A DNA stretch of 64,000 nt from positions 3,472,001 through 3,536,000 of the forward strand of contig NZ_JAUSZX010000001.1 in NCBI RefSeq assembly GCF_030818015.1, written 5' to 3'. The notes below the pieces were generated by a model that saw only the letters and a program-made list of their open reading frames with translations, was not told where the DNA came from and searched no databases. Shown in pieces: positions 1 through 64,000 of the stretch (position 1 is the stretch's first letter; each line of letters begins with the position of its first letter). Origin of the DNA: Arthrobacter globiformis. Lineage in GTDB: Bacteria > Actinomycetota > Actinomycetes > Actinomycetales > Micrococcaceae. Both the position numbers and the translations under genes were made by a program.

Positions 1-573
1 GAGATCGGAGCCGCCCACCTCCCTGGTAAGCCTGAGTGCCTCGATGATGCGGTCGGCTACCGGGTCCGCCAGCCGTTCCTTGAGCCTGTTAAGGGACGCG
101 TCGAATTGGCCACCAGAGCGGTAATCCGAGCCGAAGTCGCGGAACACTTGCCGCAGCTCCTCGGGGCCCTTGTCGCCCAGCTGTATCAGTGCCTCCGGCA
201 AAGACAGCCCAGCCCGGATGGCCGACCGCAGGTGATCGACGACGTCGGGCCATACCCGCCGCAGGACAGCGCTGCGTCGTTTGGCCCGCCATTTGACCAC
301 CGCCACCGGAAGCCAGCCGCCGAACAGGCCAAAGCAAACGGAAATGGGCCAGGACCTGCTCACGGCGAAAAAGGCCAGGGTCGCAAAAGCGCCAAGGCCT
401 AGGCAGCTGCCGACGAGACCGGCGCCGGTGACTTTTTCAATGCCGGCCGACAACAAGAGGTCATGGAGACGGCTTGTCCGCGGTCCACGCTTGGGGCGCA
501 CGGGCTGGTCCCAGGCCGACCACCAGATCAGGAACAGCCCGGCACCTGTCAGAACTCCCAACAATGCAGCCAT
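1..573 (-). CDS. tadB: TadB-like type II secretion system F-domain protein (partial)
   Basis: This is an inner-membrane platform protein of a Tad/Flp pilus-type secretion system. The reading frame starts at an ATG that shares one base with the cpaF stop (TAATG) and runs off the left window edge, leaving 191 codons. The N-terminus has one hydrophobic segment (about residues 2-20, ending in a WWSAWD stretch). A second hydrophobic hairpin lies at about 47-85. After it comes the conserved cytoplasmic F-domain start: WPDVVDHLRSAIRAG followed by LSLPEAL. That stretch is typical of TadB/GspF proteins, where the domain contacts the CpaF ATPase. Translational coupling to cpaF supports the role. The C-terminal half and any following tadC lie outside the window. 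Confidence 0.85.
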   Translation of the reverse strand, partial: MAALLGVLTGAGLFLIWWSAWDQPVRPKRGPRTSRLHDLLLSAGIEKVTGAGLVGSCLGLGAFATLAFFAVSRSWPISVCFGLFGGWLPVAVVKWRAKRRSAVLRRVWPDVVDHLRSAIRAGLSLPEALIQLGDKGPEELRQVFRDFGSDYRSGGQFDASLNRLKERLADPVADRIIEALRLTREVGGSDL

Positions 574-1796
574 TAGCGCGGGTCCAAGAGCGCCGCGACT
601 TCATAACCAGCCCTCGCGAATTTCTCCTCCGCCGGCATGGTGTTGGCCGTCGGCTCCAGCAGGCCGCCGATCATAGAAAAAATCATCGAGGATTCGATAA
701 TTCCGTTCTCGACCCGTCTGCCCAGGGAGAGGATTTCCGTCACCTGCCTGCGCCCGTTCGCAAGGCGGCTGCAGTGAACCACCAGATCGATGCACGAGGC
801 CACGGTCGGAACCACAAACGCACTGGAAATGTTGTCACCGGCGAGCAGCGGGAGCGTGCACATCTTGGTCACCGCGTCGTGGGCTGAATTTGCGTGAACG
901 GTGCACATCCCAGGAAGGCCGCTGTTAAGGGCGATCAGCATGTCGAGGCTCTCTGCTTCCCGAACCTCGCCCACCACCAAGCGGTCAGGCCGCATGCGAA
1001 GGGCTTCCTTGACCAGCCGGCGGAGCGGGATTTCTCCTTCGCCTTCCAGATTGGGCTGCCGGCACTGCAGCCCGACCACATCGCGCAGCGGAAACTGCAG
1101 CTCGAAGATCTCTTCGACCGTAACGACGCGCTCTCGGCTTCCTATGCTGGCTGCGAGGCAGTTCAGCAGCGTGGTCTTTCCCGCCTGCGTGGCACCTGAG
1201 ACCAGGATGTTGAGTCCGCTTGCGACGGCGGCGCCCAGGAATCGCCCGGACTGCGGGGTCAGGGTGCCCAGTTCCACAAGATGATCCAGCCGGGTTGCCT
1301 TCACAACGAACTTGCGGATATTCACGGCCCAGTGGCGCCTGGTGATATCCGGAATCACCACGTGCAGGCGGGACCCGTCAGGCAGGGCTGCATCCACGAA
1401 GGGCGATGAGATGTCCAGCCGCCGACCCGAGCTCTTCAGCATGCGCTCAACCAGGTCCCGGACCTGCTGATCCGTAAGGCTCAGTGATGTGAGTTCGGAT
1501 TCACCGTTCCGTGCAACGTAGATTTCCGTCGGTGCGTTGATCCAGATTTCCTCGATCCCCGGATCATCCAGCAGAGGTTGGAGGACCCCGAACCCGGCCA
1601 CGGCATCAAAGACAAACCGCCGGGCTGACTCCAGTGGCCCAAGCGGCGGAAGCGGACCCATGAGGGCGCGCTCGTCGTAGTCGGTCACGGCAGCTTCGAC
1701 GAGCCGCCTGACCTCGGCAGTCTGGTGCAACGGATCGAGACCCCGCCGACGGATCAGCTCCCGGACTTCATCCTCGACAATGCGTACTGCATCCAT
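573..1796 (-). CDS. cpaF: CpaF/TadA family secretion ATPase
   Basis: This hexameric ATPase of the VirB11/CpaF type would power assembly of a Tad/Flp pilus or a related secretion system at the membrane. It has 407 residues, near the usual length. The Walker A motif is GATQAGKTTL at about 201-210. The Asp box/Walker B region reads RMRPDRLVVGEVREAE, and the His-box region includes GMCTVHANSA. The ATG start has a good SD (GGGGGA, four bases upstream). It overlaps tadB by one base. The promoter region upstream carries a CRP-like operator and a DnaA box. The partner genes cpaB and cpaE lie about 36 kb away in this window, which is unusual. Confidence 0.93.
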   Translation of the reverse strand: MDAVRIVEDEVRELIRRRGLDPLHQTAEVRRLVEAAVTDYDERALMGPLPPLGPLESARRFVFDAVAGFGVLQPLLDDPGIEEIWINAPTEIYVARNGESELTSLSLTDQQVRDLVERMLKSSGRRLDISSPFVDAALPDGSRLHVVIPDITRRHWAVNIRKFVVKATRLDHLVELGTLTPQSGRFLGAAVASGLNILVSGATQAGKTTLLNCLAASIGSRERVVTVEEIFELQFPLRDVVGLQCRQPNLEGEGEIPLRRLVKEALRMRPDRLVVGEVREAESLDMLIALNSGLPGMCTVHANSAHDAVTKMCTLPLLAGDNISSAFVVPTVASCIDLVVHCSRLANGRRQVTEILSLGRRVENGIIESSMIFSMIGGLLEPTANTMPAEEKFARAGYEVAALLDPR

Positions 1797-1866
1797 GAAT
1801 TCCCCCGAACGACTGCCGCCCCCAGCGGAGGCAGTACATCTGGGTTAAAGCTAAGGGAAGCTACCC

Positions 1867-1882
1867 CGTGAGCCAAGTCACA
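1867..1882. promoter_or_regulatory. CRP/GlxR-type operator upstream of cpaF
   Basis: The sequence CGTGAGCCAAGTCACA matches the TGTGA-N6-TCACA consensus in nine of ten half-site positions. It lies about 70-86 bp upstream of the cpaF ATG, in the only non-coding gap before the operon. CRP-family regulators (GlxR, Crp) are general in Actinobacteria. Control of the pilus operon by cAMP is an inference from the motif and its place. Confidence 0.55.
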
Positions 1883-1892
1883 GGATTAAGAA

Positions 1893-1901
1893 TGTGGATA
1901 A
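1893..1901 (-). promoter_or_regulatory. Perfect DnaA box in cpaF upstream region
   Basis: TGTGGATAA is the reverse complement of TTATCCACA, the canonical DnaA box. It stands alone 11 bp from the CRP-like site, so it is not part of a replication origin. It may be a chance match, a titration site or a DnaA-responsive control site. Confidence 0.3.
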
Positions 1902-1973
1902 CCCAACCGAAGCGCCTGTGTACGGCAACCGGCCATCCGCAGATGTTACGTCTCGGAGGCAGCAGTTCCACCT

Positions 1974-2987
1974 TCACCGGCGTAACCGTAGGGATTTTGC
2001 ACTCTGCCAGCGCCAGTGGTCAGCGCACATCTGCGCCAGATCACGGTGAGCGGACCATCCCAGGTCCGCCAAGGCTGCAGAAGCGTCGGCGTAGCTCACA
2101 GCCGCATCCCCCGGGCGGCGCGGAGCGAACTCGTAGGGAACGGGATGGCCTGCGGCAGCGCCGAAGGCCTCGATGACCTCGAGCACGGACGAACCGCGGC
2201 CGGTTCCGAGGTTCCACCGGAACGAGCCGGTCTTCGTCTTAAGGTAGTTCAGCGCTGCGAGGTGACCGGCCGCCAGGTCCATGACGTGGATATAATCGCG
2301 GACCCCTGTTCCGTCGGGCGTCGGGTAATCGTTGCCAAAAACCATGACCTTCTCGCGCCGTCCCACCGCGACCTGCGCAACGAAGGGCAAGAGATTGTTG
2401 GGGATCCCGCGCGGGTCTTCGCCTATGCGTCCCGATTCGTGGGCGCCCACGGGGTTGAAATAGCGCAGCAGCGCGATGCTCCACCGCGGGTCGGCGTCGC
2501 TCAGGTCGGACAGGATGTCCTCGATCTGCTCTTTCGTCCTGCCGTAGGGGTTCGTTGCATCCAGCGGCGACTTCTCGATCAGGGGAACGTGCTCGGAGGC
2601 GCCGTAGACGGTAGCCGATGAGCTGAAGACCAGCCGCCGAACACCGGCTTTCTCCATGCTCTCAAGCAGGTTGAGCGTGCCCACCACGTTGTTCTTGTAG
2701 TACCAGAGCGGCTTCGCCACAGACTCGCCGACGGCCTTCAGGCCCGCGAAGTGGATGACGGCGTCGAAGCCGCCCTCCGCGAAGACCTGATCGACAGCCA
2801 CAGCGTCGAGCAGGTCGGCCTCGCGGAACTCCACCTTCTTGCCGGCGAGCTCTTCAACACGGCGGACTGCCTCGATGTTCGAGTTCATAAGGTTGTCCAG
2901 CACGACGACGTCGTGCCCCTCCTCGAGCAGGCATAAAGCCGTGTGTGAACCGATGTAGCCGGCGCCGCCGGTAACCAAAACCTTCAT
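1974..2987 (-). CDS. galE: UDP-glucose 4-epimerase
   Basis: This enzyme interconverts UDP-glucose and UDP-galactose in the cytoplasm using bound NAD. It is a short-chain dehydrogenase/reductase of 337 residues, the normal GalE size. The N-terminus MKVLVTGGAGYIGSHTA holds the Rossmann glycine motif. SSSATVYG and NPYGRTK supply the Ser and the YxxxK catalytic pair. The frame is open 53 codons further upstream, but homology begins at the ATG chosen here. Within the window GalE can feed Glf and GlfT2 (UDP-galactopyranose to galactofuranose), so it fits the surface-polysaccharide theme although it stands alone, divergent from the muramidase gene. Confidence 0.96.
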   Translation of the reverse strand: MKVLVTGGAGYIGSHTALCLLEEGHDVVVLDNLMNSNIEAVRRVEELAGKKVEFREADLLDAVAVDQVFAEGGFDAVIHFAGLKAVGESVAKPLWYYKNNVVGTLNLLESMEKAGVRRLVFSSSATVYGASEHVPLIEKSPLDATNPYGRTKEQIEDILSDLSDADPRWSIALLRYFNPVGAHESGRIGEDPRGIPNNLLPFVAQVAVGRREKVMVFGNDYPTPDGTGVRDYIHVMDLAAGHLAALNYLKTKTGSFRWNLGTGRGSSVLEVIEAFGAAAGHPVPYEFAPRRPGDAAVSYADASAALADLGWSAHRDLAQMCADHWRWQSAKSLRLRR

Positions 2988-3246
2988 GGCCACCAGTCTA
3001 GGCGTACGCGGAATAGCCCTGAAATTCGGGTGACGCGCAGGCGGTAGCAACAACCTTCCGGCCACTCGCCTTCTCATTGGCCACAAGAGAATCAATGCCA
3101 TCCTCAGCACCACTAGTAACAGAAAGTGGTATGTTAGGCGCGCCAAGGACTAGCCCTTGGGGGATGGCGTGGTGGAAAGCGACCTCGACCGACTCTGCAA
3201 CGCCCAAAGGGCGCTGAGGCCAGGCCGTTGACTCCGGAGCAGAGAC

Positions 3247-5202
3247 ATGACACAAACAAAAATTGCACGGCGCAAAACTGCCGGCCGATTTAGCGCCGGC
3301 ATTCTGGCATTGGTGGTGCTTGCCGGTCTGGGAATTCCGGTTCCCGCCTGGGCCCTGGAGCCAGAGCCGACTCCCACGACGGGCGAGGCAAGTGTTCCCC
3401 CGTTCAGCGACCCCGCGGCTGGCCTCGACACGGAGGCAGCCAGGGCAGCGATGCGGGCAGCCGTGGGCGAAGACGGCGCGCACATGGGCCAGGGCAATCC
3501 AGTTGCTCTCCAGCCGCGGCCGAACGCCGTAACAGAAGCCACATGGGTCCCGTCCTTTGGCGTCAAGGGCCAAGACGTTAGCAGCCACCAAACGGCCGTT
3601 AACTGGCAGCAGCAATGGAACATGGGGTCGCGCTTCGCGTATGTGAAAGCCACCGAAGGCAATTACTACATCAGCGGAAGTTTCAGTTCCCAGTATGAGG
3701 GTGCCCGCAACGTCGGCATGGTTCGCGGCGCCTATCACTTCGCCATCCCCAACGCATCTTCCGGTGCAGACCAAGCCCGCTTCTTCGTGGCCAACGGCGG
3801 GGGGTGGTCGGGTGACGGCTACACCATGCCTCCCGTGCTGGATTTCGAATTCAACCCTTACGCAGGCCAGACCATCAACGGCTTTTACCACGGAAACACC
3901 TGCTATGACAGGACGCCACAGCAGCTGGCTACGTGGGTCCGGGACTTTGGCAACACCATGCGGTCCTTGACCGGCCGACTGCCGGTCATCTACACGAACA
4001 CGGGCTGGTGGAAGCAGTGCACCGGCGATGCCCTTGGCTTCGGCGACTATCCCTTGTGGGTGGCCAACTACCCAACCGCCCCGTCCGACGATGCCGGGCC
4101 TATCCCGTCAAGCTGGAGCCAGTACAGTATCTGGCAGTTTAGCCCAAGCGGGCCGTTTGCAGGCGACTCGAATGTCTGGAACGGCACCTACGCACAGCTG
4201 CAGACCTTTGCCAGGAACGGTGTCGACTCCGCAGGCGCTATCGAGCGGAAGTGGCTGTCATTGGGTGGAGCCTCCGGAAGCCTTGGAGCGGCAATCTCCA
4301 AGTCCGACATCTGCAACCTGGTTGGCGGCGGATGTTACCGATCCTATGCGGCCGGCAACATCTACTGGACCAGCGCAACTGGTGCACATCCTGTCACGGG
4401 CAGCTTTTGGAAAGCCTGGGGTGCGGCGCGCTGGCAAAGCGGCATCGGCTATCCTACCGGCGATGTCACCTGCCCCTACGGGGCGCCCGCCTCCTCAACA
4501 TGCCACCAGAAATTCCAGGGCGGCATTGTCTATGCCACTCCCGTCGCGGGTACCTTTGCGGTGACCAACAGCTACATGTCCGCATGGAAAGCTGCCGGCT
4601 GGCAACAGGGAATCGGATACCCGACCGCGACGGCTTCCTGCGGCCTGTACGGCGGCGGCTGCTACCAGCCCTTCCAAAAGGGCAACATCTACTTCTCTGC
4701 ATCCACCGGAGCCCATGCAGTGACAGGTTCGTACTGGGATGCATGGAAGGAAGCAGGCTGGCAGCAGGGGCTTGGCTATCCGACCGGCCCGACTGGTTGC
4801 GGGCTTTATGGTGGTGGTTGCTACCAGCCCTTCCAAAAAGCCAACGTCTACTTCTCCCCCGCTACCGGCGCCCATGCCGTTTTCGGGGCCTACTTCAGAT
4901 CGTGGCAGTGGGCTGGCTGGCAGGCGGGCGTCGGTTATCCGACTGGACCAGCGAAGTGTGGACTTTACGGCGGTGGCTGCTATCAGCCGTTCGAACGGGC
5001 CACGAGCTACTACACCGCCGCAACCGGCGCAAACATGGTCGGTGAACCGTACTGGTCAGCCTGGCGCAACGCGGGCTGGCAGAGTGGCGGTCTCGGTTAT
5101 CCCCTCGGCGTAGCCGTACAGTACAACGGCTACCGCGAGGTACCGTTCCAAGGGGGATCCATGATCTACAGCGCCACTGGGGTTAACGTACGCCGCAAAT
5201 AA
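3247..5202 (+). CDS. Secreted GH25 muramidase with C-terminal LGFP repeats
   Basis: This is a predicted exported lysozyme (glycoside hydrolase 25) that cleaves the peptidoglycan glycan chain. The N-terminus is a Sec signal peptide: a basic TQTKIARRK start, a hydrophobic core, and a likely cleavage after PAWA at about 36. The catalytic domain spans about 105-325, with GQDVSSHQ (Asp110) and VLDFEF (Asp199, Glu201), the GH25 acid pair. The rest, about 330-651, is a run of about six LGFP-type units with motifs such as GWQQGIGYPT and GLYGGGCYQPF; such repeats are thought to bind the cell wall. The start has GGAG seven bases upstream. No phage genes flank it, so a housekeeping or competitive cell-wall role is more likely than phage lysis. 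Confidence 0.9.
   Translation: MTQTKIARRKTAGRFSAGILALVVLAGLGIPVPAWALEPEPTPTTGEASVPPFSDPAAGLDTEAARAAMRAAVGEDGAHMGQGNPVALQPRPNAVTEATWVPSFGVKGQDVSSHQTAVNWQQQWNMGSRFAYVKATEGNYYISGSFSSQYEGARNVGMVRGAYHFAIPNASSGADQARFFVANGGGWSGDGYTMPPVLDFEFNPYAGQTINGFYHGNTCYDRTPQQLATWVRDFGNTMRSLTGRLPVIYTNTGWWKQCTGDALGFGDYPLWVANYPTAPSDDAGPIPSSWSQYSIWQFSPSGPFAGDSNVWNGTYAQLQTFARNGVDSAGAIERKWLSLGGASGSLGAAISKSDICNLVGGGCYRSYAAGNIYWTSATGAHPVTGSFWKAWGAARWQSGIGYPTGDVTCPYGAPASSTCHQKFQGGIVYATPVAGTFAVTNSYMSAWKAAGWQQGIGYPTATASCGLYGGGCYQPFQKGNIYFSASTGAHAVTGSYWDAWKEAGWQQGLGYPTGPTGCGLYGGGCYQPFQKANVYFSPATGAHAVFGAYFRSWQWAGWQAGVGYPTGPAKCGLYGGGCYQPFERATSYYTAATGANMVGEPYWSAWRNAGWQSGGLGYPLGVAVQYNGYREVPFQGGSMIYSATGVNVRRK
4639..5115 (+). 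repeat. In-frame 159-bp tandem repeats encoding LGFP units
   Basis: The cysteine codon that begins each CGLYGGGCYQPF motif falls at 4639, 4798 and 4957. This gives an exact 159-bp (53-residue) period. The copies are similar at the DNA level, which suggests duplication and recombination within the gene. Earlier units from about 4250 are more diverged. Confidence 0.8.
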
Positions 5203-5535
5203 GCGACGGGGCACGGCGACGAGTCAAACCTGGGGCCAGCGAAAAAGAACTGGTGCGCCCCAGGGGCCCCACACTGGTGGCGTATGTACCTAGCGCGCCG
5301 CCGATTATCCGTTATTGGCCCGGCAGCACAAAGAAAATTTGGGACTGTGAGCAAGAACCGTGTTCTCCGATGACGATGAAAATCCCGGAACCAACACGAT
5401 GAGCGTGTGGCCAGCCAGCAGAGCCCGCGCCGAGCGTCGGCGGGCGACGGGAAAGAAGTCACTGGTGCGTGCCGCCGACTTTGCGGCCGGCCGATGCCTA
5501 ACGGGCTTCGTCACAGTCAGCGCCGCTCGTGCCAG
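5203..5535. other. Convergent intergenic region without a supported gene
   Basis: This 333-bp gap lies between two genes that converge on it. Short open frames are present on both strands (for example a 69-codon frame at 5305-5514), but none has an SD or recognisable composition. I see no strong symmetrical terminator hairpin and no repeat here. Confidence 0.5.
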
Positions 5536-6972
5536 TCATTGTGAAGCCCTTCCCGTCCGCTTTGCCCTGCGCTTGTGCCACACTGCAAGTCCGCCGGCAC
5601 CTGCCAAGGCCACCGCGCCTGCGGTAATGATTCCCGAAACGATATCCCGCGGAACCATCAGCAGTGCGGCGACATAGGTAACCGCGGCAACACAGCACAG
5701 CGCATATGTGCGTACCGGCCACCCGCCCGGGGCCCGCCGACGTGCTACCAGAAAATACACGCCGCCGAGAAGGAAAAAGGATCCCGCGGATGTTGCGGCC
5801 ATCAGCACCAGGTTCCCGGCGGACGCCGGTCCCAGCGCTGCCAGGGCCGAAATAACGAGCACCGAAGGCGTGACCACCGCCAGGATCCAGGTCACCTTGT
5901 CGGCAAAGAGCAGCGAGGAAGCGTTCAAATACAGCAGGTAGCCGAGGGCGATCAGGGGCATTATCTGCGCGACAGGGATGAGGTCCTCACGCCCCACGGC
6001 CATGATGTGGGTCACCACATTCGCTCCACCGCTCGCCACGATGACCAACGCGAGTCCCGCGAAACTCGCTGTCTTCATGACTGAGCGCATCCGCTCCGGC
6101 CGCTCCCCCGGCTTCGCCGACATGATGGCTGGAACCCACGCGTTGTTCAGGGCGCCCAGCAGCGTGACAGTCCCCAGGACAAAAATCTGAACTTTGCCGT
6201 AGTCCCCGGAGACACCCTCCGCAGCCACAGCCGCCAACAGAAAAGCGGCTCCCTGCGTCAGGAGCATCATCGATCCGGTGTGCGGCAAGACGGGCAGTCC
6301 GATGAGCAGCGCCTCTTTTGCGGCGCCGGGTACGGCGAAAGGCGGTGACGGCGGCGCAATGAACAGCGCCGCGACTGCCGTGAGGCAGACCGCGGTCCCG
6401 AAGCCCACCATGAAAACGCTGGCGGTGGCGCCGACAACGAGCATGGCCAACAGCCCCACGCCATAGGCAGCCACCGATGACCCGAGGCTCAGCAGAACGA
6501 ACGCAACGGGCCGGCCTTGGGCTCGAAGCAGAGCCTGGGCAGCCAGCACGGTGGCGAGCAGGCCCATCGTCAGCAGCGCCACGGTGAAGCTGAACACTCC
6601 GTGGCCACCGCCCGCCAGCCACCAGTACACCGCCGCCGCGATGGCCCCGACAAGAGCGCCGAGCAGGCTCAGAAAGCCGCTGATGGAACGTGCCTTGGCT
6701 GCACCGTTATGGTCGAACCATGCCTTGGTAATTGCCAGCGGCAGTCCTGCCGCGCCAAGGACCACGCCAATCTGGATTACCGAGACGGACAGGAACAGCT
6801 CCTGCCATTCAGCATCATTGTTCAGCACTCGGAGCGCAAATGGCTGGACGAGAAAGATTCCCAGGCCCTGCATGAGTGCGCCCACCAGATAAAGAACCGA
6901 GTTCCTGCCTGTCTTGTCCACAGCGCTGCTGTTCCCGGATTCGGCAACGTCTGCCCGCCCGGTACTACTCAC
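5536..6972 (-). CDS. wzx: Wzx-like polysaccharide flippase (MATE/MVF-type)
   Basis: This is a predicted integral membrane transporter of the polysaccharide biosynthesis family (Wzx/RfbX). Such proteins flip lipid-linked oligosaccharides across the cytoplasmic membrane. It has 478 residues with about 12-14 hydrophobic segments after a polar N-terminal 25 residues. A typical family start follows: SVLYLVGALMQGLGIFLVQP. The GTG start overlaps the last 8 bp of legC and no separate SD is clear, so translation is probably coupled. As the last gene of the legionaminic acid run, it likely exports a legionaminic-acid-bearing lipid-linked unit. No Wzy polymerase is identifiable in the window. Confidence 0.85.
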   Translation of the reverse strand: MSSTGRADVAESGNSSAVDKTGRNSVLYLVGALMQGLGIFLVQPFALRVLNNDAEWQELFLSVSVIQIGVVLGAAGLPLAITKAWFDHNGAAKARSISGFLSLLGALVGAIAAAVYWWLAGGGHGVFSFTVALLTMGLLATVLAAQALLRAQGRPVAFVLLSLGSSVAAYGVGLLAMLVVGATASVFMVGFGTAVCLTAVAALFIAPPSPPFAVPGAAKEALLIGLPVLPHTGSMMLLTQGAAFLLAAVAAEGVSGDYGKVQIFVLGTVTLLGALNNAWVPAIMSAKPGERPERMRSVMKTASFAGLALVIVASGGANVVTHIMAVGREDLIPVAQIMPLIALGYLLYLNASSLLFADKVTWILAVVTPSVLVISALAALGPASAGNLVLMAATSAGSFFLLGGVYFLVARRRAPGGWPVRTYALCCVAAVTYVAALLMVPRDIVSGIITAGAVALAGAGGLAVWHKRRAKRTGRASQ

Positions 6973-8119
6973 CGCTGAGTCGTAGCCATTCGTGGACCCG
7001 TTTTATCACGCGGTCCTGATCGGCTTCCGTAAGGTCGGTGGAGCATGGCAGCGAAAGGCCACGGGAAAAAAGATCTTCGCCGATGCTGCCGCCGAGGCTG
7101 AGCTCGTCCTGCAGCGGCGGCTGCATGTGCAGCGGCCGCCATAGCGAGCGGGATTCGATATTCACTTCGGCCAGGAAGTCCTGCAGTTCGTCCCGTGCGC
7201 CAGTTCCGCGCGAGGCGGGGACAAGTACCGAGTACAGCCAGTAGGTCGATTCCTGGCCGGGGAGGCTCGGAGGCGTCTGGATCTCAGTGCCGGCAAAAGC
7301 GTCGGCGTAGCGGGCCGCGATTTTGCGCTTTGTTTCCACGAAGCCGTCGAGCCGCTCCAGCTGCGCCACTCCGAGGGCCGCGGCGATGTTCGTCAGCCGG
7401 TAGTTGAAGCCGATTTCGTCGTGCAGGTAGCCGCGGTCTGGGAGCCGGGCCTGGGTCGAAAGGTGCTTTGCCTTCGCCGCCAGTTCGGGATCGTCAGTGG
7501 TGAACATGCCGCCGCCGCCGGTCGTCATGATTTTGTTTCCATTGAACGAGAACGCACCCATGTGGCCGACCGTCCCGACGTGGCGGCCTTGCAGCGGCCC
7601 CTCGGTCCACATGGCGCCGAGAGCCTCGGCGGCATCTTCGATCAGGATGATGCCGTATTCATCCGCAAGTTCCCGCGCCGCCTGGGCGTCGGCGGGCTGG
7701 CCCAGGATGTGCACGATCTCGATGGCCTTGGGCAGCTTCTCCCCCGCTGCCGTCCTGCGCTCGATCTCGCGGCGCAGGCTCACGACATCCATGCACCAGG
7801 ACTCGGCCAGCGAGTCCACCAGCAGCAGGTCGGCGAACTGGTAGGACGCCGCGTTGGAGCTTGCCATGAAGGTGAAGTCCGACACGGCAACGAGGTCCCC
7901 CGGCTGAACGTCAGCGAGGCGCATCGCAATGTGCAGCGCCGCCGTTCCCGAAGCGCATGCCACGGCGTGCTTGGCGCCGACGTAGTCAGCGAACTTCTGT
8001 TCGAATTCGGAGACAAACTGCCCCACGGAAGAGACAAACCCGCTGGCGACGGCTTCGTTGACGAGTTCGGCTTCACGCTCGCCGATATTGGGTACAGCTA
8101 GTGGGATACGGCTCGCCAC
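6965..8119 (-). CDS. legC: LegC-like PLP-dependent sugar aminotransferase
   Basis: This is a DegT/DnrJ/EryC1 family aminotransferase, predicted to aminate the 4-keto sugar made by LegB during legionaminic acid synthesis. Motifs: the early VPNIGEREAELVNEAV helix; IEDAAEALGA, the PLP-binding aspartate; SFNGNKIMTTGGGG, with Lys196 as the Schiff-base lysine. The preferred start is a GTG at 8119 with GAAAGG six bases upstream. The frame is open to a GTG at 8140, adding seven residues (LPERSI region), but that start lacks an SD. It follows legB by 21 bp. The substrate is inferred from the cluster; the protein alone would only be called a nucleotide-sugar aminotransferase. Confidence 0.88.
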   Translation of the reverse strand: MASRIPLAVPNIGEREAELVNEAVASGFVSSVGQFVSEFEQKFADYVGAKHAVACASGTAALHIAMRLADVQPGDLVAVSDFTFMASSNAASYQFADLLLVDSLAESWCMDVVSLRREIERRTAAGEKLPKAIEIVHILGQPADAQAARELADEYGIILIEDAAEALGAMWTEGPLQGRHVGTVGHMGAFSFNGNKIMTTGGGGMFTTDDPELAAKAKHLSTQARLPDRGYLHDEIGFNYRLTNIAAALGVAQLERLDGFVETKRKIAARYADAFAGTEIQTPPSLPGQESTYWLYSVLVPASRGTGARDELQDFLAEVNIESRSLWRPLHMQPPLQDELSLGGSIGEDLFSRGLSLPCSTDLTEADQDRVIKRVHEWLRLSGE

Positions 8120-8140
8120 AATTGACCTTTCTGGCAACAC

Positions 8141-9157
8141 TTATCGGGAGTAACGTGCGGCTGCGGAAAGGTCCACGCCGCGGGCCTTGATCCATTCGGC
8201 GGATTCCCGCAGGCCCTCTTCGAGGCTGACCTGCGGTGCCCAGCCCAGTTCGGCCAGCGCCTGCGACGGGTCCGAAAGAAGGTGCATGACTTCGCTGGCT
8301 TCCGGGCGGACGCGCTCGTCCTGGGTGATGATCTCCGCCGTTGATCCGGTGACCTTCCGGGCCATTTCAACGAGTTCCCCGATGGAGACGTCGTAGCCGG
8401 TGCCGAGTTGGATGACCTGGCCCTCCAGCGGGATGTCCGCGCTGGCTGCCTTCAGGAATCCGTCGGCCGTGTCAGTGACGTACGTGAAGTCGCGGCGGGG
8501 GGTCAGCGAGCCGAGGTGGATCTTGTCGGCGCCGGCAACCATCTGCTGCAGCACCGTGGGGATCACGGCACGTGCGGACTGCCGGGGACCGTAGGTGTTG
8601 AACGGGCGCAGGACCACTACGGGAGTCTCAAAGGAGCTCGCCCACGCCTCGCAGAGCTTGTCGGCGGCAATCTTCGTGGCGCTGTACGGGGACTGGCCGC
8701 GGAGCTCGTTTTCGATGGTGATCGGCACGGTCTTGGGAGTTCCGTAGACCTCGGACGTGGAGGTGTTGACCAGCCGCGGCACGTTGTGGCGGCGCACGCC
8801 CTCGAGGACGTTCAGCGTGCCCACGACGTTCGTTTCCACGTACGAGCGGGGCGCCTCGTAGGAGTAGGGAATCGCGATGAGGGCTGCGAGGTGGAGGACG
8901 ACATCCGAACCGGCAACCAGGTCGGAGACGTACTCCGCGTCCCGGATGTCGCCGAGGCGCAGATCGACGGAGTCACGCTCTTCGGGGCTCAGGTCATCAA
9001 GCCACCCGTAGGAACCGTTGGAGTTGTAAACGCAAAGGGCGCGCACGTTGGCACCCTGGGCGATCAGCCGCTGGGTGACGTGGCTTCCGATGAAGCCGTC
9101 CGCGCCCGTAACAACTACGGTCTTGCCCGTAAGGTTCTGCTGAGTCAAGGTGATCAC
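8141..9157 (-). CDS. legB: LegB-like nucleotide-sugar 4,6-dehydratase
   Basis: This SDR enzyme of about 338 residues is predicted to convert GDP-N-acetylglucosamine to the 4-keto-6-deoxy sugar, the first modification step of the legionaminic acid route. It shows VVVTGADGFIGSHV (NAD binding), NTSTSEVYG and SPYSATKIAADK (Tyr-x3-Lys), and VVLRPFNTYGPRQSAR. The start taken is the GTG in a GTGA overlap with the ptmE stop. A longer frame to 9223 would overlap ptmE by 70 bp and is unlikely. The adjacent guanylyltransferase suggests a GDP-linked rather than UDP-linked substrate; that is inference. Confidence 0.88.
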   Translation of the reverse strand: MITLTQQNLTGKTVVVTGADGFIGSHVTQRLIAQGANVRALCVYNSNGSYGWLDDLSPEERDSVDLRLGDIRDAEYVSDLVAGSDVVLHLAALIAIPYSYEAPRSYVETNVVGTLNVLEGVRRHNVPRLVNTSTSEVYGTPKTVPITIENELRGQSPYSATKIAADKLCEAWASSFETPVVVLRPFNTYGPRQSARAVIPTVLQQMVAGADKIHLGSLTPRRDFTYVTDTADGFLKAASADIPLEGQVIQLGTGYDVSIGELVEMARKVTGSTAEIITQDERVRPEASEVMHLLSDPSQALAELGWAPQVSLEEGLRESAEWIKARGVDLSAAARYSR

Positions 9158-10221
9158 TGGCCTTTCGCTGTCGCTAGGTCTTTGGGTGTTCCGACGTCGA
9201 TCCAGTCGGATTCGATCGGCCATGCGGCCACTGTCTTGGACTGCTCAATGCAGGCCTGAACCAGTTCCGGCATGGAAAAGGGTTCAAGGTACGGCACCAG
9301 CGCCAGTGCCTCAGGAGACACGGCGTAAATGCCCGTGCTGATTTCGAATTCGATGCTCGGCTTCTCAACAACCGATGAGATCGATCGTCCCTCTCCGATG
9401 TCCAGGACACCGAAGGGCACCTGATGGACGTACGGCCGGGCAGCAACGGTCACGCTCGCGTTCTTGGACGCGTGGAAGGCGAGAAGCTCCGCTGCCGAGT
9501 ACCGCACCATGAGGTCCGCGTTGGTGACAAGCACCGGCTCGGAAATGTCAGGCCGCTCGTGGTAGAGCAGCCCCAGCGCACCGGCGGTGTTGAGGGGCTT
9601 CGCCGGGTCCTCATGCAGATACTTGATCGTGCAGCCGAGCCGGGAGCCGTCGCCCAAGTGGGCCATTATTTTTTCGGCCAGATACGCCACGGAGACATAG
9701 ATGTTCGTGACGCCCGATTCCACCAGTCCGAGGATGATCCACTCGATAATGGTCCGGTCGGCCACGGTCATCAGCGGCTTCGGGGTGTCCTTGGTCAGCG
9801 CGCCCAGGCGCGTGCCCTTGCCTCCGGCCATGATGACGGCAATATTGCTCAGGGACGTCCGGCCCACAATGTCGTTGAGGGTGTGCAAGCCGACGAGCTT
9901 GCCGGAATCGTCCACCACTGGAACTTCGCTGATACGCAGGCTCCGCATCAGGTCCAGCACGGAGGCGCGGGTGGCATCAGGCCCGACGACGTGCGGTGCC
10001 CGGTTGGCGTACTCGTGGACGAGTCCATCGAGTTCGGCTCCCTTGAGCAGGCCGCGGCGGATGTCGCCGTCGGTAAGCACTCCCTGGAGCTTGCCCGACT
10101 CGTCGGTGACGAGGGCTATTGCGGACGCGCCGCGGTCGATAGTCTCCAGCGCCTGCCTAACAGTGGCGTCCTGCCCGATGCAGACGTTTGCGAGGGGCCC
10201 GTCAATACTCATACGTGTCAT
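9154..10221 (-). CDS. ptmE: PtmE-like sugar-1-phosphate guanylyltransferase with CBS pair
   Basis: Residues about 1-120 form two CBS motifs (GVLTDGDIRRGLL and the EVPVVDDSGKLVGLHTLNDIV region). Residues about 125-355 form a nucleotidyltransferase with the signature MAGGKGTRLGALTKDTPKPLM. This CBS-plus-NTP-transferase layout is that of Campylobacter PtmE, which makes GDP-glucosamine for CMP-legionaminic acid. The start overlaps the legG stop as ATGA. A second ATG at 10212 has a better-spaced GGAG, so the true protein may be three residues shorter. The CBS pair may sense an adenine nucleotide. The GDP specificity cannot be read from the sequence. Confidence 0.87.
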   Translation of the reverse strand: MTRMSIDGPLANVCIGQDATVRQALETIDRGASAIALVTDESGKLQGVLTDGDIRRGLLKGAELDGLVHEYANRAPHVVGPDATRASVLDLMRSLRISEVPVVDDSGKLVGLHTLNDIVGRTSLSNIAVIMAGGKGTRLGALTKDTPKPLMTVADRTIIEWIILGLVESGVTNIYVSVAYLAEKIMAHLGDGSRLGCTIKYLHEDPAKPLNTAGALGLLYHERPDISEPVLVTNADLMVRYSAAELLAFHASKNASVTVAARPYVHQVPFGVLDIGEGRSISSVVEKPSIEFEISTGIYAVSPEALALVPYLEPFSMPELVQACIEQSKTVAAWPIESDWIDVGTPKDLATAKGQ

Positions 10222-11372
10222 TCTCCAGCGCCGATGTCAATGAAGGCCTTGGTTAGCGGCGTCCGTCCGCTGCCAACCACTACGCGTTCGATCCGTTCGG
10301 ACGAATGCGAGTCCCCATACGGATTGACCACTTGGCGGGCCAATTCCTGGAACTCCGCGCTCAAAGCCTTTTCAATACTAGCGTGGATCCCCGGACGCTC
10401 GTCGCGGCAGTGGATGACGTTGGCGCCGCTTTCACGGCCTTTTTGCCGGTCCCCGACATTGACGACCGGCACGGAAAACGTTGCAGCCTCAAGAATGCCG
10501 GAGGAGGAATTCCCCACCAGGGCGTCGATGGTGGCCATGACACGGGGGTAAAGCGGTCCCAGGCTTTCCCGTACGATCGCGGTGCCGCCGGCAGCAATCT
10601 CCTCAAGTTCTGCCACGATTTCGTGTCGCCCGGCGTCAAAACCCGGATAAGTCAGAATCGCTGTGCCTGCGGCGGCAATGGACTCGTCGAATACCTGCCG
10701 TGCCAAGGCGCCGGCGTTCCCGGACATCTCGGCTGTGGGCGGGTGGTATGTGACCATCAGCAGCGGACGGATCAGGGGCCGGCCGAACTCTGCCTGGAAC
10801 TCTTCCTCTGTCAGGGGGTTCGGCTCCCTGAACCGGTCGAGCCCGGGGGCACCTGTCTGATGAATCCGTTCCGGCGATTCGCCAAGCTGGGCCACCCGGC
10901 GGGCGGCCCCGGCCGTGCTCACACAATGTTGGTCCGCCAGTTTGGTCACAGCGTGCCGGACGCGCTCATCGAGCGCCCCTTCAGTGACTTCCCCGCCATG
11001 GAGATGCACCAGCCTTACGCCTGAGACAACAACTGCCGGCACCACGTAAAGCAGCTCCCAGCGGTCGCCAAGAACAACGACGGCGTCTGGCTTGCTCCGC
11101 TGAATCAGCTCGGCCATGTTCCCGGACAGTTTCGGGCCCAGCGCCAGCTGGCCCAGAGCGGAGGCGTCATCCAGGTGGAGCCCCAGGTCATGGTGCACGA
11201 AGGCGCCGTCCTGGAGTCCTGCCTCCCGCAGCCGGCTGGCTGCTGTCCCGGCCGGGAACCCGACAGCGGTTGCCACGTGCAACTCGACGTCAGGATTTCC
11301 GGCCAGCTGGACAAGGACCGGGGCGAGTGGGAAGAGATCCGCCCGCGTCCCTACGAACCCCAGCACCCGCAT
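10218..11372 (-). CDS. legG: LegG/NeuC-like hydrolysing UDP/GDP-sugar 2-epimerase
   Basis: This is a member of the UDP-GlcNAc 2-epimerase family (384 residues). It is predicted to release the nucleotide and invert C2, giving the 2,4-diacetamido-tetradeoxy-mannose precursor of legionaminic acid. It has VLGFVGTRADLFPLAPV at the N-terminus, the family loop VVVLGDRWE, VHLHGGEVTEGA, and VGNSSSGILEAATFSVPVVNVGDRQKGRE, the nucleotide-binding C-terminal motif. It starts one base after the legI stop and overlaps ptmE by four bases. Neighbours decide LegG over NeuC (sialic acid). Confidence 0.9.
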   Translation of the reverse strand: MRVLGFVGTRADLFPLAPVLVQLAGNPDVELHVATAVGFPAGTAASRLREAGLQDGAFVHHDLGLHLDDASALGQLALGPKLSGNMAELIQRSKPDAVVVLGDRWELLYVVPAVVVSGVRLVHLHGGEVTEGALDERVRHAVTKLADQHCVSTAGAARRVAQLGESPERIHQTGAPGLDRFREPNPLTEEEFQAEFGRPLIRPLLMVTYHPPTAEMSGNAGALARQVFDESIAAAGTAILTYPGFDAGRHEIVAELEEIAAGGTAIVRESLGPLYPRVMATIDALVGNSSSGILEAATFSVPVVNVGDRQKGRESGANVIHCRDERPGIHASIEKALSAEFQELARQVVNPYGDSHSSERIERVVVGSGRTPLTKAFIDIGAGE

Positions 11373-11373
11373 G

Positions 11374-12426
11374 TCAGGCCAGGTCTTCGGCGGTTATCGG
11401 CGTTCCGGCCTTGATGGCACGGCCTGCGGAGCGGCCCACCACGTTGGCTGACGGCAGGAGTCCGCCCTCTGGGCGGAGGATGGCGACGTCGGCCTCCGTG
11501 ATCACGGCACCCGCTGCGATGTCCCGGACTGCGTGGAAGGAGCGCCGCACCAGCCCGGCGTTGGCTTCCTCGCTGGGCATCCTGCGCTTGTTGCCGTCTC
11601 CCAGTGCCCGGTACACGTCACGGACGGAGCGCACGTAGTCCTCGAACTCGTCCCGCTCAAGCGACGCGGAATGGTCCGGACCGTTGCGTGTCTTGTCGGT
11701 GGTGATGTGCTTTTCCAACAGAGTCGAACCCAGTGCCGTGGCCGCGATGGCCGTCAGGGAGCCCGGCGTGTGGTCGGACCAGCCAACCTCGACGCCGAAT
11801 TCCTTCCGCATCGCGGGGATGGCGAGCAGGTTGGCCTCGTCCAAAGGTGCGGGGTAGGCAGAGACGCAGTGCAGCAGGACGGTCGCGGGCGCCTTGGCCG
11901 TCGCCTCGAGCGCCGCGGCGATCTCTTCCCGGGTTCCCATTCCCGTGGACACGATCATCGGAATGCCGAATTCCGCAATGGCGGCCAGATAGGGAGTGTT
12001 CGTCAGCTCTCCGGAGCCGATCTTGAGTCCCGGAACACCGATGTCCGCAAGCATTCGTGCGCTGTCGTAGTCGAAGGGCGTGGAGAGGAACGTGATCCCC
12101 CGCTCGGAACAGTGGTCCCGCAGCTCAACCCAGGCAGTCTCGGGCAGGGTCAGGCGCCGCAACATCTCGGACTGGGACTCCGCGAACCCAGCCTTTTTCT
12201 GGTACGGCGTGGTGTCTGCAGCTTCCGTGACCAGGGATTCAGGCTTGAAGGTCTGGAACTTCACCGCGTTGGCGCCGGTGTCGGCAGCCATGTCGATCAG
12301 TTCATGGGCAACTGCCACGTCACCGTCGTGATTCACTCCCGCCTCTGCAATGATGAAGACTTCCTCGTCAGGGCCGATGCGGTGCGGACCGAACGTCACA
12401 TGCTGGGCTTTGGATTCGATGGTCAC
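11374..12426 (-). CDS. legI: LegI/NeuB-like nonulosonic acid synthase
   Basis: This is predicted to condense the mannose-type precursor with phosphoenolpyruvate to form the nine-carbon legionaminic acid. It is a 350-residue protein. A NeuB TIM-barrel spans about 20-270 (FIIAEAGVNHDGDVAVA, AVKFQTFKPESLV, GSGELTNTPYL, VGWSDHTPGS, EKHITTDKTRNGPDHSASL). A C-terminal SAF/antifreeze-like domain follows (about 285-350). The GTG start overlaps the legH stop (GTGA). NeuB, PseI and LegI are close relatives; the assignment to legionaminic acid rests on ptmE, legB and legC nearby. Confidence 0.92.
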   Translation of the reverse strand: MTIESKAQHVTFGPHRIGPDEEVFIIAEAGVNHDGDVAVAHELIDMAADTGANAVKFQTFKPESLVTEAADTTPYQKKAGFAESQSEMLRRLTLPETAWVELRDHCSERGITFLSTPFDYDSARMLADIGVPGLKIGSGELTNTPYLAAIAEFGIPMIVSTGMGTREEIAAALEATAKAPATVLLHCVSAYPAPLDEANLLAIPAMRKEFGVEVGWSDHTPGSLTAIAATALGSTLLEKHITTDKTRNGPDHSASLERDEFEDYVRSVRDVYRALGDGNKRRMPSEEANAGLVRRSFHAVRDIAAGAVITEADVAILRPEGGLLPSANVVGRSAGRAIKAGTPITAEDLA

Positions 12427-13124
12427 AGGGTTGCGCCTTTCTTGGATGTCAATTCCCGGGCCGGAACACCGATGTAGGTTGCTCCCCCGGCGAGATCACG
12501 CGTCACGACAGCGCCCGCACCGATCACAGACAGTCCTCCCACGGTGCAGCCGGGAAGGACACGGGCGCCTGACCCAACAAATACTCTATTGCCCACGAAC
12601 GAGGCCCCCAAAAGCACCGAACCAGGGGCGAGGTGCGTCCCGGCTCCGACGCCGGCCTCGTGTTCGACAATCGCGCCGGTGTTGATGATGACCGCTGGGC
12701 CTATGTCCGCCAACGGGCCCACGTGGGCGTGCTCGCAGACCTGTGACAGGGCCCCGAGGCGGGCGGTCGGATCAACGGTTGCACTTGCTGCGACCAACGG
12801 GCCGGTGAGCAGGCCCAGTTCCGGCGAGGCGATGATCGATTCCGCGATGCGGTTCCGGACGCCGTTGTCCCCGATGCCGACGGCGATCGACAGGGACGCT
12901 TCGGCGGCAAACCTCAGCGCTTCGCCGTCGTCGAAAAACACCCGCGGGGTCCGGCCGTCCGCGGCAGCGAACGGGCTGAGGCTCCGTTCCGACGCTGCGG
13001 AGTCCCGGGCTGCTCCAGCCAGGCCTGCGTCAGAAACGGCGGCCACATGGTCTCCGCGGCCGTTCACGATCGACGCGAGGCTGCGCGCGTGCCCGGACGC
13101 CCCGATGATCAGCCAGGCGCCCAT
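12423..13124 (-). CDS. legH: LegH/NeuD-like sugar N-acetyltransferase
   Basis: This is a predicted acetyl-CoA-dependent acetyltransferase acting on the 4-amino sugar in the legionaminic acid route. It has an N-terminal Rossmann-like half (GAWLIIGASGHARSLASIV) and a C-terminal left-handed beta-helix of hexapeptide repeats (TARLGALSQVCEHAHVGP to GCTVGGLSVIGAGAVVTRDL). It has 233 residues, typical for NeuD/PglD. The ATG lies one base after the preceding gene's stop. A 65-codon upstream extension of the frame overlaps that gene and is rejected. It overlaps legI by four bases. Confidence 0.88.
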   Translation of the reverse strand: MGAWLIIGASGHARSLASIVNGRGDHVAAVSDAGLAGAARDSAASERSLSPFAAADGRTPRVFFDDGEALRFAAEASLSIAVGIGDNGVRNRIAESIIASPELGLLTGPLVAASATVDPTARLGALSQVCEHAHVGPLADIGPAVIINTGAIVEHEAGVGAGTHLAPGSVLLGASFVGNRVFVGSGARVLPGCTVGGLSVIGAGAVVTRDLAGGATYIGVPARELTSKKGATL

Positions 13125-13125
13125 C

Positions 13126-14175
13126 CTAGAGCCGGCCCGACTCTTTAAGCCTGACCGCCTCGACGGCGACCGCCGGCGTGAGCTTCGGCAGCGGGGAGGG
13201 CAGGTGTTTGAGCGGGTGGCGGAGGAAGTGGATCGGGGACAGGCCGGCTTCGCCGCTGTGGGCACCTTCGGGGCGTTTCCGCAGCCCGAGGACCGCCTGG
13301 GCTTTTTCCAGGGGGCCACTGGCCCAATAGTCCCAGAATGCGCCGAAAGAGCGGCTGTTCCAGCCGAGCAGGCTCTTCAGTTCGGCCGGGGACTTCATGT
13401 CCTGCACACCGAGTTCCATGTCGGCTATGCGTTTGAGCTCCGCGTTGTCCGGTGACGGCTCATAGAATTCCGGCCACAGCTCACGCATCCGAAGTCCGGG
13501 ATCGGATTCCGCGTTCTGGCCGAGCTGGAAGTCCGGTCCGTAGATCTCCACGTCAGCGCCGGCAGCCGCGGCGTAGAGAAGGGCCGTCGACATACGGTTC
13601 GAAACAACTTTCTGCGCGGAGGCCATCATCCAGAGAATCCGCCCCAAGAACTGCGGGTCTCGGCGGTCGCCCGCGCTGATGACGCTGTGCCCCGCGTCCG
13701 TCCAGGCGCTGTAGATCTCAGGGTGCTCGAGGTCCTCGATATGGAGGCACACCGTGGCTGGTCCGTCACGGCGGAGGACCTCCTGTGCGAACCCATCGTG
13801 GTCACCGCTGACTTTCACCAGTGCTGTTCCGTGGAGGGGCAGCACCAGGGGGCCCATCGTCCGGTCCGGCAGCCCGCCCTTATCCTGCACTGCTTTCTGG
13901 AGGTACAGGAACGGCGCCCCGACAGCGGTGATCATGCTGGATCCGTCCGGGAAAAGGTTCTCTGGTCCTTCGGGCGAGTATCCCCGCGACGCCGACGTCC
14001 AGACCAGCCGCTTCCGGTTGGCACCACGGTCATTGAAGTCTGCAAACTGGGCCAAGACAGGCGATTTGACCGTCCATCCGTGCTGCACCAAGCCCGGAAT
14101 GTGGTGGATCCTGTTCATTCCGCAGTGGTGCGCGAATGCCGCAGAGTGACCGTAATAGTGATTCTGGATATCCAT
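13126..14175 (-). CDS. Unrecognised protein heading the legionaminic acid operon
   Basis: I do not recognise the 349-residue product. It is soluble, with no signal peptide or membrane segment, and is rich in His/Trp/Tyr near the start (IQNHYYGHSAAFAHHCG, HHIPGLVQHGWTV). Its middle contains two alternating beta-alpha runs. The second (SAWTDAGHSVISAGDRRD, then VVSNRMSTALLYAAAAGADV and EIYGPDF) resembles the donor half of GT-B glycosyltransferases. The last 50 residues are basic and proline-rich. It is the first gene of the run and abuts legH by one base. A transferase using CMP-legionaminic acid would fit, since no other sialyltransferase-like gene is present. That function is inference only. 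Confidence 0.75.
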   Translation of the reverse strand: MDIQNHYYGHSAAFAHHCGMNRIHHIPGLVQHGWTVKSPVLAQFADFNDRGANRKRLVWTSASRGYSPEGPENLFPDGSSMITAVGAPFLYLQKAVQDKGGLPDRTMGPLVLPLHGTALVKVSGDHDGFAQEVLRRDGPATVCLHIEDLEHPEIYSAWTDAGHSVISAGDRRDPQFLGRILWMMASAQKVVSNRMSTALLYAAAAGADVEIYGPDFQLGQNAESDPGLRMRELWPEFYEPSPDNAELKRIADMELGVQDMKSPAELKSLLGWNSRSFGAFWDYWASGPLEKAQAVLGLRKRPEGAHSGEAGLSPIHFLRHPLKHLPSPLPKLTPAVAVEAVRLKESGRL

Positions 14176-14212
14176 TTAGAGTAGCGGCGCCTTGAGCAAT
14201 AGAGTTGAGCAG
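14176..14212. promoter_or_regulatory. 37-bp divergent junction with leaderless-type promoter
   Basis: Two divergent gene sets are separated by 37 bp. Rightward, TAGAGT (TANNNT -10 type) is followed by seven bases and then the ATG of the ptmF-like gene, the classic spacing for a leaderless actinobacterial transcript. Leftward, TACTCT sits two bases before the other ATG. No SD precedes either start. The -35 elements, if any, must lie inside the opposite coding region. Confidence 0.45.
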
Positions 14213-15298
14213 ATGACGCTCACATCATACTTGGATGTCTCTCCGGCCTTGGCTCCGGTGCCTTCTGCCCGGCTGGCCGGGCAGCCGGAGGGGGGCCGCA
14301 GGACCTCCGCTCTGGTGAGGGGCACCGGCTCCATTGGCGCCCGGCATTTGCGTGTGCTCGAAGAGATGGGTGTCGACGACATCTTCGCGCTCCCCGTCCG
14401 TCCGACCGCAAGCCTTGCCGGCCGGAGCGACATTCCCGCGTCCGTCAAGTTGCTCACCAAGCACCCGGAAACAGACATGGACGTGGTGATCATCGCCACC
14501 GACACGGCGCGGCACGTCGATGATGCCCTGGAAGCCCTGGACCATAGCCCCAAGGCACTCCTGCTGGAGAAGCCGGTCAGCCAGGATGCGGCGAGTGCCC
14601 GCAGCCTCTCGGCGCACCCGAGGGCAGACACGATTTCCGTGAGCGCGCCGCTGCGGTTCCATCAGGGACTCGCGGTCCTGGCCGACCTGCTTCCGCGCAT
14701 GGGCCAGGTCACCAGCGCCCAGGTGCGCTCCCAGTCCTGGCTGCCGGCGTGGCGCCCCAACCGCGACTACCGCGACAGCTACTCGGCCCGCGCTGCCGAG
14801 GGCGGGGCCCTGCGCGACCTCGTCCACGACATCGACTACCCCGTCATGCTGCTCGGCGCGCCCTCCTCCCTGCAGGCCACGTTGGGGCACGGCGTGCTCG
14901 GAATCGAGGCCGAAGAATCGGCCGACCTGCTGTGGGACGGCCACGGAGCGGTCCACATCCGGCTTGACTACGTCACCCCGGTCAAGACCCGCAGCATCCG
15001 CATCAGCACCACCGACGGCGCGTTGTGCTGGGATGTGGTACACAATGAGATCGCCGTCGAAATTGCGACGGCGGCAGGCGTCCAGCGGAGATCGATCCGC
15101 TTTCCGGATGATGCTTCGGTCGATGTGGCTCTCGCCCGCCAGACCCTTGCTGTTCTGGAGCAGGCCGGCGTGTCCGCCGGCAACCTGATGGCCCGGTTTG
15201 TGCCGGCAGAGCTTGCGGACGGAATTCGTGCCGTGGCCATCTGCGACGCGGCCCGGGCCGCCCACTCCTCCGGCGGGAAAGAACCGATAGTGTGGTAA
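14213..15298 (+). CDS. ptmF: PtmF-like Gfo/Idh/MocA oxidoreductase
   Basis: This is a NAD(P)-dependent sugar oxidoreductase-like protein of 361 residues. The Rossmann motif SALVRGTGSIGARHLRVLEE follows an N-terminal extension of about 30 residues. DVVIIATDTARHVD and LLLEKPVSQD (the EKP motif) are family hallmarks. A Gfo/Idh-type protein accompanies the ptm genes of Campylobacter, as I recall; its exact step is uncertain. The frame is open to a TTG at 14192, but the ATG at 14213 is favoured because a -10-like TAGAGT ends seven bases before it. It is the first gene of the rightward trio. Confidence 0.75.
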   Translation: MTLTSYLDVSPALAPVPSARLAGQPEGGRRTSALVRGTGSIGARHLRVLEEMGVDDIFALPVRPTASLAGRSDIPASVKLLTKHPETDMDVVIIATDTARHVDDALEALDHSPKALLLEKPVSQDAASARSLSAHPRADTISVSAPLRFHQGLAVLADLLPRMGQVTSAQVRSQSWLPAWRPNRDYRDSYSARAAEGGALRDLVHDIDYPVMLLGAPSSLQATLGHGVLGIEAEESADLLWDGHGAVHIRLDYVTPVKTRSIRISTTDGALCWDVVHNEIAVEIATAAGVQRRSIRFPDDASVDVALARQTLAVLEQAGVSAGNLMARFVPAELADGIRAVAICDAARAAHSSGGKEPIVW

Positions 15299-15370
15299 TC
15301 AGCTTCAGCTGCAGACAACGTCAGCGTCCGATCCGGCACGCTGGGCACGACTCCCGAGGGCAACAACACC

Positions 15371-16162
15371 ATGACTGATACTTCCATCCGCCCCCGCGTC
15401 CTGGCGGTCATCCCGGCACGGGGAGGATCCAAAGGGCTACCCGGCAAGAACATTCGCCCCCTGATGGGCAAGCCGCTCTTGGCCCACTCCGTCGCGCTGG
15501 CAGCTCTCCTGGGCGATTCCGTCAGGTGCATCGTGTCAACGGATGACGAGACCATCGCCGAAACGGCCCGTGCAGCCGGCGCCGAGGTCCCTTTCCTGCG
15601 TCCCGCCGAGCTGGCGTCGGACACGGCACCCATGAGCGTGGTGCTCCGTCACGCCTTGGCCGCCATGGAGGAAATCGACTCGGTGGCTTACGACATGGTG
15701 CTGCTCCTGGACCCGACAAGCCCGACCCGCACCCCCGAGCGGGTGCGCGCGGCCATCGACGCCCTCGTGGCCACGCCAGAGCTGGACGGCGTGGTTGCGG
15801 TCTCCGAGCCCTTCTTCAACCCGACCTGGGTGGGGGTGCGGCCTGAAGCCGACGGCCCCGGCCTGGTGAGGTACTTCGAGGAAGGAACAGGCGTCGTCCG
15901 CCGCCAGGACGTGCCGCGGTACATGCGCATCAATGGAAGCTTCTACGTCTGGCGGGCAGATTTCATCCGCCGGCTGGAAACCAGCTGGTTCGATGAGGGC
16001 CGCCACGGGTTCGTGGAAATACCGGAAACGCATGCTTTCAGCATCGACGACGAACACGAGTTCCGCCTCGTTGAGGCGGTCGTCGGAGCGGGACTGGCCC
16101 CGCTGCCGGGCTACCAGCCCGACACTGCACCCGGCGCGTCCACCACGGAGCCGGCCAAGTGA
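15371..16162 (+). CDS. legF: LegF-like CMP-nonulosonate cytidylyltransferase
   Basis: This is predicted to activate legionaminic acid with CTP to CMP-legionaminic acid, the donor for glycosyl transfer. It has 263 residues. The cytidylyltransferase signature VIPARGGSKGLPGKNIRPL lies near the N-terminus, with LLLDPTSPTRTPERVRAAI and NGSFYVWRADF further on. The SD is GAGGG about ten bases upstream. The frame overlaps ptmA by four bases (GTGA). NeuA (sialic), PseF and LegF cannot be separated by motif; context favours LegF. Confidence 0.9.
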   Translation: MTDTSIRPRVLAVIPARGGSKGLPGKNIRPLMGKPLLAHSVALAALLGDSVRCIVSTDDETIAETARAAGAEVPFLRPAELASDTAPMSVVLRHALAAMEEIDSVAYDMVLLLDPTSPTRTPERVRAAIDALVATPELDGVVAVSEPFFNPTWVGVRPEADGPGLVRYFEEGTGVVRRQDVPRYMRINGSFYVWRADFIRRLETSWFDEGRHGFVEIPETHAFSIDDEHEFRLVEAVVGAGLAPLPGYQPDTAPGASTTEPAK

Positions 16163-16962
16163 CCGGCCTAGACGGACTGGACGGCATCTTCAGCCTTGAA
16201 GGGCGCATGGCACTGGTCACCGGAGGCGCCGGGCCACTGGGCCGGGTGCTGGCCGGGACTCTCGCCGCCCAAGGTGCCGACGTCGTCGTATCAGACGTCG
16301 CCGCCGATGCCTGCGAAGAAGTAGCAGATCAACTGGCGCGCCAGTACGGCGTGAAGGCCACGGCGGTAGCGGTCAACCTCCTGGAAGACGGCGGAACGAG
16401 CGAACTGGCCGGGGCCATCGACGGGCCGCTGGACATCCTGGTGAACAATGCTGCCTTTACCGGCACCTCGGGGATCCCCGGCTACGCCGTCCCCTTCGCG
16501 GAACAGACCGACGAGGCCTTTGAGCTGGCCTCAAAGCTGAACCTCCGAGTGCCGTTTTCGCTCGCCCGCGAACTCGCACCGAAGCTCTCGGCGGACGGAC
16601 GCGGCTCGATCATCAACGTGTCGTCAATTTATGGGATCGTGGGACCGAACATGGGCCTTTACGAAGGCACGGTCATGGGCAACCCCGCCGCTTACGGCGC
16701 CACGAAGGGCGGCATCGTCCAGCTCACGAGGTATCTGTCCACGGTGATGGCCCCTGCCGTTCGCGTCAATGCCTTCGCGCCAGGAGGGATCGCCCGGGGC
16801 CAGGCCGGGGAGTTCACCGAACGGTACGAGAAGCTGACCCCGCTGCGGCGAATGGCCACGGAGGACGACTTCCGCGGCGTTGTCGCCTGGCTCGCCTCGG
16901 ACGCTTCCCGGTACGTCACAGGCCAAACCATTGCGGTCGACGGCGGCTGGAGCGCTTGGTAG
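16159..16962 (+). CDS. ptmA: PtmA-like short-chain dehydrogenase
   Basis: This is a classical SDR of 267 residues. ALVTGGAGPLGRVLA is the cofactor motif, ILVNNAAF the NNA motif, INVSSIYG the catalytic Ser, and AAYGATKGG the Tyr-x3-Lys. An SDR of this kind (PtmA) lies beside ptmB/legF in Campylobacter flagellin-glycosylation loci, and pairing with a Gfo/Idh protein here repeats that arrangement. Its substrate is not established. GTG start inside the legF stop, so the two are coupled. It is followed by 22 bp and then a convergent glycosyltransferase gene. Confidence 0.78.
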   Translation: MTGLDGLDGIFSLEGRMALVTGGAGPLGRVLAGTLAAQGADVVVSDVAADACEEVADQLARQYGVKATAVAVNLLEDGGTSELAGAIDGPLDILVNNAAFTGTSGIPGYAVPFAEQTDEAFELASKLNLRVPFSLARELAPKLSADGRGSIINVSSIYGIVGPNMGLYEGTVMGNPAAYGATKGGIVQLTRYLSTVMAPAVRVNAFAPGGIARGQAGEFTERYEKLTPLRRMATEDDFRGVVAWLASDASRYVTGQTIAVDGGWSAW

Positions 16963-16984
16963 GCGCCCCCGCGGTTGCGGCGGA

Positions 16985-17809
16985 CTAGCGGGAGGCTGCA
17001 GTTCGGATGCGCCGGATCAGGGACGGCGGCAGGTAGTACATCATGTACAGGGCCGCACGGAATGCCGTGTTGCGGATCAGTTGGCTGCCCGCAGACTTCC
17101 CCAGCAGCAGGGCGAGGTCCTTGCGGCCGGCATATACAGTCTTGACGTAGGACGCGCGGGGATGTACGCCCCGGCTGGTTTGGTCGGGGTGGATGCGGTA
17201 CTCGACGACGTCGGCCTCGAGGACCGCCATGCGTCCGCGCAGCGCCAGGCGCAGCCAGAGGTCGTAATCTTCCATCTGCCGCAGCGGCTTATACCCGCCC
17301 ACCGCCCGGTAGTCAGTGGCACGGAACATGATCGCCGACTGGACGAGAACGTTCTGCTCGAGCAGCTTTCCCCGCACGTCAGCGCCTGATGCGTGTCCGA
17401 ACGCTCCGATTCGCGCGCCTTCCTCATCAATCCACGGCGTCTGGCCGGTCACGGCCACGGTGTCCGGATGCTCACGCAGGTACGCGACCTGCCGGGCAAA
17501 TCGGCCGGGCAGTGCGACGTCGTCGGAGTCCAGCCGGGCAATGAATTCGCCCCGGGCATGCTTGCACGCCTCGCGAAGGGCATGCCCCACGCCTTGGGAA
17601 TTCGTACCGTGGACCAGCCGCACCCGCGGGTCGGAGGCCCATTCCGTGCCCGGGGCCAGTTCCACCCCGTCAAGGTAGAGGATCAGCTCGAAGCTGGCGC
17701 CGGTCTGGTCTAAAACGGAGCTAACCGCCCGGTCCAGCCACCGGTGCATGCTGTTGGTCGGTATGATCAGCGAGACATCCACCATGGGTTCTACCGGCTC
17801 TGCGGCCAT
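16985..17809 (-). CDS. Family 2 glycosyltransferase
   Basis: This is a GT-A fold transferase of about 274 residues. Motifs: VDVSLIIPTNSMHRWLDRAV (nucleotide-sugar domain start), FIARLDSDDVALPGRFARQV (the DxD region) and QMEDYDLWLRLALRG (the ED/W acceptor region). These are typical of family 2 enzymes that add sugars to surface glycans. The ATG at 17809 lies one base after the DUF2304 stop. A longer frame to 17857 would overlap that gene. No transmembrane anchor is seen apart from a weakly hydrophobic C-terminus. The acceptor and sugar are unknown. Confidence 0.87.
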   Translation of the reverse strand: MAAEPVEPMVDVSLIIPTNSMHRWLDRAVSSVLDQTGASFELILYLDGVELAPGTEWASDPRVRLVHGTNSQGVGHALREACKHARGEFIARLDSDDVALPGRFARQVAYLREHPDTVAVTGQTPWIDEEGARIGAFGHASGADVRGKLLEQNVLVQSAIMFRATDYRAVGGYKPLRQMEDYDLWLRLALRGRMAVLEADVVEYRIHPDQTSRGVHPRASYVKTVYAGRKDLALLLGKSAGSQLIRNTAFRAALYMMYYLPPSLIRRIRTAASR

Positions 17810-17810
17810 A

Positions 17811-18164
17811 TTATTTGCCGTCCGTTTCCCAGACTCTCGGAGTCTCGTCGATGGCAATCCTCCGCGACAGCTTCGTCAGCGAGATCTCGGTCTGGCGAAA
17901 CCGCTGGTACGTCGTGGCCATGAAGATCAAGAGCCATACAACGACGCCGTAAAGCACGAGGTCGGTTCCGCGGCCGATTCCGAACCATCCGGCGACGGTG
18001 GTCAACATCTGCGGAAAGAAGATTGAAAGCGCGGCCACGAAAGTGAAGACCATCAACATGAGGCGGCGGATTGCCAGGTGCCTTGCGTTGGACCCGCCCC
18101 GCATGAGGATCATCGCGACGAGGACGACAGCGAGGACCAGGATGAGCTGGATGACGATTAGCAT
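17811..18164 (-). CDS. DUF2304 small membrane protein
   Basis: This 117-residue protein has three hydrophobic segments (about 3-20, 33-58 and 70-87) and a charged C-terminal tail with coiled-coil tendency (YQRFRQTEISLTKLSRRIAI). This layout matches DUF2304, small membrane proteins often encoded next to dolichyl-phosphate-mannose-synthase-like GT2 enzymes. A role as membrane partner of the adjacent GT2 is an inference from that habit. It sits between two GT2 genes with gaps of three bases and one base. Confidence 0.8.
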   Translation of the reverse strand: MLIVIQLILVLAVVLVAMILMRGGSNARHLAIRRLMLMVFTFVAALSIFFPQMLTTVAGWFGIGRGTDLVLYGVVVWLLIFMATTYQRFRQTEISLTKLSRRIAIDETPRVWETDGK

Positions 18165-18167
18165 TTA

Positions 18168-18833
18168 TTACCTCAAAAACAGTTCCGCGAGAATGTTGAC
18201 CGAGTTCAGCAGGGACTGGCCCTTGGCCTTCGAGTAATCCGTGTAGATGATCTCTACGGGGTGTTCCACATAGCGGGGCTTCATCGTGGCCAGCCGGTTC
18301 ACCAGTTCCGAGGCGTGGGCCATGCGGTTCTGGGTCAGGTTGATGTTTCGGGCGACGTAGGGATTGAAGGCACGCAGCCCGTTGTGGGCGTCCGTCAGGT
18401 CCAGACCGGTGGACAGTTTGGATTGCAGTGCGGCTGTTTTGAGCACGATCCGCTTCATGGGCGACAACTTGGTCCGGTCATCGAGGAACCGGGAGCCGAG
18501 CACGATGTCCGCCTCATCGCTGAGGACACGGCTCGCCATCTCGAACGCGTCAGAGACTTTGTGTTGCCCGTCGGCGTCGAAGGTCACAATGCACCCGAGC
18601 TTCGGATCCTGCAGCGCGTACTCGATGCCGGTCTGGAGCGCGGCCCCCTGGCCAAGGTTGATGGGGTGCTGCACCACCACGGCACCCGCCTCCCGGGCGA
18701 TCTGCGCCGACTTGTCCGAGCTGCCATCATCCACGCACACCACGTACGGGAAAACGGGCAGGAGACCTCGGATTACATCGGCGACAACGGTGCCTTCGTT
18801 GTACATAGGAATGACAATCCACGTTCGATTCAC
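18168..18833 (-). CDS. Polyprenyl-phosphate sugar synthase-like GT2
   Basis: This is a GT2 enzyme of 221 residues resembling dolichol-phosphate mannose synthases: IVIPMYNEGTVVADVI, CVDDGSSDKSAQIA, NLGQGAALQTGIEYAL, IVTFDADGQH (the DxD) and GSRFLDDR. Such enzymes load a polyprenyl phosphate with a hexose for extracytoplasmic transferases. The GTG start at 18833 has GGGAG nine bases upstream; the ATG at 18851 lacks an SD. With DUF2304 downstream and a large polytopic protein divergent to it, it may feed a lipid-linked sugar to a GT-C-type enzyme. Confidence 0.87.
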   Translation of the reverse strand: MNRTWIVIPMYNEGTVVADVIRGLLPVFPYVVCVDDGSSDKSAQIAREAGAVVVQHPINLGQGAALQTGIEYALQDPKLGCIVTFDADGQHKVSDAFEMASRVLSDEADIVLGSRFLDDRTKLSPMKRIVLKTAALQSKLSTGLDLTDAHNGLRAFNPYVARNINLTQNRMAHASELVNRLATMKPRYVEHPVEIIYTDYSKAKGQSLLNSVNILAELFLR

Positions 18834-18946
18834 TGGACTAGTCTCCCACATTGGGAACAGGGGCCGGGGACGGCGCTGAGCGCCCGTGCTGCTTACAGTA
18901 TTGTTGGCAACTGGCCTTATTTCCCTGAAACCGTCGAGGAGCCTCC

Positions 18947-21010
18947 ATGCCCTGGGTGACATTCCTGCCCGTTCTGCTGCTTGCCGCAGTGATCTTCCTC
19001 GGGCCGGGACTGTTGGTCATGCGCGGGGCGGGGGTAAGGGGTCTTCCCCTCTTCGCGGTCTCCGGTCCGACGACGGTCACCATCGCCAGCGCCGTTGCTG
19101 TGGCGGCCCCCTACGCCGGTGTCGGCTACGGGATCGTCCCCGTTGCTGCCTGTGCCCTCGTCCTCACGGTCACGGCTCTCGTGCTGCGCTATGTCCTGGC
19201 CATGCGGGGCATTGTGTTCGGCGCCCAGCCCCGGAAGTCGTTCATAAACGCCGCGCAGGACGGTGCGGACACGGGGCCAATCCTGACGCCAGGGCAGGAA
19301 TGGGTCAGGCGCGGTGCGATCGTTGCCGCGTTCGCCGTACCGGCGGTCATCATCGCCGTGCGGTTTGCACGGATCATCGGCGCGCCCGGCAACATCTCGC
19401 AAACGTACGACAACATTTTCCATCTGAATGCCATCGGTCATATCCTGATCACCGGGTCGGGGTCGTCCCTGACGCTCGGAAACCTCACCACAGCTTCCGC
19501 GGCGTTCTACCCGGCCGCGTGGCACGATCTGATCGCACTCGTCGCGTCAACAGCGTCAGTCTCAGTGCCGGAAGCCATCAGCGCCGGCAATATCGTCATT
19601 GCCGCAGTCATGTGGCCGCTGGGCATGATGTACCTGATCAGCCGGATCTCCAGTGGACACGTCCTGCCCATGCTGTTGACGGGGGCACTGGCTGCGGGCT
19701 TCAGCTCCTTTCCCTACCTCATGGTTGACTTCGGGGTTCTGTACCCCAACCTGTTGGCGATCGCCATCATGCCGGTGGCACTGGCGCTGACCGTTGATCT
19801 CCTCGGCCTCAACCCGACGAAGCGGCGAATTGTGCCGGTCCTCTGCCAGGGCATCCTCATCCTCCCCGGCCTGGCCCTGGCGCATCCGAGTTTCGTCGTT
19901 GCCTTGTTTGGGCTGGCCCTCCCGCTGCTGCTGACCAAGCTCGTCCGGCTCGCCGCCGGCTTCAGGCGCGGAGAGACCTCGGGCCGGCAGTTGATTGGCT
20001 TTACAGTCCTGACAGCCGTGTTCATTCCGCTGGTTTTCATCGTGTGGGACATGGCCGGCCAGAGCCTCACGTCGTCACGCTGGCAGCCCTATCAGACGGT
20101 TTCTCAGGCCATCGGTGAGGTTCTTGGCGCCGGCCCCCAAGGAAGGCATGTTTCCCTAGTGATGTTCGTGATGCTCGTGGCGGGACTTGTCGCCTCCATC
20201 GCGCGCCGCAGGCTCGTATGGGTGCTGGGCATGGCCTTTATTGCTGCCGGACTTTTCATCGTGGCGTCCGCCCTTCCCCCGAGCGAGACCCGGCACTTCC
20301 TGACCGGAGTTTGGTACAACGACTCATTCCGCCTCGCCGCGATGCTGCCCGTCGTCCTGCTGCCCTTGGCTGTGCTGGGAGGCGAAAGCATTCTGCGCGG
20401 AGCTGCCGCCATATCCACGCGGCAGCGGATGGGCGAGACGGCCAGCAGGATGCTGCGCCTTCCCCGCGCCACGGCCTTAGACAAGATTGCGCCCGCCGCC
20501 GTTCTGCTCGCGGGGGTGTTCGCCATTGCCGTGGGTGCACAGTTCGGTGCTGTCGGAAAAGAACAGGTCTTTGCGTCGGCCAACTACAGGACAGGGCCCC
20601 GTGCCCCGCTCGTGTCTACCGACGAGCGGGCACTCCTGGAGCGCCTGCCCAGCCACGTTCCAGCCGGGGCCACCGTCTACGGCGATCCCTGGACCGGGGC
20701 TTCACTGACGGAGGGACTGTCGCTGCGCCGCTCTGTATCCCCGCATATCGTGGGCCGGCGTACCCCGGACGAACTGGTCATCCTGAGCAGGATCGACGAG
20801 GCTGGCGTCAATCCGCTGGTGTGTCCGGCCGTGAAGAGGCTAAATGTGCAGTTCGCCCTCATCTTCGACGACCACGAGGTGCACGGCGGAGCCCACCCCA
20901 ACACCGCCATGGACAAGGCTGACAGCGCGCCTGGGCTGAAGCTCGTTGATCAGCAAGGACCGGCCCGGCTTTACCAGGTGACCGGTTGCGGCCCGCTGGG
21001 GAACCAGTAG
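18947..21010 (+). CDS. DUF6541-type polytopic membrane protein
   Basis: The 687-residue product has about 13-14 hydrophobic segments and a soluble C-terminal domain (about 540-687). Between segments four and five is a loop with YDNIFHLNAI (Asp155, His159), placed like the catalytic acidic loop of GT-C glycosyltransferases. The C-terminal domain includes LERLPSHVPAGATVYGDPW. The family (DUF6541) has no assigned reaction that I know of. The start has GAGGAG five bases upstream. The gene is divergent from the polyprenyl-sugar-synthase-like gene and ends at a strong terminator. A GT-C-like transferase in glycopolymer assembly is my inference. Confidence 0.8.
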   Translation: MPWVTFLPVLLLAAVIFLGPGLLVMRGAGVRGLPLFAVSGPTTVTIASAVAVAAPYAGVGYGIVPVAACALVLTVTALVLRYVLAMRGIVFGAQPRKSFINAAQDGADTGPILTPGQEWVRRGAIVAAFAVPAVIIAVRFARIIGAPGNISQTYDNIFHLNAIGHILITGSGSSLTLGNLTTASAAFYPAAWHDLIALVASTASVSVPEAISAGNIVIAAVMWPLGMMYLISRISSGHVLPMLLTGALAAGFSSFPYLMVDFGVLYPNLLAIAIMPVALALTVDLLGLNPTKRRIVPVLCQGILILPGLALAHPSFVVALFGLALPLLLTKLVRLAAGFRRGETSGRQLIGFTVLTAVFIPLVFIVWDMAGQSLTSSRWQPYQTVSQAIGEVLGAGPQGRHVSLVMFVMLVAGLVASIARRRLVWVLGMAFIAAGLFIVASALPPSETRHFLTGVWYNDSFRLAAMLPVVLLPLAVLGGESILRGAAAISTRQRMGETASRMLRLPRATALDKIAPAAVLLAGVFAIAVGAQFGAVGKEQVFASANYRTGPRAPLVSTDERALLERLPSHVPAGATVYGDPWTGASLTEGLSLRRSVSPHIVGRRTPDELVILSRIDEAGVNPLVCPAVKRLNVQFALIFDDHEVHGGAHPNTAMDKADSAPGLKLVDQQGPARLYQVTGCGPLGNQ

Positions 21011-21022
21011 TTTTAACCGACA

Positions 21023-21068
21023 AAAATAGGCCCCCGTCCGTCCGATTGGACGCACGGGGGCCTATTTT
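21023..21068. terminator. Bidirectional rho-independent terminator
   Basis: A 15-bp perfect outer stem (AAAATAGGCCCCCGT pairing with 21054-21068) continues, after one mismatch, into a five-bp inner stem with a GATT loop. A/T runs lie at both ends. It sits between convergent genes ending at 21010 and 21116, so it can serve both strands. Confidence 0.92.
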
Positions 21069-21115
21069 GTCCTACCAAGCGGGCAAGGCATATGCCCCGG
21101 GGGATATCGCGTTAG

Positions 21116-21841
21116 CTAACTCCGCAACGTGGCCACTGCCTGTTCGATGGGACCATCAAATGTGACATTTCCCCGGTCGAGGAGGATTCCGCGGTCACAA
21201 ATCCGGGAAACCAAGTCCAGGTCGTGGCTCACCACCACGAGGGTCTTACCCTCCGCCGCCAGCTCTTGAATCTTTTCGATGCACTTCTTCTGGAACGGCT
21301 CGTCACCAACCGCCAGGATCTCATCCACCAGGAAGACTTCCGGATCCGTGTGGACGGCTACGGAAAAGGCCAACCGCAAGTACATTCCCGACGAGTAGAA
21401 CTTCACTTCGGTGTCGATGAATTTCCCGATTTCGGCGAATTCAACGATGGAGTCGAAGCGCTCGTTGATTTGTTCCTCGGTCATGCCAAGGATTGCCCCG
21501 TTGAGGTATACGTTGTCCCGGCCCGACAGGTCATGGTGGAAACCTGCACCTACCTCAATGAGACCGGCTACACGGCCGCGCGTCCGCACGGTTCCGTTGT
21601 CGGGCACCATCACACCGGAAATGTGTTTCAGCAGTGTCGATTTGCCGGATCCGTTGAAGCCAAGGAGGGCCACGGCCTCACCCTGGCCTATTTCCAGTGA
21701 AACGTCATGCAGTGCGTGAAACTTTTCCGAAAGATCGCCCTTGCGGCCTTTGGCCAGCCAGACGATGGCTTCCTTGATAGACCGTGTGTGGCGCAGCACG
21801 AACTGTTTGTTGATGTTCTTGACTTCGATGGCGGTGGTCAA
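21116..21841 (-). CDS. wzt: Wzt-like polysaccharide ABC exporter ATPase
   Basis: This is the nucleotide-binding subunit of an ABC-2 polysaccharide exporter. Motifs: LLGFNGSGKSTLL (Walker A), YSSGMYLRLAFSVAVH (signature variant) and VFLVDEILAVGDEPFQKKC (Walker B plus the family-specific AVGD). At 241 residues it lacks the C-terminal carbohydrate-binding domain of O-antigen Wzt proteins, like galactan exporters of mycobacteria or TagH cores. The chosen start is a TTG with AGGAG seven bases upstream, just past the wzm stop; a longer frame to 21871 overlaps wzm. Confidence 0.92.
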   Translation of the reverse strand: MTTAIEVKNINKQFVLRHTRSIKEAIVWLAKGRKGDLSEKFHALHDVSLEIGQGEAVALLGFNGSGKSTLLKHISGVMVPDNGTVRTRGRVAGLIEVGAGFHHDLSGRDNVYLNGAILGMTEEQINERFDSIVEFAEIGKFIDTEVKFYSSGMYLRLAFSVAVHTDPEVFLVDEILAVGDEPFQKKCIEKIQELAAEGKTLVVVSHDLDLVSRICDRGILLDRGNVTFDGPIEQAVATLRS

Positions 21842-21842
21842 G

Positions 21843-22710
21843 TTAGAGCTCCTGTGCAAAACGGCCCTCAAGCCGTCGGAAAGTCAGCTGCCCTATGAGC
21901 AGGATGCCGGCAGAGACGAGCAGCGCCACTGGCATCCAGACAGAGAGCAGGTTCGGGGGTAACGGAGCGCTGCCGTCCGTCGTCGAGAGCCAAAACGCAT
22001 AGTGGAACGATTCCACGCCCACCGTAATGGGGTTGAACTGGTAAACGGTGAACCAGAATTCACCCAGCTTGTCCGCAACCATGGTCCACGCGTACATCAC
22101 GGGGGAAGCCCAGGTCGCCACCATGAGCAGCATGTCGACGAAGTTCTCTGAGTCCCGGAAGTAGACGTTGACTGCGCCGAAGAGCAGGCCGAGGCCTGTC
22201 GCCAGCAGGCCGACTATCGCGAACCCGCCCACTGCCGCAGCCAGTTGCAGGAATGACGGGTGCCATCCTGCGTAAAGGCACGCCGCGACGAGGATGACGA
22301 GCTGCGGAAAGAAATGCACCGCAGAGACCCATACCGAGGCCACCGGGAACAGCTCCCGCGGAAGATAGATCTTCTTGATGAGCCCCCCGTTGTTCACGAT
22401 GGAGCGGGAAGCGTTCCCCAGTGCCTCGCTGAAAAAGTTGATCAGCACGATTCCGGAGAACAGATAGATCGCATAATTGGGAAGGCCGTCCGGGTTCCGG
22501 GGACTGTTCTCAAGGCCCAGGAACACACCGAGCGCAATGTAGAACACAATGAACTGCACACCGGGCTTCACATACGACCACAGCAGCCCCAGCACGGAAC
22601 CCCTGTACCTGACCTTCAGCTCTTTGCGGACCAGCAGCTTGAGCAAGAACCTCGTCCGGAAGACCTCGGCGAGCCCGCCGCCGACTCCGGGGCGGGCCAG
22701 CTCCTCCGTG

Positions 22711-22721
<11 letters not shown>
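21843..22721 (-). CDS. wzm: Wzm-like polysaccharide ABC exporter permease
   Basis: This is an ABC-2 type membrane subunit of 292 residues with six membrane segments. The amphipathic N-terminus LLKLLVRKELKVRYRGSVLG precedes the first segment, as in Wzm/TagG. PREPF-like LPRELFPVASVWV and VYFRDSENFVDMLLM are family features. With Wzt it would export a lipid-linked polymer built in the cytoplasm. It overlaps glfT2 by 11 bp upstream and is coupled to wzt downstream, which points to a galactofuranose-containing polymer. Confidence 0.93.
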
Positions 22722-30264
<7,543 letters not shown>

Positions 30265-30268
<4 letters not shown>

Positions 30269-30762
30269 AGCGCCGGCGGATCGGAAGCGGCGCGGGAGGC
30301 GAAACGAATCACGCGTTTGTCGAACAGCAGGACGATGGCCGTGGCGGCCGGGATCAGCATCGCGGCGCCGGCCACCGGGAGTCCGCCAGTGAGCGTGGGG
30401 AAGCCAATGGTCAGCACGAACAGCTGAGCGACCAGTGCACCAGCCCGCGGCCAGCGGAAGCCCCGGAACAGGAACACGGCAACGGCAAACAGCCACGATG
30501 CAAAGGCCAGCAGCAGGCCGAGCGTGAAAACGGCACCCCAAAAGGACATCACAGGCGCCCCACTGGCGAGCTGGAATCCGTACCAGGCTGCCGCGGCCAG
30601 CAGGGCCGTGGCCTCGGCGCCCACAATCCCGGAGATTACGGCGACGGCGCGGGGACGGAGGGGGCTCGAAGGCTTTGTTCCGGCTGAGCCCCGGTTCTCC
30701 GGCAATCCACTGTCTCCGGCGTCAGCGAGCGGGCCGGACGGGTCTTTTGGGGGTCTTGACAC
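30265..30762 (-). CDS. Small membrane protein of unknown function
   Basis: The 165-residue protein has a polar N-terminus (about 1-38) and four hydrophobic segments (about 40-62, 72-98, 105-125 and 128-147). I do not recognise a family motif. It starts at a GTG without a convincing SD and ends by overlapping the stop of the FtsK-like gene tail-to-tail by four bases. There is therefore no room for a terminator between them. Confidence 0.6.
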
Positions 30763-30902
30763 ACTGGCACACTACCCGAGATAGTCGACACACGGCGGGG
30801 CTGTTCGCCGATGTGATGCATCGCTCACGTTTCTTGGGGATTTCGTGGCCCACTACCCCTTGTTTACACAGCGTTAACATGAAACGCTTGATCCAGATGA
30901 CC

Positions 30903-30926
30903 AAGGGGGCCCTGCAGGGCCCCTTT
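30903..30926. terminator. GC-rich hairpin upstream of whiB1
   Basis: AAGGGGGCCC pairs with 30917-30926 around a TGCA loop (10 bp including one G-T pair), followed by only a three-T run. It lies about 70 bp before whiB1, 15 bp ahead of the CRP-like site. No rightward gene ends just upstream. It may end read-through from 26099-30268 or a short leader/small RNA. Confidence 0.45.
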
Positions 30927-30940
30927 CCTATGTAAGCCCT

Positions 30941-30956
30941 AGTGAATATTTTCACA
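30941..30956. promoter_or_regulatory. CRP-type operator upstream of whiB1
   Basis: AGTGAATATTTTCACA has both half-sites of TGTGA-N6-TCACA except the first base. It lies 40-55 bp before the whiB1 ATG and eight bases ahead of a TTGACT that could be a -35. In M. tuberculosis whiB1 is known to be controlled by the cAMP receptor protein through upstream sites of this type, so the match is probably functional. Confidence 0.75.
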
Positions 30957-30995
30957 AAGGGTATTGACTTCCCAGGAATGGAGTGACTGATCAGC

Positions 30996-31244
30996 ATGGA
31001 TTGGCGTAACCGCGCGGCCTGCCTCGACAAGGACCCGGAGCTGTTTTTCCCCGTGGGCAACACTGGCCCGGCACTTTTGCAGATCGAAGAAGCCAAGAGC
31101 GTCTGCCGCCGGTGCCCGGTCGTTGACACCTGCCTGCAGTGGGCGCTGGAGTCCGGACAGGATGCCGGCGTGTGGGGCGGCATGAGCGAGGACGAGCGCC
31201 GTGCACTAAAGCGCCGGGCCGCCAGGGCCCGCCGCGCTTCCTGA
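30996..31244 (+). CDS. whiB1: WhiB1-type iron-sulfur transcription factor
   Basis: This 82-residue Wbl protein has the four cluster-binding cysteines Cys9, Cys37, Cys40 and Cys46, at the positions I recall for M. tuberculosis WhiB1. It also has the GVWGGMSEDERRALKRR turn and basic tail. WhiB1 binds an NO-sensitive [4Fe-4S] cluster and works with the principal sigma factor. The length and the start sequence MDWRNRAACLDKDPELFFP are diagnostic. It is convergent with pdtaS across a shared terminator, the same pairing as Rv3219-Rv3220c, and carries a CRP-like operator upstream. Confidence 0.96.
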   Translation: MDWRNRAACLDKDPELFFPVGNTGPALLQIEEAKSVCRRCPVVDTCLQWALESGQDAGVWGGMSEDERRALKRRAARARRAS

Positions 31245-31306
31245 CGCGGCACCAAAGCACTAAGCCGCTAAGCTAATTGGCCCCACAACAGTAAACGCAT
31301 CAGAGC

Positions 31307-31352
31307 AAAAAGCGACGGCCGCGGACCCATAGTCCGCGGCCGTCGCCTTTTT
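31307..31352. terminator. Bidirectional terminator between whiB1 and pdtaS
   Basis: A 15-bp perfect stem, GCGACGGCCGCGGAC (31312-31326) with 31332-31346, closes a five-base loop. It is bordered by an A-run on the left and a T-run on the right. It separates convergent genes and can stop transcription in both directions. Confidence 0.92.
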
Positions 31353-31356
31353 CGTA

Positions 31357-32826
31357 TCAGCGGTTTGCCAGGCTCAGCACAATCTGCACCGCAGTACCGC
31401 CGCCCTCGCGGGGCTGCCACTGGATGGTGCCGCCGAGTTCGCTCGTGACCAGCGTCCGGACAATCTGAAGCCCGAGGCCCTCCACATGCGGCGTCTCCGG
31501 CAGGCCAACGCCGTCGTCCGCCACGGTGACGGTGAGCAGTTCCTCGCCGTCGTCGCCTGCCGAACGGTCGGCAAGCAGCCACACCGTGCCCGTGCGTCCC
31601 TCCAGCCCGTGCTCAACAGCGTTGGTGACGAGCTCGTTGATCACCAGTGCCAGCGGCGTCGCGAAGTCGCTGGGAAGCTCACCGAACAACCCTGACCGCT
31701 GCGTCCGCACCTGCTGGGACGGTGAAGCCACTTCTGCGGAAAGACGGAACTGCCGTCCGATGAGTTCATCAAAGTCAACGCTCTGGGTCAGCCCCTGCGA
31801 GAGCGTCTCGTGCACAAGAGCAATTGTTGCCACACGACGCATGGCCTGTTCCAGCCCCTGCTTTGCCTCGTCGCTGACCATTCGGCGGGACTGCATGCGC
31901 AGCAGCGCGGCAACAGTCTGCAGATTGTTCTTGACCCGGTGGTGGATTTCACGGATGGTGGCATCCTTCGTGACCAGCTCCATCTCGCGGCGTCGCAGTT
32001 CGGACACGTCACGGCAGAGGACCAGCGCACCGAAGCGCTGCTGCTCGTCGCGGAGCGGGATGGCGCGCAGCGACAGGCTGACGCCGCGGGATTCAATCTC
32101 GCTGCGCCACGGCATCCGGCCGGTGACAACGAGCGGCAGCGTCTCGTCCACCATGCGGCGGTCCCTCAGCAGGCCCGCCGTGACCTCGGCCAGGGAGCGC
32201 CCCTCGAGTGATTCGCCGTCGCCGAGGCGCCGGAAGGCCGAGACCCCGTTCGGGCTGGCGTACTGCACGATCCCCTCCGCGTCGAGGCGGATCAGCCCGT
32301 CGCCCACGCGCGGGGCGCCGCGGCGGGAGCCGGTGGGCGAGGCGAAGTCCGGCCAGAGCCCCAGTGTGCCCATGCGCAGCAGGTCATAGGCACACTGGCG
32401 GTAGGTCAGCTCCAGCCTGGACGGCATCCGGGAGCTGGAGAGGTCCATGTGGGAGGTGACCACCGCCAGCGTACGGCCGTTCCTGACCATCGGCACGGCT
32501 TCAACCCGCAAAGCCATGTCGCTGCTCCAGTTCGTCTCACTGGAACGCTCAATAGTGCGGCTCTCCCACGCCTTATCCACCAGCGGCTGCAGGTCCGAGC
32601 GAATGCCCTCCCCGACAAAGTCGGCGTGGAACACCGTATGTGTCGTGGAGGGCCTAACGTGTGCCAGGGCAACATAGCCGTGCTCCGGATGGGGAAACCA
32701 CAGGGCGAGGTCGGCAAACGCTAGATCGGCCACCATCTGCCAGTCGCCCACCAGGAGGTGCAGCCACTCGGCATCCCCCGGCCCGAAATCAGCGTGCTCC
32801 CTGATGGGGTCCGTAAAGATTGCCAC
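31357..32826 (-). CDS. pdtaS: Sensor histidine kinase PdtaS
   Basis: This is a soluble histidine kinase of 489 residues. It has an N-terminal GAF-like domain (about 1-150), a PAS domain (about 175-285), the HisKA_2 dimerisation helix with IREIHHRVKNNLQTVAALLR (His295 or His296 phosphorylated) and an HATPase domain (NELVTNAVEHGLEG, VADDGVGLPE, GLGLQIVRTLV). In mycobacteria PdtaS signals to PdtaR, an ANTAR antiterminator; no PdtaR is in the window. The GTG start has GGAGG four bases upstream. Its neighbour whiB1 matches the mycobacterial order. Confidence 0.93.
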   Translation of the reverse strand: MAIFTDPIREHADFGPGDAEWLHLLVGDWQMVADLAFADLALWFPHPEHGYVALAHVRPSTTHTVFHADFVGEGIRSDLQPLVDKAWESRTIERSSETNWSSDMALRVEAVPMVRNGRTLAVVTSHMDLSSSRMPSRLELTYRQCAYDLLRMGTLGLWPDFASPTGSRRGAPRVGDGLIRLDAEGIVQYASPNGVSAFRRLGDGESLEGRSLAEVTAGLLRDRRMVDETLPLVVTGRMPWRSEIESRGVSLSLRAIPLRDEQQRFGALVLCRDVSELRRREMELVTKDATIREIHHRVKNNLQTVAALLRMQSRRMVSDEAKQGLEQAMRRVATIALVHETLSQGLTQSVDFDELIGRQFRLSAEVASPSQQVRTQRSGLFGELPSDFATPLALVINELVTNAVEHGLEGRTGTVWLLADRSAGDDGEELLTVTVADDGVGLPETPHVEGLGLQIVRTLVTSELGGTIQWQPREGGGTAVQIVLSLANR

Positions 32827-32861
32827 TGCACCTCCAGTTTTTCGACGGCGGGACCGGTGTC

Positions 32862-35800
32862 CTAGCGTCGGACGATTGACCTCAAGAGCCTCAATGCTAC
32901 CGAGAGCGAGGCCATGTCGTCCGCTTCGAGGGCGTTGACCTCATCGAACATGCTCTTCGCGCGGCCCAAATGTTCCGCGTTCAGCTGCTCCCAGGCCCTG
33001 AGCCTGTCCTCGGCCGGCGATCCTTCGTCGGTCGAGTCCAGGACCGCCGTCGTCATGTCTGAGACAGTCGAGTAAAGGTCATCGCGCAACGCGGCACGGG
33101 CCAGCGCCTGCCAGCGGTCCTTCCGCGGCAGGGAACTGATCCGCTCCAGGAGGGAGTCCACATGGAACCGGTTGAACACCGTGTAGTAGACGTGGGCGAT
33201 GTCCACCACCGGTTCCTTGCGGCTGTGCGCGATTTTCGCGATGTCCAGCAGGACGAAGCTCTCGAACAGCTCGGCCCAGCGGTGGCCAAGGTCCTCGGGC
33301 AGGCCCCAGGACCGCGCCTTCTCAAGCCAGGAGGCCACCCGTTCGCGGTCGTCACCGCGCAGGTAGTCCAGCAGCCGGGCCCGCATGGGTTCCATCGCCG
33401 GCTGGAACTCGGCGACGATGTCGGCGATGGGCCGCGACGCGTTGCCCTGGGCCAGGACCCAGCGCACCGAACGGTCCAGCAGCCGCCGGATATCGAGGTG
33501 GACGGTGCTCCAGTGCTCGGTGGGGAACGATGCAGGCAGATCGTTGAGCTCGGACACCATGACGTCGAGTTCGTAGATTTCCCGCAGTGCCACGAACGCC
33601 TTGGCTACAGCCACCTCGCTCGCCGAGGTCTCCTCCATGGTCCGGAAGGCAAAAGTGATGCCGCCCAGATTGATCATGTCGTTGGCCACGACCGTTGCGA
33701 TGATTTCCCGGCGCAGCGGATGGGTGTCCAGTTCGGCGTCGAATTTCTCCCGGAGCTGGACCGGGAAGTACTGCCGGAGCGTCCCGCGGAACCAGGGGTC
33801 GTCGGCCAGGTCGCTGTCGCGCAGGGCCGTCGCCAGTTCGATCTTGGCGTAGGCGGCCAGCACGGACAGCTCGGGTGACGTGAGGCCCTGCCCCTGTTCC
33901 AGCCGTTCGCGCAGGACAGCGGTGGACGGCAGTGCCTCCAAGTCCCGGTTCAGGTCCGCCGTCTTCTCCAGCCAGTCCATCAGCCGCTCGTAGCTCGGGC
34001 TCCATTCCGCAACCTTCTGGCGGTCGTTCAGGAGCAGGATGTTCTGGTCGATGTTGTCTTCCAGGACCAGCCGCCCCACTTCGTCGGTCATCGCCGCAAG
34101 GAAGTCCGAGCGCTCGGCTGCGTCGAACTTGCCGGCAGCCACCATCCGGTCCACGAAGATCTTGATGTTGACCTCGTGGTCGGAGCAGTCGACGCCGGCG
34201 GAGTTGTCGATGGCGTCGGTGTTCAGGATGACGCCCTGCAGCGCCGCTTCGATACGGCCCCGCTGGGTCATGCCGAGGTTTCCGCCCTCGCCCACAACCT
34301 TGACCCGAAGGTCGCGGCCGTCCACCCGGATGGCGTCGTTGGACTTGTCGCCCACCATGGCGTGCGTCTCGGAACTGGCCTTCACGTAGGTTCCGATGCC
34401 GCCGTTGTACAGCAGGTCGGCGGGCGCGAGCAGGATGGCGCGCAGGAGTTCGGGCGGGCTGAGCTGCGTCGTGTCCTCGGGCAAGCCCAACGCGGACCGG
34501 ACCTGGGCCGAGACCGGGATCGACTTGGCCTGCCGCGGGTAGACCCCGCCGCCTTCACTGATCAGGCTCTTGTCGTAGTCATCCCAGGACGACCGAGGCA
34601 GCTCAAACAGCCGCTGACGCTCCGTGTAGGAGGTTGCCTCGTCCGGGTTCGGATCGAGGAAAATGTGCCGGTGATCGAACGCCGCGAGCAGCCGGATGTG
34701 TTTGGAGAGGAGCATTCCGTTACCGAAAACATCCCCGGACATGTCGCCGACGCCAACCACGGTGAAGGGCTCGGACTGGGTGTCCAAATCCAGCTCGCTG
34801 AAGTGCCGCTTGACCGACTCCCAGGCACCCCGGGCGGTGATGCCCATGGCCTTGTGGTCGTATCCCACCGAACCGCCGGAGGCGAAGGCGTCGCCCAGCC
34901 AGAATCCGTAGTCCGCGGCCAATCCGTTCGCAATGTCAGAGAAGGATGCCGTGCCCTTGTCCGCTGCGACCACCAGGTAGGAGTCGTCGCCGTCGTGCCG
35001 TACAACGCCCGACGGCGGGACGAGCCGTTCGCCGTCGGCTCCCGTAACGATGTTGTCCGTGATGTCCAGCAGTCCGCGGATAAACGTCTTGTAGCTTTCG
35101 ACGCCCTCCGCCATCCAGGCCGACCTGTCCTTGGCGGGATCCGGCAGCCGCTTGGCGAAGAACCCGCCCTTTGCGCCCGTTGGAACGATCACGGCGTTCT
35201 TGACCGTCTGCGCCTTGACCAGACCCAGGATCTCCGTGCGGAAGTCTTCCCGCCGGTCCGACCAACGGAGCCCGCCGCGGGCCACCTTGCCGAAGCGCAG
35301 GTGAACGCCCTCGACCCGGGGGGAGTAAACCCAGATTTCGAACATGGGCCGCGGGAAGGGCAGCCCTTCGATGGCTGCGGGGTTGAGCTTGAAGCTCAGG
35401 TGCGGCTTGTCCTGGTAGAAGTTGGTGCGCAACGTTGATTCGATCAGGTTCATAAACGTTCGGAGGACGCGGTCCGCATCCAGCGTCGCCACCGCTTCGA
35501 TCGACGACGACAGCTCAGCGCGGACTTTTTCCTGCCGTTCGATCCGCTCCAGCTCGGTCAGTGCCGGATCGAAGCGGGCCTCAAACAGGGCACTGAGGCC
35601 ACGGGTGACGTCCGGGTTGCTCAGCAGCGTGTCCGCCATGAATTCGAAGGAGTTGGTGTTGCCCATCTGCCTCATGTATTTGGCGTAGGCCCGGAGCACA
35701 ATGATCTGGCGCCACGTCATACCCTCGCGCAGCACGAGCCGGTCGAAGCTGTCGGATTCAACGGCTCCCGAAACTGCTGCCCCGAACGAATCCGCTAGCA

Positions 35801-37721
35801 GTTGCCCCGTGGACACCGGATCCACGCCGGCCGGGTATTTCAAGCCGAGGTCATACAGGAAAAAGTCCCGGCGGTCGGAGGTCTCGATTTCGAACGGACG
35901 CTCGTCCAGCACCTCCAGCCCCAGATTATGGAAGTAGGGAAGGATCTGGCTCAGGCTCTTCGGCTCCAGCATGTACAGCTTGACCCTGGCGTCCTCCTCA
36001 AGGGTGGCGCCGGCGCCTTCGGGAAGGTAGACATGGACTCCCGGCCGTTCCTGCCGGGCGCCAACCGCGCGTTCGGCTGCGGCCCCGTACTGTTCAAACC
36101 GGGCGATGTCCTCGAGGGCGTCCTCAATTTCGTAATCGACGCGGTAGGTCGCCGGGAAGGCCTCGGCCCAAATGGCTGCCAGCTCGTTGGCCCCGTCGTC
36201 GGCGCTCCGCTCGCGGAGTACCTCGGCGATCCCTTCACTCCAGGACCGGGCGGCACGGACTAGCCGCTTTTCCAACGCATCGGTGTTGACGTGGCTGACG
36301 TCCGCGCCCTTGGGCAGGCGGATCCGGAAGAACAGGCGGGCAAGCGCCGATTCCGTCATCCTCGCCTCATAGTCAATGGACTCGGCGTGGAACGTCTCGC
36401 GGAGTTCCTGCTCGATCCTCAGTCTGACGTTGGTGGTGTACCGGTCGCGAGGGAGGTAGACGACGGCGGACATGAACCGTCCGTAGATATCCGGCCGGAG
36501 GAAGAGCCGGGTGCGGCGCCGTTCCTGCAGCCGCTGGATTCCCGTTGCCGTTGCGGCGAGGTCGGGAATTTCGATCTGGAAGAGCTCGTCACGGGGGTAC
36601 GTTTCCAGGATGCCCAGCAGGTCCTTCCCGGAATGCGAATCCGGCGGAAAACCGGCGCCGCGCAGCACGGCCTCGACCTTTTCCCGGACAATCGGAATAT
36701 TGCGCACGGAATCGGTGTAGGCGCTGGTGGCAAACAGTCCAATGAAACGCTGTTCACCGTTGACGTTGCCCGCAGCATCAAAGCTTTTCACGCCGATGTA
36801 GTCCAGGTATGCAGGCCGGTGCACCGTTGAGCGGGAATTTGCCTTGGTGATGACCAGAGCACGCTTTTCACGGGCCTTGCGCCTGCCCGCGTCGGTGAGA
36901 TGCTGCACCTGATGGGTATCGTGGTGCGCCCGCAGCAGACCCAGTCCGCTGTCCTCCCGCAGCTCCAGGACATCCTCGCCCTCTTCGTTGATCAGGTCAT
37001 ATTCCCGGTAGCCGAGGAACGTGAAGTTGCCCTCGTCCAACCAGCGAAGCAAATCCTGGGCCTGACGCAGCTCTGCGATCTGTGTGGGGTGCGCTACCTT
37101 GTCCAGGTCCTGGGCGATCTGCAATGCCTTGTTGCGCATTTTCGGCCAGTCTTCGACTGCGGCTCTGACGTCTCCGAGGACCCGCTCCAGCCCTTTCTGC
37201 AACTGCTCAGCGGCCTCATCACTGGCACGGCCGATCTCGACGGCAATCCAGGACTCCATGTGGGACGCGTTGTCGCCCTGGGCAATCAGGTGGGACATGA
37301 CGGGCAGCGCCGCGGTGTCACCGCTGGAAATACCGATGCTCGACGGGACCCTGTCCACCTTGACGAGCTCGTTGGTTTCGCGGTTGCGCGTGACCACGAA
37401 CATCGGGTGCTGCACGAGGTGGATGGCCGAATTCTGCCGAACCAGCTCGGCGTTGACTGAGTCCACCAGGAAAGGCATGTCGTCGGTGACGATGTACACG
37501 ACGCTGCGGTCGCCCTCAGGGACGATGGAGATGTTGGCCGTGCCGGGCCGGCGTTCAAAACCCACTGCGCGGTGGGTCTCAGCCCGTGCCATCAGCAGCT
37601 CGTGCGGGTAAGCGCGCGCGTCCTCCTCCGCCAGATGCTCGTAGTAGTCCGCAAAGAAGCCTTCCTCGGCTCCGATTGAACGGGACTGATCCTCCACGCT
37701 GGACCCAGACGACATCGACAC
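32862..37721 (-). CDS. gdh2: NAD-specific glutamate dehydrogenase (large type)
   Basis: This catalyses oxidative deamination of glutamate to 2-oxoglutarate. The 1619-residue length is that of the bacterial large GDH class (as in Streptomyces and mycobacteria). The N-terminal half holds ACT-like regulatory segments. The catalytic part is near 800-1150: FARGGLRWSDRREDFRTEIL, VKNAVIVPTGAKGGFFAK (catalytic lysine), the NAD-domain motif VVGVGDMSGDVFGNGML, and VVGEGGNLGMTQRGRIE. The ATG start is taken as given; the next frame is 35 bp away. It appears to be monocistronic and lies between pdtaS and the CpaE-like gene. Confidence 0.95.
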   Translation of the reverse strand: MSMSSGSSVEDQSRSIGAEEGFFADYYEHLAEEDARAYPHELLMARAETHRAVGFERRPGTANISIVPEGDRSVVYIVTDDMPFLVDSVNAELVRQNSAIHLVQHPMFVVTRNRETNELVKVDRVPSSIGISSGDTAALPVMSHLIAQGDNASHMESWIAVEIGRASDEAAEQLQKGLERVLGDVRAAVEDWPKMRNKALQIAQDLDKVAHPTQIAELRQAQDLLRWLDEGNFTFLGYREYDLINEEGEDVLELREDSGLGLLRAHHDTHQVQHLTDAGRRKAREKRALVITKANSRSTVHRPAYLDYIGVKSFDAAGNVNGEQRFIGLFATSAYTDSVRNIPIVREKVEAVLRGAGFPPDSHSGKDLLGILETYPRDELFQIEIPDLAATATGIQRLQERRRTRLFLRPDIYGRFMSAVVYLPRDRYTTNVRLRIEQELRETFHAESIDYEARMTESALARLFFRIRLPKGADVSHVNTDALEKRLVRAARSWSEGIAEVLRERSADDGANELAAIWAEAFPATYRVDYEIEDALEDIARFEQYGAAAERAVGARQERPGVHVYLPEGAGATLEEDARVKLYMLEPKSLSQILPYFHNLGLEVLDERPFEIETSDRRDFFLYDLGLKYPAGVDPVSTGQLLADSFGAAVSGAVESDSFDRLVLREGMTWRQIIVLRAYAKYMRQMGNTNSFEFMADTLLSNPDVTRGLSALFEARFDPALTELERIERQEKVRAELSSSIEAVATLDADRVLRTFMNLIESTLRTNFYQDKPHLSFKLNPAAIEGLPFPRPMFEIWVYSPRVEGVHLRFGKVARGGLRWSDRREDFRTEILGLVKAQTVKNAVIVPTGAKGGFFAKRLPDPAKDRSAWMAEGVESYKTFIRGLLDITDNIVTGADGERLVPPSGVVRHDGDDSYLVVAADKGTASFSDIANGLAADYGFWLGDAFASGGSVGYDHKAMGITARGAWESVKRHFSELDLDTQSEPFTVVGVGDMSGDVFGNGMLLSKHIRLLAAFDHRHIFLDPNPDEATSYTERQRLFELPRSSWDDYDKSLISEGGGVYPRQAKSIPVSAQVRSALGLPEDTTQLSPPELLRAILLAPADLLYNGGIGTYVKASSETHAMVGDKSNDAIRVDGRDLRVKVVGEGGNLGMTQRGRIEAALQGVILNTDAIDNSAGVDCSDHEVNIKIFVDRMVAAGKFDAAERSDFLAAMTDEVGRLVLEDNIDQNILLLNDRQKVAEWSPSYERLMDWLEKTADLNRDLEALPSTAVLRERLEQGQGLTSPELSVLAAYAKIELATALRDSDLADDPWFRGTLRQYFPVQLREKFDAELDTHPLRREIIATVVANDMINLGGITFAFRTMEETSASEVAVAKAFVALREIYELDVMVSELNDLPASFPTEHWSTVHLDIRRLLDRSVRWVLAQGNASRPIADIVAEFQPAMEPMRARLLDYLRGDDRERVASWLEKARSWGLPEDLGHRWAELFESFVLLDIAKIAHSRKEPVVDIAHVYYTVFNRFHVDSLLERISSLPRKDRWQALARAALRDDLYSTVSDMTTAVLDSTDEGSPAEDRLRAWEQLNAEHLGRAKSMFDEVNALEADDMASLSVALRLLRSIVRR

Positions 37722-37773
37722 ACGCCTCCATCACACAGTTTGCGGCTGCTTCCTTGCAGCCCTCACCGTGAGC

Positions 37774-39102
37774 CTAGTCCGTCAGCCTGCGCCTTGCTGT
37801 GGAAGAGAACACAGAGGATCGGCGTTTTTCCTGGACAGGTGCACAAACCAATTCAGCGATGGCCGACCGAAGCCGGGATTCTGGCGCTGATTCCAGCAAT
37901 AGCGATCCGGCCAGCAGCGCAGCGTCGGTTGCGCCCGGGTCCCACGGAAGGAAGGCCCTGATGCCCGACGACGGGCCGAACCGGTCCCACGCCTCGCGAA
38001 GCTGACGTTCCGGCGAACGGCCCACAGCCGAGGCCCGCACCTTGTTAAGCACCACCTCAGGGCTAACCCCCGGCAGTGCACCTTCGAGTTCCGCCAGCCC
38101 CCTGACAAGGCGGGGAACACCAATGGGATCCGCCGAGCCAACGGCGATCACGGTGTCCGCCAGTTCAAGGCTCCTAAGTGTTGCGGCGTTGCGCCGCGGT
38201 GCCATCGTGTCGAAGCTCAGCTCTTCGTCGGCCTCCAGGCAAAAGCCGGCGTCGACCACGATGACGTCCGCCAATTCCCGTGCTCGGTCCAAAACAAGCG
38301 CCAGCGCGGCCGCGCGCAGCTCGGTCCAGCGGTCGGCCCGGGTTATGCCGGTCAGAACCCGGAAGGTTCCTGCCGTGGCAGTAACCGGTACGGCGACCCG
38401 GAGCAATGATTCCCGGTCCAGGAGGCCCTGGTCGGCCAGCCGGCAAGCCTGCGCCAGACCCGCCGCTTCGTCGAGGAGCCCGAGGACGCCGGCAACGCTG
38501 GCCCCATAGCTGTCGGCGTCGACCAGCAGGACAGACTTGCCTTGCGCAGCCAGCTCCCCTGCGATGTTGACGGCAACCAGGGTTCTGCCAGGTGCGCCGG
38601 ATGGCCCCCACACGGCCAGGAGCCTGCCGGTTCCGACAACGGCCGGCTCCGGTTCGGTGTCGACAGCCTCCGGGCGCAGGGCCGCGCCGGCATCCGCGAA
38701 GCCCGTGCTGTAACCGGGTCCGGCGCCGGGATTCAGTCCTGCCGGAACCGAGCCCGCATGCCTACTGACGGCATCGGCAATACTCTCCGCCAGGGCTGTG
38801 GACACGACGGTCGAGGGCGCCGCAGTGACCCCGATGTCGCGAAGCCTCAACCGCTCCTCTGGGCTGTCCGTCAGGGCAATGATGACTACGCCCACGGCGG
38901 CGAGCCTGTCCACCAGCGAGGCAGTCAGGTCCGGACTTCCCTCGGCAACAACGGCCGCCCGGGCCAACCCGCTCTGGCAGGCGGCCAGCAGTTCTGCCAG
39001 CTCCGCGCAGCGCCGGACTACTGTAACGGGACCGTGCAGCCGCTCCAGTCCGCCAACCAGGTCTTCCTGCGACTCGCCGACGGTGACAACCGGGATGCTC
39101 AC
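37774..39102 (-). CDS. cpaE: CpaE-like pilus-assembly ATPase
   Basis: This 442-residue protein joins an N-terminal receiver-like domain (about 1-120, no clear phosphoacceptor) to a MinD/ParA-type domain: LAVWGPSGAPGRTLVAVNIA (a P-loop that lacks the usual lysine-rich KGG start), SVLLVDADSYGAS and VIVVDAGFCLE. CpaE proteins position Tad secretion machinery. The GTG start overlaps the SAF-protein stop as GTGA, so a longer frame to 39126 is rejected. GAPGRT in place of GGxGKT (Arg for Lys) suggests weak or altered ATP hydrolysis. Confidence 0.83.
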   Translation of the reverse strand: MSIPVVTVGESQEDLVGGLERLHGPVTVVRRCAELAELLAACQSGLARAAVVAEGSPDLTASLVDRLAAVGVVIIALTDSPEERLRLRDIGVTAAPSTVVSTALAESIADAVSRHAGSVPAGLNPGAGPGYSTGFADAGAALRPEAVDTEPEPAVVGTGRLLAVWGPSGAPGRTLVAVNIAGELAAQGKSVLLVDADSYGASVAGVLGLLDEAAGLAQACRLADQGLLDRESLLRVAVPVTATAGTFRVLTGITRADRWTELRAAALALVLDRARELADVIVVDAGFCLEADEELSFDTMAPRRNAATLRSLELADTVIAVGSADPIGVPRLVRGLAELEGALPGVSPEVVLNKVRASAVGRSPERQLREAWDRFGPSSGIRAFLPWDPGATDAALLAGSLLLESAPESRLRSAIAELVCAPVQEKRRSSVFSSTARRRLTD

Positions 39103-39743
39103 TTGGCGGCCCCACCGGGGTTCCACACCACTGAGATTTTAGCCTCGTTTGCCTGCGCGCCAAGGAGCGAGGCCATCTGCCCGTCCCCCACCAGGACCAT
39201 CAGGACCGTGGATTTCGAAGCACCCAGAGCGGTGGATCCTTGTGAGACCTCCGCGATTTCCGCGCCCGGGAGCAGGAGCTTGGGCTCGGCAAATCCGTTC
39301 CGGGCGTCAGGCATGGAGACCCAGACGTCGACCCGGGTGCCTGCCACCGCCTGCTCAGGCAAGGCCTCCTGAACCGTGACGGCCACGGGCTTTCGGTCCA
39401 GGGCGTCGACGCTGCCCAGGCTTTCACGGGGAACCAACTGGTCCTTGGCGATCCGCTGGACGGCCACCTGGCCTTCGGGAATACCTGACTCCGCCGTGAC
39501 ATAGTGCGCTTCGACATCACCCAGGCGCACCTTGACCCGGCTGATGTTTTCCGGAGTGAGTTTCTGGCCGACGGCGATTGGCTCACGGGCGGCAAATACC
39601 TCTGTGGTGCGGTCCGCACTGCCGACGAGAGCAACGACTCCGACCACAGAGGCGAGGACAAGGAGCACACCCACCAGAAGCCTCGGGTCCTTCCAGGAAG
39701 GCTTCTTCAGCCGGGCGCCGGTGGCCGCCGTGCTTGCACTCAT
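39099..39743 (-). CDS. cpaB: CpaB/RcpC-like SAF-domain membrane protein
   Basis: This 214-residue protein has one membrane segment (about 24-44: LLVGVLLVLASVVGVVALVG) and then a SAF domain (about 50-110: REPIAVGQKLTPENISRVKV). It resembles CpaB/RcpC, periplasmic parts of Tad systems. The ATG at 39743 has GGGGGAG eight bases upstream; the longer frame to 39818 lacks one. It is translationally coupled to the CpaE-like gene. The cpaF-tadB genes lie about 36 kb away on the same strand. Confidence 0.83.
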   Translation of the reverse strand: MSASTAATGARLKKPSWKDPRLLVGVLLVLASVVGVVALVGSADRTTEVFAAREPIAVGQKLTPENISRVKVRLGDVEAHYVTAESGIPEGQVAVQRIAKDQLVPRESLGSVDALDRKPVAVTVQEALPEQAVAGTRVDVWVSMPDARNGFAEPKLLLPGAEIAEVSQGSTALGASKSTVLMVLVGDGQMASLLGAQANEAKISVVWNPGGAAK

Positions 39744-39850
39744 GCGTACTGCTCCCCCTTGACGCTTGGGCGCTTCAATCGCGCCGGTCATGATCATTGT
39801 TACGGCATGCCCGCTCAATCGGAAAGGTATTCAGGCAAACACCACCAAAC

Positions 39851-39859
39851 TGTGGATAA
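39851..39859 (-). promoter_or_regulatory. Perfect DnaA box between cpaB and HTH gene
   Basis: TGTGGATAA, reverse complement TTATCCACA, lies in the 153-bp divergent gap. The only other perfect intergenic copy seen is before cpaF, the other part of the same system. Confidence 0.25.
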
Positions 39860-39896
39860 CGGCACCACCCGCGCCCAACGGTGGCACAATTGGAAT

Positions 39897-40112
39897 ATGC
39901 CCCGTTTCCTTACGCTTGCAGATGTAGCCGAGCAGCTTCAGATTAACGCGCCGGCAGCGTATGCCCTCGTCCGCAGCGGCGAACTGAAGGCGATCCAGGT
40001 GGGTGGCCGCGGCCAGTGGCGCGTCGAGGAGAAGATGCTTGAGCAGTACATCGAAGAGCGATATGCCGAGGCAAGCCGGATGATCCAAGAGGCCAAGTCC
40101 AAATCCGTTTGA
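39897..40112 (+). CDS. Small MerR/excisionase-type HTH protein
   Basis: This 71-residue DNA-binding protein has one helix-turn-helix of the MerR/excisionase type: LTLADVAEQLQINAPAAYAL then VRSGELKAIQVGGRGQWRV, followed by a helical tail. Size and layout recall BldC, a one-domain regulator that binds direct repeats cooperatively. No SD is visible; CACAAT six bases before the ATG could be a -10 of a leaderless transcript. It lies beside the divergent CpaB-like gene and about 0.7 kb from phased iterons before the LysM gene. Identity beyond HTH family is uncertain. Confidence 0.85.
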   Translation: MPRFLTLADVAEQLQINAPAAYALVRSGELKAIQVGGRGQWRVEEKMLEQYIEERYAEASRMIQEAKSKSV

Positions 40113-40126
40113 GCACGAGAGGGCCG

Positions 40127-40696
40127 TCAGAGTTCACCGCCGCGCCTTGAGCGGAGCGCACCCAGCGACTGAAACGGGACCGTTGCCACATCGGCAACCC
40201 GGCCAGCCCTGCGCGCTTCGCCCGGCAGTGTCATAGCGAGGTCAAAAAAGTCCCGCCCCACCCTGTCAATTACGCCCGAGAGCTGCACGTCCGGTGGCCG
40301 GCCTGCCAGCAGGACGGTGAGTTCAGCCCTGTCCCGCGCCAACCCCCTCAGCGCGCTGGCAAGGCCGAGTTTCCGGCGCACGGGGGACGACTCGCCCACC
40401 GCGAACCGGCCGAGTCCGGTGTAGTGGCCGACGGCGGCATACGGAATCAGCACCTGGTGTCCCGCCTCGTCAAGGACCAGGCTTTCGGATCCCGCATGGC
40501 TGAGCGTGCCGGCAAAGACAGGTCCCGAACCCAGATGGATGCCCACGTGGCAGCCTAGGGATCCACGCAGCCTGTCATCGAGCGCGATGGCGGCCGTGTC
40601 TGCCCGGGAGCGCTCGGCAATCTCGGACTCCAGGCCCAGGACCCCGGCCTCGGCAAGCTGCAGCTCAAGATCCTGAAAAAGTGCATTCCATCGCAT
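40127..40696 (-). CDS. Conserved hypothetical protein, soluble
   Basis: The 189-residue product has no signal or membrane segment. An N-terminal amphipathic helix (RWNALFQDLELQLAEAG) leads to a beta-rich middle (GSGPVFAGTLSHAGSESLVL and DEAGHQVLIPYAAVGHY). I recognise the general appearance from other Actinobacteria but know no function. The ATG at 40696 is preferred over a frame extending to 40795, which enters the AT-rich promoter region of the LysM gene. It is convergent with the small HTH gene, ending 14 bp from it. Confidence 0.65.
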   Translation of the reverse strand: MRWNALFQDLELQLAEAGVLGLESEIAERSRADTAAIALDDRLRGSLGCHVGIHLGSGPVFAGTLSHAGSESLVLDEAGHQVLIPYAAVGHYTGLGRFAVGESSPVRRKLGLASALRGLARDRAELTVLLAGRPPDVQLSGVIDRVGRDFFDLAMTLPGEARRAGRVADVATVPFQSLGALRSRRGGEL

Positions 40697-40809
40697 GGCG
40701 ACAGCGTAGGCGCGCCCACGAAGGCGGTCAATTAATCCACAAACTTTCCTATCTCCATGGACAACAGAGATGCAACTGCTGCAAACTGACTCCATTAATC
40801 CTAAACGAA

Positions 40810-40839
40810 ATCAAAGTTGATCAAACTGCATCAAATGCA
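40810..40839 (+). repeat. Three phased 10-bp iterons before the LysM gene
   Basis: ATCAAA recurs at 40810, 40820 and 40830, exactly one helical turn apart, with variable four-base spacers. The array lies in a markedly AT-rich stretch for this genome and ends 16 bp before the start codon. The pair TGCAACTGC/TGCAAACTG lies just upstream (40771-40788). This looks like an operator for a head-to-tail binding protein. Confidence 0.6.
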
Positions 40840-40855
40840 TTGGTTGGAGGAAGTC

Positions 40856-41650
40856 ATGGCGGAAGTGGTCCAGCGCCCGGTGAGGGCAGAAGCCGCCTTG
40901 GCGGTTGTCATCCTGGGGCTCGGAGTCTTCCTGGCGTTGACCGGGGCCGGGATAGTCGACCATTGGAAGCGGTCCGCTGCACGCCAGCAGGCCTTGCTTT
41001 TCGACGACCTGCTTGGCCTGTTGGCGCTCACCGCCGGGCTGACCGTCATCGCCTGGTGGCTGCTGTCCCTGGCCACCGCCTTTGCATCGGCACTCCTGGA
41101 ACGGACCGGGCATCATGCCGCCGCCCGCGCCACAGGGCGGTTCAGCCCTGTTTTCATGCGCAGGCTGGCGATGGCCGCGGTGGGCGTGCAGCTCCTCGGC
41201 GCACCGCTCGCCCATGCGGATGCCTTGCCCGCTGCAGCCCTTTCCTCGAGCAACGGATCGTCCCTGTCCGCAGCATGGGCGCCCCTGACCGACCGGCGGC
41301 CGGACCTACCCGCCGGCCGTTCCGCGGACTCCGGCATCACCGAAAGATCCGTCGCGGAGGGCAGCGAACTCCAGCCTCAGTGGAAGCCGCGCGTCCCGGT
41401 TGTGGAACCCGGCCTCGTCGCCTCATTGCCGGCCAGGGCAACGGCTGAGCCGGCCAGTGCCCGCCGCGAGGTACCCGTCCGGGCCGGCGAATCACTCTGG
41501 ACCATCGCCGCACGCGAACTGGGTCCCGGTGCTTCCGAGGTGGAAATCGCAGCCCGCTGGCCGCTCTGGCACCAGGCCAACCGGAACATCATCGGAGCCG
41601 ATCCCAACGTCCTTCTCCCGGGCCAGCTCCTCAGCCCGCCGCCGCCGTAA
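40856..41650 (+). CDS. LysM-domain membrane protein
   Basis: This 264-residue protein has three hydrophobic segments in the first 125 residues: about 12-30, 50-80 and 102-122, the last ending in GAPLAHADA like a signal cleavage site. A proline/alanine-rich linker follows, then a C-terminal LysM domain (about 208-264: VRAGESLWTIAARELG, ANRNIIGADPNVLLPGQLL). LysM binds peptidoglycan, so it probably tethers to or acts at the wall. The ATG is selected for GGAGG five bases upstream; the frame is open to 40817. It probably forms an operon with the next gene. Confidence 0.85.
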   Translation: MAEVVQRPVRAEAALAVVILGLGVFLALTGAGIVDHWKRSAARQQALLFDDLLGLLALTAGLTVIAWWLLSLATAFASALLERTGHHAAARATGRFSPVFMRRLAMAAVGVQLLGAPLAHADALPAAALSSSNGSSLSAAWAPLTDRRPDLPAGRSADSGITERSVAEGSELQPQWKPRVPVVEPGLVASLPARATAEPASARREVPVRAGESLWTIAARELGPGASEVEIAARWPLWHQANRNIIGADPNVLLPGQLLSPPPP

Positions 41651-41742
41651 GCGGCGTCGGCATGCTTTCCTTCCGCGCCACCGGACCCGCGGCCGCCCCT
41701 CCTCGCGGCCATCCCAAGCCAGCCTCTACCGAAGGACCGATC

Positions 41743-42264
41743 ATGACTGCAGTAACTCCAATACGGCGTGAAGGAAGCGCTGTTCTTGAGCCCCTCCCGG
41801 CCGCGCCCGCCCGCCCGGCGGTAGCGGCACCCTCCTGCCCTGAACACACGCAAACCCGGTCCGCGCAAACCCGGCCAGCGCAAACTCAGCTGGCGGTAGC
41901 TCCCGCCCCCGGAGACGAGGCGCGCGAAATATGCGCCATCACCAGGGCCACGGTCCAGGCTGCCATTGAGGTCCTGGCGGGAACGAGGCCCATCCACCAG
42001 CTGGCGCGGCGGCTGGACCAGCGCTGCCTCACCGTGCTCCAGCACCGGGCGGCCCTCACCCGGCGGGTGGCTGCCCGGGCTCCCCGGAAGATGGAATTGC
42101 TCCACCGCAACGCATCAGTCCGCTCGGTCCGCGCCTGCGGGGTGACGCCTGACGTTTACGAGGCCAGCGCGGTGGTGATTGATGAACTGCGGGTCCGGGC
42201 AGTCGCCGTCCGGCTGGAACGCAGCAAAAACGTCTGGCGCGTGACCGCCCTGGAGATTGGCTAA
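41743..42264 (+). CDS. Rv3235-like protein (DUF6459)
   Basis: The 173-residue product has a low-complexity Ala/Pro/Gln/Thr N-terminus (about 1-60) and a conserved C-terminal domain (about 65-173: AREICAITRATVQAAIEVLAGTRPIHQLARRL, RSVRACGVTPDVYEASAVV). It resembles M. tuberculosis Rv3235, which also lies next to secA1. Function unknown. ATG chosen for AAGGA six bases upstream; a longer frame to 41662 lacks this. It ends just before a terminator shared with secA. Confidence 0.82.
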   Translation: MTAVTPIRREGSAVLEPLPAAPARPAVAAPSCPEHTQTRSAQTRPAQTQLAVAPAPGDEAREICAITRATVQAAIEVLAGTRPIHQLARRLDQRCLTVLQHRAALTRRVAARAPRKMELLHRNASVRSVRACGVTPDVYEASAVVIDELRVRAVAVRLERSKNVWRVTALEIG

Positions 42265-42272
42265 CGCGAAAG

Positions 42273-42310
42273 CAGGAAGGGACCGGAGCACGAGCTCCGG
42301 TCCCTTCCTG
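42273..42310. terminator. Terminator hairpin between DUF6459 gene and secA
   Basis: A 17-bp perfect stem, CAGGAAGGGACCGGAGC (42273-42289) with 42294-42310, closes an ACGA loop. No long T-run follows. It stands between convergent genes ending at 42264 and 42324. Confidence 0.85.
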
Positions 42311-42323
42311 TCATATCCGCTGG

Positions 42324-45056
42324 TTAGCGCTTTTTCTTCTTCCCGTCACGCCGCTCCTGCGATGCGGCCTTGGCGGGGTTGCCCGAGCGGCCTGTAGCGC
42401 GGCCTTCAATCCGGGTCTCGGCTCCGCCGTCCTCCCGCGGCGCGGTGTACTGGAGCTGCGCGGGCTTCTCCGGCGCCTCAAGACCGGCGGCTCGGATCTG
42501 CGGCTCGTGGTGTTCGGTGTGGCCTCCGGCGGCATCGGCAACCACGACGTCCTCGGCCGGGGTGACTTCCACTTCAAGGTTGAAGAGGAAGCCGACGCTC
42601 TCCTCCCGGATGGCTTCCATCATGGACTGGAACATCGTGAAACCTTCACGCTGGTATTCCACCAGCGGATCACGCTGGGCCATGGCACGCAGGCCGATGC
42701 CCTCCTTGAGATAGTCCATCTCGTACAGGTGCTCCTGCCACTTCCGCCCGATCACGGAGAGCACAACACGCCGCTCGAGTTCACGCATGCTCTCGGAGCC
42801 GATCGCCTCCTCGCGTGCCTGATACACCAGCTTGGCATCAGACATGATTTCTTCCCTCAGGAACTCCACAGTGATGCGCGACTTGCCGCCGGCCTCGTCG
42901 ATGACATCGTGCGGCGTCACGGTCACAGGGTAGAGCGTCTTCAGGTTGGTCCAGAGCTGGTCGAAGTCCCAGTCGTCGCCGTTGCCTTCGGCGGTCGCTT
43001 CGTCGATCAGTGCGTTGATGGTGTCTTCCAGGAAGAACTGCACCTTTTCGTGAAGGTCATCGCCTTCGAGGATCCGGCGGCGGTCGCCATAGATGGCCTC
43101 GCGCTGGCGGTTGAGGACGTCATCGTACTTCAGGACGTTCTTTCGCTGCTCGGCGTTCCGGCCCTCGACCTGCCCCTGGGCCGAGGCAATGGCGCGCGAG
43201 ACCAGCTTGGATTCCAGCGCCACGTCGTCGGGCACGGAGCTGTTCATGAGCCGCTCCGCCGCTCCCGAATTGAACAGGCGCATGAGGTCGTCGGTCAGCG
43301 AAAGGTAGAACCTGGATTCGCCGGGGTCGCCCTGGCGGCCCGAGCGGCCGCGGAGCTGGTTGTCGATGCGGCGGGATTCGTGGCGCTCAGTTCCCAGCAC
43401 ATACAGCCCGCCCAGGCCCAGTACTTCCTCGTGCTCGTCCTTGACGGCCTTCTTCGCAGCCTCCAGCGCCCCGGGCCAGGCGGCCTCGTACTCGTCCGAG
43501 TTTTCCTCCGGGTCAAGTCCCCGCTGTGCCAGTTCGGCGATGGCGGTGAACTCGGCGTTGCCGCCCAGCATGATGTCCGTGCCGCGGCCAGCCATGTTGG
43601 TGGCGACAGTGACCGCACCCTTGCGTCCGGCCTGGGCCACGATGGCGGCTTCACGGGCGTGGTTCTTGGCGTTGAGAACCTCGTGCCGGATGCCCTCCTT
43701 CGCCAGCAGGCGCGAGAGGTACTCGCTCTTTTCGACGCTCGTGGTGCCAACGAGCACAGGCTGGCCACTTTCATGGCGTTCGGCGATGTCCCGGACCACT
43801 GCATCGAACTTGACGGTTTCGTTCTTGTAGACCAGGTCGGACCGGTCCATCCGAACCATGTCCCGGTTTGTGGGGATGGCAACTACCCCGAGCTTGTACG
43901 TGCTCATGAATTCGGCGGCTTCGGTCTCTGCCGTGCCCGTCATACCGGAGAGCTTGTCGTACATGCGGAAGTAGTTCTGCAGCGTCACCGTGGCGAGGGT
44001 CTGGTTTTCAGCCTTGATCTCGACGCCCTCTTTGGCTTCGATCGCCTGGTGCATGCCCTCGTTGTAGCGGCGGCCGGCCAGGATACGGCCGGTGTGCTCG
44101 TCAACGATGAGGACCTCGCCGTCGAGGATGACGTAGTCCTTGTCCCGCTTGAACAGCTCCTTGGCCTTGATGGCGTTGTTGAGGAAGCCGATCAGGGGCG
44201 TGTTTGCGGATTCGTAGAGGTTCTGGATGCCGAGGTAGTCCTCAACCTTTTCGATTCCGCTTTCGAGTACGCCGACGGTGCGCTTCTTCTCGTCGACTTC
44301 GTAGTCCTTCTCCGGCTGCAGGCGCAGGACAACCTTGGCGAACTCGCTGTACCAGCGGTTGGTGTCACCCTGGGCCGGGCCTGAAATGATCAGCGGCGTA
44401 CGGGCCTCGTCGATGAGGATCGAGTCGACTTCATCGACGATCGCAAAGTTATGGCCGCGCTGCACCAGTTCGGACTTGTCCCAGGCCATGTTGTCACGGA
44501 GGTAGTCGAAGCCGAATTCGTTGTTGGTGCCGTAGGTGATATCGGCAGAATACTGCTCGCGGCGGACAGACGGGTCCTGGTTGGCGAGGATGCAGCCGCT
44601 GGTGAGCCCCAGGAAGCGGTAGACGCGGCCCATAAGCTCAGACTGGTATTCGGCCAGGTAGTCGTTCACGGTGACAACGTGCACGCCATTTCCGGTGAGG
44701 GCATTGAGGTAGGCCGGAGCAGTGGCCACCAGAGTCTTGCCTTCACCGGTCTTCATTTCGGCGATGTTGCCCAGGTGCAGGGCAGCACCACCCATGAGCT
44801 GAACATCAAAGTGCCGCATGCCGAGCGTGCGCGAGGACGCCTCGCGAACGGCGGCGAAGGCCTCCGGCAGGAGGTCGTCGAGCTTCTCGCCATCCCGGTG
44901 GCGCGCACGGAGCCGGTCTGTTTCTTCGCGCAGTTCCGCATCCGTAAAGGTTTGGAACGAGTCTTCAAGGGCGTTAATGGAATCAGCATAGTTCCGCAGT
45001 TGCCTCAGGAGCTTTTTGTCACCTGTGCGGAGAATTTTTTCGATTAGTGATGCCAC
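42324..45056 (-). CDS. secA: Preprotein translocase ATPase SecA
   Basis: This is the motor of Sec-dependent protein export at the SecYEG channel. It has 910 residues. The N-terminal nucleotide domain has [20 protein letters not shown] (Walker A) and [20 protein letters not shown] (DEVD). NBD2 has [15 protein letters not shown] and [17 protein letters not shown]. The C-terminus ends in a lysine-rich tail (RRDGKKKKR) and has no cysteine zinc-finger of the SecB-binding kind, as expected in Actinobacteria. It shares the order secA-hpf-comF-lpqB-mtrB-mtrA with mycobacteria, interrupted here by the YcaQ-like gene. Confidence 0.97.
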
Positions 45057-45140
45057 GTGAAGTTGCTCCCAGTCTCATGCTGCCGAATTCTGGCGTGATT
45101 TAGTCTACGGGAGAGACGCATGGCACGTTGCCCTGTTCCC

Positions 45141-46355
45141 TCACAGCGGATAGCCGTTGACCGCGACCGCGACCGCGGGAGCAAGATCCCCCACCGGCAA
45201 GACCGCTACGCCGTCCAGTCCCAGCCAGCCTGCCATCAGCTGCAGCTCAGCGGCGAGTTCGACGGCGGTGTCCGCCGGAGCGTCCGGCTCACCGAAGCAC
45301 GCCTTGGCAAGCAACAGGCCCGCGGCCCGGTCAGCCTTAAGATCCACTCTTGCCACAATGCGGTCGCGGAGCAGGAACGGAAGCACATAGTAGCCGAAGC
45401 GCCGTTTTGCCACCGGGGTGTAAATCTCGATGCGGTAATGAAATCCGAAGAGCTCTTCGAGCCTGCGCCGTTCAAACACCAGCGAATCGAATGGGCTGAG
45501 TAGCGCCCTGCCGGCAGCCTGGCGCGGCAGCCGGGCCTGGGCGTGGCGGTACACCTTCCGGTCCCAGCCTGCCACTGTCACCGGTTCCAGGCGCCCGGCA
45601 TCAACGAGGCGCTGAACCGAGGCAGCAGCTGCCTTTACCGGAGTCCTGAAGTAGTCGGCGAAACACCGCACCGTCCCGATCCCGTGGGCCTGCGCCGCAG
45701 CATCGATGAGCCGGTCCATGGCGGCCGCGGGATCCGGTATCGCGTCGAGGTCATGCCCGGGCAAAACCTGGCGGGTCAGGGCATACTGCCGTTCGAACTG
45801 GTCCGTCCTTGACGCCGATGAGACGACTCCCTCTTCAAACAGGTGCTCCAGCACCCGTTTGACGGCGTTCCAGTTCCAGCCCCAGTTGACGTGCTTGCGG
45901 TCTTCCACGTGCCCGAGCCTGGCGGTGAGTTCGGCGGCGGTCATGGGCCTGCCGTCGGCGAGCGCATCAAGGACCCGGCCAGTTACACCGGAGCGCAGCC
46001 CGGGGTCCATCCCTGCCGCCCCAACCCACTTGCGGTTCTGCCACACCACCAGGTCCAGGAAGTGTTCCGGGCGGATGTAGCTGGCTTCGTGGGCCCAGTA
46101 CTCCAGCATTCGCCGCGGGTGCCTGCCTGCCATTTGCTGGAGGATGGAGCGGTCGTAGTCGCCGAGCCTGGAAAAGAACGGGAGGAAGTGGCTCCGGGCC
46201 AGAACGTTGACGGAATCGATCTGGACGAGTTGGATCCGGGCAAAGGTCCGGCCCACCGCCCGTGAGGTCACGGGGCCGGCGGGCCGTCCTTTGTCCAGTC
46301 CCTGGGCTGCCAGTGCGATCCGCCGGGCCTGCGAGAGGCTCAGCGATGCACCCAT
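45141..46355 (-). CDS. YcaQ-like winged-helix DNA glycosylase family protein
   Basis: This 404-residue protein of the winged-helix DUF1006/YcaQ family (AlkX-type glycosylases that unhook interstrand crosslinks) starts with LSLSQARRIALAAQGL. FARIQLVQIDSVNVLARSHF is the typical motif (QxDSVNV), and EYWAHEASYI follows; QxD is the catalytic motif known in E. coli YcaQ. It also has RALLSPFDSLVFERRRLEELF near the C-terminus. A DNA-repair role is taken from the family. It lies between secA and hpf. Confidence 0.85.
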   Translation of the reverse strand: MGASLSLSQARRIALAAQGLDKGRPAGPVTSRAVGRTFARIQLVQIDSVNVLARSHFLPFFSRLGDYDRSILQQMAGRHPRRMLEYWAHEASYIRPEHFLDLVVWQNRKWVGAAGMDPGLRSGVTGRVLDALADGRPMTAAELTARLGHVEDRKHVNWGWNWNAVKRVLEHLFEEGVVSSASRTDQFERQYALTRQVLPGHDLDAIPDPAAAMDRLIDAAAQAHGIGTVRCFADYFRTPVKAAAASVQRLVDAGRLEPVTVAGWDRKVYRHAQARLPRQAAGRALLSPFDSLVFERRRLEELFGFHYRIEIYTPVAKRRFGYYVLPFLLRDRIVARVDLKADRAAGLLLAKACFGEPDAPADTAVELAAELQLMAGWLGLDGVAVLPVGDLAPAVAVAVNGYPL

Positions 46356-46384
46356 GTCAGCCCTTTCGTTGCCTGGGCTCCATC

Positions 46385-47110
46385 TTATGCAGTTGCGGCC
46401 GCGTCGTCCGAGCGGTACGCAAGGATTTTCTCCTCATGCGTGTTTTCGCCGGGTTCGCAGTAGTGGTCCAGGGTGATAACCCCGTATGTCCAGCCGCGGC
46501 GACGGTACACAACCGATGGAGCGTTCGTGGCCTTGTCCACGAAAAGGTAAAAGTCGTGACCGATAAGTTCCATGTTGTCCACGGCGTCGTCAAGGGTGAG
46601 GGACGCGGCCGGGAACACTTTGCGCCGAATCAGCACCGGCGAGTCGCCGGCGGGAATGTCGTTGTCGACATCGTACGGCGATTTCTCAGCGGGTTCCGGA
46701 GCGGTCTGGCTGTTATTGCTCGCTTCGACATAGATCGGCTGGTTGGAGCTCGCGGGCTCCAGCGTTGCAGTTGCCTCGCGTACGGCCTTGGGCGTATGCC
46801 GCCCGTGGTGGACCTTCTTGCGGTCCTTGGCCCTGCGCAGCCGCTCAAGCAGCTTGTTGTAGGCGAGGTCGAACGCGGCGAACTTATCTGCGGCGCTTGC
46901 TTCGGCACGGATCACGGGGCCGCGGCCCAGGACTGTCACTTCAACCGTGAGCTGGTCACCGGTCTGCCGCGCATTTGTTTCCTTTGAAACCTTCGCGTCG
47001 ACCCTCTGGACCTTGTCCCCAAGCGATTCGATCTTCGAGATCTTCTCGCCGGCATATTCGCGGAATCGGTCCGAGACCGTCAGATTTCGTCCGCTGATCA
47101 TGAACTCCAT
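46385..47110 (-). CDS. hpf: Long-form ribosome hibernation promoting factor
   Basis: This 241-residue protein binds the 30S subunit and dimerises 70S ribosomes in stationary phase. The N-terminal domain (about 1-100: EFMISGRNLTVSDRFREYAGEKI) is joined by a low-complexity linker to the C-terminal dimerisation domain (about 178-241: VLIRRKVFPAASLTLDDAVD, GHDFYLFVDKATNAPSVVYRR, WTYGVITL). The ATG at 47110 has GGAGGG four bases upstream. The 172-bp upstream region holds an imperfect inverted repeat around GGTAC (47204-47224) that could be an operator. Confidence 0.95.
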   Translation of the reverse strand: MEFMISGRNLTVSDRFREYAGEKISKIESLGDKVQRVDAKVSKETNARQTGDQLTVEVTVLGRGPVIRAEASAADKFAAFDLAYNKLLERLRRAKDRKKVHHGRHTPKAVREATATLEPASSNQPIYVEASNNSQTAPEPAEKSPYDVDNDIPAGDSPVLIRRKVFPAASLTLDDAVDNMELIGHDFYLFVDKATNAPSVVYRRRGWTYGVITLDHYCEPGENTHEEKILAYRSDDAAATA

Positions 47111-47282
47111 GGTGCCCTCCAAATGACTTCGGTGACACGACGGCGGCACTTCCGGGGGACGATCTGATTGACAGTCGAGCCCCTTTCCGAGCCGCTATCG
47201 AAAGGTACAACTGTTCTTGGTACCCATATCCGACGTTAGTTCATAGCAACAAGTTATTCATCCTTTCGCAGTTTATTTTTTT

Positions 47283-48191
47283 CTATGTCTCAGGTAGGCC
47301 CCAGGCAGTCCCCGGATGCCGCGACTGCGCCGGGGCTGCCGCCGCATCGGGTGCACGGGTGGCGGCAAGGACCACGGCGCCGCGCACAATTCCGCCGGCT
47401 TCGTGGATGGCCCGGGCGGCTTCCGCCAGGGTGGCGCCGGTGGTCAGTACGTCGTCGACGATGATGCACTGCCTTCCCCGCAGCGAGTGTCCGCGGGTGC
47501 CGCGCGCGGTGCGCATGGAGCCGCGGACCCTTCGGGACCTGTCTCCCCTGCCAAGTCCCTTCTGCCCTCCGGACAGGCCACCTCCGGCTCGGGGGTTCCT
47601 GACTTTGCGCAGCGCATCACTGCATCCGACGTGACGGTCGTTGAAGCTCCGCCCGACGCCGGCCAACAGCAAGTGAACGGGACTGAAACCGCGTTTCCGG
47701 TACGCGCTGCCACTGGTTGGGACCGGAATGAGGACCACGCCGTCCGTTCCCGCATATGCTGCTGCAAGCGCGCCGGCCAGTACCTTCGACAGCACGCTTC
47801 GCAGCTGACCCTGGCCGTGCCGCTTGAAGGCCAGGATGGATTGGGAGAGCTCCTCGCGGTAGATGCCCGCTGCAACTACCGGCAGGATCACGGAGCCGTC
47901 GGTGTCCATGAGCGCCGGTGCCCCGGTCTCCGCCCGAAAGGGATGCCGGGTGAGCATCCGGAGCCTGCGCTCGCAGCCGGCACACAGCGCCAGATCCTCC
48001 TTGCCGCAGCAGACGCACTCCACGGGCATCGCCAGGGCCACGATGTCGGCCGCGGCCCTGGCCAGCAGGTCCCAGGCCTGCAGGAGGCGCTGCCGGTGCT
48101 CCCCGCGGTGGCGGGCGTGCCACAACGGCTGGGCCAGGAGATCGGGATCTGCCGAAGTCCTCTGCCCGTCGCCTGTCCTATAACTCCCCAC
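47283..48191 (-). CDS. comF: ComF-like phosphoribosyltransferase-family protein
   Basis: This is a ComF/GntX-type protein with a double zinc ribbon (VECVCCGKEDLALCAGCERR, residues about 58-76) and a C-terminal PRTase domain with QCIIVDDVLTTGATLAEAAR (about 240-260). The family includes Bacillus competence protein ComFC; the substrate in Actinobacteria is unknown. The longest frame starts at a GTG with no SD. A start nearer the zinc ribbon, such as the GTG or ATG just before PVECVCCG, would give the more usual length of about 250. It matches Rv3242c in position. Confidence 0.85.
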   Translation of the reverse strand: MGSYRTGDGQRTSADPDLLAQPLWHARHRGEHRQRLLQAWDLLARAAADIVALAMPVECVCCGKEDLALCAGCERRLRMLTRHPFRAETGAPALMDTDGSVILPVVAAGIYREELSQSILAFKRHGQGQLRSVLSKVLAGALAAAYAGTDGVVLIPVPTSGSAYRKRGFSPVHLLLAGVGRSFNDRHVGCSDALRKVRNPRAGGGLSGGQKGLGRGDRSRRVRGSMRTARGTRGHSLRGRQCIIVDDVLTTGATLAEAARAIHEAGGIVRGAVVLAATRAPDAAAAPAQSRHPGTAWGLPET

Positions 48192-48281
48192 GATTCAAGG
48201 GTGCGGCGCCGGAGCCGGCCAGCAAAAGGGCCCGCGGCCTCCATGTGGAAAATGCCGCACGCAGGAAGGACCGGAGAACCG

Positions 48282-50000
48282 TCAGCCGGGGAAGGACGGG
48301 TCCGTGGGTCCCCTGAGCTGCGCCGACCACCCATTTCCGAGCCTCTGGAAGATGCCGTCCCTGGACTGGGCATAGATCTCCTCGGGACCGTTGCCGGCGC
48401 TGAGGGCGACCAGGCCCGGCCACGGTGCAAGCTTCTGCGGCTGCGACGAGGTGAGGGACAGCAGTTCGGGAGTAACGTTCGCCGTGTCGTCGCCCTTCAT
48501 GACCACAGCCGTGGTGTCATTCACCCACACTCCCTGGTCCGGGTTGCCGCTCGCCTGCAGCGTGATGGGCGCGGTCAGTTCCTTTGGAGTGCCATCAGCA
48601 CCCCGGATGATCCCCGTCACCTGCACCCGCGTAGTGCCGCTCTGCTCGGAGATGACCAGTGCACGGACACCTTCCCGGGAAACCCGGAAGTCCTTAACCG
48701 TGCGCCCGGCCAGCCAGGACGGCGTCAGGGTTACGGAAGGCACCGCCGCACCCTGGGCTATTCCCGTGGGCCGGAAGGCGGTCAGCTCCGTGACGCCCTG
48801 GGCGCCCGGCCCCGCGGTCCACAGCCAGTCGTGCAGGCTGAACGACGGGTGCGTCAGCGTGCTGCGGGTGGTCAGGGCACGCGCGGGCTGGCCGGGCACC
48901 ATCGAATAGAGGGTGCTGCGGCTGCCGTTCAGGAACGCCACGGTCTGCGAGACGGGCGACTCGGCCGGCGAACGCGGTTTCAGCGCCGCCACCGGCTGCA
49001 TGTCGGGCAACGGTGACACCCTGTTGTTCTCGTACCGCACCAGCTCGTTGTTGCTGACGGCGATCTGGCGCGCGGGAACATTTCTGTTCTGGACCGGCGG
49101 CAGCACGGAGCCGTTGTCCTCCACCCGGACGAGGTCTTGGTTGGCCCGAAGCTCGACGTTGATGACGTCCGGCTGGCTGCGGAACGTGAGGGCCAGCTGT
49201 GTCTGCATCCTGAGCCTGTCCTCGGTGGACGCGTCGGTCAGCTCCTTGGCCGACAAGTCCACCTGGGCTGCGCCCGAAACGACGGGCACTGACTCCCTGG
49301 CAAGTTTCATGCCGGACGGGAACGCACTGACGACGGCGCCCTTCAGATACGGGGCGGGTCCGCCGAGCAGGGCGCTCGTCATGGATTTCACTGTCTTCTT
49401 TTTAATGAACCAGCGGACATCCGGAACGGCATACGTGAAGCTGGGGTCGTAGAAATATATCGGGTAGGCGCCGTAGATGACCTTGAAGGTCTCCTCGGGA
49501 ATCGCAGTGCCGTCGGGGATCTTGGAGATGCGCCATTCGCCGTCAACCTGCACCAGCGTCACCGGGATGCTTTCCTTGGTTCCTTCCGGCATCTGAGTGG
49601 CGACGCCGTCGGAATCCACTGAATACGCGACGTCCAGTTCGTAGTTGTAGACGCCCTCGACGCCGGTCTTCACCACGCGCTCGGAGCGGAACACCAGCGT
49701 TCGCTGGTCCGGTTTCCAGGCCACCGATGAAGCCTGCGTCAGGTACTGCCGCGCAACGGCATAGTCGTCCTCGTACCCGCTGCCTGCCAGGTAGAAGTCC
49801 TCAATGACCGCTTCGGGACTGGAACCGGTGCGCGGAGCGACGGGAAAGAACACCGGGGCGTTGGGATTTCCGGCGCTTTCGTCCGTGCTCCTTCCAACGG
49901 GGCCGGACCGCGGAATCTGGGCGCAGGATGCCAGGAACAGCAGAATGACGGCGAGCAGCCCCGCGGCCAGTCCGCGGACCGCCCGGCGCACCCGGCTCAC
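48282..50000 (-). CDS. lpqB: Lipoprotein LpqB
   Basis: This exported lipoprotein works with the MtrAB two-component system; in mycobacteria it interacts with MtrB. It has 572 residues. The signal peptide ends with lipobox LASC (Cys26). A GerMN-type domain spans about 60-330, followed by a beta-propeller-like C-terminal half. It overlaps mtrB by four bases, completing the mtrA-mtrB-lpqB operon typical of Actinobacteria. Confidence 0.96.
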
Positions 50001-52063
50001 GAACGCTCCCCCGTGCGCGCCGCCTCCGGTGTGCCCGCCCCGGCAGCCGCAGCCCGCCCGGCCTCCCTCTCCGGCGCAGCGCCAAAGGCGGAGCCACCTG
50101 CCGCTGCTGAGTCCGCGGCAGGTGGCTCCGCAGCAGACTCCGCCAACACGGAGTCCTTGGGCGCGGCGGTGGCGCCCGGGCCCAGGAAAAGGACGCTGTG
50201 GCCGCCGGGGCTGCCGAGTCCCACGTCTGCAGGCTCAAGCGGCAGCGGCGACTTTGTGATGGTTCCGCCCTGTTTGAGCGGGAGCGTGAGCCTGAAGCTG
50301 GAGCCGACGCCGGTGTTTCCCCAGGCCTGCAGCCAGCCGTTGTGCAGTTTGGTGTCCTCGGTCGCAATGGACAGGCCCAGCCCGCTGCCGCCCGTGGTGC
50401 GGGCCCGGGCGGGGTCGGCGCGCCAGAAACGGTCGAACACCCGTGCCGCCTCGGCGGGACTCATGCCGATGCCGTGGTCCCTGACGGTGACCGCGACGGC
50501 GTCCGCATTGGAGGCGACAGAGATATGGACGGGCCGGCCTTCGCCGTGTTCGAGGGCGTTCAGAATCAGGTTCCGCAGAATCCGGTCGATGCGGCGGGAG
50601 TCCATTTCCACCACGACGCTGCCTTCCGGCGCACTCAGCATCATCTTCGAACCGTACTCTTCGGCGACAGGGACCGCGCCCTCCATCACATGCGAGATGA
50701 GCTGGACGATATCCGTAGCCTCGGCATCGAGCATGGCGACGCCGGCGTCGAACCTGGAAATTTCCAGCAGGTCCGCCAGCAGCGACTGGAACCTCTCCAC
50801 CTGGTTATAGAGCAGCTCAGCCGATCTCTTGTTTATGGGGTCGAAGTCGTCACGGGCGTCGTACAGCACCTCTGCGGCCATCCGGACAGTGGTGAGCGGG
50901 GTGCGGAGCTCATGGGATACGTCGGAAACGAACCGCTGCTGCATCTGTGACAGCGTGGCCAGCTGCGTGATCTGCTCCTGCAGGCTCGCTGCCATGTGGT
51001 TGAACGACGCCCCGAGGCGTGCCACCTCGTCCTCCCCTTTGACCACCATGCGTTCCTGCAACTGGCCTGCTGCCAGCTTTTCCGACACCACGGCGGCGTG
51101 ACTGACTGGGCTCACCACATTGCGGGTGACGTACCAGGCGATGGCGCCGATCATGAGGATCAGCGCAGCGCCGCCGGCCCAGAGGACATTCTGGATTTCG
51201 TTCAGGGTCTGCTGCGCGGTGTTGAGGTCGTAGATCAGGTAGAGCTCATAAACAGTGCCGTTGAAGGTGACCTTGTTCCCGACGGCGATGCCTGGCCTGT
51301 CTTCGGTCCCCACCGGGAATTCCGTGGACGCCCAGAACTGTTCCTTGCCGGAATCCTGGACTGCCTTCCGGAGGTCCGGCGGTATGACGCTGATGGTCAG
51401 CTGGTCGGACGCGCGCGACTCCACCCACCGGTTGCGGGGCTTGGTCTGCTCCGGCATCGCCTCAAACACGTAGCGGCGCTGGATCACCGAGCCCTTGCCC
51501 TCCACGGCGTTCAGGGTGTCGTAGACAAGGGTGATCACGCTGGACTGGTCGGTGACCTGAGCGCCGTCGAACGTGTCCTGCACCTGCTTGACGTTGTAAC
51601 GGGTCTCGGACTCCGCCTGCGTCAGCCGTTCCTGGAACAGGTTGTTTGCAATCTGGTTGGACAGGTAGGCGCCGACGATCGCGAACGAACTAATGGACAG
51701 CAGCAGGGTGGTCAGGACGGTGCGGAACTGCAGCGACCGGCGCCACCGCCGCCGCAGGGAATACAGCAGATACCGGATGCCGGGAAAGATGCGGTCGACG
51801 CCGGTGCGCACCAGGCGGGCGACCCGTAGCACGACGATGAGTGCGCGGCGCCGCCAGATCCGTGCCTGCGAAGGCAGCCGCGCGAGCCCGGCACCAAAGG
51901 CGTCGGTGTGCTCCGGGAGGGGACGGGAACCGGGTTTGCGTGAACCGTCCTGGGCATGCTCCGCCACGGGAGCGCTTCCGCGGGTTTCGGAACCGGATCC
52001 CACGGGCGCCTCAGCGGGATTTTGGCCCTGGGGCTCAGGACCCTGCTTTGTAGCCGACACCAC
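49997..52063 (-). CDS. mtrB: Two-component sensor kinase MtrB
   Basis: This membrane histidine kinase of 688 residues phosphorylates MtrA in control of cell-wall hydrolases and division. Layout: a cytoplasmic Pro/Gly-rich N-terminus; membrane segment near 118-140; extracytoplasmic sensor region; second segment near 290-312; HAMP; HisKA with [18 protein letters not shown] (His384); HATPase with [13 protein letters not shown]; and an Ala-rich C-terminal tail of about 70 residues. The GTG start overlaps mtrA by 29 bp, with GTG repeated in the next codon. Confidence 0.95.
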
Positions 52064-52709
52064 GAACCGTCATTACAACTTCCGGGGCTTCCGGATCACG
52101 TTCAATCTTGGACCTCAGTCGCTGGACATGGACATTGACCAGCCGGGTGTCAGCCGCGTGGCGGTAACCCCAGACCTGCTCCAGGAGCAGCTCACGGGTG
52201 AAAACCTGCCAGGGCTTGCGCGCCAGGGCAACCAGGAGATCGAATTCGAGGGGGGTCAGCGAAATCCGCTCATCCCCGCGGCTCACGAGGTGGCCGGCGA
52301 CGTCGATCGTGATGTCCGCGATACGCAGCGTCTCGGGCGCCTTCTGGTCACCGGGGCGCAGGCGCGCCCGCACGCGGGCAACGAGCTCTGCCGGCTTGAA
52401 GGGCTTGGGCACGTAATCGTCGGCACCTGATTCCAGTCCCCTGACCACATCGGAGGTGTCCGACTTGGCCGTCAGCATGACGATCGGAACGTCCGACTCG
52501 GAACGGATCTGCCGGCATACCTCGATGCCGTCCGTTCCCGGCAGCATCAGGTCGAGAAGCACGAGATCCGGCTTTGACGAGCGAAAGACGTCCAGAGCCT
52601 GTCCGCCGTCCGCGCAGAAGACGGGCTCAAAGCCGTCGTTGCGCAGGACAATGCCGATCATTTCTGCGAGCGCCTCGTCATCATCAACCACCAGAATGCG
52701 TGCCTTCAT
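52035..52709 (-). CDS. mtrA: Response regulator MtrA
   Basis: This is an OmpR/PhoB-family regulator of 224 residues. The receiver domain starts ARILVVDDDEALAEMIG, with phosphoacceptor Asp53 in LVLLDLMLPG. The C-terminal winged helix contains RISLTPLEFDLLVALARKP, DTRLVNVHVQRLRSKI and VRGVGYKAG. In mycobacteria MtrA controls dnaA, rpfB and wall hydrolases. It is the first gene of the mtrAB-lpqB run; its promoter shares a 194-bp gap with the next, divergent operon. Confidence 0.97.
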   Translation of the reverse strand: MKARILVVDDDEALAEMIGIVLRNDGFEPVFCADGGQALDVFRSSKPDLVLLDLMLPGTDGIEVCRQIRSESDVPIVMLTAKSDTSDVVRGLESGADDYVPKPFKPAELVARVRARLRPGDQKAPETLRIADITIDVAGHLVSRGDERISLTPLEFDLLVALARKPWQVFTRELLLEQVWGYRHAADTRLVNVHVQRLRSKIERDPEAPEVVMTVRGVGYKAGS

Positions 52710-52903
52710 AGTTATATGTTCCCTTATTGCCGTTGCTTTGTCCTATTGATGGAGTTTTCGGCGGGGCGCGTGCCCGGGGACCTGGCACGGCACATGCGGA
52801 TGCGCTGGGCGCCAACAGGCCCGGAAGCTAGGATGCCCGACGGCGGAACTATAGTCTGGAGGTGCCCGGCCGTTGGCCGGTGTGCACCTTGGGGAGGAAC
52901 AGG

Positions 52904-54319
52904 TTGTCAGAGCAGGATCCACAGCACCCGCCGTCCGGACAAACGCCGCCTGAACCCCGCCCACCCGAACCCTCCTCATACGGGCAACTGCCTCCGGACC
53001 GCCTGCCACCGCAGCCCGCCGCCGGAAACACCGCCCAGAACACCGGCCAGCCCCACACGCCGTGGGCTCCACCGGCGCAGCAGGCTTGGGGCGCAGCCCC
53101 GCAGTGGGGCGGCCAGCATCCTGGGCCCTACCAGCCCGGCACCTATCCCGCCGTTCCCTATCCCGTGTACGCGACCCCGCCGAAGCCCGGTGTGGTGCCG
53201 CTGCGGCCGCTGATGTTCGGCGAAATCATGGACGGCGCCTTCCAGACGATCCGGCGGAATCCCAAAGCGATGCTCGGGGCAGGCCTGCTGGCCCAGGCGC
53301 TGGGCGCCGTGATCGCCGGCGTTGTCCCGCTGGTCGCCCCGGCCTCCGATGCCTCCGCGGAGGCCTGGCTGGCGAACCTCAGCACTTCCGAGATGACCAG
53401 CCTCGTCGCGGGTGTGGCGGGCGGCTTCGTACTTTTCGGCCTGGTGTCCGTGTTTATCTCCGTGGTGATGCAGGGGGCCATGGTAGTCCCGGTGGCCAGG
53501 TCCATCCTCAACCGGCACACCGGGTTCCGGCAGATGTGGCTGCTGGCACGCGGCCGGGCCTGGGCGCTGGTTCGCCTGGCCGGGATCGGAGTGGCAGCCG
53601 TGCTGCTGGCGACGGCCCTCATCGTGCTGGCCACCGCGCTGCTGGCCAATTCGATGGGCACGGGGTCGCTGGTCATAGTGGTTCCGCTGTTCCTGGCCTT
53701 TATTGCAGCCATGATCTGGGTGTCCGTCAAGCTGACGGTCGCACCTGCGGTCATCGTCGTCGAGGACGTGGGAGCGCTGGACGGTATCCGGCGTTCCTGG
53801 GCCGTTACCCGGGGAAGCTGGTGGCGGGTCCTCGGCATCGTCCTCGTGGTGTCGCTGCTCGTGGGCATTATTGGCCAGATCGTCCTCATCCCGGTCAGTC
53901 TGCTCTCCGGGCTGCTCACCACCGTCGCCGGCCCCCAGGACCCTGCCAGCCAGGTGGCCACCCTGCAGGTGTTGGTCGGTGTGGCCACGGCGGTTGTGTC
54001 TGCCGCCGTCGGCGCCGTGGCGTTCGCCTTCCAGACATCGGTCATGGCCTTGCTTTATATGGATTTGCGGATGCGCAACGACGGACTGGATATCGCTCTG
54101 CTCCGGCTGCTGGAAACCGGGAACGACGACGGAGGCATCCCGGGCCGGGGCGTGCCCGTCTACAGCTCGGGCCGGAACAGCAGGCCTTCCCAGCCCGGGG
54201 CCTACCAGCCGGGGCTTCACCAAGAAGGCTCATACCAACCCGGGCCCCACCAATTTGGGCCTCACGGAAATTCAGCAGGCTGGCCGCCGCCCCCGGGGCC
54301 GCCAACGATGCCGGGATGA
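52904..54319 (+). CDS. Polytopic membrane protein, glycerophosphodiester phosphodiesterase membrane-domain type
   Basis: The 471-residue protein has a Pro/Gln-rich N-terminus (about 1-100), six hydrophobic segments (about 125-400), and a Pro/Gly-rich tail with repeated PGxYQPG-like units (about 425-471). The core resembles the membrane domain found in GDPD-type proteins (VVEDVGALDGIRRSWAVTRG motif). No catalytic domain is fused. The TTG start is preferred for its GGAGG six bases upstream; the frame is open to 52862. It heads a five- or six-gene operon and overlaps the next gene as ATGA. Confidence 0.78.
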   Translation: MSEQDPQHPPSGQTPPEPRPPEPSSYGQLPPDRLPPQPAAGNTAQNTGQPHTPWAPPAQQAWGAAPQWGGQHPGPYQPGTYPAVPYPVYATPPKPGVVPLRPLMFGEIMDGAFQTIRRNPKAMLGAGLLAQALGAVIAGVVPLVAPASDASAEAWLANLSTSEMTSLVAGVAGGFVLFGLVSVFISVVMQGAMVVPVARSILNRHTGFRQMWLLARGRAWALVRLAGIGVAAVLLATALIVLATALLANSMGTGSLVIVVPLFLAFIAAMIWVSVKLTVAPAVIVVEDVGALDGIRRSWAVTRGSWWRVLGIVLVVSLLVGIIGQIVLIPVSLLSGLLTTVAGPQDPASQVATLQVLVGVATAVVSAAVGAVAFAFQTSVMALLYMDLRMRNDGLDIALLRLLETGNDDGGIPGRGVPVYSSGRNSRPSQPGAYQPGLHQEGSYQPGPHQFGPHGNSAGWPPPPGPPTMPG

Positions 54320-55023
54320 TCACCGTCGGCCTCCTCCCGGGCCTGCGGCGCGCCACGGCGCTGCTGCAGCGAACCCTGGAACCGCCGGTACAGCCTGACC
54401 GGGACGAAGCGCGCCGCTGGGCGGCGGAGGAGCTCTCCAAACGCGAGTACCGGGAGGCGGCACCCGGCTGGCTGGAAACAGTCTGGCAGCAGTTCCTCGA
54501 CTGGCTGCAGTCCGTGACCGATGGCCAGTTCCCGGCCGATGGACCTCCGGTGGCGCCCTTCATCGGCCTGGGCATCGCCATCCTGGTGGGCGTGGCCATC
54601 ATCCTCGCCCGGCCCCGGCTGAATGCCCGCCGCCGCGAACCGAAGGAGATCTTCGGCGCCGAGGCAGCCACGACGGCAGCCGACCACCGGGGACGTGCCA
54701 AAGCCGCAGCAGCCCGCGGCGACTGGGCGGCCGCCGTCGTCGAACAGTTCCGCGCGCTGGTGATTTCCGCCGAGGACCGGGCCGTCCTGGAGCCCCAGCC
54801 TGGCCGGACAGCCGACGAGGCGGCCGGACAGCTGACGAGCGCGTTTCCCTCGGCCAGCGACAGACTCGACGCCGCTTCCCGCATCTTCGACGCTGTCCGC
54901 TACGGCAGCGGGAGCGCCCTGGCAGCCGACTATGCCGCGATGGTTGAGCTGGACTCGACTCTGGAAAGGCTCACGCCTTCCTACGCGGAGGCCGGACCCG
55001 GCGGACTGGCGGTGCCCAGGTGA
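54316..55023 (+). CDS. DUF4129 membrane-anchored protein
   Basis: This 235-residue protein has one clear membrane segment (about 75-97: APFIGLGIAILVGVAIILAR) between an N-terminal amphipathic part (RRWAAEELSKREYREAAPGW, LETVWQQFLDWLQ) and a cytoplasmic DUF4129 domain (AAARGDWAAAVVEQFRALVI, PGRTADEAAGQL). The ATG lies in an ATGATC overlap with the previous stop. DUF4129 proteins travel with MoxR and DUF58 genes, as here. A frame extending upstream to 53062 is out of phase with the real gene there and is not part of this protein. Confidence 0.85.
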   Translation: MITVGLLPGLRRATALLQRTLEPPVQPDRDEARRWAAEELSKREYREAAPGWLETVWQQFLDWLQSVTDGQFPADGPPVAPFIGLGIAILVGVAIILARPRLNARRREPKEIFGAEAATTAADHRGRAKAAAARGDWAAAVVEQFRALVISAEDRAVLEPQPGRTADEAAGQLTSAFPSASDRLDAASRIFDAVRYGSGSALAADYAAMVELDSTLERLTPSYAEAGPGGLAVPR

Positions 55024-56299
55024 CGCATCTCCCCCGCACCGAACCCGGCCGCACGGAACCGGCCCCTACGGAACCGGCGTCCGGCGCGGTTGCCCCGTCC
55101 GGCGGCGCCGGGCCCGCAGGCGGTGTTCTTGTCGCGGCCCGGCGCAGGAGAACTGGCTGGATCCGCAGGCGCCGGGCGGGAGTGCTGTTCGGCGTTGCCA
55201 TGGCCGTTGCCCTTGCGGTGATCCTCATACTCCAGTCGACGCAACGGGCTGACAACCAGGAACTGTCCGTCCGCAACCCCGGCCCGCAGGGGGCCAGGGC
55301 AGCGGCCCAGATCCTTGGTGCGCAAGGCGTCACTGTTGCACAGACGGCGTCGTTCGACGAAACTCTGGCAGCGGCGCGTGCGGCCGGCAGCAGCGGGTCC
55401 GGCTCAACGGTTCTGGTCTACGACCAACGCGGGTTCCTTGCGCCCGAACGGCTCCGCCGGCTGCTCGCAGCGACTGACCGGCTGGTGGTGGTCTCGCCGC
55501 GCCTGGCCACGCTGACCGGCCTGGGCAGCACTATCCGCCAGGCAGGGGTGGTCCCCGGCTCGGAGCAGACCCTCCAGCCCGGATGCGCCGTTGCCGATGC
55601 CCAGGCCGCCGGTGACATCAGTGCGGACGGAGGCTTCCTCTACACCGGCGGCACCGTGTGCTACGGCGCCGGCGGCGGCGCGCGGGGCCTTTACGCCACG
55701 GCAGAGAACGGCAAGCTCGTGGTCATCGGGAGCACGGCCGTGATCAGCAACCAGTTCCTGGCCGCCAACGGCAACGCCGCACTCACCCTGCGGACCCTGG
55801 GCAGCCAGGGACACCTCGTCTGGTACCTGCCCGGTCCCGGTGACCTCGGGGGCAACCCCGCACCGAAGACCCTGGCCGAACTTGCACCGGCGTGGTCGGC
55901 GTTCGTGGCCCCTTGGCTCCTTGTGGTGGCCCTGTTTGCCGTGCTGTGGCGTGGACGCCGCTTGGGCCCGCTGGTCTTCGAACCCCTGCCGGTGGTGGTG
56001 AAGTCCGCGGAAACGGCCGAGGGCAGGGCCCGCCTGTACCACGAGGCCCACGATGTTGCCCGGGCTGCGGACACACTCCGTGCCGGCACCATCGTCCGGC
56101 TTGCCTCGGCCCTACGGGTGGGCACCGCAGCCGGGTTTTCTGACGTGGCCGGCTCTGACGTGGCTGCCGCCGCAGCCCGGCACCTGGACCGCAATGCCGC
56201 CGAAATCCAGCAGATCCTGCAACACCGCCCCGCAACCGAGGCCCAGCTTGTCCGCTGGGCCCAGGACCTTGTCCGACTAGAGAAAGAGGTAAAGGCCAG

Positions 56300-56303
<4 letters not shown>
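55020..56303 (+). CDS. DUF4350 membrane protein
   Basis: The 427-residue protein has an N-terminal membrane segment (about 55-73: AGVLFGVAMAVALAVILIL), a large extracytoplasmic DUF4350 domain (about 85-285: RNPGPQGARAAAQILGAQGV, LVYDQRGFLAPERLRRLLA) and a second segment (about 300-320), followed by a cytoplasmic helical tail. The GTG start overlaps the preceding stop by four bases and the gene overlaps moxR by four bases, so the run is tightly coupled. Function is unknown beyond association with MoxR-type chaperones. Confidence 0.85.
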
Positions 56304-57328
<1,025 letters not shown>

Positions 57329-57332
57329 TCCC

Positions 57333-58625
57333 GTGGCGATTTCCGGACGGCTGGTACTCCTGGCGGCGGCCGGGCTGGCGCCGGTGCTGCTCTTTCCCGG
57401 CTGGCTGACTGTGCTCGCCGTGCTCCTCGTGCTTGGCGCCCTGATCCTGCTGGACGTGCTGCTGGCTGCGGCACTGCAGCAGGTCTCGGTGGAAAGGTCA
57501 GCGCCCGCCAACGTTACGCTTGGAGGCACGGCGGATTCTGTGCTGACGGTGCATAACAGCGGTAGGCGCAGGCTCAGAGCCATGGTGCGCGACGCCTGGC
57601 AGCCTTCCGCCGGAGCGGAAAACCCCGTCCAGGCTGCAGAGGTTCCGGCCGGTGAAAGGCGACGTTTGAGTGTCAGGCTCAGGCCCGTCCGGCGGGGTGA
57701 CCTCAGGGCGCCCCACATCACCGTCCGTTCCTTCGGGCCACTCCGGCTGGCCGCCCGCCAGAAAACGGTGCACGCTCCCGGATCGCTGCGGGTGCTGCCG
57801 CCTTTCAATTCCCGGCGGCACCTGCCGTCAAAACTGCGCCGGTTGCGGGAGCTTGACGGCAAGGCGGCAGTGCAGATCCGCGGCGCCGGAACAGAGTTCG
57901 ACTCCCTGCGCGACTATGTCCGGGGCGATGATGTCCGTTCCATTGACTGGCGCGCGACGGCGAGACGGTCCGCCGTCGTCGTGCGCACCTGGCGGCCGGA
58001 GCGCGACCGGCGCGTGGTGATCATGCTGGACACATCCCGGACCGCCGCTGCGCGCGTGAATGACGAACCCCGGCTGGACACCGGCATCGAGGCCGCACTG
58101 CTGCTGGGCGTCCTGGCCGAACGCGGCGGTGACCGCGTCGATTTCTTTGCCTTCGACCGCAGGATGCGCGCCCGGGCAGGCACGACGGCGGGCGGCAACC
58201 TGCTGGGTCAGCTGGTGCAGGCGGTGGCGCCGCTGCAGGCAGAACTCATCGAGCTGGACTGGACACAGTTGCCTGCCCAGGTCCGTGAGATTTCGGCGCA
58301 CCGTTCCTTGGTGGTCCTGCTCACCTCGCTGGATAGCGGCGCCCCGGAGGAAGGGCTCATTCCCATGGCGGCGCGCCTCGCCCGGCAGCACGTAGTGGTG
58401 GTGGCGTCGGTCCGCGACCCGCTGCTTGGCGAGATGCTCCGGGACAGGACCACGGCGGCCCAGGTGTTCCGCGCGGCTGCCGCGGAACGCGCCCTCCTCG
58501 AGCGGGAAGCCGTGAGTGTCCAGCTCCGCCAGCTGGGCGTCGAAGTAGTGGACGCGGAACCGCACCAGCTGCCGCCGGCGTTGGCCGACGCCTATATACG
58601 GCTCAAGGCGGCGGGACGGCTGTGA
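57333..58625 (+). CDS. DUF58 / von Willebrand A-like protein
   Basis: The 430-residue protein has an N-terminal hydrophobic hairpin (about 5-52) and an extracytoplasmic beta domain. Then comes the DUF58 motif EFDSLRDYVRGDDVRSIDWR with TARRSAVVVRTWRPERDRRV, followed by a vWA-like domain (VVIMLDTSRTAAARVND, a partial MIDAS). DUF58 proteins are partners of MoxR ATPases. GTG start. A membrane-bound adaptor or metal-dependent complex is the usual proposal; no substrate can be named. Confidence 0.92.
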   Translation: MAISGRLVLLAAAGLAPVLLFPGWLTVLAVLLVLGALILLDVLLAAALQQVSVERSAPANVTLGGTADSVLTVHNSGRRRLRAMVRDAWQPSAGAENPVQAAEVPAGERRRLSVRLRPVRRGDLRAPHITVRSFGPLRLAARQKTVHAPGSLRVLPPFNSRRHLPSKLRRLRELDGKAAVQIRGAGTEFDSLRDYVRGDDVRSIDWRATARRSAVVVRTWRPERDRRVVIMLDTSRTAAARVNDEPRLDTGIEAALLLGVLAERGGDRVDFFAFDRRMRARAGTTAGGNLLGQLVQAVAPLQAELIELDWTQLPAQVREISAHRSLVVLLTSLDSGAPEEGLIPMAARLARQHVVVVASVRDPLLGEMLRDRTTAAQVFRAAAAERALLEREAVSVQLRQLGVEVVDAEPHQLPPALADAYIRLKAAGRL

Positions 58626-58672
58626 GTTCCCGCCGGGAGACCGAATCACCAGACCAGATGCCAGGAGCCGCC

Positions 58673-59392
58673 GTGAGTATCCCGATCTACCGCCAGGCCC
58701 TGGGTGCTGGCTTCTTCCGGCTGCAGCCGGAACTGCAGGAGTACTTTTCGCTTGCCCCGGGTTCGGGAACCTTTGGCGTGGGCGAGGGTGTTTTCGATGT
58801 GGTGGGCTGCAGGCAGCGGTGGCTGCGGCCGATGCTGCGGCTGACCGCAGGCGAGGAGGCGTTCTTTCCGGAATACGGCGAGCGCGTTCCGTTCCGGATC
58901 GAAAACCACGCGCATCTCGATCCGTTCGGCCGCTCCAGCCTGACTGCCCGGCGGGAGATATTCTTCCCCGGCGGGACCAGGATCTTTCAGGACACCACAA
59001 GTGTGGAAGAGGGCGGCGCGGGCACCCAGGCCCGCCTCGTGGACTACGTGGGCCGGTACCGCCGGCTGGTCACGGACCTCAACCTCAGTGTGACGGCCGA
59101 GGGCCGGCTGCGGGGAGTCTCCGAAGTATCCCGGCTGTTCCTCGGCCCGCTCCGGTTGCCGCTGCCAGCGGCACTTGACGCGAAAGCCTACGCGGAGCAG
59201 TGGTGGGACCCGGCCGCGGGGGAAACCGGGCGTCACAGGATCCAGGTGAAGGTGATCCAGCCGCAGCTCGGCCTCGTCCTGGTTTATGCGGGCCACTTCG
59301 ACTACCGGCTGGAACCCTATCCGTCCGGAAATTCTTCGGCGGGCTTCCTTCCGGCGTATGCCAGGCCCGACCGCTGGGAGCGGCGAAGCTAA
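58673..59392 (+). CDS. DUF4166 protein
   Basis: The 239-residue product carries a DUF4166 domain over nearly its whole length: SIPIYRQALGAGFFRLQPEL, VFDVVGCRQRWLRPMLRLTA and HAHLDPFGRSSLTARREIFF. It has no membrane segment. The family's function is unknown to me. The GTG at 58673 has AGGAG five bases upstream. The frame is also open to a GTG at 58622 that would overlap the DUF58 stop, so a 17-residue longer form remains possible. It closes the MoxR operon; two CGGCGAAGCTA copies 20 bp apart span its stop (59381, 59401). Confidence 0.78.
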   Translation: MSIPIYRQALGAGFFRLQPELQEYFSLAPGSGTFGVGEGVFDVVGCRQRWLRPMLRLTAGEEAFFPEYGERVPFRIENHAHLDPFGRSSLTARREIFFPGGTRIFQDTTSVEEGGAGTQARLVDYVGRYRRLVTDLNLSVTAEGRLRGVSEVSRLFLGPLRLPLPAALDAKAYAEQWWDPAAGETGRHRIQVKVIQPQLGLVLVYAGHFDYRLEPYPSGNSSAGFLPAYARPDRWERRS

Positions 59393-59428
59393 GGCAGTAC
59401 CGGCGAAGCTATAGCCGGACAAGCCCGT

Positions 59429-60469
59429 TTAGCCGAGCGCGAGCTGGTTCAGGCCGTCGGCAACCTGGGTGAGGCGGGTGAGGACCTCCGTTGCGGCGGC
59501 AGGTGATTGGCTTTCAAGGCCACCCGACGGCGTGACCCGCACCGTGCCGAGCGCCGCCAGCGGCAGACCGAGCTGCTGCCACGGGCGCCGGACAGAGTCC
59601 ACAACCGCGGATGCCTTCGGCAGGCCGCCCGGTTCGTCGGCCTGCAGGGCTCCGGCCCAGAGCCGCTTGCCGGTTTCGACCGCCTCCGCGAGCTGCTCCC
59701 ACTGCCGGGTGGTGAGGGCCCGCAGCGGAACGGCGATGGCGTCCGCGCCGGCAGACAGGATCCTTTCGAACGGGGCCTCGATTTCCGGCACCGCAATGGC
59801 GACCTCGGCGGCACCGGCCTCGCGGAGGGCATCGATCACCACGCGCCAGAGCTCCGTGACTTCCTGTCCGGCGACGGAGCGCAGGGTCCGGTAGCCGCTG
59901 GAGGTGGGAATAGTGCCGGCGAGGACGGAAGCTATGTCCGGTTCGTCGAGCTGCACCACGAGCCTGGCCCCGGGAACGGCGGCCGACACCTTGGCCAGGT
60001 GCGCGCCAACCCCGGCCGCGAGGGAAGCAGCGATGTCGCGGCGGGCGCCATAGTCGATCAGCGCCCGTTCGCCGTTGTGGAGGTGCAGTCCGGCGGCCAG
60101 GCTCAGGGGGCCCCGCAGCTGGACCTTGAATTCCTCAGCGGCGCTGTCCTCTTCGCCCGCGATATCGGCCAGCACATTGATGTCCGTGGACAGTGCCGAC
60201 CTTGCCCGCACCAAGTCGCGACCGGGCCGGTCAACGATCCGCCAGCCGTGCGGCTGGACGTCCACGGCCAGATCCACCAGGAGTGAGGCGGTGCGGCCTA
60301 TGGCGTCAGCGCCGACGCCACGGTCAGGCAGCTCGGCCAGAAAGGGCAGGTGCGGGCTGCCGAGCTCACCGCGGATGATGCGGGTGGCCTCCACGGGATC
60401 CTGGCCCGGCCACGGTCCCAGTGCGGTGGCCGTTACCTCTGCCGGCAGCTGGATGTCTGCGTCCGGCAC
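59429..60469 (-). CDS. MetE-like protein lacking zinc-ligand cysteines
   Basis: This 346-residue protein resembles the C-terminal barrel of cobalamin-independent methionine synthase. It has an N-terminal PGQDPVEATRIIRGELGS, LRGPLSLAAGLHL, RLVVQLDEPDIASVLAGTIP and a C-terminal RVTPSGGLES. Active MetE binds zinc through His, Glu and two Cys; this protein has no cysteine at all, and Gly stands where MetE has NPDCGL. It is therefore unlikely to transfer methyl groups to homocysteine. It may be a related methyltransferase without zinc, or a structural or regulatory homologue. GTG start three bases after the chorismate mutase stop. Confidence 0.78.
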   Translation of the reverse strand: MPDADIQLPAEVTATALGPWPGQDPVEATRIIRGELGSPHLPFLAELPDRGVGADAIGRTASLLVDLAVDVQPHGWRIVDRPGRDLVRARSALSTDINVLADIAGEEDSAAEEFKVQLRGPLSLAAGLHLHNGERALIDYGARRDIAASLAAGVGAHLAKVSAAVPGARLVVQLDEPDIASVLAGTIPTSSGYRTLRSVAGQEVTELWRVVIDALREAGAAEVAIAVPEIEAPFERILSAGADAIAVPLRALTTRQWEQLAEAVETGKRLWAGALQADEPGGLPKASAVVDSVRRPWQQLGLPLAALGTVRVTPSGGLESQSPAAATEVLTRLTQVADGLNQLALG

Positions 60470-60472
60470 GGC

Positions 60473-60895
60473 TTAGGCGGTCAGCGGAGCTGTTGGGCTG
60501 GCCGTCCCGTTGGAAGGCCCACCGGCGGCATTGTGGTCCTCGGCGATCGCCTCGTGGTGCCGGATCACCTCGCCGATGATGAAGTTTAGGAACTTCTCCG
60601 CAAACGCCGGATCCAGCTGCGCGTCCTCGGCAAGGCGGCGGAGCCGGGCAATCTGGGCGGTTTCCCGCCCGGGATCCCCGGCCGGCAGACGGTGGGCGGC
60701 CTTGAGGAAGCCCACTTTCTGCGTCGCTTTGAACCGCTCGGCCAGGAGGTATACGAGGGTTGCATCGATGTTGTCGATGCTCGACCGGATTGACAGCAGC
60801 TCCGCCATCACCGCAGGATCCACATGCCCGGCCAGGGAGCTGGCGGCGGGATTGTAGGAGTCGGTGTCACGCAAATCATGGTTTAGCTCGGTCAT
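60473..60895 (-). CDS. AroQ-type chorismate mutase
   Basis: This is predicted to convert chorismate to prephenate for phenylalanine and tyrosine. The 140-residue helical protein has AELLSIRSSIDNIDATLVYLLAERFKATQKVGFLK across helix one (Arg and Lys active-site residues) and a C-terminal FLNFIIGEVIRHHEAIA. It belongs to the actinobacterial short AroQ group. ATG start. It shares a divergent promoter gap with the F420-reductase-like gene, where an 8-bp inverted repeat lies. Confidence 0.9.
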   Translation of the reverse strand: MTELNHDLRDTDSYNPAASSLAGHVDPAVMAELLSIRSSIDNIDATLVYLLAERFKATQKVGFLKAAHRLPAGDPGRETAQIARLRRLAEDAQLDPAFAEKFLNFIIGEVIRHHEAIAEDHNAAGGPSNGTASPTAPLTA

Positions 60896-60922
60896 GGTTC
60901 CAGTCTATGGGCACCGCAGGAC

Positions 60923-60953
60923 TCTCTGCCCGTGTTAAGGATGCTGGCAGAGA
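60923..60953. promoter_or_regulatory. Inverted repeat in a divergent promoter region
   Basis: TCTCTGCC (60923-60930) and GGCAGAGA (60946-60953) are a perfect 8-bp inverted repeat with a 15-bp spacer. They lie between the chorismate mutase and the F420/NADP-reductase-like gene. The size fits an operator for a dimeric regulator acting on either gene; a weak hairpin is the alternative. Confidence 0.4.
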
Positions 60954-60990
60954 ATGTAGGTGTTCGCACATACCGATGAGGGAGATGCAC

Positions 60991-61647
60991 ATGAGGATCG
61001 CAGTTCTTGGTACCGGAGTGGTGGGCAGGACCCTGGCGGGAAAACTCGTGGAGTCCGGGCACGACGTCGTTCTCGGGTCGCGGCGCGCCACCAACGAAGC
61101 TGCCGTGGGGTGGGCAGCGGAAGCGGGGCCGCGGGCCAAGGCCGCGACCTTCTTCGACGCCGCGGCGGAGGCAGAGCTGGTCATCAATGCCACGCCCGGA
61201 ACTGTTTCGCTCGAAGTGCTGGCCGCGGCCAGCACGAAGAACCTCGCCGGCAAGGTGCTGATCGATGTGGCCAACCCGCTGGACCATTCGGCCGGCTTCC
61301 CGCCGTCGCTCTCCATCTCGAACACCGACAGCCTGGCGGAAACCATCCAACGGGCGTTTCCCACGGCCCGCGTGGTGAAAGCACTGAACACAATGCGCGC
61401 CGATGTCATGGTGGCCCCGGACCGGCTGTCAGGTGGGGATCACGACGTGTTCATGGCCGGGGACGACGCGGAGGCCAAGGAAGTGGTGGCCGGACTCCTG
61501 CGGGTGTTCGGCTGGCGGCCCGAACACATCAGGGACCTGGGCCCGCTCGAGGCGGCACGGGGCCTGGAAATGTGGCTGCCGCTGTGGCTGCGGATTTTCC
61601 TGAAGCAGGGGGACAGGGTGTTCAACATCAAGGTGGTCTCTGAATAG
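60991..61647 (+). CDS. NADPH-dependent F420 reductase-like protein
   Basis: This Rossmann-fold oxidoreductase of 218 residues begins RIAVLGTGVVGRTLAGKLVE and has DVVLGSRRATN at the adenosine-phosphate position. LVINATPGTVSLEVLA and KVLIDVANPLDHSAGFPPSL follow. These are features of the F420:NADP oxidoreductase group, which also includes pyrroline-5-carboxylate-reductase-like proteins with other cofactors. The C-terminal stretch RGLEMWLPLWLRIF is hydrophobic. The ATG was chosen for GGGAG six bases upstream. It ends just before a terminator hairpin. Confidence 0.83.
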   Translation: MRIAVLGTGVVGRTLAGKLVESGHDVVLGSRRATNEAAVGWAAEAGPRAKAATFFDAAAEAELVINATPGTVSLEVLAAASTKNLAGKVLIDVANPLDHSAGFPPSLSISNTDSLAETIQRAFPTARVVKALNTMRADVMVAPDRLSGGDHDVFMAGDDAEAKEVVAGLLRVFGWRPEHIRDLGPLEAARGLEMWLPLWLRIFLKQGDRVFNIKVVSE

Positions 61648-61651
61648 GGCA

Positions 61652-61698
61652 GCAGGCCCGTATCCCCGATCTTGGCGAAAGGTGGGACACGGGCCTGC
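61652..61698. terminator. Terminator hairpin after F420-reductase-like gene
   Basis: GCAGGCCCGTATCCC (61652-61666) pairs with 61684-61698 apart from one mismatch, enclosing a 17-base loop. It lies between convergent genes (stops at 61647 and 61729) and can serve both. Confidence 0.75.
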
Positions 61699-61728
61699 CG
61701 TGCAATTTCCGGCTAGATACCCAGCGTT

Positions 61729-63444
61729 CTAGATGCCCAGCAGTGTCCGGTGGCCCTCCCGGCGCTTGGCCTGCTCGGCGGGATCCGGGACAGGCAGGGA
61801 GGCGATCAGGCGCTTCGTGTAGTCATGCTGCGGAGCACCCATGACGTGGTGGCCAATCCCCTGCTCAACGAGTTTGCCTTTGTACAGCACCCCGACCCAG
61901 TGCGCCAGCATGTCCACCACCGCGAGGTCGTGGCTGATGAACAGCGCCGCGAACCCGAACTCCTGCTGGATTTCCCGGAAGAGCTCCAACACTTTCGCCT
62001 GCACCGAAACGTCCAGCGCCGACGTCGGCTCATCGGCGATGAGCAGTTTCGGATTCAGGATCAGCGCCCGCGCCAGGGATGCGCGCTGGCGCTGCCCGCC
62101 GCTGAGCTCGTGCGGGAAACGGTCAGCGTACGACGCCGGCAGCTGGACTGACTCCAGCAGTTCACCAACGCGTTTGCGCGCCTGCGCCGGTGACGGGTTG
62201 GTGTGGATGACCAGCGGTTCGGCGACGCAGTCGCCGATGGTCAGCTGGGGGTTGAAGGACGCCGCCGGGTCCTGGAAGACGAACCCGATCTCCTTCCGGA
62301 GCGGCTTGAAGCTCCGTTCCTTGAAGTTCAGCATCTCGTAGCCGAGCACGTTCAGGCTCCCGCCGGTGGTCCGGTTGAGGCCGGCGATGGCCCGCCCGAT
62401 GGTTGTCTTGCCCGACCCCGATTCGCCGACGAGACCGAACACCTCGCCCTCGGATACCGTGAAGCTGACGCCGTCCACAGCCTTGAATGCGGGGCTGCCC
62501 AGCCGTCCGGGATACTCGATGGTGAGGCCCTTCGCCTCCACCAGGACCTTGCCGTCCTGGTGCGCCCGTTCCGTCATGCCTTCCGATGCCGAATGCCGGC
62601 CAAGGTGCGGCACGGCGGCCAGCAGCTTCCGGGTGTAGTCCTGCCGCGGCTCGGCGAAGAGGGACTTCGCCGAGGCCTCCTCGACGACGTCACCCTGGTA
62701 CATCACCACGACGCGGTCCGCGAGGTCGGCTACCACGCCCATGTTGTGCGTGATCAGCACAATGGACGTCCCGTACTTGTCCCTCAAGTCCCGCAGGAGA
62801 TCGAGGATCTCCGCCTGCACGGTGACGTCCAGCGCGGTGGTGGGTTCGTCAGCCACGATCAGCCCGGGGTTCAGGGCGAGCGCAGCGGCGATGACCACGC
62901 GCTGTTTCTGGCCGCCGGAGAACTGATGGGGGTAGTAGTTGACGCGCGTTTCGGGGTCCGGGATGCCCACTTTGCGCAGGGCTTCGACGGCCCTGGCCTT
63001 CGCCTCCTTCGCCGTGACCCGCTTGCCGCCGTCCCGGCCTGCGTGGGCGAGGATCCCTTCGGCGATCTGCCAGCCGACCGTGAACACTGGGTTCAATGCC
63101 GTGGACGGCTCCTGGAAGACCATGGCAACGTCCCGCCCCCGGATCTGCCGGAGCTTCCCGGGGCTGACGCTGATGACGTTGCTGCCGTTGATCAGCACCG
63201 CGCCGGAGCTGATGGCGGTTTCCGGCAGCAGGCCCAGGATGGTCTTGGCCGTCACGGTCTTGCCAGAGCCGGACTCGCCGACAATGGCGAGCACCTCCCC
63301 CGCCCTCACTTCAAGGCTCACGTCCTTGACTGCGTACACGTCCCCGGCGTCGGTGGCGAACGTGACCTTGAGGTGGTCGATGTCCAGCACGGGTCCGGTG
63401 CCGGCCGGGTGCCGGTCTGAAACCGATCCGATGTTGATGGTCAT
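61729..63444 (-). CDS. Oligopeptide/dipeptide ABC transporter ATPase (fused DppD-DppF type)
   Basis: This 571-residue protein contains two ABC ATPase domains. Domain one (about 20-280) has IVGESGSGKTVTAKTIL, FSGGQKQRVVIAAALAL and LIVADEPTTALDVTVQ; domain two (about 300-560) has LVGESGSGKTTIGRAIAG, ELSGGQRQRASLARALI and LLIADEPTSALDVSVQ. Each ends with the oligopeptide-type C-terminal segment (YTRKLLAAVPHL, YTKRLIASLPVPD). It would energise peptide or nickel-type uptake. It overlaps the permease gene by four bases. Confidence 0.95.
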   Translation of the reverse strand: MTINIGSVSDRHPAGTGPVLDIDHLKVTFATDAGDVYAVKDVSLEVRAGEVLAIVGESGSGKTVTAKTILGLLPETAISSGAVLINGSNVISVSPGKLRQIRGRDVAMVFQEPSTALNPVFTVGWQIAEGILAHAGRDGGKRVTAKEAKARAVEALRKVGIPDPETRVNYYPHQFSGGQKQRVVIAAALALNPGLIVADEPTTALDVTVQAEILDLLRDLRDKYGTSIVLITHNMGVVADLADRVVVMYQGDVVEEASAKSLFAEPRQDYTRKLLAAVPHLGRHSASEGMTERAHQDGKVLVEAKGLTIEYPGRLGSPAFKAVDGVSFTVSEGEVFGLVGESGSGKTTIGRAIAGLNRTTGGSLNVLGYEMLNFKERSFKPLRKEIGFVFQDPAASFNPQLTIGDCVAEPLVIHTNPSPAQARKRVGELLESVQLPASYADRFPHELSGGQRQRASLARALILNPKLLIADEPTSALDVSVQAKVLELFREIQQEFGFAALFISHDLAVVDMLAHWVGVLYKGKLVEQGIGHHVMGAPQHDYTKRLIASLPVPDPAEQAKRREGHRTLLGI

Positions 63445-64000
63445 GAGCTTCTCACATCTGCTGAAATGGCTGCCTGGGCGGCCGCGGTGGAGTCCGCTCC
63501 GCCCTTGGTCCCGGCGCGCTTGCGGCCGCGGAGGCGGGGATCGTTAAGGTCGTTGATGCTCTCCCCCACGAGCGTGAGGCCAAGGACTGTCCAGACGATG
63601 GCAAGGCCCGGGAACACGCCGGTCCACCAGATGCCGGACGTTGTGTCCGCGAGTGCCTTGTTGAGGTCGAAACCCCATTCGGCAGCGGACGAGGGTTCGA
63701 TGCCGAATCCCAGGAAGCCCAGGCCCGCCAGGGTCAGGATTGCCTCGGACGCATTCAGTGTGAAAATCAGCGGAAGGGTCCGGGTGGCATTGCGGTAGAT
63801 ATGCCTGCCCATGATGCGGATGCTTGACGCGCCCACCACCTTCGCCGATTCGACGAAGGGTTCCGCCTTGAGCCTGATCGTCTCCGCCCTGATGACCCGG
63901 AAGTACTGCGGAATGAACACCACGGTGATGGAGATCGCCGCGGCAAGCACGCCGCCAAAGAGGCTGGACTCGCCGCCGCTGATGACGATGGCCATGACGA
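63441..64000 (-). CDS. Oligopeptide ABC transporter permease, DppC-like (partial)
   Basis: This is the inner-membrane permease of the peptide ABC transporter; 186 codons are visible and the N-terminus lies beyond the right window edge. The binding-protein-dependent transport motif reads KVVGASSIRIMGRHIYRNA. LTLAGLGFLGFGIEPSSAAEWG and WWTGVFPGLAIVWTVLGLTLVGESINDLNDPRLR end the protein as in DppC/OppC. It precedes and overlaps the fused ATPase gene. A methionine near 63995 is internal, since the frame continues upstream to the edge. Confidence 0.9.
   Translation of the reverse strand, partial: VMAIVISGGESSLFGGVLAAAISITVVFIPQYFRVIRAETIRLKAEPFVESAKVVGASSIRIMGRHIYRNATRTLPLIFTLNASEAILTLAGLGFLGFGIEPSSAAEWGFDLNKALADTTSGIWWTGVFPGLAIVWTVLGLTLVGESINDLNDPRLRGRKRAGTKGGADSTAAAQAAISADVRSS

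Follow-up and report, generated by a model that had tools for sequence, protein, structure and literature searches.

A putative legionaminic-type acid cassette in Arthrobacter globiformis with a candidate nonulosonate transferase and a flippase-like gene

Gene content and conservation of the cassette

The cassette occupies positions 5536–16962 of the window, the whole 64,000-nucleotide stretch of Arthrobacter globiformis contig NZ_JAUSZX010000001.1 that we analysed. On the minus strand it contains, from high to low coordinate, legH, legI, legG, ptmE, legB, and legC, and on the plus strand a ptmF-like gene, legF, and a ptmA-like gene (Table 1). The longest ORFs of legB and legH begin too early, with likely starts at TTG 9148 and ATG 13124, and the ptmF-like gene has an alternative start at ATG 14213. 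ABC exporter, GlfT2-like, UGM, and GT2 genes lie near the cassette, and none of the cassette ORFs gave a Maf domain in a Pfam scan. The gene list of the original prediction lacked the flippase-like gene and X, the two genes most relevant to the acceptor.

Table 1. Features of the cassette and its borders, with positions in the window.
Feature	Position	Strand	Evidence
GH25 + LGFP-repeat protein, cassette border (flank)	3247..5202	+	PF01183, PF08310
Flippase-like membrane protein, 478 aa	5536..6972	-	14 hydrophobic segments by simple scan
legC, PLP aminotransferase	6965..8140	-	PF01041 E 3.6e-101; best NCBIfam TIGR04181 LegC 378.8 bits (cut-off 420)
legB, NDP-GlcNAc 4,6-dehydratase	8141..9148	-	best NCBIfam TIGR04180 LegB 412.4 bits (cut-off 475)
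ptmE, CBS-CBS-nucleotidyltransferase, predicted GDP-GlcNAc maker	9154..10221	-	PF00571 x2 + PF00483 E 4.6e-36
legG, hydrolysing 2-epimerase (NeuC family)	10218..11372	-	TIGR03568 286.3 bits (cut-off 235.9)
legI, legionaminic acid synthase (NeuB + SAF)	11374..12426	-	PF03102 E 2.3e-82, PF08666
legH, hexapeptide N-acetyltransferase (NeuD/PglD type)	12423..13124	-	TIGR03570 138.5 bits (cut-off 160.8)
X (P0002), 349 aa, NulO-associated, candidate CMP-NulO transferase	13126..14175	-	predicted GT-B-like fold; genomic tie to NeuB
ptmF-like Gfo/Idh/MocA oxidoreductase, accessory	14192..15298	+	PF01408 + PF22725
legF, CMP-NulO synthetase	15371..16162	+	PF02348 E 3.9e-19
ptmA-like short-chain dehydrogenase, accessory	16159..16962	+	PF13561 E 6.2e-42
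GT2 glycosyltransferase, cassette border (flank)	16985..17857	-	PF00535

The best models and the operon order indicate that LegB, LegC, LegH, LegG, LegI, and LegF occur together. Among these six, LegG alone exceeds its NCBIfam cut-off; LegB, LegC, and LegH (Table 1) score under the curated cut-offs, as do LegI (380 of 400 bits, NeuB_NnaB model) and LegF, for which the best model is PseF (113 of 206 bits). LegF contains RGGSKGLPGKN and is matched best in the PDB by proteins of the CMP-N-acetylneuraminate-synthetase type (6ifd, 9ftb). LegI is the sole NeuB match of the whole genome. LegB is 45% identical to the annotated LegB of Campylobacter jejuni and 52–54% identical to those of Rhizobium and Azospirillum, and the Rossmann and YxxxK positions are invariant across the alignment of these proteins. 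Homologues of GlmU, GlmM, and GlmS, each exceeding its curated cut-off, are encoded elsewhere in the genome and presumably supply GlcNAc-1-P to the pathway.

Judging from domain and model matches, the cassette encodes all seven core legionaminic acid (Leg) enzymes, and these lie, with the ptmF- and ptmA-like genes, where the original prediction had placed them. The product, Leg, is a bacterial relative of sialic acid. The description of the pathway as near-complete in that prediction was too cautious, because none of the seven core enzymes is missing and the glmU, glmM, and glmS homologues score over their cut-offs. The broader claim, that of an actinobacterial legionaminic-type pathway of the PtmE kind inside a surface-glycan locus, is supported.

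With PtmE as bait, we found the Leg core in nine named genomes (eight Arthrobacter and one Tersicoccus), and the order legH-legI-legG-ptmE-legB-legC-flippase is kept in all nine loci. Conservation of this order across Micrococcaceae, raised earlier as a question, is thus seen at every named locus, and because the order recurs in this way the arrangement is, from comparative gene order, not due to chance. Arthrobacter pascens DSM 20545 is one strain that carries the cassette, with proteins 90–100% identical to those encoded here.

We considered the cassette as a recent mobile element, for which the signs are not convincing in either direction. There is no tRNA within the window, and between 5000 and 17200 there are no long or near-identical repeats, the longest direct pair being 44 nt at 70%. 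GC content is 65.1% in the cassette versus 62.7% and 61.7% alongside, and 66.5% further right.

Accessory genes, candidate transferase, and flippase-like protein

PtmF and PtmA look to be accessory rather than core proteins, because both are missing from two otherwise complete Leg clusters, L082 and L098. For PtmA this absence is at the level of the cluster, while for PtmF it is both cluster-level and genome-wide, with a best identity of 27% in the L082 genome and no match in the L098 genome. These genes, which the original prediction listed in addition to its seven enzymes, are present at this locus but seem not to belong to the core. PtmA is 39–40% identical to the short-chain dehydrogenase (SDR) of two alphaproteobacterial sets. 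Together, PtmF and PtmA may determine which isomer is finally made, 8-epi-Leg being one example.

One alternative is that Leg is only an intermediate: once CMP-Leg is made, PtmF and PtmA would convert it, through oxidation and reduction, into a different isomer, 8-epilegionaminic acid for instance. The core of L082 and L098 seems not to need either protein, and a full GlmS is present in the genome of the window. PtmA also matches PF13561, the family of AciE and EpaB, which are tied to isomer change in Acinetobacter baumannii, the former by prediction (PMC5595891) and EpaA-EpaB through NMR on a complemented strain (PMC12053666); likewise, 8-epi-Leg in A. baumannii has been assigned to a Leg module plus elaABC, with ElaA described as a putative oxidoreductase (PMC9676051). 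However, a Plesiomonas shigelloides paper, following work on C. jejuni, puts PtmA in the first, precursor segment of the pathway (PMC4481668), and stereochemistry is not given by sequence. We regard this later conversion as a serious but rather unlikely course.

X is predicted to be a soluble protein of two-domain GT-B architecture, with modest match scores (AF2 model pLDDT 86.4, pTM 0.88). It has no match in Pfam, NCBIfam, PHROG, or PADLOC, and thus none to any sialyl- or NulO-transferase family that Pfam describes. With E values up to 1 allowed, a Pfam search of 39 alignment members of its family gave just two unrelated weak matches, each in a single member, and with E values up to 10 allowed its profile matches no PDB sequence. 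Among named genomes it has so far been found only in Actinomycetota. We propose that X may be a CMP-nonulosonate transferase belonging to a new family. Alternatively, X could be some other GT-B-like protein of the nonulosonic acid (NulO) pathway, such as a nucleotide-sugar hydrolase, an epimerase, or a regulator, and a neighbouring GT2 could move the sugar. The best Foldseek matches of X are UDP-GlcNAc 2-epimerases (E 7.1e-5), the top VIA matches are also 2-epimerases, and GT2 genes border the cassette; even so, we consider a role other than transfer unlikely. None of the VIA matches listed is titled sialyltransferase, which speaks neither for nor against transfer.

The flippase-like protein itself has no Pfam or NCBIfam match, but its homologue at locus L074 (38% identical) matches PF01943 Polysacc_synt (E 4.9e-11). 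The gene adjoins legC in all nine named clusters. A flippase homologue is found at 14/14 X loci of the family sample versus only 1/13 of the class sample, and the link of the flippase to X is limited to the family. This protein may export a lipid-linked glycan that bears NulO.

Nucleotide linkage of the early steps

In C. jejuni, the nucleotidyltransferase PtmE is described as the probable source of GDP-GlcNAc. The PtmE encoded here is 37–39% identical, over 97–99%, to its counterpart in two complete alphaproteobacterial sets. The original prediction took PtmE beside the 4,6-dehydratase as the decisive marker of the pathway, which does not hold for the pair alone: a LegB homologue (54–57% identical) also adjoins a nucleotidyltransferase on plasmids of Streptomyces californicus and Deinococcus aquaticus, beside PelF-like genes and in a stretch that has no annotated NeuB. 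Because those nucleotidyltransferases are short (237 and 245 aa) and match just 64% of PtmE, it is the CBS-bearing form together with LegC, LegG, LegH, LegI, and LegF that carries the argument, and as a marker this combination stands.

We infer a GDP linkage for the early intermediates, as well as the exact isomer of the product; sequence does not separate GTP from UTP use by PtmE. The early steps could instead use UDP-linked sugars, PtmE being a uridylyltransferase, and would in that respect resemble Bacillus subtilis, for which UDP-linked precursors leading to Leg are described (PMC7439481). The NCBIfam models nearest to PtmE include both uridylyl- and guanylyltransferases, none over its cut-off, and its best PDB matches are likewise mixed: the first is mannose-1-phosphate guanyltransferase 7d72 (E 6.4e-23), although glucose-1-phosphate uridylyltransferase 8x7s is close behind (E 1.5e-21). 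However, with UDP-GlcNAc from GlmU a separate nucleotidyltransferase would probably be superfluous, yet ptmE adjoins legB in 9/9 named clusters, and a UDP-linked route appears distinctly unlikely.

Genomic context of X and the proposed pathway

Across the class and family samples, 28 genomes contain X, and 27 of these encode a strong NeuB homologue (E 4e-64 or better) within 15 kb. By sample, such proximity is found in 14/14 X genomes of the class sample (394 genomes) and 14/15 of the family sample (245 genomes), against a chance expectation of about 0.18 of 14 calculated from the sizes of the genomes and their NeuB counts. X and NeuB recur together in eight family labels of the class sample, and X accompanies both Leg and pseudaminic acid (Pse) sets. 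By tblastn, it is absent from phage records and occurs in one plasmid record, the 11.85-Mb record of Nonomuraea gerenzanensis, where a NeuB homologue lies at a distance of about 8 kb. That the co-occurrence arises only from shared surface-glycan islands, with X acting on another sugar, is very improbable: the locus does hold GT2, ABC exporter, GlfT2-like, and UGM genes, but DUF6541, a neighbour in the window used as control, lies near NeuB in just 1/12 genomes holding both and on a different contig in six of the 12, locus L106 lacks X while its surface-glycan neighbours are present, and the association spans those eight family labels.

In a tree of X, the Micrococcaceae sequences fall into two clades, one Leg and one Pse; the meeting of long branches and an unusual composition in two rows were flagged. 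The part of the sequences preceding the NH.YGH motif was trimmed away; L090, L091, and L096, near-copies of kept rows or of the window, were omitted, and L059, found by profile and not by tblastn, is not included. The Pse label was given to L075 although its contig ends before any dehydratase, and to L057 although its two candidate dehydratases match no NCBIfam model at 1e-60; 18 of the 20 dehydratases submitted exceed the PseB cut-off.

Between similar borders lie the Leg cassette in this genome, a Pse cassette in two relatives, and, in a further relative, no NulO genes, so that the locus looks, from these arrangements, exchangeable between NulO cassettes. L074 and L086 keep both borders of their Pse cassettes, CpaF/GH25 on one side and GT2 plus DUF6541 on the other, while L077 and L080 keep only the GT2 plus DUF6541 border. 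These four cassettes encode homologues of X (47–51% identical) and of the flippase-like protein (38–52%). The Pse cassettes of relatives contain a PseB-type dehydratase over the TIGR03589 cut-off and PseC/PseI-like proteins 30–37% identical to LegC/LegI, and tblastn found in them no homologue of ptmE, legG, or legH. In L106, which has no Leg genes at this place, a GT2 homologue (44% identical, opposite orientation) adjoins a GH25 homologue; we describe this arrangement as cassette-free rather than as a clean empty site.

In the pathway we propose, housekeeping GlmS, GlmM, and GlmU would provide GlcNAc-1-P, which PtmE would convert to GDP-GlcNAc. LegB, LegC, and LegH would then form a 2,4-diacetamido-6-deoxy sugar, to be released and epimerised by LegG, condensed with PEP by LegI, and activated by LegF to CMP-Leg or a close isomer. 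X would attach the acid to a lipid-linked glycan, which the flippase-like protein would move outwards to join the wall or another surface glycan; the acceptor may be a wall polymer, another lipid-linked glycan, or a protein. In some related species, the same chromosomal slot would hold a Pse cassette, with its own X and flippase homologue, or no NulO genes. As a whole, this account of 5536–16962 as making and using a legionaminic-type acid, with X as transferase, the flippase-like protein as exporter, and an exchangeable slot, seems to us somewhat probable. More tentatively, and at slightly less than an even chance, X may found a new CMP-nonulosonate transferase family serving both Leg and Pse, in Micrococcaceae with a dedicated flippase, which would make the locus a Gram-positive counterpart of a capsule-type switch in which NulO cassette and matching transferase are swapped in one slot.

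The C. jejuni CMP-Leg pathway is described with the same enzymes (PtmE, LegB, LegC, LegH, LegG, LegI, LegF, PtmA, and PtmF), whereas the cassette here is actinobacterial, lies beside other surface-glycan genes, and has X and a flippase-like gene instead of a Maf domain. Plasmids of Rhizobium sp. WL3 and Azospirillum thermophilum carry the same nine enzymes (legB, legC, neuC, neuB, acetyltransferase, nucleotidyltransferase, Gfo/Idh, cytidylyltransferase, and SDR), 32–55% identical to those of the cassette; these are all on one strand, differ in core order, with neuB two genes further on in Azospirillum, and have no X by tblastn in the stretches. The NulO sugar modules described for A. baumannii K loci (lga, ela, aci, and psa) can likewise be exchanged within a single capsule locus, where additional SDR genes are believed, or have been shown, to alter the isomer; this is, however, a Gram-negative capsule, and the likeness is drawn from published descriptions. 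The teichulosonic acid of Streptomyces coelicolor is described as an actinobacterial wall polymer that includes a nonulosonic acid (PMC7831098); that acid, however, is Kdn rather than a 5,7-diamino acid of the LegB/LegC kind.

Leg and Pse have been described mostly from Gram-negative flagella, O-antigens, and capsules, and among Gram-positive bacteria from the flagella of Clostridium and the spores of Bacillus. In Micrococcaceae, a Leg cassette that is complete and recurrent would extend these sugars to actinobacterial surfaces. X is a concrete candidate for the missing transferase step, in a family that presently lacks annotation, and its Leg and Pse versions in related species would allow donor specificity to be compared between two close proteins.

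Gene content and enzyme assignment

The genome holding the window (5.09 Mb, three contigs) contains a cassette predicted to make and use a legionaminic-type (Leg) nonulosonic acid (NulO). On the minus strand, from high coordinate down, lie X, legH, legI, legG, ptmE, legB, legC, and a flippase-like gene; the plus strand carries ptmF-like, legF, and ptmA-like genes. Every gene listed in the original prediction was thus found, and X and the flippase-like gene are added to the set. LegI is a sialic acid synthase family (NeuB) protein with a SAF domain and the sole NeuB match in this genome. LegF contains RGGSKGLPGKN, which we take to be the CMP-NulO synthetase motif, and in the PDB it most resembles proteins of the CMP-N-acetylneuraminate synthetase type.

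Against curated NCBIfam cut-offs, LegG scores over and LegI, LegH, and LegF score under; for LegB and LegC the legionaminic model ranks best, yet the scores are under the cut-offs. As most of the Leg enzymes are under, their naming rests on best model and gene company, and the latter points strongly to Leg. Plasmid-borne clusters of the same nine enzymes occur in Rhizobium sp. WL3 and Azospirillum thermophilum (32–55% identical to those of the window), and a table for Plesiomonas shigelloides gives the same enzyme set (PMC4481668). LegB is 45% identical to annotated Campylobacter jejuni LegB, and a five-row alignment shows no variation at the Rossmann and YxxxK positions. The legionaminic pathway here is a new member of an already known kind; in the relevant passage of one study, 93 of 96 C. 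jejuni genomes carry the GDP route and no actinobacterium is mentioned as having it (PMC7725333). A 2.8 kb C. jejuni record labeled as a circular plasmid (NZ_CP154830.1) contains legB together with a legC-like stretch that lacks annotation, and may be a chromosomal fragment.

PtmE beside the dehydratase had been proposed as the decisive marker. A PtmE with two CBS domains and one nucleotidyltransferase domain is present, but two plasmids (L100 and L101, Table) likewise have a LegB homologue paired with a short nucleotidyltransferase, in stretches from which NeuB annotation is absent. This pair, found there beside PelF-like genes, is by itself no mark of legionaminic acid; those genes perhaps encode a Pel-like exopolysaccharide built with a LegB-type sugar.

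Table. Positions of the cassette, selected genes, and compared stretches
Stretch	Position	Strand	Feature
Window	5536–16962		NulO cassette
Window	5536–6972	−	Flippase-like gene (478 aa), adjoining legC
Window	13126–14175	−	X (349 aa)
Window	17811–18164 and 18947–21010		DUF2304, DUF6541
L087 (G469:C11)	9514–12302		X adjoining flippase homologue
L100, Streptomyces californicus plasmid	8953–16140		LegB-like dehydratase, short nucleotidyltransferase, and oxidoreductase, beside PelF-like GT4 and endo-alpha-1,4-polygalactosaminidase
L101, Deinococcus aquaticus plasmid	6976–19176		LegB-like dehydratase, short nucleotidyltransferase, and oxidoreductase, beside PelF-like GT4 and endo-alpha-1,4-polygalactosaminidase

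Product isomer and acceptor

Two Leg clusters (L082 and L098) are complete except for ptmF and ptmA, neither of which was detected by tblastn. Genome-wide, the best PtmF match is 27% identical in the L082 genome and there is none in that of L098; the same search gave 100% in G000 and 59% in G479. From this comparison PtmF and PtmA look accessory, and the two clusters offer a natural test of their role. A serious rival to legionaminic acid itself is that the product is 8-epi-Leg or another isomer: the parts of the Acinetobacter baumannii literature concerned describe isomer changes accompanying SDR genes from the Pfam family to which PtmA belongs (PMC5595891, PMC12053666, PMC9676051). Against this rival, the table source for P. 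shigelloides assigns PtmA to precursor supply (PMC4481668).

Whichever the isomer, a flippase-like gene inside this gene set speaks for a lipid-linked intermediate. The wall, a teichulosonic-like polymer, and proteins are candidate end points of the glycan; a Kdn teichulosonic acid is described for Streptomyces coelicolor in the relevant part of PMC7831098.

X and its proximity to NeuB

X has no Pfam match and a predicted GT-B-like fold, and is a candidate CMP-NulO transferase; it is 99% identical to a clustered protein and 85% to one from A. globiformis. Together with the identities of the cassette proteins (below), these matches place the window's kin in Arthrobacter. The same 394 class genomes were searched twice, with an X profile and for NeuB. 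X occurs in 14 genomes with 8 family labels, including weak matches in three (E 1e-13 to 1e-25), and all 14 (15 of 15 X matches) have NeuB (E 4e-64 or better) on the X contig and no more than 15 kb away, where ~0.18 of 14 would be expected by chance. In the Micrococcaceae sample, X is found in 15 of 245 genomes, 14 of them with NeuB within 9 kb. Because the window's genome belongs to both, the two samples together give 28 X genomes, 27 of them NeuB-linked. The sole unlinked genome, G469, encodes NeuB and a cytidylyltransferase homologue on a different contig (L088), and NulO synthesis genes were not detected near X in its L087 stretch. As a control we used DUF6541 (PF20176), a neighbor gene in the window; 61 of the 394 genomes have it over cut-off, and 12 of these (hand count) also have NeuB at E < 1e-30. 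Among the 12, only the window's genome has both within 15 kb; they are ~21 kb apart in G273, and in six they are on different contigs.

The LegB/PtmE set accompanies X in 7 of the 28 genomes and a PseB-type (pseudaminic, Pse) dehydratase over the TIGR03589 cut-off in 18; three are assigned neither, as L075 stops at a contig end, L057 matched no model, and nothing of either kind was seen in L087. A tree of X joins 11 Leg-type rows from Micrococcaceae, including the window, in a supported clade (98/97), beside which eight Pse-type rows and L087 form another (100/99); L047, a Leg-type X of another family, lies outside both. Short of proof, these clades fit the idea that X may be matched to its donor. 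Homologues of the window's flippase occur at 14/14 family-sample X loci versus 1/13 class-sample loci.

Distribution and an apparently exchangeable slot

Nine named loci were recovered with PtmE as bait, eight from Arthrobacter and one from Tersicoccus solisilvae. All nine contain legB, legC, ptmE, legG, legI, legH, legF, and a flippase homologue. X lies inside eight of the fetched stretches; for the ninth, its probable counterpart L079 has X ~5 kb past ptmA. Nearly the same cassette is present in A. pascens and Arthrobacter sp. AFG20, with proteins of A. pascens DSM 20545 90–100% identical to those of the window, and NeuB was matched in none of the 17 same-genus genomes of the family sample. 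The distribution is patchy rather than unique. Genome G581 (L076, L089) combines a Leg cassette that includes X with a second NeuB ~310 kb from it; the latter stands beside PseB/PseC-like genes (tblastn) in a stretch from which X is absent. Among the matches listed for open-access literature on legionaminic acid with actinobacteria or Arthrobacter, neither a Leg cluster of this kind nor X appears; extracts pairing "legionaminic" with Arthrobacter include Arthrobacter sialidase work.

In the window, the genes run CpaF, UGE-like, GH25, the cassette (flippase to ptmA), GT2, DUF2304, GT2, DUF6541, ABC exporter, GlfT2-like, and UGM. In several Micrococcaceae, the variable locus is flanked by DUF2304 and DUF6541, two families of unknown function. 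G648 (L106), a relative in the same genus, reads UGM, GlfT2, ABC, DUF6541, GT2, DUF2304, GT2, GH25, UGE, and CpaF; this stretch contains no Leg gene and no X, and a GT2 homologue directly adjoins GH25. As an empty site it is inexact, since GT2 is 44% identical, inverted, and ~1.3 kb from DUF2304. L074 and L086 carry, between homologues of CpaF/GH25 and of GT2/DUF6541, a Pse set that includes an X and a flippase of its own. Only the second (GT2/DUF6541) border is visible in L077 and L080, and other genes occupy the region in L104, L105, and L107. Judged by gene order, the slot seems to exchange a Leg for a Pse cassette. The added weight of the find lies in this apparent swapping and in X as a candidate new transferase family.
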